Below are positions 1 to 37,977 of a stretch of DNA of 37,977 nt, in pieces. The first letter of the stretch is position 1. Each line of letters starts with the position of its first letter. Source of the stretch: Ignavibacteria bacterium (GTDB lineage Bacteria; Bacteroidota; Ignavibacteria; UBA10030; UBA6906); NCBI GenBank assembly GCA_027295705.1, contig JAPUKJ010000142.1, forward strand, positions 1-37,977. Direction: 5' to 3'. The notes beneath the pieces were generated by a model, which worked only from the letters and a program-made list of their open reading frames with translations, did not search any database and was not told the DNA's origin. The translations under genes were made by a program, and so were the position numbers.

Positions 1-83
1 GCAAAATTGTACAACAGATCCATGTGAGGACGTGCCTCGCGCTCGAATTCACGCTGTTTGTTGGGTGCCTTAACAATTGGCAT
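1..83 (-). CDS. N-terminus of an RNA polymerase sigma factor (ECF/sigma-70 family), truncated by the window edge
   Basis: Minus-strand reading from ATG at 83 gives MPIVKAPNKQREFEREARPHMDLLYNFA..., matching the typical ECF start 'EFExEALPHxDALYNFA'. GGAG Shine-Dalgarno 6 nt upstream of ATG. Not in ORF track. Confidence 0.72.
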   Translation of the reverse strand, partial: MPIVKAPNKQREFEREARPHMDLLYNF

Positions 84-129
84 GTAGGTCTCCGGGGTCG
101 CTTCCTGAAATTCTCGAGTTGTGTTCAAA

Positions 130-158
130 AATGTACAACAAACAACTTCGATTTTCAA
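130..158 (-). promoter_or_regulatory. Putative sigma70-like promoter for the sigma factor gene (TTGAAA-N17-TACATT)
   Basis: Reverse complement shows TTGAAA (158-153), 17-nt spacer, TACATT (135-130), about 47 nt before the ATG at 83. Confidence 0.35.
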
Positions 159-214
159 CCCGTTACGAAATGGGGTCAAATACCTGCTACGTTATTAGGC
201 GCCCATTTTCCAAG

Positions 215-1459
215 TTACACTGTGGGGTAGTAAAGCTGCAGTTTGTCAAAAAGATCTTCCAGGGATAAGACCTGTTCTGAAGCGAGCGTCGTAGATGCAA
301 GTCTTCTTCCGTGCCCATCGACTATCTGAAGGCCTGCATAGACGCTAAGGTCACCTATATCTTTTACAGTAACAACCGGTCGGGCCAAATTCCCACCTGG
401 ATTCTTCACAGGCCTATTGTGTTTTGGTTCAAGACTCAGTCCAATCTCAACAGGGTGAGACCAACCCTTTGGATGTTCCATCACAATATTGCGAATGATA
501 ATATCATAAACATTTTTCCCGTTGGCCTTGAGATGAAAATAGTAGTCGAGGTCAACATCCTGATAGGAGCCGTTACCGATCGCGTGAACAGCCGATAGGA
601 TCGCAACATAATTAAGCTTGCGAATGAAGACCTTCTTTCTATCGTTGGGCCAGTGGCCTGACTCGAGAAGTAAAGTGCTCGTTCCCCAGCCCAGCATATT
701 CTCGCCGAATGCGCGCGGCTCAAATGAGTCATCATATGCTGCTATGTGACCTTCGATAAACTGGTTCAGCGATCTGACAATCAGTGCTGCTACGCGCATC
801 GCACGCAGCCGCGCACGCGGCGTCGTCTTCCTCTCATCCAGCGCCGGAGCAAGCAACGCAACAGCAGTCACTGCCTTTGAATTCCCGACTGTACCAAGTT
901 CCTGGTCGTGCAAATTAAATCCGAATATTGGCCTTAGGCATCGCTGGGCGTTCCGAAGAATACGTGCCTCCGGTGTCGCAAGAGAACGCGCATCGCGGTT
1001 CACGTCGATTTCGACTGCTGTCCTTCGCTCCACGCGTTCAGCACCATCGGGGTTAAGCATTGGAATGAAGTGCAAAGTGGTTCCTGCCAACAACTTTTCC
1101 AGCCAGATTTCATTAGAGTTGCGGTGCACCATGAGGTTGAAGATATCCATCAGAGCCAGCGTTCCTGTTGACTCGTCGCCGTGCATTTGCGACCATAACA
1201 GGATCTTCCTACTACCCAAACCACATGTGACGAGATTTATGGACCGTCCTTCGAGCGAACAACCCAATTCCTCGATTTTCAGCAGATCGTTGCTTTTATC
1301 TGCAAGCCTACGTAACTCCTCAACGATTTCCCTATGCACACAATTCGTTGGTTGGAGATGATCGAGTCTGTATTCTGGATACGTTGAGAAAAGATGCCTT
1401 GCTAGTGTGCTGGGGATCATGTGAGGTCTATGGGTACGCCGGAGTGGTATGCATTGCAA
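215..1459 (-). CDS. M14-family zinc carboxypeptidase-like protein (start may be the Met at 1420)
   Basis: 414 aa ORF; zinc-site MHGDESTG, later FNLHDQE histidine, NPDGAERVERRTAVEIDVNRD, and a candidate catalytic Glu in TLLLESGHW. Confidence 0.8.
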   Translation of the reverse strand: MQCIPLRRTHRPHMIPSTLARHLFSTYPEYRLDHLQPTNCVHREIVEELRRLADKSNDLLKIEELGCSLEGRSINLVTCGLGSRKILLWSQMHGDESTGTLALMDIFNLMVHRNSNEIWLEKLLAGTTLHFIPMLNPDGAERVERRTAVEIDVNRDARSLATPEARILRNAQRCLRPIFGFNLHDQELGTVGNSKAVTAVALLAPALDERKTTPRARLRAMRVAALIVRSLNQFIEGHIAAYDDSFEPRAFGENMLGWGTSTLLLESGHWPNDRKKVFIRKLNYVAILSAVHAIGNGSYQDVDLDYYFHLKANGKNVYDIIIRNIVMEHPKGWSHPVEIGLSLEPKHNRPVKNPGGNLARPVVTVKDIGDLSVYAGLQIVDGHGRRLASTTLASEQVLSLEDLFDKLQLYYPTV

Positions 1460-1584
1460 GTGGATTCAGGTGAAGACCCTGGGCACAAAATACCAGAGTC
1501 CGGTAAATGCGAGGAAAACGCGAGGCAGGCTTCCCCCCAGGATTCTCGATTTTTCAAAGGATCACAAGAACAACAGTGGCTACA

Positions 1585-4500
1585 CTAATTCTGTTTCTCA
1601 TGCTGCTCCAATGCTTCGAAGTACTTCTTGATCAACTCCTCGTAATCCTTCGCATATCCTTCTTCCATCGCCTTCAGCATATCTTGTCTCAGACGGTTCT
1701 TACCTTCCTGCGTTGTCAGATCAAGGTCTGCTGCCGTGCTTCTAGTTATATCTCTTCCAGACTCCGCACTTCGTCTCTTTTCATAGTCCCGCTCCCGCAT
1801 GGAACGTTGCGAATCAAGCAACCGGGAGAGGATTCTCTCCTGTTTGCGTAGCGTTTCCGGGTTGACGTTTTCCTGAGCAAGATCGGTTTGAACTTCTCTC
1901 ATATCCTGAGCGATCCGGTTCAAATCTCCCAGCAGTTTGCTCAATTCTCCAGAGTTGGAGGCTTCCTTTGCGAGCTGTTCAAGGGACTTTCTGACCATGC
2001 CCTGTTCACCAGCGAGCCGCGCCAATTCTGCAGCCTGCTGAGGGCTCATGCCTCCAAGGTTCTGCGTACCTTGGTTAATACCTTGCTGCATGCCGGTCAA
2101 ACCCTGCAACCGCTGCATTAATCCTGCCATTCCAATACCCTGTCCACCGCCTTGCATCATCGCGTTCATTGCATTTTGAACTTGCTGAGCAGCCTCGTTA
2201 AGTGATCCCATTGCAAAGGACTGTTGCTGCCCGGCTGCCCGCCCATTTCGGCCTCCAAGTGATTGCATTGCATTGTTCATTTCTCGCATAGCATCGCCAA
2301 TCGACTTTCCCATCTCTGGTGTAATGCCAAACGTTTTTTGAGAAAGATGAGAGAGTCTATCAATGATCTTTCCAAGGTCCCGCATCACCTCCATCTGCTC
2401 CTGCGCATTCTCTCGGAATCCCTGTGAGTTCTGCTCTAGACTTTCTGATTCGTTCCTCAGATCTTCCTGTCGCTTCGAAAGCTCGAGGAGGTCTTGCAGC
2501 GCTTTCCGCATCTCGTTCACAATTTGCCGTTGCTGGTTTTCTCTCATTGCCCGCTGCATCTGCTGCAACTGCTGCATAAACCGTCCCAGTTTGCCCGCAG
2601 CCTGTTTCTGGTTCTGCAGCGCTTGCCGCACCTGTTGCTGCTGCAGTTGTTCACTGATTTGCTCCATCAGTTCAGCTAACTGACTTTGTTCCAAGTTTCT
2701 TTTTGCTTCCTTGATTTCAGACAGTGGCATTTCGCTCGGAAATTCTTCCATCTTCTTCTGTAATTCAGCAAGTTCCTCCTGTAGTTGATCAAGCTGATCC
2801 TTCAGCTGTTTTTGCTCTTCTGCAAGTTTAGCTAGTTTATCTGCGTCACGCGGGTTCATCTGCGATGTTTTCTTCTGGAGCTCATTCTGTTGCTTCATCA
2901 GTTCTTCGGCACGCTTGAGAACTTCATCCACCTTTTGTTCAATTTGAATCCGTTTCAACAGGTTTATTGTCCGTTCAATTCCCCTGCGGAAGGTTTCTTC
3001 TGAGAAGTTGAACTGCTGTAAAGCTTTCTTCATCGCCTCTGGATTCATCTGCTGCAATGCTTGCTGCATTTTCTTCATTGCTTCGGCAAATTCAGGCGAG
3101 TTCATCTGCTCCATTAATCGCTGTAGCTCCGTGTACTTCTCCAGAGTTTCTCTCGAAAGGAACTGGTGTTTCTCCATCTCGTTCACCATCCGCTCCACCA
3201 TTTTGTTCACTTCGTCAATCTTCTGCTGAACTGCCTCGTACTTACGCAGTAGTGTCTCCGTTCGTTTCTGTTCCTGCCAATCCATCTTTTTCTGATTCTT
3301 CCTTATGTCCTGATGCAGCTCGTCAAGGTCCCTCTTCGCCTCCCGAGCATTCTCCAGGGCCTCCTTCATTTTTTCAATGCTAACATCATGACCTGTGTCA
3401 AGGTCGCTGAAAACCTCATCCAGAGATGGCAGACGAAGCGTGTACACTTCACTGCGTGCTGACTTTGGGCCGGAAATATTATCATTATCAAACACTTCAA
3501 TGTAGTATCTAACCACATCCTCGGGCACAAGGCTCAGGCTCTTGAGGGACCAGAGGTGGGCTACCAACGCTTCAGCGCGCGTACGGTCCACGAGAGGAAT
3601 ATTCATGAAGGAGAATTCTTCGGCAGGCTTTTCATAACGCGACTGAACGAGTCTCTGAGCAAGACGCAACCTGGTAAAACCATAATCATCGGTTATCCGA
3701 AACAACATGTTGAGTTGTTCATTCCCCGCTATATCCATGTCGGCGCCAGGCAATTCTATCCGCGCGCTTGGGAACGCATCCGGGATGATCTTCAGCGTGT
3801 ACTCGATGGGCTCTGTATTGATAATCCCATCGTGATCTTTCAGGAAAATGTGATACGCTCCTTCCTTCCTTAATTCAAAATCGCCTGAAGCTTTCGCTCC
3901 GTTCACATTCAAAAACAACTCCGAATTATCATCGAACACAAGTTTCGCTTCGGCAAGATCCTTGTTGGCTTCAATTAAGAAGGCAACCCTCGTGCCTTTA
4001 AGGGCCGTTACATCGCCAATATTATTGTCAAGCTGCTTTGCAGAGAGTTTTGTATACGATGGGAACGTAACGCGAAGTTGCAGCATCTTCACAATTGGTT
4101 TGTCTATTACGCTCAATGTAAACTCGTCGCTACGGATCGAACCTGAACTCACAAAGTAGCTTGTGGTAGATTTGAGCGAGGTAAATTCATGTCTAAACGT
4201 ACCGTCTGTCCTTTGTACGAGCTTCTTCTGATCGTATTCGATCTGCCCTGCGGGCTTGCTAGAAAGAAAGACGTGTTGCTGCGGCTGCCCGTTTATCCGA
4301 ACAATTATGGGGATCGTCTGACCCTTCACAACTTCTTTGTCACCGGGCTCGACAACAAACACAAACGGCACTGGCTCCGCAAATGACTGATTGTAGTTTA
4401 GAAGTCGGTACGCAGAACCGGGCAACAGGATAAAAACGAGAATGCCAACGCCAACCGCTACCCCAAGGAACTTGCTCAAACGCCGCGATCGAGAGTAGTC

Positions 4501-4962
4501 AACAATTGAGTTGAAGTCCAACAATGCCATCTCCTTCCGCACGTCTTCAAACGATGCGTCGATCAACTCTACTGAATAGAGTTGCGTGCGATCTCGCTCA
4601 TGAAATAACTGGAGGATATTTTCAAGGCGATCTCTCACGTGAGGATACTTCAACCCTACTTTGTGGGCAGTAGAGAGATTGCTTTCGTTTGAAAGGATGC
4701 CAAACAACCGGAGAGCCGGTCGCGCAACAAGCCACAAAATCAGACTGGTTCCAAGCAGCAGGAGAAGAAAAAAGATGATGGTTCGTGGGACTGTACCAAG
4801 GTACAGTGCTTCCTCAAGAAGAAGGGCGAGGAGAAGCAATCCGGTGAGTACAAATGCGGAGAGCAGCGTTCCACCGATGAGCTCGGCAATGTTCTCCTTC
4901 TTTCTCGACGCCGCTAGTCGTGAAGTAATCTCGCCGTATATCTTTGAGGTCACCTGAGTCAT
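1585..4962 (-). CDS. DUF4175-type large membrane/coiled-coil protein
   Basis: 1125 aa; N-terminal TM helices, beta-rich middle, long Q/M/E-rich coiled coil, as in DUF4175 proteins; adjacent to a DUF4159 gene. Confidence 0.75.
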   Translation of the reverse strand: MTQVTSKIYGEITSRLAASRKKENIAELIGGTLLSAFVLTGLLLLALLLEEALYLGTVPRTIIFFLLLLLGTSLILWLVARPALRLFGILSNESNLSTAHKVGLKYPHVRDRLENILQLFHERDRTQLYSVELIDASFEDVRKEMALLDFNSIVDYSRSRRLSKFLGVAVGVGILVFILLPGSAYRLLNYNQSFAEPVPFVFVVEPGDKEVVKGQTIPIIVRINGQPQQHVFLSSKPAGQIEYDQKKLVQRTDGTFRHEFTSLKSTTSYFVSSGSIRSDEFTLSVIDKPIVKMLQLRVTFPSYTKLSAKQLDNNIGDVTALKGTRVAFLIEANKDLAEAKLVFDDNSELFLNVNGAKASGDFELRKEGAYHIFLKDHDGIINTEPIEYTLKIIPDAFPSARIELPGADMDIAGNEQLNMLFRITDDYGFTRLRLAQRLVQSRYEKPAEEFSFMNIPLVDRTRAEALVAHLWSLKSLSLVPEDVVRYYIEVFDNDNISGPKSARSEVYTLRLPSLDEVFSDLDTGHDVSIEKMKEALENAREAKRDLDELHQDIRKNQKKMDWQEQKRTETLLRKYEAVQQKIDEVNKMVERMVNEMEKHQFLSRETLEKYTELQRLMEQMNSPEFAEAMKKMQQALQQMNPEAMKKALQQFNFSEETFRRGIERTINLLKRIQIEQKVDEVLKRAEELMKQQNELQKKTSQMNPRDADKLAKLAEEQKQLKDQLDQLQEELAELQKKMEEFPSEMPLSEIKEAKRNLEQSQLAELMEQISEQLQQQQVRQALQNQKQAAGKLGRFMQQLQQMQRAMRENQQRQIVNEMRKALQDLLELSKRQEDLRNESESLEQNSQGFRENAQEQMEVMRDLGKIIDRLSHLSQKTFGITPEMGKSIGDAMREMNNAMQSLGGRNGRAAGQQQSFAMGSLNEAAQQVQNAMNAMMQGGGQGIGMAGLMQRLQGLTGMQQGINQGTQNLGGMSPQQAAELARLAGEQGMVRKSLEQLAKEASNSGELSKLLGDLNRIAQDMREVQTDLAQENVNPETLRKQERILSRLLDSQRSMRERDYEKRRSAESGRDITRSTAADLDLTTQEGKNRLRQDMLKAMEEGYAKDYEELIKKYFEALEQHEKQN

Positions 4963-4966
4963 TCCT

Positions 4967-5638
4967 TCAATGCGTCAATGCCCACACGACAATGTTCGTT
5001 CCAAACTTCAACGCATCAAGGCGCTTGCGCTCCGGATCGTTATGTACTTGCGGATCGGCCCAACCATCACTGGGGTTGGCTTCGTAGGTATAATAGACAA
5101 CGAGCCGTTTGTTATGGAAAAGGCCAAATCCCCGTGCGGGCTTCTCGTCATGTTGATGGATTTTCGGAGGACCCTTGGGAAAATCGAACTGACAATGATA
5201 AATACCGTGACTGAAAGGAAGCTCAACCAACTCCTGTCTTGGAAAGACCTTTTTCATCTCGCGGCGAAATGCGTTGTCCATGCCGTAGTCATCATCAGCA
5301 TATAGGAAACCACCGTTCTGAAGATAGGTTCGCAGCCTGTTAACCTCAACTTCATTGAACGAAATATTGCCATGTCCGGTAATGAAGACCAAGGGATATG
5401 AATAGAAATTCTCACTTGCAATCTCAACATATTCGTATCTTGCATCCACCTCAATTTTAGTATTCTTTCCAACAAAATTAAGGAGGTTCACCTCTGCTGA
5501 GGGATCGTTATACCAATCACCGCCGCCTGAGTATTTCAGACGTGCAATCCTGAAGGCACTTGAAACTTGAGTATGCTGGGCACGGCTTAATTCGGAGAGA
5601 CCTGTAAGAGCCAGAAGAATAAAGGCAACAATTCTCAT
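4967..5638 (-). CDS. DUF4159 domain-containing protein with signal peptide
   Basis: ORF track starts at 5704; internal ATG at 5638 gives MRIVAFILLALTGLSELSRAQ signal peptide. FITGHGNISFNEVEVNRLRTYLQNGGFLYADDDYG is typical of DUF4159. Confidence 0.78.
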   Translation of the reverse strand: MRIVAFILLALTGLSELSRAQHTQVSSAFRIARLKYSGGGDWYNDPSAEVNLLNFVGKNTKIEVDARYEYVEIASENFYSYPLVFITGHGNISFNEVEVNRLRTYLQNGGFLYADDDYGMDNAFRREMKKVFPRQELVELPFSHGIYHCQFDFPKGPPKIHQHDEKPARGFGLFHNKRLVVYYTYEANPSDGWADPQVHNDPERKRLDALKFGTNIVVWALTH

Positions 5639-5862
5639 CTGCACAATCTCATTTTCACACGCCTGAGGCTTACTCAATCTATTAAACGTAGTTGGAAGAC
5701 GCAATGGGGACGTGTTGTTACGCGTGCAGGAAGTTCGCAGGGTTGACTTACGGTCCTCCCTTTCAAGAAAAATGGCCCGTCCTGATGCCTTTCATCTATA
5801 TTGATGGGGAATCAGAACGGACCACTGATGCGAAGCCACCCCTCACCACTGTGAAACCGAGC

Positions 5863-7041
5863 TTAGTCCATGATCTTTCTGAGAAACGCAGGCTTTTCCG
5901 GATCAGCCTTGTCAATCTTTTGCCGATCAGCCTCTTCTTCCCTGTGGTATGGGTTGACCGTAATATCCACACCGCGCCTCACGAACGCCGGCTCATCCAG
6001 TTTCTGCAGCTCAGCCGCACCAGTTGGTATGCGATCAATGACGCGAACTGGCTTCCCGGTTCGCATCGGAACCGACGCACCAGGGCGACGGTTAAAGCCC
6101 GTTGCAATAACCGTTACCATGATCTCGTCCTTGGCGTTCTCATCCACCACAGCGCCCAGAATAACGTTTGCCTCCCCTCCTGCCGCTTCATGAATAATCT
6201 CGGTTGCTTCATCAATCTCTACAAGCGACATCGATGGCCCACCAGTAATATTCACAAGAACACCCTGCGCACCTGAAATGGAAACATCCTCCAGCAGAGG
6301 ACTTGAGATCGCAGCATGAGCTGCCTCAACCGCGCGGTTTTCACCACTGCTTATACCAGAACCCATCACGGCGTCACCCATCTCACGCATCACTGTACGC
6401 ACGTCAGCAAAGTCGACGTTGATAAGACCTGGAACGGTAATCAACTCGGAGATCCCTCGTGTGGCACTGTGTAGCACCTGGTTTGCAATGTCGAATGCTT
6501 CCTGAAGCGGCGTAGCCCGCTCAACTATTGACAGAAGTTTCTGGTTTGGGATAACGATACATGTATCAACTTGTTTCCTTAACTCCTCGATCCCTAGTTC
6601 CGCTTGCGCCATTCGTTTCTTACCCTCACAGTTGAAGGGCCGTGTCACAATTCCAACGACCAGGGCGCCAACGCTCTTGCCAATATTTGCAACAAGCGGT
6701 CCACCACCAGTACCGGTGCCGCCCCCCATCCCCGCTGTAACGAACACCATATCGCTCCCGGTCAATGCGCGGGCAATTTCATCACGATCTTCCTCCACCG
6801 CACGGTGCCCAATCGAAGGATCCGCGCCTGCACCAAGACCGCGCGTTAGATTCTTACCGATCTGTATCTTGTTGGGCGCCTCACTCCTCTCCAATGCCTG
6901 CAGATCACAATTGATAGCGAAAAAGTCAACGCCATGTAATCCTCTTTTGATCATACTATTAATGGCATTGCCGCCGCCGCCGCCAAGACCAACAACCCGA
7001 ATCTTTGCGCCACGATCGAGGTAGTTGTCGAATTCAATCAT
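5863..7041 (-). CDS. ftsZ: Cell division protein FtsZ
   Basis: GGGGNAINSM, tubulin signature GGGTGTG, and C-terminal peptide KPAFLRKIMD. Confidence 0.98.
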   Translation of the reverse strand: MIEFDNYLDRGAKIRVVGLGGGGGNAINSMIKRGLHGVDFFAINCDLQALERSEAPNKIQIGKNLTRGLGAGADPSIGHRAVEEDRDEIARALTGSDMVFVTAGMGGGTGTGGGPLVANIGKSVGALVVGIVTRPFNCEGKKRMAQAELGIEELRKQVDTCIVIPNQKLLSIVERATPLQEAFDIANQVLHSATRGISELITVPGLINVDFADVRTVMREMGDAVMGSGISSGENRAVEAAHAAISSPLLEDVSISGAQGVLVNITGGPSMSLVEIDEATEIIHEAAGGEANVILGAVVDENAKDEIMVTVIATGFNRRPGASVPMRTGKPVRVIDRIPTGAAELQKLDEPAFVRRGVDITVNPYHREEEADRQKIDKADPEKPAFLRKIMD

Positions 7042-7100
7042 TGGTACTTTCTCCTTTAAAGTGGTGGGATGGGTTACATTGAACTTTGTTTTTTTGTCAG

Positions 7101-8333
7101 TTAGAGCTCGTCAAACCACGCTTTCATTTTCGTCAGAACGCTGCCAACCCCCCTGCCGCTCCTGCCACCTACACTTATGGCCGCTTTGTCCTGATATTTC
7201 AACCCGTAATATACCAACCCTACTGCAGTGGAGTAAGTTGGGTTCTGAATTTCGCGAACAAGTCCTCCTGAGAATCCATAAGGAATCCCAATTTTTGCAG
7301 GCATACCCAGCACCTCACTAGCTAGTTCAACCGTTCCCTTAATGAGCGCACCCCCGCCCGTTAGGACAACCCCTCCCGAAAGATGCCTAGCGTACCCTGA
7401 ACGTTTGATCTCGAGCTCCGCAATCTCAAAAATCTCCTCCATGCGAGGTTGGATAATTTGGGCAAGCAAATGTTTGTCTATTTTTATCGGGGACCGTCCA
7501 CCAACGCCTGGTAGAATAATCGGCTCGTTGTCTACTACCGCTGGAGCATATGCAAAGCCGTGCTCTTGCTTAAGCTTCTCAGCTTGCTCGTTCAGAATTC
7601 CAAGGGCTTTGCGAATATCGTCGGTAACTTTCTTACCTGCAATTCCTATGACCGCAGTGTGACGAATTGTTCGTTCTTCAAATACTGCAAGGTCTGTCGT
7701 GCCGCCGCCTACATCAAGCAGTGCAACACCCACCTCTTTCTCCTCGTCGCCCAAGACTGCATAACTTGAGGCAAGAGGCTCAAGGACCATGTCACTTATC
7801 TGCAATCCCGCCCGCTGCACACATTTGTATATGTTTTGTGCCGCGGTCACCAAGCCTGTGATGATGTGAACATTTGCTTCCATTCGCACTCCCGACATGC
7901 CAAGCGGGTCATAGACACCATCCTGTCCATCAATAATGAACTCCTGAGGGATAACATGTATGATCTTCCTATCCGCTGGAAGGGCAACGCGCTTGGTGTC
8001 TTCAATCAACCGATCAATATCTGCTTGTTTCACCTCATTATCAGGCCCACTGATGCCGATAACACCGCGGCTCTGAAAGCTCTGAATGTGATCCCCAGCG
8101 ATACCTACGATCACAGACTTGATCGGTACACCAGACTGGGACTGAGCGTTTGCCACTGCATTGCTAATAGAACTTATGGTTCTATCGATGTGGGTCACCA
8201 CTCCTCGCATCATGCCATCAGATGGACTACGACCAACGCCTAGAATATTAATTCTCCCGTTCTCATCCGTGCCCGCAACAACTGCACAGACCTTCGTCGT
8301 TCCAATATCTAAGCCAATAATAATGTCGTCCAT
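7101..8333 (-). CDS. ftsA: Cell division protein FtsA
   Basis: IIGLDIGTTKVCAVVA, LLDVGGGTTDLAVF, VVLTGGGALIKG. Confidence 0.97.
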   Translation of the reverse strand: MDDIIIGLDIGTTKVCAVVAGTDENGRINILGVGRSPSDGMMRGVVTHIDRTISSISNAVANAQSQSGVPIKSVIVGIAGDHIQSFQSRGVIGISGPDNEVKQADIDRLIEDTKRVALPADRKIIHVIPQEFIIDGQDGVYDPLGMSGVRMEANVHIITGLVTAAQNIYKCVQRAGLQISDMVLEPLASSYAVLGDEEKEVGVALLDVGGGTTDLAVFEERTIRHTAVIGIAGKKVTDDIRKALGILNEQAEKLKQEHGFAYAPAVVDNEPIILPGVGGRSPIKIDKHLLAQIIQPRMEEIFEIAELEIKRSGYARHLSGGVVLTGGGALIKGTVELASEVLGMPAKIGIPYGFSGGLVREIQNPTYSTAVGLVYYGLKYQDKAAISVGGRSGRGVGSVLTKMKAWFDEL

Positions 8334-8383
8334 GATGACCCTTTCTCAACAAAGTAAAACGACAAGTGGACCTTACTGCGACA

Positions 8384-9223
8384 TCATCCCAATGTAACAG
8401 GATTTATCTTCGCCATCGGAATAAGCCTCTCAGGTGGTGGTCTGCTAAACGTGCTAATCGCTTCCTTTTTGTCAGGCTTCCAACATACAACAACCTGATC
8501 GTTGAACCGCAAGTCGACATATTTAAGCTCCTGCGGACCGCGATAGATAACGAACTCCTCCCAAAAGGTATTGAACTTTAGGAGCTTCATGTCAGTATCA
8601 CCGTGACCGAATATGACCGGTACACCATATTCTGCGGTGTAAAAGACTAGGTTTTTGTCACCATCGATACGTATCTCGGAAATGCGACGGAACAGCCCGT
8701 CGCCGATCCCCTGAGCCACAGCTGCAATACCCACTGCCTCCCGGATACTTAACGAGCCGACCTGATTTCCTGGGGTAAAATCAGTCTTATCTAAGGTTCC
8801 GGTGATTACTGGAAGATCCATGATATCGCCTGGTTCGGCCGGGGGCAAGATGTATCCCTCATTGTCGAGATAATGAACCCGCCCCACGATGGCCGCCACA
8901 ATCGGTACACGCTCTACTATGGAAAGAACTATACGATTGGGCACTTCGCGCTTGACCGACACTGACTTGACAAACAGATTTTCATGAACCCTTTCTTGCA
9001 CTGCGTAAAGGTTAACTTTGAATAAATTGTCACCCTTTTCTATTCCTGCCAAGATCAGAACTTCTTCATCGTCCAGGATTCGATTTCCCTCAACCCGCAC
9101 GCTTGTAACTTTCAAATCTCGTTTCCAGATATTGGCCCCCACAACAACTCCTAGGAAGCTCGCGATCAGCAACGTCATCAATAGCGTGTGCCATCCAAAA
9201 CCCTTGTCCGTCTGCCTATTCAT
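8384..9223 (-). CDS. ftsQ: FtsQ/DivIB-type division protein (POTRA)
   Basis: Single N-terminal TM, POTRA-like segment VTSVRVEGNRILDDEEVLILAGIEKGDNLFKVNL; between murC and ftsA. Confidence 0.9.
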   Translation of the reverse strand: MNRQTDKGFGWHTLLMTLLIASFLGVVVGANIWKRDLKVTSVRVEGNRILDDEEVLILAGIEKGDNLFKVNLYAVQERVHENLFVKSVSVKREVPNRIVLSIVERVPIVAAIVGRVHYLDNEGYILPPAEPGDIMDLPVITGTLDKTDFTPGNQVGSLSIREAVGIAAVAQGIGDGLFRRISEIRIDGDKNLVFYTAEYGVPVIFGHGDTDMKLLKFNTFWEEFVIYRGPQELKYVDLRFNDQVVVCWKPDKKEAISTFSRPPPERLIPMAKINPVTLG

Positions 9224-9322
9224 CCTCTTTATCTATTGAGTATCATGATAATTCCCACAGCATGTAATCTTCAAAAAACCAATGTTATTCTCCTAAATGA
9301 AACTCGATTATCTCTCTCGGTT

Positions 9323-10705
9323 CTAATTTTGCATACTCAAGCTCTTTATGAACTCTTCACCATATTTCCAGATATCTCCCGCGCCCATCGTTATGATGAT
9401 ATCTCCCTTTTGTTTGATGCGCAGGAGAAAATTGGCCAAATCATCTTTTTTCGGAACATAGTGCACGTGCTTATGGCCGAACCCCCGGGCCGCATTTGCA
9501 ATCAACTCACCGCTCACTCCCTGGATTGGCTCCTCCCGCGCAGGATATACATCAGTAAGAACAAGAATATCCGCATTGAAGAAAGACCGACCGAACTCCT
9601 CATAAAAGTCGCGAGTCCGTGAATACAAGTGCGGTTGAAAAACACAGACAACGCGTCGCTTCCATCCTGATTTCGCACCGGCAAGCGTAGCCTTGATTTC
9701 AGTTGGATGGTGGGCATAGTCATCGACCACTGTAATGCCATCGATCTCAGCCTTAACTTCCCATCGACGGAACACTCCCGTGAACTTTTCAATACCTTTC
9801 TTCACCTTCTCAAATGGGACATTCAATACCAGCCCGACAGCAATCGCAGCGAGTGCATTCTGAACGTTATGATTTCCAGGGATTTGTAACTTAACGTGGC
9901 CGAGGTGTTGACCATCATGTACAATAGAAAATTCCGCTACGTTTCCTTTGTGGATGATATCTACCGCTTGAAGGTCCGCTTGAGTGTTGATCCCATATGT
10001 GATGATTTTCTTTTTTATCTTCGAAATGACCTCTTGCAGAACGGGATCGTCAAGACAAAGGATAACGGAACCGTAAAACGGGACTTTACTAGCAAATTGG
10101 ATAAACGCTGACTTGATATCGTCCAAGTCTCGGTAACAATCAAGGTGATCAATATCCAGTGTCGTTAACACGGCAATTGTGGGAGTAATCGAAAGGAACG
10201 CCCGATCAAATTCATCAGCTTCAACGACAATAAAATCCCCCTTCCCAAGGCGTGCATTCGAACCTGCAAGCCCACGCAAGCGCCCTCCAACAATCACCGT
10301 TGGGTCAATTCCACCTTCCATCAGCACCAGACTTACCATGGAAGTTGTCGTCGTTTTGCCATGTGTTCCAGCGATCCCAATCCCATATCTTAACCGCATG
10401 ACTTCGGCAAGCATCTCCGCTCGGCGGATCACGGGTATCTTACGTTTCTCCGCCGCCACTACCTCTAGATTGTCTGTAGGTACTGCAGAGGAATAGACGA
10501 GCACATCAACATCCTTGTCAAGATTCTTGACATTGTGGCCGATCCGCACTTTTGCGCCGAGCGATTCGAGACGCTTCGTATTTTCACTCTCCACAAGATC
10601 CGAACCAGTTATCGTAAAGCCCTGGTCAACGAGGATCTCGGCAATGCCACTCATGCCGATACCTCCAATTCCAACGAAATGTAACTTCTTAATGGAAGAA
10701 AACAT
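9323..10705 (-). CDS. murC: UDP-N-acetylmuramate--L-alanine ligase
   Basis: FVGIGGIGMSGIAEIL, GIAGTHGKTTTTSM, VVDDYAHHPTEI. Confidence 0.98.
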   Translation of the reverse strand: MFSSIKKLHFVGIGGIGMSGIAEILVDQGFTITGSDLVESENTKRLESLGAKVRIGHNVKNLDKDVDVLVYSSAVPTDNLEVVAAEKRKIPVIRRAEMLAEVMRLRYGIGIAGTHGKTTTTSMVSLVLMEGGIDPTVIVGGRLRGLAGSNARLGKGDFIVVEADEFDRAFLSITPTIAVLTTLDIDHLDCYRDLDDIKSAFIQFASKVPFYGSVILCLDDPVLQEVISKIKKKIITYGINTQADLQAVDIIHKGNVAEFSIVHDGQHLGHVKLQIPGNHNVQNALAAIAVGLVLNVPFEKVKKGIEKFTGVFRRWEVKAEIDGITVVDDYAHHPTEIKATLAGAKSGWKRRVVCVFQPHLYSRTRDFYEEFGRSFFNADILVLTDVYPAREEPIQGVSGELIANAARGFGHKHVHYVPKKDDLANFLLRIKQKGDIIITMGAGDIWKYGEEFIKSLSMQN

Positions 10706-10744
10706 TGCAACACAGCAGAAAACGTTGTTAGAGTTTCAACTTTG

Positions 10745-11245
10745 CTACCTGTCTGTAAACCTCGGCGTCCGCCAACGTCGACGCTTACGCTTCGGCACCT
10801 GAGCCGATATACGGTTCATTTCACTAATGAGCGCCTTATCTCGCTCATAACGCCCAACGCGTATGCGAAACACACGGCGGCGTCCTTTCAGCTTGAAGAC
10901 TACTACTTGGAACCTTCCGCTGGTTCGCACCTTTGCCTCCCTGCCAATATGCATCCACTCGATGTCCTTCGAGTTAATACTCCGCTCATGAAATCGGTTC
11001 TTGAAGATGATAGTATCTCCAGCGATGATTAGACGCCTGCGTCTGATGTAATTCAAACCGAGCGTAATAAATGACATCACCACAAAAAGAATGACCACAT
11101 ACATCAGTGGATCGTCATACTCAAACTTTGCTTCCACAAAATTCCCGCGAACGCCAACATAGAGAATGAGCGTGAGAAGGTAGATCAGGGCCGATTGGTA
11201 GTAGAAATCGAGCTTGTATTTAAACACTTTCTCTTCTACTGCCAT
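10745..11245 (-). CDS. Two-TM protein with PH-like (bPH) cytoplasmic domain, unknown function
   Basis: 166 aa ORF overlapping the murG 3' end by 26 bp; two hydrophobic helices followed by RRRRLIIAGDTIIFKNRFHERSINSKDIEWMHIG. Confidence 0.65.
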   Translation of the reverse strand: MAVEEKVFKYKLDFYYQSALIYLLTLILYVGVRGNFVEAKFEYDDPLMYVVILFVVMSFITLGLNYIRRRRLIIAGDTIIFKNRFHERSINSKDIEWMHIGREAKVRTSGRFQVVVFKLKGRRRVFRIRVGRYERDKALISEMNRISAQVPKRKRRRWRTPRFTDR

Positions 11246-12362
11246 CCCTTATCTTTGCAAGGCCAATCACTGCTTGCGCGATCGTTGCCGCTGCTTTGGG
11301 CTTGCTAATTGAAAGCGCCCTTTCAGACATCTGTTTCAGCCGTCCCTGGTCGGCAAGAAGTTCCTGAAGTGTATCAAGCAGTTCTCCGCTCAACGTATTA
11401 TCCGCAATCATAATTGCTGTACCGCTGTCGACCATGGCTTTCGCGTTTTCCGTTTGATGGTCGGCAGTAGCATACGGATACGGTATCAGCACCGACGGTA
11501 CGCCCGCCCTTGTTAATTCCGCAACAGTCGTTGCGCCTGCGCGGCACAGAGCTAAGTCACACGCACTATAGGCATACTCCATTCTCTCGATAAACTTGAA
11601 CACCTTGATGGCGCCTCTTTCCTTCTCAGCCCGATATTCTGAACTAGCTATGATCGTATCATAGTCGTTTTCCCCTGTCTGCCAGATCACCTGTATGTCA
11701 GATGCCATCAGGCCAGACAGAATGATAAGCACAGCACGATTAATGGACCTGGCTCCCAAGCTTCCACCGAACACCAATAAAGTCTTCTTTTGCACATCAA
11801 GTCCAAAGAAACCTGCCGCCTCAGCTCTTGTAATACTGCCGAGCGTCGCACGCGTTGGGTTACCGCTGAGCTGGACATTGCGAGCCCGCTTGAAGAAGCG
11901 TTTTGAGCTCTCGAAGGATATGTGCACCTGATCCACACGTGACGACAAAAAACGAGTAGTAAAGCCGGGATAGCTGTTCTGTTCCTGAATCAAGGTCGGT
12001 ATTCCCAGAACAGACCCCATGTACACTACCGGGCCACACACATAGCCGCCCGTTCCAACAACAACTGTCGGCCGTAGCCTCCGCATGAGAAGGAATGACT
12101 GCATAAGTGCAACGACCAATTTTACAGGAAATAGGAAGATTTCCAGTGTCAATTTTCTTTTGAAACCGCCCACCCAGATCGGGACAAACTTGTACCCACG
12201 GATTGGAACAACGCGCTCACCTATTCCACCCTTCGTGCCAACGAACGTAATCTCCGCTTCAGGCTTGATCTTCTTCACTTCGTCCGCAACTGCAACAGCC
12301 GGAAACAGGTGCCCTCCAGTCCCCCCACCGGCGAAAAGTATGTTGAGCCGTTCTTGTTGCAC
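11220..12362 (-). CDS. murG: UDP-N-acetylglucosamine--N-acetylmuramyl-(pentapeptide) pyrophosphoryl-undecaprenol N-acetylglucosamine transferase
   Basis: FAGGGTGGHLFPAVAVADE, VVGTGGYVCGPVVY, CRAGATTVAELTRAGVPSVLIPYPYATADHQTENA. Confidence 0.98.
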   Translation of the reverse strand: MQQERLNILFAGGGTGGHLFPAVAVADEVKKIKPEAEITFVGTKGGIGERVVPIRGYKFVPIWVGGFKRKLTLEIFLFPVKLVVALMQSFLLMRRLRPTVVVGTGGYVCGPVVYMGSVLGIPTLIQEQNSYPGFTTRFLSSRVDQVHISFESSKRFFKRARNVQLSGNPTRATLGSITRAEAAGFFGLDVQKKTLLVFGGSLGARSINRAVLIILSGLMASDIQVIWQTGENDYDTIIASSEYRAEKERGAIKVFKFIERMEYAYSACDLALCRAGATTVAELTRAGVPSVLIPYPYATADHQTENAKAMVDSGTAIMIADNTLSGELLDTLQELLADQGRLKQMSERALSISKPKAAATIAQAVIGLAKIRDGSRRESV

Positions 12363-12381
12363 ATCCGCTTCGAACCAAAAA

Positions 12382-13563
12382 TCAAAATACGTTTCCAGCC
12401 GCTGGTAACTGCGTCAGTTCAACCGGCTGCGTTCCTCCTGGCGCTTTTGTCAACCGCGGATGCATGTCGGTTTGCGACGAAATATTTAGCAGCACACCAA
12501 TCGCAATTGACGAGAACAACATGGACGAACCTCCGTAGCTGACGAATGGCATTGGCAAACCTGTCGTCGGAAGTATCCCGACTGTCACACCTGCGTTGAT
12601 CAGTGCGCACAAGGTAATGCAAGTGGTAATGCCTATGGCCAAATAAGCACCGAAATCATCGCGAGCATGCTTTGCAACTCTAAATCCGCGCAGAGTGACC
12701 GTCACGAATAGAAGCAAAATGCACAGCGTCCCTATCAATCCATACTCCTCACCAACAACGGAGAAGACAAAGTCGCCATACGATTCCGGCAGGAAGAAAT
12801 CACGCTGCCTGCTGTGACCCGGACCCAATCCAAAGATACCTCCATTCCCGAATCCAATGATGCCCTGCCATAGTTGATAATTTCCCTTTGCACCCAGGTC
12901 ACCGCCTCCGGCGACGAAGTTTGAAATTCTTTGACCAAAATCCATGATTCTGCGGTAGCGGTATTCTGCGCTCGCCAGATATGCGATCAGGACGGGAACC
13001 AGTGCACCGACCGTGAACCCAATGTGAGCGAAACTTGCCCGCCCGATAAAAAGCATCAAAAAACTGACTACAAATATAATCGCTCCGCTGCTAAAGTCCG
13101 GTTGCAACAGCACGAGTGATGTTACCGCGACGATCCATATCATCATCGGGAGAAATCCCGTCTTGAAATCCGCGATGTGTTCTTTCTTATCTGACATCAG
13201 GACACATAAGTGGAAAACTAATGCATACTTGGCAAACTCTGAAGGCTGAAATCCAAATCCGCCATGACGAAGCCAGCGACTATCTAACACCAGTGTTGTA
13301 ACAAGCAACAAGACAGCTAAGATCAAGATCAGCTTTGTTCGCTTCCTGTAGCGCTTGTAGTCGATGTTCATAAAGATGAAGATCGCCAAGAAGCCGGCAA
13401 CAACTTTCGTTGCATGACTTGTTAACAACCTCTCGCTCTCGCCAAATTTCTCCAACGCCCATGTGGAGCTGGCGCTGTAGACCACACCCATGCTCATTAC
13501 CATCAGGATCAAGACACAAACCAATATGGGGAGATCGATGTGATTCCGTTGCGTACCAATCAT
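12382..13563 (-). CDS. ftsW: SEDS-family peptidoglycan polymerase FtsW
   Basis: Multi-TM; PSEFAKYALV, VVGEEYGLIG, TTGLPMPFVSYGGSSM. Confidence 0.95.
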   Translation of the reverse strand: MIGTQRNHIDLPILVCVLILMVMSMGVVYSASSTWALEKFGESERLLTSHATKVVAGFLAIFIFMNIDYKRYRKRTKLILILAVLLLVTTLVLDSRWLRHGGFGFQPSEFAKYALVFHLCVLMSDKKEHIADFKTGFLPMMIWIVAVTSLVLLQPDFSSGAIIFVVSFLMLFIGRASFAHIGFTVGALVPVLIAYLASAEYRYRRIMDFGQRISNFVAGGGDLGAKGNYQLWQGIIGFGNGGIFGLGPGHSRQRDFFLPESYGDFVFSVVGEEYGLIGTLCILLLFVTVTLRGFRVAKHARDDFGAYLAIGITTCITLCALINAGVTVGILPTTGLPMPFVSYGGSSMLFSSIAIGVLLNISSQTDMHPRLTKAPGGTQPVELTQLPAAGNVF

Positions 13564-13578
13564 ACAAGAGCGACTACT

Positions 13579-14943
13579 TCATAAATTCATTACTATTTGT
13601 TTGAACACGCGCCCACGCTGCTCGTAATTCTCGAACCAGTCGAACGAGGCACATGCTGGCGACAGAAGAACGACATCTCCCGGTGAAGCTAGTGCTGCAG
13701 CTGCGTGGACAGCCTCCTCCATTGTGGTTGCCCTAGTGACCCCAACGATCGGTGTGAACACCCCCACGACATTTTCAGCCGATTCACCAATGCCCACAAT
13801 ATGTTTTACATGCTCTTTCACAACCCCAAACAACCTTGAATAGTCATTACCCTTATCCCTGCCTCCAAGAATTGCAACGATCGGTTGATCGAAGCTCTGC
13901 AACGCATACCAAACCGATTCTACATTTGTCGCCTTGGAATCGTTCACAAATGTCACGCCGTTTACAATGCGAATAAATTCCAGTCGATGTTCGACACCTT
14001 TGAAATTCCTTAAGGTGGAACGCAGGGACGCTGTGGAGATATCCATAACCTTGGCTACCAGCGAAGCAGCCATCGCGTTGTAAAGGTTATGCTGTCCTCT
14101 GACGCTAAGATCACCGGTTGCAATGACATCAGATTCATTGCCATCAACAATTGTTTTCAATCGATTAGCAGCGACAAACGCACCTTCGTTGACAGGCTTC
14201 TCTTTGCTGAAAGGCAATTTCTTCACCCTCGGGTCAACGAATTTTTCAACATTACTGCTTGCTACGTCGTCATTCATATTATAGATGACATAGTCGCTAG
14301 CGCGCTGATTTTCAAACACCCGGCATTTGGAAGCGATATAGAGTTCAAACGACTGCTGATAGCGGTCCAGATGATCCGGAGTTATGTTTAACAGCACTGT
14401 CACTTTTGGCCTGAAAGACTCAATATGGTCTAATTGAAAACTGCTAACTTCAACGATTGCAACACTTTGTTGAGTCAGTTGATCTACTATTTGTGAGAAG
14501 GCGATACCAATGTTTCCCGCCGTCATAGCTGTTCTTTTGGCATCCTCAAAGATTCTCCCTATTAATGCCGTCGTTGTCGTTTTGCCATTAGTCCCCGTTA
14601 TAGCTATGATAGGCGCTGGACAAAACCAGCTGGCAACTTCTATCTCACTGACGACCTTTACAGCTTTTGCCTTCGCTTCCTTGATGATCGGAATATCTGA
14701 AGGGACACCCGGACTCAACACGATAATATCCGCCTCAAGGACCCTCAGCGTATTGCCACCAAACTCGTGCGATAACTTGAGCCGTTCAAGCTCATCGACT
14801 GTTTGAGACATCTGCTTTGCTGGCGCTTTCTCGCTGAGAAAGACGTCGGCTCCACGTGCCCGCAATAGCTTGGCAACCGCAAGGCCACTTCTAGCTCCAC
14901 CGATGACAGCAAATTTCTTCTTCCTAGCCTCGGACGGTCGCAA
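13579..14943 (-). CDS. murD: UDP-N-acetylmuramoylalanine--D-glutamate ligase
   Basis: AITGTNGKTTTTALIG, NITPDHLDRY, FVNDSKATN, ILGGRDKGNDYS. Confidence 0.97.
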   Translation of the reverse strand: MRPSEARKKKFAVIGGARSGLAVAKLLRARGADVFLSEKAPAKQMSQTVDELERLKLSHEFGGNTLRVLEADIIVLSPGVPSDIPIIKEAKAKAVKVVSEIEVASWFCPAPIIAITGTNGKTTTTALIGRIFEDAKRTAMTAGNIGIAFSQIVDQLTQQSVAIVEVSSFQLDHIESFRPKVTVLLNITPDHLDRYQQSFELYIASKCRVFENQRASDYVIYNMNDDVASSNVEKFVDPRVKKLPFSKEKPVNEGAFVAANRLKTIVDGNESDVIATGDLSVRGQHNLYNAMAASLVAKVMDISTASLRSTLRNFKGVEHRLEFIRIVNGVTFVNDSKATNVESVWYALQSFDQPIVAILGGRDKGNDYSRLFGVVKEHVKHIVGIGESAENVVGVFTPIVGVTRATTMEEAVHAAAALASPGDVVLLSPACASFDWFENYEQRGRVFKQIVMNL

Positions 14944-14949
14944 GGCGAT

Positions 14950-16074
14950 CTATCTTACCTTGAACGTTGCCAGACTAACGATCATCATAACTATTGCAAC
15001 AATATAGAATCTCACCACGACTTTCGGCTCTGGCCAGCCGAGCATCTCGAAGTGATGATGCAGTGGTGCCATTCTAAACAGCCGTCGTCCCGAGCCGTAC
15101 CTTCTCTTTGTGTATTTGAAGTAGGCTCGTTGAACAATCACCGATCCCGCTTCTGCTAAGAAGACACCGCCAAGCGTCGGTAGTAGAAGCTCCTTCTTAA
15201 GGAGAACACACAGTGCCCCAATTGCCCCACCCAATGCCAGCGATCCTGTATCCCCCATGAATACCTGTGCCGGGTACGCATTGAACCAGAGAAATCCCAA
15301 TGCGGCGCCTGCCAGTGCAGTACAATAGACTGCCAATTCTCCGTTGCCCCTTAGAAAAGGAATTGTCAGATACTCGCTGACAACAGCATTACCTGAAATA
15401 TATGAGATTACTGCGAGCGTCACGGCGACAATACCAACCAATCCAATTGCAAGGCCGTCAAGACCGTCCGTCAGATTCACCGAATTTGATGTGGCAGTGA
15501 TAACAAGGATAACCATGGGTATGTAGAAATACCCGAAATCAAACTCTAAGTTCTTGAAGAACGGAACCGTGGTTGAGGAATTGATCCTCCACAAATCCGG
15601 ATCTATCCAGTGAGGATAGAAATAGATGATGCCACCGACCACAATTCCAACAAGAACCTGTCCGACAATTTTATACGTTCCAATGAGGCCCTTCGGCTTT
15701 TTTTTCACAACCTTCAGGAAATCATCTAGAAAGCCTACGACACCAAGTGCTGCTGTAACAAAGACTATCAGAATAATGTACGTGTTTTCAAGATTGCCCC
15801 AGAGAACCGTCGGAATCAATACTGACGCCAGCACGATAAGCCCACCCATCGTCGGTGTCCCTGCTTTGGACAAATGTGTTTTGGGCGCATCGGTCTTTGC
15901 AGCCTCTCCGATATGCTTCTCGTTCAATATCTTGATGATCTTCGGCCCCAACCAGAATGCAATGACCAGAGCAGTGACAGCCGCAGCAGCTGCCCGAAAC
16001 GTGATGTACTGCGCTAGCCCAAATCCAGGCGGATGATACGCTTTTTCAATTAGACCAAAGAGATAATAGAGCAT
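14950..16074 (-). CDS. mraY: Phospho-N-acetylmuramoyl-pentapeptide transferase
   Basis: GTPTMGGLIVL, GFLDDFLKV, NSVNLTDGLDGLA, MAPLHHHFEMLGWPE. Confidence 0.98.
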   Translation of the reverse strand: MLYYLFGLIEKAYHPPGFGLAQYITFRAAAAAVTALVIAFWLGPKIIKILNEKHIGEAAKTDAPKTHLSKAGTPTMGGLIVLASVLIPTVLWGNLENTYIILIVFVTAALGVVGFLDDFLKVVKKKPKGLIGTYKIVGQVLVGIVVGGIIYFYPHWIDPDLWRINSSTTVPFFKNLEFDFGYFYIPMVILVITATSNSVNLTDGLDGLAIGLVGIVAVTLAVISYISGNAVVSEYLTIPFLRGNGELAVYCTALAGAALGFLWFNAYPAQVFMGDTGSLALGGAIGALCVLLKKELLLPTLGGVFLAEAGSVIVQRAYFKYTKRRYGSGRRLFRMAPLHHHFEMLGWPEPKVVVRFYIVAIVMMIVSLATFKVR

Positions 16075-16086
16075 GCTCCCATAGTA

Positions 16087-17511
16087 TTATGCCGTACCCG
16101 TTCGTCCGAACGGCACTGCAGTTGAGTGCAACCGCTCATCCAAGAAAGTTACAATATCCTCCATCTTCATCACGCGCGAACCCTTCACTAGCACTGCATC
16201 TCCCGGCGCAACTAGCTCGGCAAGATATTCGGCAAGCATGTTTTTTTGATCATAATGGAATCCACACTCAAGCTTCGCTGCCTCAGTTATGTATTTTGCC
16301 AACTCGCCATGTGTTAGGAGATACTTCAGACCCAACTGCGATACCTCCTTGCCAATGCGCGCGTGTTCTTCTAGCGCATGCTTGCCAAGCTCACGCATAT
16401 CGGCAAGAACTGCTATTTTATTTCCCCGAACCTTTGCTTGGGCAAGAGTCCGAAGCGCCGCGATTGTCGAATCAGGATTCGCATTGTACGTATCGTCATA
16501 AATAGTCACCCCATGAACTTTCAACACTTGCATTCGCATGGCCGCTGGATCACACGATTCTAATGCTTTCCGAATTCTGTCCGCTGAGACCCTGAACGAC
16601 AATCCCACGGCCGCCGCCGCCAAAGCATTTATAGCATTGTGTTCACCAGGAATTGATAACTGCACCATCAAACCTCTCTTCAGTTTCTCACCAGCGAACT
16701 GAAACTTGACACAACTTGCACTATTCGTACTAATAAGCTTTCCCTTCAAGTCGACGCGTGGGGCAGTAAAGCCATAAGTAAATCTGCCTTTCAGACCTTT
16801 CGAGTTTAACACAACGCGCTCATCATCGGCGTTAACAAAAGCACACGATCCCTTGTGCCTCTTTAGATGTTCAAATAATGCCCCTTCTTCCTTCGCTACA
16901 CCGTTTAGCGACCGCAAGAACTCAAGGTGTTCCTTGCCGATGCTGGTGATCAATCCATGAGTCGGTTCAAGGATATCTGAAAGTGCTTCTATCTCTCCGG
17001 GCCGATTGGTCCCTATCTCAACAATTGCCACATCGTGCTTATTTCTTAAACGAAACAACGTAAGCGGCATCCCTATGTGGTTGTTGAAATTTCTTTCCGT
17101 GCTCAGCACATTATATTTTGTACCTAGCACAGCTGCCAGCATGACTCTGGTGGTGGTCTTCCCGTTACTACCCCCAATAGCGATTACTGGAATGCGAAAC
17201 TTCCGTCTGTACAAGTATGCCAATTCGCCAAGCGCTCTCACGGTGTCCTCAACCAACACCAGCGGCACACTGCGGTAACGGGTGATATCAGTAGATACAC
17301 CGACAACAGCTGCGACTGCGCCTTGTTCAAAGGCATGCTCAAGGAATTCCTGCCCATCGAAGTTCTCACCCTTCAGAGCAAAGAACAGTTCACCTGGCCT
17401 GATGTGCCGCGAATCTGTCGAGACGCCGGTGATGCTCATACCATTCATTGACTCAATGTTACGAGCCTCGATGTAGTTAATGTTCAGTAGATCTCTGCTG
17501 GTGAGCTTCAT
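16087..17511 (-). CDS. murF: UDP-N-acetylmuramoyl-tripeptide--D-alanyl-D-alanine ligase
   Basis: GGSNGKTTTRVML, VEIGTNRPGEI, YDDTYNANPDS; 4-bp overlap with murE. Confidence 0.97.
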   Translation of the reverse strand: MKLTSRDLLNINYIEARNIESMNGMSITGVSTDSRHIRPGELFFALKGENFDGQEFLEHAFEQGAVAAVVGVSTDITRYRSVPLVLVEDTVRALGELAYLYRRKFRIPVIAIGGSNGKTTTRVMLAAVLGTKYNVLSTERNFNNHIGMPLTLFRLRNKHDVAIVEIGTNRPGEIEALSDILEPTHGLITSIGKEHLEFLRSLNGVAKEEGALFEHLKRHKGSCAFVNADDERVVLNSKGLKGRFTYGFTAPRVDLKGKLISTNSASCVKFQFAGEKLKRGLMVQLSIPGEHNAINALAAAAVGLSFRVSADRIRKALESCDPAAMRMQVLKVHGVTIYDDTYNANPDSTIAALRTLAQAKVRGNKIAVLADMRELGKHALEEHARIGKEVSQLGLKYLLTHGELAKYITEAAKLECGFHYDQKNMLAEYLAELVAPGDAVLVKGSRVMKMEDIVTFLDERLHSTAVPFGRTGTA

Positions 17512-19016
17512 GACTCTTTCAGTATAAACCTGCTAACCTCTTCCCCGTCGTCAAAAGGGATTTGTGTTTCCCCTACGACCTGATATTTCTCATGTCCCTT
17601 CCCAGCGATCAAAACGATGTCGCCTTTCTTAGCGAGATTTAAGCCTCTGAGAATCGCCTCGCGCCGATCAACCTCAGCGTACACTGTCTTCCCTTTAACT
17701 GCGCCCGTCAATACTTCATCGATGATCGATTGTGGGTCTTCGCTTCTTGGGTTGTCAGATGTAACAATGGTAATATCGCTGAGCTCCGTCGCTATTCTAC
17801 CCATCTTCGGTCGCTTAGTGCGATCTCGTTTCCCCCCACACCCGAAAACCGTAATAATCTTACTGTCTCGCTTCGATGGAAGAATTTCCCGGATGGCACG
17901 CAGGCAACTCTCTAAAGCGTCGGGTGTGTGAGCGTAATCCACAATTGCAGTCCAACCACTGGGCGACCCAATTTGCTCGAACCTCCCGGAGACGGACTCA
18001 AGATTCTTGATGCCCGTGCGAATTTGCTGCTCATCAATTCCCAATCCAATACCGGCTGTATATGCTGCCAAGATGTTAGTGACATTGAACCCGCCTGTTA
18101 GCGAAGAACTGACTGATTGAGTGTTATCACCTCGTACTACGGTAAATGTTGTTCGGTTAAGAGTACACTGACAATCTACCGCTCTTACGTCGGCGTCAGA
18201 TTTTGTGCCATAAGTAATCTTAATCGCACGCGTAGAGTCAATTATCCTCAACCCATAGCTGTCATCCGCATTAGTTACTGCATATGCTTCCTCGGAAAGA
18301 CAATCGAACAACAATTTCTTCGCTTTAAAGTATTCCTCCATAGAACCATGAAAATCCAGGTGGTCTTGCGTAAGATTAGAAAACACTGCAGCAGCAAACG
18401 TTAGTCCATACACGCGACTCATCGCCAGTGAATGAGACGACACTTCCATAACTGCAGCGGTACAGCCTCTCTTAACCATTGTTGCAAGAAGTTGGTTGAG
18501 TTCCAGCGACTCAGGAGTAGTGTGGGTGGCCGAAACTATCTCGTGCGCTATCCTATATTCGACGGTACCAATTAGCCCAACATGTTTATTTGCGGCTTCA
18601 AGAATCGATTTAATTAGATACGTTGTAGTGGTTTTGCCATTCGTACCAGTCACACCTATGAGCTGTAATTGTTTCGAAGGATGGCCATAGAAGTTTGCCG
18701 ACATCGTAGCTAGCGCTCTCCGGGAACTACTAACCACAATTTTTACTACCCCCTCGTGCATGAAGAACGAATCTGGCATTGCTACATCGTCCTCTAGCAC
18801 GACAATTTTTGCTCCAAGATTCACCGCATCACCAATGAATGCATGTCCATCCACAACAGAACCCCGAATGGCCACGAACAGGTCACCATTCTGCACTTTC
18901 CGCGAATCGTACTGGATGCTTCTTACGTCCACATCGCGTGTCTGTAGCATCTTCCCCGACGTGATATGAAACATCTTGGCAACAGAAACTCCTTCCAAAA
19001 CGTTCGATAAGGTCAT
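17508..19016 (-). CDS. murE: UDP-N-acetylmuramoyl-L-alanyl-D-glutamate--2,6-diaminopimelate ligase
   Basis: GVTGTNGKTTTTYL, HTTPESLEL, VDYAHTPDALE, and TSDNPRSEDP (DNPR motif of meso-DAP ligases). Confidence 0.97.
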   Translation of the reverse strand: MTLSNVLEGVSVAKMFHITSGKMLQTRDVDVRSIQYDSRKVQNGDLFVAIRGSVVDGHAFIGDAVNLGAKIVVLEDDVAMPDSFFMHEGVVKIVVSSSRRALATMSANFYGHPSKQLQLIGVTGTNGKTTTTYLIKSILEAANKHVGLIGTVEYRIAHEIVSATHTTPESLELNQLLATMVKRGCTAAVMEVSSHSLAMSRVYGLTFAAAVFSNLTQDHLDFHGSMEEYFKAKKLLFDCLSEEAYAVTNADDSYGLRIIDSTRAIKITYGTKSDADVRAVDCQCTLNRTTFTVVRGDNTQSVSSSLTGGFNVTNILAAYTAGIGLGIDEQQIRTGIKNLESVSGRFEQIGSPSGWTAIVDYAHTPDALESCLRAIREILPSKRDSKIITVFGCGGKRDRTKRPKMGRIATELSDITIVTSDNPRSEDPQSIIDEVLTGAVKGKTVYAEVDRREAILRGLNLAKKGDIVLIAGKGHEKYQVVGETQIPFDDGEEVSRFILKES

Positions 19017-19048
19017 ACATCCCTGTCAGGTTTGCCGTGCTAACAAAT

Positions 19049-19735
19049 CTAGCTCGCGACTACCTTCTCAGCCACGTACGAATAGTACACTCCATCGAGA
19101 AACTCCCACAACGCCTCGGCTGTGCGCGCAGATGCTTCTTGCACTGGCAAGACAAGATCAGGTGGGGTGCTTCTTTCAATCATCTCTCTCTCAGCACGAG
19201 AATGGAAAACGTCCGCCTCTTGATGGACAGAAAAGAACTTCGTTGCGTGCGCACTGCTGATACCGTGGAACCTTCTTAGTCCTTCCCTCTTCACACGGGA
19301 GACTTCTGGAATCTGAGCTTCGTAAGTATAGAGTACTGCCAATCCCTCCTGGAACGAACGGTTGCGGCAAATGTCCATCATTGTCTCCACAAGAGCTATT
19401 GTAGATGGCAGTGGAGTTGCAGCCTGCAATTCCTCATCTGTAGCACCCAGAGCATTCGCAAAACGCGCCCACAGTGCTGGATGGTTCTCCGTTCCATTTT
19501 CCTCATCCATTAGGTTCATCAAAAGCTCTTGGCGCACCGAAATGTCTGGCGTATTAGAATGTACAGCGCTCACCATACGCGGAAAATCTCTTATGAAATA
19601 ATTGTATTGGCAAGCATATTGCGTCAACATCTCGCGAGTAAGACTTCCTTGATTCCACGCTTGGTAAAATGGATGCTTAAGCATGCTCTTGTCCTCAAGC
19701 ATCTTGTCGATCACTTTGAAAAGAGCGGATGACAT
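19049..19735 (-). CDS. CADD-like heme-oxygenase/PqqC-fold diiron protein, candidate self-sacrificing p-aminobenzoate synthase
   Basis: 228 aa, AGGAG 5 nt before ATG. Spacing of E78, H85, E139, H171, D175, H178, plus Y24 and K149, equals Chlamydia CADD E81/H88/E142/H174/D178/H181/Y27/K152 with a constant offset of 3 (CADD numbering recalled, not looked up). Confidence 0.85.
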   Translation of the reverse strand: MSSALFKVIDKMLEDKSMLKHPFYQAWNQGSLTREMLTQYACQYNYFIRDFPRMVSAVHSNTPDISVRQELLMNLMDEENGTENHPALWARFANALGATDEELQAATPLPSTIALVETMMDICRNRSFQEGLAVLYTYEAQIPEVSRVKREGLRRFHGISSAHATKFFSVHQEADVFHSRAEREMIERSTPPDLVLPVQEASARTAEALWEFLDGVYYSYVAEKVVAS

Positions 19736-19810
19736 ATGAACTCCTCGAAATTAGTGAATGTTTACCTTGAGAAAAATATCCCCATCCACGCTTGCAACCT
19801 TGCTGAGGGT

Positions 19811-21994
19811 TTAATGAACCATCAGCGCGGATAGGTCTTTTGGCTGACACCTAACAGAAACGCAAGCGCCGATTTTGACGCGTTGCCCAACCCTAGGCTT
19901 CTGGTCGACGACGATTCCACTTCCAGCTACTTCTACATCGAGCTGTCGCATAGCTAACCTGTTCATCGCACGGCGGATCGTCATCCCTCGCACATCTGGA
20001 ACTACAGTATACCCACCAGCCATGGTTTCATCAGCAGCAGTCGTCGTAAGTTTCACAAGACCATCGGACGATAATTTCATTGGAGGTGCTGGGGACTGCC
20101 CTGCAATGAACTTGCCATCGCCGAGCGTCTTAACCCTAAAGCCTTGAGACCTCAATACATCGATCGCGACATCCGTCCTTAGGGTTCTCACGTCGGGTAT
20201 CGCCATTGGCTGCTTCCCTGCGATGGCTGCATTTGATTTCTTCGTAAACCGAGCACACGTGGCAATAACCTTTTCTATAATAGCCCTGAAAATCGGGGCA
20301 CTGGCCACTCCTCCAGTATAGCCACCCACGCGTGGATTGTCGAGCATCACAACACACATGACCTTAGGGTCTTCGGCAGGGAAAAACCCTGCAAACGATG
20401 CTGTATAACTGCCGCGTTCGTACTTCCCACCCACAAACTTTCTGGAGGTGCCCGTCTTCCCTGCTACAGACACGCCTTTTACTTTCGCGGAGACCCCAGT
20501 GCCTCGCTCAACGACACCAACGAGAAAGCTTGTCAGCGTTTGAGCTGTTGTTGTGGAAATAACTTGGCGAATTACTTGACTACGGGTCTCTACAATGATT
20601 TCATTATTCTCATTGAGAACTTGCTTTAGAATATGTGGTCGCATCAAGACCCCTTTATTTGCGACCGCGGCGTACGCAAGGGTGATTTGCAGTGGCGTAA
20701 CACCAACTTCATAGCCATACGCTATCGAATTGAGCGTAGTTCCAGACCATTGATTCGGCTTTTTTAGCTCACCGCTCACCTCGCCTGGTAGCTCAAGACC
20801 AGTTTCTGTCCCAAAGCCAAAATTTCGCGCCGTCAGGTAAAGGCTCTCGACTCCGATCAAGTCGGAAACCTTCGCCATGACGATGTTGCTCGAAAGTTCC
20901 ATCGCATCTTGGAACGTGATTGTGCCATATTCATGGATGTCATTTATCGTTCGCGACTTTCCATGGCCGAGCTTAACTATATACTTTCCATTCTCAGCAA
21001 AAAAATTTTGCTCAGGTGTGACCAGATCATGTTCCAACGCCGCAGATGCTGTCACTATTTTGAACATCGAACCCGGTTCGAACATGTCTGTGATGATGCG
21101 ATTTCTCATCAGTGATGGATCGGTACCGGAGACATTATCCAAGTTCACGGGTGGGTAGTTTGCCATCGCGAGGATTTCGCCGGTCGTTGGGTCCATCATT
21201 ATCACTAGACCGCTCTCCGCTTTGTTCTGCTCAATTCCCCTACGCAATTCTTCTTCTGCAATGGCTTGATATTCGAGATCAATTGTCAAAACAATGCTAT
21301 TGCCATTTATAGGTTCCACCCGGGGGTAGTCTACAGAGGGTCGCTTACGACCAAGTCCGTCTCGCTGCATAATGACGTACCCGTCGGTGCCTCTGAGATT
21401 CTCGTCAAATTGCAACTCGGTCCCTGTCAGACCATTATTATCAACATCTGTAAATCCTATTACGTGGGCGGCGATGTGGTCGTAATGGTAAATTCGCTGG
21501 GGTTCATTGAGTTGGATGAGCCCTTCAAACTCTATCGCGTTAATTTTCTTTGCGTAATCTGGTTTGACCCTGCGCTTTAGCCAGACAAACCGTTTGTTTG
21601 TAGCTGAAATTTTCTTCAAGTACTCTGAGCTGGACTTCCCAAATACTCGAGAAAATCGTCGTGCAATCGCTGGAGCATCACGCCCGACGATAGCAGGATC
21701 TACACCAAATGATACATACATGCTATTTGATACAAGTATCTTGCCCTTGCTGTCATAAATGTTTCCACGTGTTGCCGGCAAAGCCACCTTTGCCTCGTAT
21801 TGTTTCCTTGCGATTCCTTGGTATAACGAGGCTTCTATGACTTGAATCTGTACAAGACGCAACCCAATAACTAGGAACAAGGCGAGAAACGTAAGCTTCA
21901 GTGTAAAAATCCGAATGGGGGACGTCCTAGCTGAGGCTGCCGGAATCCTCGAAGGAACCGATGACCCTCTCTTTGATCTGAACATTGAGAACAT
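19811..21994 (-). CDS. ftsI: FtsI-type class B penicillin-binding protein with C-terminal PASTA domains
   Basis: N-terminal TM; PGSMFKIV (SxxK), VAGKTGTSRKF (KTGT); two PASTA-like repeats (IPDVRTLRTDVAIDVLRSQGF, VPDVRGMTIRRAMNRLAMRQL). Confidence 0.94.
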   Translation of the reverse strand: MFSMFRSKRGSSVPSRIPAASARTSPIRIFTLKLTFLALFLVIGLRLVQIQVIEASLYQGIARKQYEAKVALPATRGNIYDSKGKILVSNSMYVSFGVDPAIVGRDAPAIARRFSRVFGKSSSEYLKKISATNKRFVWLKRRVKPDYAKKINAIEFEGLIQLNEPQRIYHYDHIAAHVIGFTDVDNNGLTGTELQFDENLRGTDGYVIMQRDGLGRKRPSVDYPRVEPINGNSIVLTIDLEYQAIAEEELRRGIEQNKAESGLVIMMDPTTGEILAMANYPPVNLDNVSGTDPSLMRNRIITDMFEPGSMFKIVTASAALEHDLVTPEQNFFAENGKYIVKLGHGKSRTINDIHEYGTITFQDAMELSSNIVMAKVSDLIGVESLYLTARNFGFGTETGLELPGEVSGELKKPNQWSGTTLNSIAYGYEVGVTPLQITLAYAAVANKGVLMRPHILKQVLNENNEIIVETRSQVIRQVISTTTAQTLTSFLVGVVERGTGVSAKVKGVSVAGKTGTSRKFVGGKYERGSYTASFAGFFPAEDPKVMCVVMLDNPRVGGYTGGVASAPIFRAIIEKVIATCARFTKKSNAAIAGKQPMAIPDVRTLRTDVAIDVLRSQGFRVKTLGDGKFIAGQSPAPPMKLSSDGLVKLTTTAADETMAGGYTVVPDVRGMTIRRAMNRLAMRQLDVEVAGSGIVVDQKPRVGQRVKIGACVSVRCQPKDLSALMVH

Positions 21995-22023
21995 GTGATG
22001 GTGCTAGTAACACTTTGTACCAC

Positions 22024-22392
22024 TTAGTCCGCCATAGCTTTCCCGAGTTTTACTTCATCAATTTCAAACCGTGTAGGCTGCTCTTTGGGGTATTTCAGCC
22101 CCAGCATCTTCGAAGCAAGCTTGCCAATACGTTCCCGGGCTGATTTTCGGTCGACCTCTGCCTGCAGAATCGTGTTAGTATTAGCAATCTTCACGTACCT
22201 ACTCTGAAGTTGGCTTACCTGGGACGCAAGACGATTGACGTAAATAATATTACCTACATAAAGAACGATTGTTATCCCATAGCCGAACAACATCAGTATA
22301 ATATTGAATGTAGATGCATGGTACGCACGTTTCTTTTGGATCCGATTGCGATACAACATAGCCAGATTCGATGGAGGACTGTGGTTAAACAA
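22024..22392 (-). CDS. ftsL: FtsL-like small bitopic division protein (TTG start as in ORF track; ATG alternative at 22359)
   Basis: Basic N-terminus, one TM, coiled coil, positioned between rsmH and ftsI. Confidence 0.75.
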   Translation of the reverse strand: MFNHSPPSNLAMLYRNRIQKKRAYHASTFNIILMLFGYGITIVLYVGNIIYVNRLASQVSQLQSRYVKIANTNTILQAEVDRKSARERIGKLASKMLGLKYPKEQPTRFEIDEVKLGKAMAD

Positions 22393-22551
22393 TGTATCGT
22401 TTCTCGGGTCCAGGCAGGTTTGATCGCTGGGAGACCTCTACCTGCAAACGCGTTGGGTAATTCTTCAAAATCGCCACTCGGTTTCTTGGCTAGAGTACAT
22501 TGCGTTGAGTTTTCTTTTCCAGACCGTTGATACCGAACTCACATTTGCCAT

Positions 22552-23475
22552 CTAAAGAATTCGCTCGCCCACCCTTATTCTTGCACTTCGAGATCTAGGA
22601 TTCCGCTGGATTTCATTCTCGCTCGGCCTCACTGGTTTCTTGGTCAGCAGCCTGAACCTTTGTGGTCTTTCTCCACTAGCAACATATATGTTTGCCGGCA
22701 GAGTTGTTTCCGTTGATCCGCTCTTAAGGGTAGATTTCACCATTCTATCTTCCAGCGAATGATACGAGATAACAACAACGCGACCACCAGGAGCCAGCAC
22801 ATCGAACGAATCTCTCAGCACAGCCCTCAGATTCTCCAGTTCATTGTTCACCTCGATCCTGATCGCCTGAAACACTCGCGCAAGGGTTTTTGTTAGAAAT
22901 CTTTTTCCAACCACCGCTTCAGCAATATGGCTGAGAGATCCTGTTGTGTGTACCGGTCGTGCTTTCACGATTCTCTTTGATAGCCGTCTGGAATTACGTT
23001 CTTCACCATATTCCCAAAGAACCCGCGCCAAGGCTTTTTCTTCGTAAGTGTTGACAACATCCCAACCACTCAATGATTGCCTCCGATCCATTCTCATATC
23101 GATACGCTCATCGGTCCTGAAGCTGAATCCTCTGTTACCTTCATCCAGCTGAAAAGAGGAAACCCCTAAGTCGAGCAGTAGCCCATGGATTCTCCCAACC
23201 GCGGCTGGCCGCAGCTCAATCTTGAGATCCGCAAAATTGGAATGAACAAATGATACACGCTCTTCAAACCGCTTTAGCCGCTCGCGTGAAAACTCAATCG
23301 CATTTTCATCAACATCATAGCAGATGAGCCGCCCTGCCTCGTTCAAGCGGCTGCATATTGCTTCTGCGTGTCCACCACCACCGACTGTTGCATCGACATA
23401 GATCCCACCTGGATCTGTAACCAGATAGCGAACAACTTCGTCCAGCATAACTGGAGCGTGGTACAAACCTTCCAT
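22552..23475 (-). CDS. rsmH: 16S rRNA (cytosine1402-N4)-methyltransferase
   Basis: YHAPVMLDEVVRYL, VDATVGGGGHAEAI, LLLDLGVSSFQLDEGNRGFSF, VISYHSLEDRMVK. Confidence 0.98.
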   Translation of the reverse strand: MEGLYHAPVMLDEVVRYLVTDPGGIYVDATVGGGGHAEAICSRLNEAGRLICYDVDENAIEFSRERLKRFEERVSFVHSNFADLKIELRPAAVGRIHGLLLDLGVSSFQLDEGNRGFSFRTDERIDMRMDRRQSLSGWDVVNTYEEKALARVLWEYGEERNSRRLSKRIVKARPVHTTGSLSHIAEAVVGKRFLTKTLARVFQAIRIEVNNELENLRAVLRDSFDVLAPGGRVVVISYHSLEDRMVKSTLKSGSTETTLPANIYVASGERPQRFRLLTKKPVRPSENEIQRNPRSRSARIRVGERIL

Positions 23476-23517
23476 CGGTGTAAAGAGCTCTACTCATAAA
23501 CTGGATAAGCCGATCAA

Positions 23518-23961
23518 CTACTTTTGGAAAACCGCTTGGGCAACGTTTTCATAACTCTCAGCCTGCGCCTGAAGGTACTCTTCATGCACTTTCGGATTCC
23601 ATACCTCGATACGCTCCAGAACACCTAGAATGAGCACCTGGTCCTCAATGCCAGCGTATTGTAGCAACTCCTTGGGAATCGTTATGCGAGATTGACCGTC
23701 AAGCTTAGACTCAGTAGCATATTGCAGAAGCGTGCGCGTGAAGAATCGGTGTTTAGGATTAGAGGGCGAAAGTTGACGTATGGATTGCTCAAGCATGTTC
23801 CATTCATCGAGCGGGTAGACTGATAAGCATCGTTCGTATCCACGCATAATGACGAAAGTATCGTTTGCCTCGAGCGAAACATACTTTCGCAACTTTGCCG
23901 GAATGTTAATACGGCCCTTGCTATCTATGGAGTATCCATATGATCCCTTGAAAGAAGACAT
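23518..23961 (-). CDS. mraZ: Transcriptional regulator MraZ
   Basis: Two AbrB-like repeats: SIDSKGRINIPAKLR and KLDGQSRITIPKELL; first gene of the dcw cluster. Confidence 0.97.
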   Translation of the reverse strand: MSSFKGSYGYSIDSKGRINIPAKLRKYVSLEANDTFVIMRGYERCLSVYPLDEWNMLEQSIRQLSPSNPKHRFFTRTLLQYATESKLDGQSRITIPKELLQYAGIEDQVLILGVLERIEVWNPKVHEEYLQAQAESYENVAQAVFQK

Positions 23962-24012
23962 TATGTCTAAATGACAGGAAGACGAAAATTGGCGATTCCT
24001 GGTTATATTCTA

Positions 24013-24037
24013 CCCACTTAAAACCCACTTTTACCCA
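24013..24037 (-). promoter_or_regulatory. Putative MraZ operator: three TGGG repeats
   Basis: Plus strand CCCA at 24013-24016, 24024-24027, 24034-24037 (periods 11 and 10), i.e. GGTGGGTAAAAGTGGGTTTTAAGTGGGTAG on the mraZ strand, 52-76 nt before the ATG. Confidence 0.75.
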
Positions 24038-24047
24038 CCAAGGAATT

Positions 24048-24077
24048 CAAAGATATGCCTTTGGTCCTTAAAGTCAA
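24048..24077 (-). promoter_or_regulatory. mraZ promoter: TTGACT-N16-TATCTTTG
   Basis: Reverse complement TTGACTTTAAGGACCAAAGGCATATCTTTG just upstream of the TGGG repeats; -7 element matches TAnnTTTG. Confidence 0.6.
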
Positions 24078-24193
24078 GCAAAAAATTTTGGAATCTGGGC
24101 GTTTTTCAGGGAGTTTAAGGGACTGAAAAAGACGGCGGGATTTGAGCCTGGTACCAGGATTACCCACTCTTGTGCACTGAGGACATAACAATC

Positions 24194-27100
24194 CTAGCGG
24201 GTCAGGACAGACTCTGGCTTTAGCTTCTCTAGCTTTCGGATTGTCATGTTGAGAAATTCTAATGAGTTCTCAAGAACATCGCGGTTATCACAATTGCCGA
24301 AAAAACGAGCCGAAAGTTTCAGGGTCTTGCCAACCCGCTTAAGAGATACCTCAACACTTTGCTTGTGAGCTTTGTGATCCATAATATGTTGAAACTCCAT
24401 CTTGTCGTAGAAGTCGTTTTGGATTTCCGGTGGAAATTCGATCTCCATCTTACCATCAGATATGTTTACCTTCTTGAATCCCAATCGCGCCGCGGCCAAT
24501 CTTATCTTTATCACGGCAAACAGATTTTCAACTTCTGAAGGATGGGTCCCAAAGCGATCTTTCAGCTCAACCGCTACTTCTTCAAGTTGTTCTACTGTTG
24601 CAACTGAATAAAGGCGCCGGTAAATCTCAAATCTCTCTAGGTCGCTCTGAACGAATGTTTGTGGTATCAATGCGTCCAGCTCAGCCTGTACAAGCGTATC
24701 ATCAGCTTTCCGGATAGACTTACTCCGATCTTCGAACAGCCCTTGAAACTCGTGTTCCTTAAGTTCGTGTACTGCCTCATCAAGTATTCGTGCATAGGTT
24801 TCGAACCCCATCGTCTCAATAAAACCGCTTTGTTCTCTGCCAAGTAAATTCCCCGCACCACGAACCTCGAGGTCTCGCATCGCAAGATTCAGCCCGGATC
24901 CAAGTTCGGTGAATTCCTGGATAGCCTGAAGCCTTTGGATAGTTGCCTTCGACAGAACGGATATATGCGGGGTCAACAAATAGGCGTATGCTTGAACATT
25001 TGAGCGGCCAACCCTCCCTCGTAGCTGGTATAGTTCAGCCATACCAAATCGATCTGCTCTATTGATGAAAATCGTGTTCACGTTTGGTATATCCAGTCCA
25101 GATTCAATTATTTTCGTGCAGACGAGCACGTCAACTTTCTTTCCCAAGAAGTCACGCATGACCATTTCCAACTTATGGGTGTACATCTGGCCATGGACAA
25201 ACGCTATGCGGACGCCAGGAAGTACTGATCTAAGACGCTCGGTGACCTCCTCGATTCCCTCTATTTTATCATGAACAAAATACACTTGACCACCGCGGCT
25301 TTGTTCCCTTTGCACAGCGTCTTTGATCAAGTCGGCGTCGTATCTAGTGATCTCCGTAATAACTGGAAGGCGATTTCTTGGCGGCGTGGCAATAATAGAC
25401 AAGTCTCGTGCACCCAATAGAGAAAAGTGCAGCGTACGGGGTATGGGCGTTGCAGTTAGTGATAGAGTATCTACCTCGGCTCGAAGTTGCCTCAACCTCT
25501 CTTTGGCTGAGACTCCAAATCTGTGCTCTTCATCGATGATGAGAAGTCCCAAATCGTTAAAGGAAATGTCCTTTGAGAGTAACCTATGGGTCCCGATGAT
25601 GATATCAATAGTCCCGACTCTGAGCTGTTCCACAATGGCAGTTTGGTCTCTTCTAGATTTCAATCTCGAGATAACCTCAACCTTGACAACATACCGAGAT
25701 AGTCGATCAGTAAACGTACTGTAATGCTGTAGTGCAAGAATTGTCGTGGGGACGAGGACCGCAACCTGCTTCCCGTTGAGAACCGCCTTGAATGCTGCGC
25801 GTATCGCCACTTCTGTTTTTCCGAACCCAACATCGCCACATACCAATCGGTCCATAGGATGACTCGCCTCCATGTCTTGCTTCACTTCGTGGGTCGCCTT
25901 TGCCTGGTCGAACGTATCCTCATACATAAACGAGGCTTCTAATTCTTTCTGCCATGTAGCATCAGCCTCGAAAGCAAAACCACTAGAATGTTTCCGTGCA
26001 GCATATAACTGAATAAGATCACGCGCAATGTCTTTGATGCGCCTTTTTGCCCGAGACTTTATTTTGTCCCAGTCAGTTCCTCCAAGGCGGGTGAGCTTTG
26101 GTATATGTCCTTCCTTTGACGAGTATTTCTGGATTTTGTTAACATAATTCAGGTTGACATAAAGTGTATCGTTTTCCTCATACAGCACTTTCACAACTTC
26201 TTGATCAATCTCGCTAACGCGAATTCTCCTAAGGCCATCATACCTGCCTATTCCATAATCATCATGGACAACGTAATCTCCTTTGCGCAGCTGCTGTAGA
26301 TCCCTAGGCGAGATTCCTGCAGAGCGTGCCCTTCTCGTTTTGTCCATTCGCTTTATGCGGTTGAATATCTGATGTTCTGTGTACAACGCAAGCCTCGATT
26401 CTGGTAGGGCAAACCCAGCATGCAAGGAGTGGAGCGAGAATGTTATGCGAGCGACGTCTAGCAAGGCTTCGCCATCTACGGCTTCGCTCTGTTTCTCCTT
26501 TGGAATGAACGATGACTCTGCATCAGCGAGAAGATCTTTGAGCCGCTGGAGTTCAGACTGGCTGTCACACGTGATGAATATCCTGAATGCCCTGTCCTGA
26601 AGGTCCAGAAGACTCCTCTTAAGAAGCTTTATACTTCCGTTAAGGGGAGGTTGGGGAATGGATCCAAGATCAATTGCACCAGACAATGGAATGTTCACAG
26701 AATAAATATTCATGCTGGGAAAGAATCGAAGCCGTTTCTCCAGTTCGTCCCAAGCGAGGTGCTTTTCAGCTGTTGCCGTCGTTTGCTTCTCAACACGGGA
26801 TTGGATGAGCTCAGGCTCATCCAGAACTATCAAGACATCTGAACGCATGTAGTCCAGCAGGGATGCGTTCACCGCAATTCCGTTTTCCTTACTAGGAAGC
26901 AAATCTGGAACAATTGTAGCCTCTGGAAGACCCTTAATAGATCGTTGAGACAGTGGGTCAAATTCACGTATCGACTCAACGTTGTCCCCAAGAAATTCTA
27001 CCCGAATTGGATTATTTCCAACGAATGGATAAACATCCAGGATGCCCCCTCTGACCGAATAATCCCCAGCTACCTTCACAAAATCTGTTCGCCCAAAACT

Positions 27101-27583
27101 GAATCGCGTCAGGTGCTCAACGGTGGCAGAGAAGCTTCGTTGCTCCCCTGATCTAATGGTAAGCACTTTCCCTTGCACAGAGTCAGGCTCCGGGAGCTTT
27201 GAAGACAGAGCCTCGGGATGGGTAACAAGGACTGAAACCGAATCCGTGACAAGTCCCCTAAGCGCCTCTATATCTTCCACTGTCCGATTCTCATCACGTA
27301 ACACACTGTCAGACACACCGTATCCGCCAAGAATCTTGACCGACATATTCCCAAGAAGCAAACGTAGATCATCAAACAACGTCTCAGCGGCACCTTTGTC
27401 CCTAGCTACGACAAGTAATTGTCTAGAGATCTGATGATTTATTGTGGCAAGCAGCAGAGAGCAAAAGGAGCCAGAGGAGCCGCGAATCGATAGCTGCTCA
27501 CCAGGAGAAACTGTTTTCAAAACATCGAGAACCTGTTTCACCTTTTCATTATTGCCTATAATGTGCTTTACCTCGTCAAGCAT
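24194..27583 (-). CDS. mfd: Transcription-repair coupling factor Mfd
   Basis: RID region KGDYVVHDDYGIGRYDGLR, GDVGFGKTEVAIRAA, DEEHRFG, QLRGRVGRSN. ATG at 27583 has AGGAG; ORF-track start at 27610 is GTG. Confidence 0.96.
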   Translation of the reverse strand: MLDEVKHIIGNNEKVKQVLDVLKTVSPGEQLSIRGSSGSFCSLLLATINHQISRQLLVVARDKGAAETLFDDLRLLLGNMSVKILGGYGVSDSVLRDENRTVEDIEALRGLVTDSVSVLVTHPEALSSKLPEPDSVQGKVLTIRSGEQRSFSATVEHLTRFSFGRTDFVKVAGDYSVRGGILDVYPFVGNNPIRVEFLGDNVESIREFDPLSQRSIKGLPEATIVPDLLPSKENGIAVNASLLDYMRSDVLIVLDEPELIQSRVEKQTTATAEKHLAWDELEKRLRFFPSMNIYSVNIPLSGAIDLGSIPQPPLNGSIKLLKRSLLDLQDRAFRIFITCDSQSELQRLKDLLADAESSFIPKEKQSEAVDGEALLDVARITFSLHSLHAGFALPESRLALYTEHQIFNRIKRMDKTRRARSAGISPRDLQQLRKGDYVVHDDYGIGRYDGLRRIRVSEIDQEVVKVLYEENDTLYVNLNYVNKIQKYSSKEGHIPKLTRLGGTDWDKIKSRAKRRIKDIARDLIQLYAARKHSSGFAFEADATWQKELEASFMYEDTFDQAKATHEVKQDMEASHPMDRLVCGDVGFGKTEVAIRAAFKAVLNGKQVAVLVPTTILALQHYSTFTDRLSRYVVKVEVISRLKSRRDQTAIVEQLRVGTIDIIIGTHRLLSKDISFNDLGLLIIDEEHRFGVSAKERLRQLRAEVDTLSLTATPIPRTLHFSLLGARDLSIIATPPRNRLPVITEITRYDADLIKDAVQREQSRGGQVYFVHDKIEGIEEVTERLRSVLPGVRIAFVHGQMYTHKLEMVMRDFLGKKVDVLVCTKIIESGLDIPNVNTIFINRADRFGMAELYQLRGRVGRSNVQAYAYLLTPHISVLSKATIQRLQAIQEFTELGSGLNLAMRDLEVRGAGNLLGREQSGFIETMGFETYARILDEAVHELKEHEFQGLFEDRSKSIRKADDTLVQAELDALIPQTFVQSDLERFEIYRRLYSVATVEQLEEVAVELKDRFGTHPSEVENLFAVIKIRLAAARLGFKKVNISDGKMEIEFPPEIQNDFYDKMEFQHIMDHKAHKQSVEVSLKRVGKTLKLSARFFGNCDNRDVLENSLEFLNMTIRKLEKLKPESVLTR

Positions 27584-27692
27584 CTCTTCTCCTGGACAGA
27601 AACAGTTCACCCCTCCACCACCGTAAGAATCGCAACCGCAACGTTGCTTGGCGATAGAAGGGAAATTTCCTTTTTTTCGCTCGGACTACATC

Positions 27693-28604
27693 TTATTGAA
27701 TCGCAAGACGAACAAATCCGCCAGCCTGATCAAGCCTCTTGCGAGCATCTTCAGCGGAAATGCCCAATGAGATCATTACTAGCGCTGTTTTCACGTGACC
27801 ACCAGCCTTGCCGAGGAACTCCGTCGCTAGCGCGTAATTGACGCCCGTTGCCGTCATGATTATTCTCTTCGCGCGCTCGTTCAATTTCTGATTAGTTAAC
27901 TGTAGGTCCACCATCATGTTCTCATAGACCTTACCAAGCTTAACCATGGCTGTTGTGGTTATCATATTAAGGATGAGTTTTTGTGCCGTTCCAGACTTCA
28001 TTCTTGTAGACCCCATAATTACTTCAGGCCCTACCTCAGGACAAATAGCGACGTCGACACTCAATTCAAAGCTCTCTCGTGGATTGGTCGTAATGAACAA
28101 TGTCTTTGCGCCACGTTCTTTTGCCCTCTTCGCAGAAGTGACAACATAAGGCGTAAGCCTGCTGGCCGCTATTCCGCAGACTACATCCTTGGAGCCGACT
28201 CCTTGCGCATCGATATCTTCAATTGCCTGCGACTCGTTATCCTCCGCACCTTCCTCAGATCTGAAAACTGCACTGCGACCCCCGGCAATAATTCCAATTA
28301 CCGTCGAAGGGTCCGTTCCAAAGGTAGGTGGGCATTCTGATGCATCGAGAATGCCAAGTCTTCCGCTTGTTCCAGCACCAACGTAGATTAGGCGCCCTCC
28401 ACTTCTGAATGAAGTCACTACAAGATCGACAGCTTTTGCTATGTAAGGAATCTCAGCTTCGACAGCAATTGGCACAATCTTATCTTCCGAATTGGTAATC
28501 CGTAAGATTGATTCCGTGGAAAGTTTGTCGAATTTTCTGGAAGCCGGATTTCTCTGTTCTGTCGTTAGAGCACCAAGCTTCTCTGCCAAGGTAGGGGATT
28601 TCAT
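27693..28604 (-). CDS. murQ: N-acetylmuramic acid 6-phosphate etherase
   Basis: YVGAGTSGRLGILDASECPPTF, EVIMGSTRMKSGTAQK; ATG at 28604 preferred over TTG at 28610. Confidence 0.95.
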   Translation of the reverse strand: MKSPTLAEKLGALTTEQRNPASRKFDKLSTESILRITNSEDKIVPIAVEAEIPYIAKAVDLVVTSFRSGGRLIYVGAGTSGRLGILDASECPPTFGTDPSTVIGIIAGGRSAVFRSEEGAEDNESQAIEDIDAQGVGSKDVVCGIAASRLTPYVVTSAKRAKERGAKTLFITTNPRESFELSVDVAICPEVGPEVIMGSTRMKSGTAQKLILNMITTTAMVKLGKVYENMMVDLQLTNQKLNERAKRIIMTATGVNYALATEFLGKAGGHVKTALVMISLGISAEDARKRLDQAGGFVRLAIQ

Positions 28605-28624
28605 TCGCAATAACAGCGATCAAT

Positions 28625-29353
28625 TTAGAGTTCAACGACGATAATCTTCTTGTCTTCCATTTCATGCTTGTGACTCTCTTCTAGCACCATATCAAGGCTC
28701 GCAATTCTGTGCCTTCCTTTTCGTTTTCTGGCAATTCGTATTTCGTGTTCTGTATCTCCCCCTTTCAAAGCGAGCAAGCATGGGAGACGAAAGGATTGTT
28801 TGGATGACAAACTCAAGCCCTTCATATGTAGAACTTTGGGCAATGACGACTTTCTCATAACTAATCTAGAGGACCACTCGACAAGGTCGGCAAGCGGGCC
28901 AACCGCTCTTGCGACAACTAGATCAAAACCATCGTGGTCGTCATGCGTGATGTCCTCGGCCCGTCCTGCAATAACGGCTACATTGCTGAGCCCTAGTGTG
29001 CTCACCATGTCTTTCAGCGCCGTCACTTTTTTTCTAATAGAATCAAGGAGGATAACCTTCAAATCTTTTCGCACAATGGCCACCGGCAGACCCGGGAGAC
29101 CGCCACCAGAACCAAGGTCCAACACCTTGAGATTCTGTGGTATTGCAACTAGGAGCAAGATAGACAGAGAATGAAGTATGTGTCTGAACCACAAGTTCCC
29201 GATATCACTTCTCGATATGAGATTTACCTTTGAGTTCCAATCAACGAGCAAATCTACGTAGCTTTCCAGCAAAGCTAGTTGTTCCCCAGATAGCAACAAC
29301 CCATTCAGCCTGCAAGCTCTTGCAAACGCCTTTTGTGAATTCTCTCGAGTCAC
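28625..29353 (-). CDS. rsmG: 16S rRNA (guanine527-N7)-methyltransferase
   Basis: WNSKVNLISR, RHILHSLSIL, VLDLGSGGGLPGLPVAI, VARAVGPLADLVEW; downstream of mnmG. Confidence 0.95.
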   Translation of the reverse strand: MTRENSQKAFARACRLNGLLLSGEQLALLESYVDLLVDWNSKVNLISRSDIGNLWFRHILHSLSILLLVAIPQNLKVLDLGSGGGLPGLPVAIVRKDLKVILLDSIRKKVTALKDMVSTLGLSNVAVIAGRAEDITHDDHDGFDLVVARAVGPLADLVEWSSRLVMRKSSLPKVLHMKGLSLSSKQSFRLPCLLALKGGDTEHEIRIARKRKGRHRIASLDMVLEESHKHEMEDKKIIVVEL

Positions 29354-29366
29354 AGTTTTAGTGCAG

Positions 29367-31295
29367 TTATTTGTTCCACGTGGAACACTTGCTCCTCACG
29401 CTCACCATCAGTATCGACAAGTCTGCCGCAGTGACGCCATTTATTCTTGATGCCTGGCCAATAGACCTAGGTCTTACGCGTTCAAGCTTCTCTCGAGCTT
29501 CACTACTTAGTGATTTCGTTTCGGAAAAGTCAAAATCTCGCGGGATCGTGATCCCTTCATTCCGTTTGAATTGAGCTATTTGATCATCTTGCCTTTTCAA
29601 GTACCCCTCATATTTCACTTCTATTTGAACTCTGTCAAGGGCTCCAAGATCATGCAGCAAGCATCCCATATTTTCGTCTCCTCTCACACTCTCAAGTTCC
29701 AGCAAGTCCTTGAGCTGTACCTCAGGCCTTTTCAAAATCTGCTCTAGCGTTGAGTTTTCTACGATACGCTCGCTACTTTTTTTCGCGAGTAGATCGTTGA
29801 TCTCAAGAGGCGAGACACTCTTTGAAGCTAAGTAGGATTTGGCCGCGACCACACGTTTTTCCTTTTGATCCAATCTACCTATTGCATCCAAATCTATGAG
29901 CCCTAGACGGTGTCCAATTCTCATCAACCGAGAATCTGCATTGTCCTGTCGCAGCTTTAGCCTGTACTCTGCTCGAGAAGTAAAGATTCGGTATGGTTCA
30001 TCAGTCCCTTTGTTGATGAGGTCATCAATCATCACACCAATGTATGAATCACTTCGCTGCATGATTAGGGGATCGTGTTTCTTAGCCTTGAGTGCTGCAT
30101 TTATTCCTGCAACTAGCCCTTGGCCTGCAGCCTCTTCGTATCCGCTGGTACCATTGATTTGACCAGCGAAGAATAGTCCTTCGATAGCCTTCGTTTCCAG
30201 CGTAAGCTCGAGCTGATGCGGTGGAAAATAGTCATATTCAACTGCGTAACCAGGTCTAAGGAATTCGGCTCTCTCCAGACCGGGAACTGTTCTTAGTGCG
30301 CGGACCTGGATCTCCTTTGGCAGACTTGTCGAGAAACCATTAACATATACAATATCTGCTTCGTACCCTTCGGGTTCAAGAAATATTTGATGCCGGTCCC
30401 TGTCTGCAAAGCGCTCTATTTTGTCCTCTATTGATGGGCAGTACCTTGGACCTACTCCTTTGATCCTCCCTGTAAACATAGGCGAATCCTGAAATCCCTC
30501 CCGAAGTAGATCATGAGTTTTCGGGTTTGTATAGGTCAGATACATAGGTATCTGCTCATTGGTAACCTGTTTCGTTCCATGAGAGAATGGAATTGGTGGT
30601 TTGTCAGGATCTTGCACTTCTGTGACCGAGAAATCAATGCTCTTCTTGCTCAATCTAGGCGGCGTACCAGTCTTCAACCTCCCCTTTCTGAAGCCAAAGC
30701 CTTGGAGTCTATCGGACAGACCATTTGATGAGAATTCACCAAACCTCCCACCACGTGTAGTCGAGGAACCCGTATGCATGACAGCATTTAGAAACGTGCC
30801 GCTGCATAGTACCACTGAAATGCAAGTTATTTGATGCCCCTTACCTGTAATGGCACCGATAACTCTGGAGTCATTCAAAATCAGATCTTGAAGTGTGTCT
30901 TGGATTACAGCTAAGTTGGACTGACTCATCACTCGTTGCCGAGCCTCCCTGCTATACCAGTCCCTATCGTTTTGGCACCGGGGCGACCAAACCGCAGGTC
31001 CTTTCGATCGGTTAAGCATTCTGAAGTGAATCCCGGTTGCATCGGCGATCTTGCCCATTTCCCCACCCAGCGCATCAACCTCGCGCACTAGATGACCCTT
31101 GGCAGTTCCACCAATTGCTGGGTTGCAGGACATTCTCCCAATCGCTTCCAAATCCATTGTGATCAGTACGGTTGAGCATCCCATTCTAGCCGAAGCCAGC
31201 GCTGCCTCTATACCAGCATGTCCGCCTCCCACAATTACGACGTCAGATCTAGTCTCCCGAGCAAACAGCGTTCCTTGTTCCACGTGAAACATCAT
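29367..31295 (-). CDS. mnmG: tRNA uridine-5-carboxymethylaminomethyl(34) synthesis enzyme MnmG
   Basis: [61 protein letters not shown]. Confidence 0.98.
29372..29387. promoter_or_regulatory. parS-like ParB binding site TGTTCCACGTGGAACA
   Basis: Perfect 16-bp palindrome in the last codons of mnmG (CSTWNK). Confidence 0.85.
31276..31291. promoter_or_regulatory. parS-like ParB binding site TGTTCCACGTGAAACA
   Basis: 16 bp with one asymmetric position pair, in the first codons of mnmG (MFHVEQ). Confidence 0.85.
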
Positions 31296-31298
31296 CTC

Positions 31299-32693
31299 CT
31301 ACTTTCCAATGCAGAACTTTCCAAAGATGTTGTCAAGAATGTCGTCAGTTGTAACCTCACCTGTTATCTCGGAAAGAGCATTGATTGCACCTCTTACGTC
31401 AAGAGCGATAAACTCATTTGAGGTTTTACTCAAGACAGATGAGACTGCTGCAGAAAGAGAATGGCACGTGCGTGCAATCGCCTCAAAGTGCCTTTGCGAA
31501 GTTATCCTGATGCCACAGTCCTCTCCGATTTGATCACCTACAGCAGATTCCGTTAGTTTTTCCATAAGAATATCCAAGCCATTGCCTGTTTTCGCCGATG
31601 CAAAAAGCTCTGTCACTGCTACTCCATCCATAGTATGCGTCACTGGTCCCTTGACACCATTTTCCAAAAGATCACTCTTATTGTAGACAATCAACACGTG
31701 ACGTGTGCCATTCACACTGCGCAGGAGCTGCATCGATTCATCCTTGTCCGTTGAAAGCGTACCATCAACAACTAGAACAATAATATCCGATTTCCTCAGT
31801 ATCTGAACACTACGGGCTACACCCTCAGATTCAACAACACTCTGAACGTCCCTCAGGCCGGCTGTGTCAGTAAGCGAGAACAAGACCCCGGATATCGATA
31901 TGGCCTCTTCCAAGAAGTCTCTTGTGGTTCCCGCGAAAGAAGTAACGATTGCTCTGTTCTCCCTTAGTAACGCGTTGAAAAGGCTAGACTTCCCTGCATT
32001 AGGTTTTCCAACCAGGGCCACTTTGACACCCTCCCTATAGATTTTGCCAACTTCATAGGAATCCATCAGCAATCTAATATCATTCTGACATGTTGTAAGT
32101 CGCCTAAGGATCTCCTCTGCCGATATCAGTGGGATTCCATCTTCACTAAAATCCAAGTCGAGCTCCAATAACGAACACAGATCTATAAGTTCCGCCCTTG
32201 CTGAGCCCATTTTTTCAGCGAGCTTCCCTTCTAGCTGATTTATTGACGCCGCGTGTGCCTTCTGACTGCGAGCGGCAATGAGATCAGCAACAGCCTCTGC
32301 CTGCGAGAGGTCTTTCTTACCGTTAAGGAAAGCACGCTTAGTGTACTCACCCGGATCGGCTTGGCGGGCCCCAGCCCTTAGTACTGTGCTAAGTATTTTG
32401 TTCGTGACGAGCAATCCACCATGGCAACTTATCTCAACCGCATCTTCGCCAGTGTATGAGCGGGGTCCACGAAAGACAGTAACCAACACTTCGTCCACCA
32501 GACTTCCTTCAGTATCTACAATCTTGCCGTGGTGTACCGAGTAGCCGTGGGCGTCAGCGATTGGTCGTTTGCCTCTGAAGACTTTGTCAGTTATTGAGAA
32601 AACCTGTGGTCCGCTGACGCGGATAACAGCTATAGCTCCCTCACCTATCGGTGTGGCTATCGCAGCTATCGTGTCATTATCTCGAATCTTCAT
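31299..32693 (-). CDS. mnmE: tRNA modification GTPase MnmE
   Basis: DTIAAIATPIGEGAIAVIRVSG, GKPNAGKSSLFNALL, DTAGLRD, C-terminal FCIGK. ATG at 32693; ORF-track start at 32723 is GTG. Confidence 0.97.
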   Translation of the reverse strand: MKIRDNDTIAAIATPIGEGAIAVIRVSGPQVFSITDKVFRGKRPIADAHGYSVHHGKIVDTEGSLVDEVLVTVFRGPRSYTGEDAVEISCHGGLLVTNKILSTVLRAGARQADPGEYTKRAFLNGKKDLSQAEAVADLIAARSQKAHAASINQLEGKLAEKMGSARAELIDLCSLLELDLDFSEDGIPLISAEEILRRLTTCQNDIRLLMDSYEVGKIYREGVKVALVGKPNAGKSSLFNALLRENRAIVTSFAGTTRDFLEEAISISGVLFSLTDTAGLRDVQSVVESEGVARSVQILRKSDIIVLVVDGTLSTDKDESMQLLRSVNGTRHVLIVYNKSDLLENGVKGPVTHTMDGVAVTELFASAKTGNGLDILMEKLTESAVGDQIGEDCGIRITSQRHFEAIARTCHSLSAAVSSVLSKTSNEFIALDVRGAINALSEITGEVTTDDILDNIFGKFCIGK

Positions 32694-32793
32694 CCTCTGA
32701 GGGAAGGATAAATGATAAAACACTAACCATCAATGTCGAGCACGCAAAACTACAAATTTCCCAAGTGAGTAGCAATTGATTTGGCCTCAAAAC

Positions 32794-32820
32794 AAAAAAG
32801 CCTACGCTAGTTACGTAGGC
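32794..32820 (-). terminator. Intrinsic terminator of the rpmH-rnpA-yidD-yidC operon
   Basis: Minus strand GCCTACG-TAACTAG-CGTAGGC followed by TTTTTT; located 27 bp past the yidC stop. Confidence 0.85.
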
Positions 32821-32846
32821 CTTACTACTTACGACCTCGTCAGACT

Positions 32847-34646
32847 TTACCTTGTCTTCGGAACATGCTTACTCAGTTGGGCCAACAATCCAGTAGACTT
32901 CTTCTTTTGATCGACCTTCCTAAGGGGTTCGCTGCCGTGATGCTTATTTATCCAAGCCTGTTGACCTATGGATAGAAGGTTAAACATAAAATAATACAAG
33001 TTGAGACCTGAGGGAAAGCTATTGAAGAGTAGTGTCAACATGATTGGCATCATCCACACCATAGCTTTTTGTCTAGGATCCGTAACGGTCATTTTCTGCT
33101 GCATGAACATTGTTATGCCCATCGCCAGCGCGAGGCCACTTACGTGGGAGATTCCAAAAAATGGAAGGGTAAATGGAAGAGTAAACAGCGTGTCCGGAAT
33201 TGAAAGATCGTTTATCCACCATATGAAGCCCGCTTGACGAAGCTCAATCGCCGAACGGAAAACAGTAAAAAGTGCAAAGAGAATAGGCATCTGCAATAAC
33301 AGCGGCAGGCATCCAGCGGCTGGGTTTACACCATACTCCTTATAGAGATTCATCACTTGTTTATTCATCTTCTGGGGATCGTCTTTATACTTCGCACGAA
33401 TCTCGTTCATATATGGTTGCAGGGCCTGCATTCTCTTCATCGACTTCATGCTAGTCTTGGAAAGCGGGTGGAGGGCTATCTTGATGATGACTGAGAAAAC
33501 AATGATCACAAAACCGAAATTCGGTATGAACGATCCTAACAGGTTAAACAACGGGATGAGCAGGTATGCAGAAATTGGACGGATGATCCAAGCCCAGCCC
33601 AAACTCATAATCTGATCCAGATCGCGCTCATAGGCCTTGAGAACGTTGAGATCTAAGGGACCAAGAAACACGGTAAACCGAGCACTTTCAAGCGCAGAAC
33701 CGATGAACGGCATTTTCAAGCTAACACTGTAGTTCTCCTTCGCACCCCCGTCGGGCAACGAAAGGCGCATGCCCTCCATATAAGCTCCTTCGCTAGTTCC
33801 AGCATCCGGCATGATTGCAACTGCGAAATATTTGTTTCTCACCGCAACCCAGTCTGTTGCACCACCGATATCTCTCGTTACAGATTTGCCCGTATCCGTG
33901 GCATCAAGCTCTACAAGTTCACCGCCTGAGTATGCGTAGGCCATAGCAAAATCCGATTCGTCTACGCTATTGTGTTCAGCGTACCTAAGTCCGTTCTCCC
34001 AAGTTACCTGATACTCAAAGTTTGAAATAACTGTTTCGACATATCGAAACTCGATCTCAGCATCGAAGGAGTACTTGCCATTAGTAAATGTAAGGTGCTT
34101 AACAATTCTTTGATCGTCAGAAATCCGTAGCACGAGGTCAACTGAAAAAATCTGGTCGTCCTTTAACTCCACTGTTTTCCAGTTTTCGAAATCTGACTCG
34201 AAGAGCAGGTTGCTGGTGTTGATCAGTTTTCCGTCGCTAGATTGGAACAGCAAGCTAAAACTGCCACCGCGGGTAAGATCGACAAGATTAACCTTATAGT
34301 CGTCCCATGTGTTGTATTTCTGCAACTCCCATTTCCGAATCAATCCGCCTTTTGTCGTGACTTCAGCTGTGTAAAGGTCTGTTTTCACAATCAAGACCTT
34401 TTCCTCGCCAGATATAAGATGCGAGAAATACGTTCCCGTCGAGTCCCGAACTTCCGACAAGGGTATTGATTCACGAGGGGGGAGTGCTTCTTCAGACCAG
34501 AAGGTCTCCCTCGCGGCAGTTTTTGAAGCCGTGAGGCTGTCTACCACATCAAGCCTTTGTTGTCCCGGTGGTGGAGCTTGGAGCCACATCCAGACAATAA
34601 GTACCACTCCGATAAGTATAAAACCAAGTGTTGTCTTTTTATCCAT
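32847..34646 (-). CDS. yidC: Membrane protein insertase YidC
   Basis: N-terminal TM plus periplasmic domain; NFGFVIIVFSVIIKIALHPLSKTSMKSMKRMQALQP, PAAGCLPLLLQMPILFALFTVFR. Confidence 0.97.
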   Translation of the reverse strand: MDKKTTLGFILIGVVLIVWMWLQAPPPGQQRLDVVDSLTASKTAARETFWSEEALPPRESIPLSEVRDSTGTYFSHLISGEEKVLIVKTDLYTAEVTTKGGLIRKWELQKYNTWDDYKVNLVDLTRGGSFSLLFQSSDGKLINTSNLLFESDFENWKTVELKDDQIFSVDLVLRISDDQRIVKHLTFTNGKYSFDAEIEFRYVETVISNFEYQVTWENGLRYAEHNSVDESDFAMAYAYSGGELVELDATDTGKSVTRDIGGATDWVAVRNKYFAVAIMPDAGTSEGAYMEGMRLSLPDGGAKENYSVSLKMPFIGSALESARFTVFLGPLDLNVLKAYERDLDQIMSLGWAWIIRPISAYLLIPLFNLLGSFIPNFGFVIIVFSVIIKIALHPLSKTSMKSMKRMQALQPYMNEIRAKYKDDPQKMNKQVMNLYKEYGVNPAAGCLPLLLQMPILFALFTVFRSAIELRQAGFIWWINDLSIPDTLFTLPFTLPFFGISHVSGLALAMGITMFMQQKMTVTDPRQKAMVWMMPIMLTLLFNSFPSGLNLYYFMFNLLSIGQQAWINKHHGSEPLRKVDQKKKSTGLLAQLSKHVPKTR

Positions 34647-34721
34647 CAAGACTAGACTTCAAAAATGCAATCTGAGAATCTTGCATCACACCTTCATTAA
34701 CTGAATGGCCAATTAGCATCC

Positions 34722-34949
34722 TTACGCCGGATCATATCCGCCTGGGTGGAATGGGTGGCATTTCGCAACGCGCTTAAGAGCAAGCCAAGCACCTTTTAGT
34801 GAACCATGCTTGTGAATCGCTTCTATTGCGTAGTGAGAGCAGGAGGGATAGAATCTACAGACGTTGGGAGGAAGTATAGGTGAGATGAAAAGCTGGTACG
34901 CGCGAATAATGTGAATCAAAACAATCGTCATACGCTTATCCAGCTGCAA
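34722..34949 (-). CDS. yidD: Membrane protein insertion efficiency factor YidD
   Basis: [59 protein letters not shown]; overlaps rnpA by 14 bp. Confidence 0.96.
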
Positions 34950-35319
34950 CCCTTTTCATCAGAGTCCTACAGACCATTCCAATGTCCTCTTGCAAGAGTC
35001 TCAATGTCACATGTTCAATGGCAAGATCCTTTATTCCCACAAACAAGAAAACAACCGAAGCATGTAGTTGAGCTTTTTCAAGGATATTCACAAGAGACGT
35101 CCGCTCCCTAGAAATTGCCTCCCTCATAAGCCTCCTCAACCTACTACGCTGGACTGCCCGTCCTACTTTGTGCCTGACGGCAACTCCTACTCTGAACGCA
35201 ACACCACCATTCCTACAGAACATACAAAAAACTCTCACCAGATCACCGTCAAAACGTTCACCAAACATAACAATGTTCCTGAATCGACGCACCCCGCGGA
35301 GGACCTCCTTCTTTTTCAT
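34936..35319 (-). CDS. rnpA: Ribonuclease P protein component
   Basis: [27 protein letters not shown] (RNR-type motif); between rpmH and yidD. Confidence 0.92.
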
Positions 35320-35360
35320 ATTGCCGAGCCAATCGTTGCCACAGTTACCTAGGCCAGAAA

Positions 35361-35507
35361 CTATCTTTCGTCACTTACGGTTAGTTTCCTTCTTCCTCTG
35401 GCCCGCCGGCGTGACAGAACCCTTCGACCGTTCTTAGATGCCATTCGAGCCCGAAAACCATGAGTGTTCTTGCGCTTCCGAATGTGTGGCTGAAAAGTCC
35501 GTTTCAT
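35361..35507 (-). CDS. rpmH: 50S ribosomal protein L34
   Basis: Minus strand: [48 protein letters not shown] (48 aa), SD AGAGG. Below the length cutoff of the ORF track. Confidence 0.98.
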
Positions 35508-35550
35508 TGAGTCCTCTCGCTACAATTATTGGTTGGGAAAGGGTTGAATG

Positions 35551-35596
35551 CCTACGAAAAAAAAAGGGTTGTCCAACCGCGGACAATCCTCGTAGG
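35551..35596 (-). terminator. Composite hairpin / terminator-like structure upstream of rpmH
   Basis: Minus strand CCTACGA-GGATTGTCC-GCGGTT-GGACAACCC-TTTTTTTTT-CGTAGG: hairpin with U9 tract enclosed by a second 7-bp inverted repeat CCTACGA/TCGTAGG. Confidence 0.6.
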
Positions 35597-35639
35597 ATTA
35601 ATTCAGCTGAAGCTATAAAAAATATGCCACAGATACAAG

Positions 35640-35978
35640 AATAAGTGGTCTCACATAAAATATTTCCCTTGCCAAGCCACTTGTTGTGTATTATAATCGT
35701 ATAGTGTTTTGGCAACTTATTCTGTGTTGATAACTTGTCTGCAACCTTAGTGACCTGAACGAAACACCTTGAGCCCACTCAATCCACAAGCTCAATCACT
35801 ACTCAGCTATCTCAAGATCTTCGTAACCTATTAAAATAGCTATTGTTATTACTGGGCTAGTTTTATGGACGACTTTTGCATTTTTCTTTTGTATGTTCCG
35901 TAGGACGCTAGAAGTGTGAACAAATTCGTGGATAACTAGTTACAAAGGTACCTTGTCTTCACCAGCCTGAGACACAAA
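35640..35978. other. Candidate oriC / dnaA upstream region with degenerate DnaA boxes
   Basis: Between divergent rpmH and dnaA. TGTTGATAA (35725-35733), TGTGAACAA (35915-35923), CGTGGATAA (35927-35935), each 1 mismatch to a DnaA-box form; AATCCACA (35781-35788); AT-rich stretch 35828-35890. Confidence 0.55.
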
Positions 35979-37451
35979 ATGGACATACCGCGAAGCACCA
36001 TCAAAAATCCATCTAAAGTGGAAGAAGCTCAGCCCGTCTGGTCTGCCTGCCTAGACCTCATAAAGGAGAGTGTCAATTCACAAAGTTTCAAAACATGGTT
36101 TGAGCCAATAAAACCACTTAACTTGAGTGGTGGCAGGCTCACCCTGGAAGTTCCCAGCCAATTCTTTTATGACTGGCTCGAAGAGCATTACTACGGCCTC
36201 ATTAACAACATCATCACTAGAATGTTAGGCAATGATGCAAGGCTAGAATACTCCGTACAAACAGAGGAACCGTCTGTAGAGCTTGATTATGAGCACGGTT
36301 TGGTTGACATAAGAAGCAAGGAAAGAGGCGCGCTGCCCCCTCAGCCTGACACCTTCCGAATTGGAGGACTTTCACAAACAAATCGTCACCGTAACCACGT
36401 GGAAGATAAGGGGTTTGTAAGCTTTCTTAATCCTCGCTATACATTTGATAACTTCATAAAAGGAGACAGCAATCAGCTTGCGCGGGCTGCAGCATCAGCT
36501 GTAGCCAATAATCCAGGCGGAACATCATTCAACCCCTTAGTAATCTATGGTGGTACCGGACTCGGCAAGACCCATCTTATCCAAGCAATAGGGAACTTTG
36601 CACTTTCGAATGGGAAAGCTAAACGAATTATCTATATATCAAGCGAAAAGTTTACGGTAGAATTTGTTGACGCAATCCAGAATGACCGAATCCGTGATTT
36701 CTCAAACTTCTACCGAAGCATGGACATTCTTATCGTCGACGATATACAATTTTTTTCTGGAAAAGAAAAAACACAAGATAACTTTTTTCATACGTTCAAT
36801 GAACTTCATCAAATCGGCAACCAAATCATTCTTTCGTCAGACCGATCACCAAAAGAACTGAAGGGCCTTGATGATCGCCTGCTCTCCCGTTTCCAGTGGG
36901 GCTTGACCTCCGATATCCAGCCACCTGACCTCGAAACACGCATTGCCATTCTGCGCAAGAAAAGCGAGGACGATGGAATTGATCTCCCCCAGGATGTTAT
37001 TGAATGTATCGCAACCAATGTCACCTCCAATATTCGTGAATTGGAAGGGTGCCTTATCAGTCTACTTGCAAAGGCATCATTAGAAGGCAGGGAAATCAAC
37101 GTAGATCTCGCCCGCGACGTTTTGAAGGTTGTTGTTGGTGACATTAGAACTCCAATAACTATCGAAGAAATCCAGCGTGTTGTATGTGACTACTTTAACA
37201 TCCCGGACGATCTGATCCGTGCAAAGACCAGAAGACAAGAGGTTGTAAATGCTCGGCAGATTGCAATGTATATAGCAAAAGAACTTACCAACTCCTCTCT
37301 CAAAACCATCGGGCTGCACTTTGGCGGCAGAGATCACAGTACAGTCATTCACGCATACCAATCGGTCGAGGATCAAATGAAACTCGATCAAAAATACCAG
37401 GCGAACGTTTTGCAGATTAGGCGTAAACTCGACCTCCTTGGAAGATCTTAG
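35979..37451 (+). CDS. dnaA: Chromosomal replication initiator protein DnaA
   Basis: GGTGLGKTHLIQAIGNFA, DILIVDDIQF, C-terminal RQIAMYIAKELTNSSLKTIGLHFGGRDHSTVIHA. Confidence 0.98.
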   Translation: MDIPRSTIKNPSKVEEAQPVWSACLDLIKESVNSQSFKTWFEPIKPLNLSGGRLTLEVPSQFFYDWLEEHYYGLINNIITRMLGNDARLEYSVQTEEPSVELDYEHGLVDIRSKERGALPPQPDTFRIGGLSQTNRHRNHVEDKGFVSFLNPRYTFDNFIKGDSNQLARAAASAVANNPGGTSFNPLVIYGGTGLGKTHLIQAIGNFALSNGKAKRIIYISSEKFTVEFVDAIQNDRIRDFSNFYRSMDILIVDDIQFFSGKEKTQDNFFHTFNELHQIGNQIILSSDRSPKELKGLDDRLLSRFQWGLTSDIQPPDLETRIAILRKKSEDDGIDLPQDVIECIATNVTSNIRELEGCLISLLAKASLEGREINVDLARDVLKVVVGDIRTPITIEEIQRVVCDYFNIPDDLIRAKTRRQEVVNARQIAMYIAKELTNSSLKTIGLHFGGRDHSTVIHAYQSVEDQMKLDQKYQANVLQIRRKLDLLGRS

Positions 37452-37784
37452 TATATCTTCAAGTAAAATTAGAAGGTTTAAAGGCTCCTGGCAGTATGTT
37501 AGGAATGTGCTAGTAAGTGTGTTTGTGAACTGTGAATTCATGTTTATCTAGTGTTTATAAGTGCGCACTCTGGTCTTTTGATTATCGTTTGGCATTGACC
37601 CTGTGTATACTAATGGATTTACACACACATTATTCTTCAAGCAGTTCTTCAACTAACAACGTCCCGTACAAGCAGTCTATAACCCTTGGAGTAACGGATT
37701 TAAGTAATTCACATTTCCACGTCCTATAATGTAACTCATAACTAATTTAATATATCTAGATAGATAATAAGTTAAGTGTTAGAC

Positions 37785-37815
37785 TGGACTACACCCCATA
37801 CGTGGGACAGTATTT
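37785..37815. repeat. Possible IS terminal inverted repeat (TGGACTACACCCCATACGTGGGACAGTATTT)
   Basis: Starts TGGACT..., IS3-family-like terminus, beyond the 3' end of the transposase remnant. The other end is outside the window. Confidence 0.35.
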
Positions 37816-37841
37816 TGAGAGTTAAGGTGTGGTCCTCCTGT

Positions 37842-37977
37842 TCATAAGATCGTATCCAGACGTTGGCTCAATGCCCACCCTCGATGGCTTTGCGGTTGAA
37901 GGCATCTAGGATCGCTGCCAGGAAGACAAACTCTGATAGAGCCTGATGTAGGTGATGTCTGCAACCCAGAGTTGGTT
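37842..37977 (-). pseudogene. IS3-family transposase (DDE/rve domain) remnant with frameshifts, truncated by window edge
   Basis: Minus-strand pieces in three frames: NQLWVADITYIRL / SEFVFLAAILDAFNRKAI / GWALSQRLDTIL*; together resembling the IS3 orfB integrase core. Confidence 0.75.

Follow-up and report, generated by a model that had tools for sequence, protein, structure and literature searches.

What is a gene of the CADD family doing between ftsI and murE in the dcw cluster of an environmental bacterium, and does its product make p-aminobenzoate (pABA)? The gene occupies positions 19049..19735 (minus strand) of the window, the whole stretch of 37,977 nucleotides that was analyzed. From sequence and model comparison, we consider it to be a self-sacrificing, single-turnover pABA synthase of the CADD/NePabS type, which would serve as the organism's own pABA source in place of PabA, PabB, and PabC, and we put the probability of this reading at about 0.87. 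It would be an additional member of the small family of single-turnover enzymes that consume their own side chains. Whether proteins of this type do a second job has been a question ever since CADD was introduced as a host-apoptosis protein, and CADD has been proposed to be a two-function protein in Chlamydia.

Gene order and reading frame

The initial annotation placed an open reading frame of 228 aa, with its own Shine-Dalgarno site, between ftsI and murE. This gene is real and lies on the minus strand, which had not been given before. It starts with an ATG at 19735, its stop codon ends at 19049, and the plus strand of the same interval is interrupted by stops. A GAGGAG Shine-Dalgarno motif (19741..19746, minus strand) is located 5 nt ahead of the ATG. 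Directly upstream is the gene of an FtsI-type PBP (19811..21994, minus strand), in which transpeptidase, PBP_dimer, and PASTA domains were recognized by HMM; it ends at 19811, leaving a gap of 75 nt. Directly downstream, after 32 nt, follows murE (17508..19016, minus strand; NF001126, 602 bits, cut-off 373), so that ftsI, CADD, and murE are co-directional.

The surrounding dcw cluster is complete and uniformly oriented, with mraZ (23961) first and ftsZ (5863) last. All of its genes are on the minus strand and include mraZ (23518..23961; PF02381), rsmH (mraW; 22552..23475; TIGR00006), a gene of the ftsL/DivIC type (22024..22392; PF04977), murF (16087..17511; TIGR01143, 400 bits), which overlaps murE by 4 nt, and mraY, murD, ftsW, murG, murC, ftsQ, ftsA, and ftsZ (5863..16074). 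Among the latter, mraY, murD, ftsW, ftsA, and ftsZ were named by HMM and ftsQ by its POTRA domain, while the names of murG and murC come from the reading frames themselves. Genes with DUF4175 and DUF4159 domains (1585-5704, minus strand) lie directly downstream of ftsZ. Spacing and gene order suggest that CADD is co-transcribed with ftsI and murE; promoter and terminator scans of positions 17000-24100 remained at chance level and were uninformative on this point.

Probable assignment to the pABA synthases

In an HMM search, the protein matched TIGR04305, the NCBIfam model for the "CADD family putative folate metabolism protein", with 264 bits against a cut-off of 200. At an E-value of 7.5e-79, this match is not due to chance. 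Membership of the PqqC (TIGR02111, 46 bits, cut-off 240) and TenA (TIGR04306, 33 bits, cut-off 130) families was rejected; both share the heme-oxygenase-like helical fold at approximately 17-20% identity. Placement among TenA or PqqC, which the initial annotation had named as a possible refutation, thus failed to refute the CADD assignment. The best sequence matches in the PDB are 9pj4 (4-aminobenzoate synthase, E 4e-64), 1rcw (CT610), and 8va9; among solved structures, the nearest are thus pABA synthases. With 28 relatives as input, AlphaFold gave a model (pLDDT 95.9) that superimposes on Chlamydia trachomatis CADD (8va9/1rcw) with an rmsd of 1.0 Å, a TM score of 0.89-0.90, and 42-43% identity, compared to 2.1 Å or worse for PqqC. 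The earlier proposal of a CADD-type pABA synthase is supported by all of these comparisons.

The proposed catalytic residues were all found as described. All ligands of the dimetal site are present, three of them Glu/Asp and three His (E78, H85, E139, H171, D175, and H178), and Y24 and K149 align with Tyr27 and Lys152 of CADD in 1RCW, at the offset of three that had been predicted; 9PJ4 has a Tyr and a Lys at the equivalent alignment positions. The full signature Y24-E78-H85-E139-K149-H171-D175-H178 is complete in 168 of 170 aligned family rows, which include a few genes twice; one of the two remaining rows is truncated at the end of its contig, and the other is a deviant alignment. Tyr24 and Lys149 are invariant across the 170 rows.

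The protein can be compared with the two characterized enzymes. CADD (CT610; 1RCW, 8VA9), which uses Fe/Mn, has the same fold, the six metal ligands, and the sacrificial Tyr and Lys, but its gene is found among folate genes, in contrast to the dcw location in an environmental organism. NePabS (NE1434) of Nitrosomonas europaea, an Fe/Fe enzyme, has the sacrificial Tyr and Lys in common with the window protein, whereas its genomic context is glyA. Orthologues of Nitrosospira are approximately 50% identical to the window protein; they and 9PJ4 carry an insertion of about 10 residues after residue 61, which is absent from the window protein. The superfamily is functionally diverse (PMC13108848) and TIGR04305 is a subfamily model rather than an equivalog, which could speak for a heme-oxygenase-like dimetal enzyme that acts on another small molecule and makes no pABA. 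This alternative is very improbable, as every pABA-specific residue is present and the best matches are the two characterized pABA synthases.

Proposed reaction and metal use

In CtCADD and NePabS, a dimetal site reacts with O2 and a radical is passed over approximately 14 Å to the sacrificial tyrosine, whose ring is excised and oxidized while a lysine donates the amine, yielding one pABA per protein (PMC11965152, PMC13108848). By analogy with this work, the dimetal center of the window protein would activate O2 and the radical would move to Tyr24. Cleavage between CA and CB would release the Tyr24 ring as the ring of pABA, Lys149 would supply the amino group, and the pABA would then be consumed by FolP. 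The invariance of Tyr40 and Tyr44 suggests that both may take part in the radical path. The requirement for O2 is a point against the pABA synthase reading.

Metal choice in NePabS depends on two residues: two Phe-to-Tyr changes switch the enzyme from Fe/Fe to Mn/Fe, and the F148Y variant is active with either Fe/Fe or Mn/Fe (PMC11965152, PMC13108848). This pair is Tyr/Tyr in CADD and Phe/Phe in NePabS, while the window protein has Tyr138/Phe167. The tyrosine at position 141 of CADD is also Tyr in the window protein, whereas CADD Tyr170 is replaced by Phe167; conversely, Phe at NePabS position 177 is retained and NePabS Phe148 corresponds to Tyr138. Because this combination matches that of the F148Y variant, the window enzyme is predicted to be cambialistic, using Fe/Fe or Mn/Fe. 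The same pair occurs in 150 of the 170 family rows, so that the metal choice of most of the family is expected to be unlike that of either characterized member.

Folate genes in the host genome

The host genome is a 2.67-Mb draft in 335 contigs (92.6% complete), of which the window is contig 49. PF00425, the family of PabB, TrpE, and isochorismate synthases, gave no match in this 92.6% complete draft, compared to a match in 14 of 14 control genomes. Since no chorismate-binding enzyme was matched, PabB appears to be missing. An overlooked PabC was also rejected: the PabC models remained far below their own cut-offs, and the sole class-IV aminotransferase (Aminotran_4) is IlvE, with two equivalog models over cut-off. 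Dihydropteroate synthase (FolP) is present, with 290 bits for the DHPS equivalog. The genome therefore has a pABA-sized hole, which again argues against an enzyme with another substrate.

FolK (HPPK, PF01288) was not found in the 335-contig, 92.6% complete draft. With FolP present, we consider it more likely that FolK has diverged or fell into a gap of the assembly than that it is really absent. The genome search proposed in the initial annotation thus gave a FolP, but no PabB, PabC, or FolK; a complete pabABC, the other possible refutation, did not turn up, as neither a PF00425 enzyme nor a PabC-type aminotransferase was detected. Against the pABA synthase reading, the folate route is incomplete on paper, a draft of this kind could hide folK or pabB, and the concurrent absence of TrpE would also fit a reduced aromatic metabolism with possible uptake of pABA or folate. 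The lack of any chorismate-binding enzyme, including TrpE, makes this organism a probable tryptophan auxotroph.

In a survey of 120 relatives, pabB exceeded the TIGR00553 cut-off in 0 of the 15 genomes that carry an intact CADD and in 39 of the 105 that do not (Fisher p = 0.0024, ignoring kinship among the relatives). Five CADD genomes with an estimated completeness of 100% (G102, G106, G111, G112, and G115) contain no PF00425 enzyme and keep a FolP-type match.

Distribution of the dcw placement

The same insertion was found in neighboring genomes. The order ftsI-CADD-murE is kept in six genomes of two families of the order, namely the window, G009, and G011 (f1), and G023, G028, and G033 (f4); the CADD copy of G009 is cut by a contig end. 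In a tree with 30 others, the six copies from dcw clusters group together as a single clade (bootstrap 98, SH-aLRT 96), so the placement was inherited or moved as a unit. Either one insertion with many losses or a transfer between the families could explain it, and MurE alone does not decide how f1 and f4 are related. In the open-access literature searched, no description of this context was found. The conserved place between ftsI and murE, together with the orthologues there that have lost the chemistry, is the new aspect of this family member.

A dcw placement general to CADD was rejected: across 80 loci from a species-wide scan and some 95 genomes belonging to the class, just six genomes have it. 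Approximately 95 of 394 genomes of the class carry CADD over cut-off, and among them the dcw location is restricted to the window, G009, G011, and G023; the dcw copies of G028 and G033 score just below the TIGR04305 cut-off. At two further loci (L060 and L099), a weak FtsI-like match (28%) lies near CADD without adjoining it.

One explanation is that CADD landed by chance in a strongly expressed operon and has been kept by descent, pABA and division being unconnected; the f4 copies would then be redundant relics whose decay is slowed by read-through into murE. The narrow distribution speaks for this, as does the gene order in close relatives without CADD, where ftsI lies beside murE. The other genomes of the order that were examined also have these two genes side by side. 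We give this explanation even odds.

The placement may also have a use. Since each protein would yield at most one pABA, the amount made in a cell cycle would depend on how much of the protein is produced. A growth-linked operon would consequently offer an easy means of matching pABA to growth, and we present this as a speculation about the dcw location. The coupling, if real, would amount to a simple scaling of the output of a one-shot enzyme with growth.

Orthologues that have lost the catalytic residues

The f4 orthologues share the ftsI/murE place and the clade of the window gene, but they lack the sacrificial Tyr, their metal site is broken, and pabB is present elsewhere in the genome. 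They are located in dcw clusters at L122:7914-8675, L124:7399-8175 (minus strand), and L125:3257-3994, with signatures FEFEKRDH, FESEKRDH, and FIIQKFFD, compared to YEHEKHDH. In all three, Tyr24 is replaced by F and Tyr44 is also F, the latter being Tyr in 170 of 170 others. H85 is changed to F, S, or I, and H171 to R, R, or F. Active pABA synthesis by these proteins was therefore rejected. Pathway genes agree, as pabB exceeds the TIGR00553 cut-off in all three f4 genomes and adjoins a class-IV aminotransferase gene in G023 and G033. Because the catalytic residues are lost, the placement in f4 cannot concern pABA supply, and the coupling of folate supply to division that the initial annotation had raised could not apply there. 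In G023, a 245-aa open reading frame with an RHS-repeat match (L122:7154-7891), absent in the window, lies between ftsI and the CADD-like gene.

The f4 gene seems to have outlasted its chemistry at the dcw site, which points to either a second role or slow decay. For a second role, the dcw-embedded lineage would also have a non-catalytic job in wall synthesis or division, as a protein partner or a regulator; both roles would coexist in f1, including the window, whereas f4 would have kept only the non-catalytic one after pABA supply passed to PabB. The single dcw clade and the pabB genes of f4 are consistent with this. In the G023 copy, only 4 of 32 invariant residues are changed (Tyr24, Tyr44, His85, and His171), every one of which is catalytic or a Tyr-to-Phe change. 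Between G023 and G028, the synonymous difference is 0.74 (saturated) and the non-synonymous difference 0.27, and a neutral reading frame that had diverged this far would remain uninterrupted in about 5 of 100,000 simulations. As judged from these sequence differences, the two copies are under purifying selection. Moreover, the CADD gene abuts murE in G023 (TAATG) and overlaps it in G028 (ATGA).

Read-through into murE would keep the frame open, but it would neither hold non-synonymous change this low nor preserve the 17 of 32 invariant residues that are unchanged in all three f4 copies. Amino-acid identity between G023 and G028 is 0.59 for CADD, compared to 0.79 for MurE and 0.72 for MurF; this faster evolution favors chance insertion and relics, although FtsI is equally fast (0.54). 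Low non-synonymous change favors a role, whereas the heavy loss in G033 favors decay: this genome is 62% complete and its CADD copy lacks nearly all metal ligands. Against a second role, there are only three f4 genomes, of which G033 resembles decay, and no partner is known. Such a role would also be dispensable, because most f1 genomes have nothing between ftsI and murE. On balance, we regard a second role as unlikely, albeit worth pursuing.

A fuller scenario is that a pABA synthase entered the division and wall operon in one order and gained a non-catalytic role, and that a PabB-bearing sister family keeps it as a pseudoenzyme beside murE. We hold this course of events to be doubtful. If true, CADD would be a two-function protein in free-living bacteria. 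Active and dead orthologues at one site provide a natural separation-of-function test for a second CADD job.

Neighbors of CADD in other genomes

Outside the dcw cluster, wall genes recur beside CADD, which is a further point in favor of a second role. CADD is directly downstream of murI (glutamate racemase) in six of six f3 genomes (L108, L112, L115, L116, L118, and L119), and in at least three f30 genomes (L205, L208, and L216) it is downstream of the gene of a PBP1A-family class-A PBP, with a short reading frame between. These repeated neighbors were looked for after the first had been seen and are suggestive.

Other neighbors belong to different pathways. In f10, CADD comes after gcvP, a gene of a folate-dependent pathway, and in the MAG of a gammaproteobacterium it is preceded by a folK-folP fusion. 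In L108, peptide deformylase comes after CADD. In two small genomes of f5, CADD is followed at a distance of 6-9 nt by a tyrosine phenol-lyase gene; it was confirmed by HMM in L113 (6582-7967, minus strand), while L114 has a reading frame of the same length in the same order. CADD-like proteins of approximately 190 aa (L126:7856-8416, minus strand, and L127:7986-8546; 24-71 bits) have part of the signature and carry His-x-x-x-Glu instead of HxxxD, and they probably represent another subfamily.
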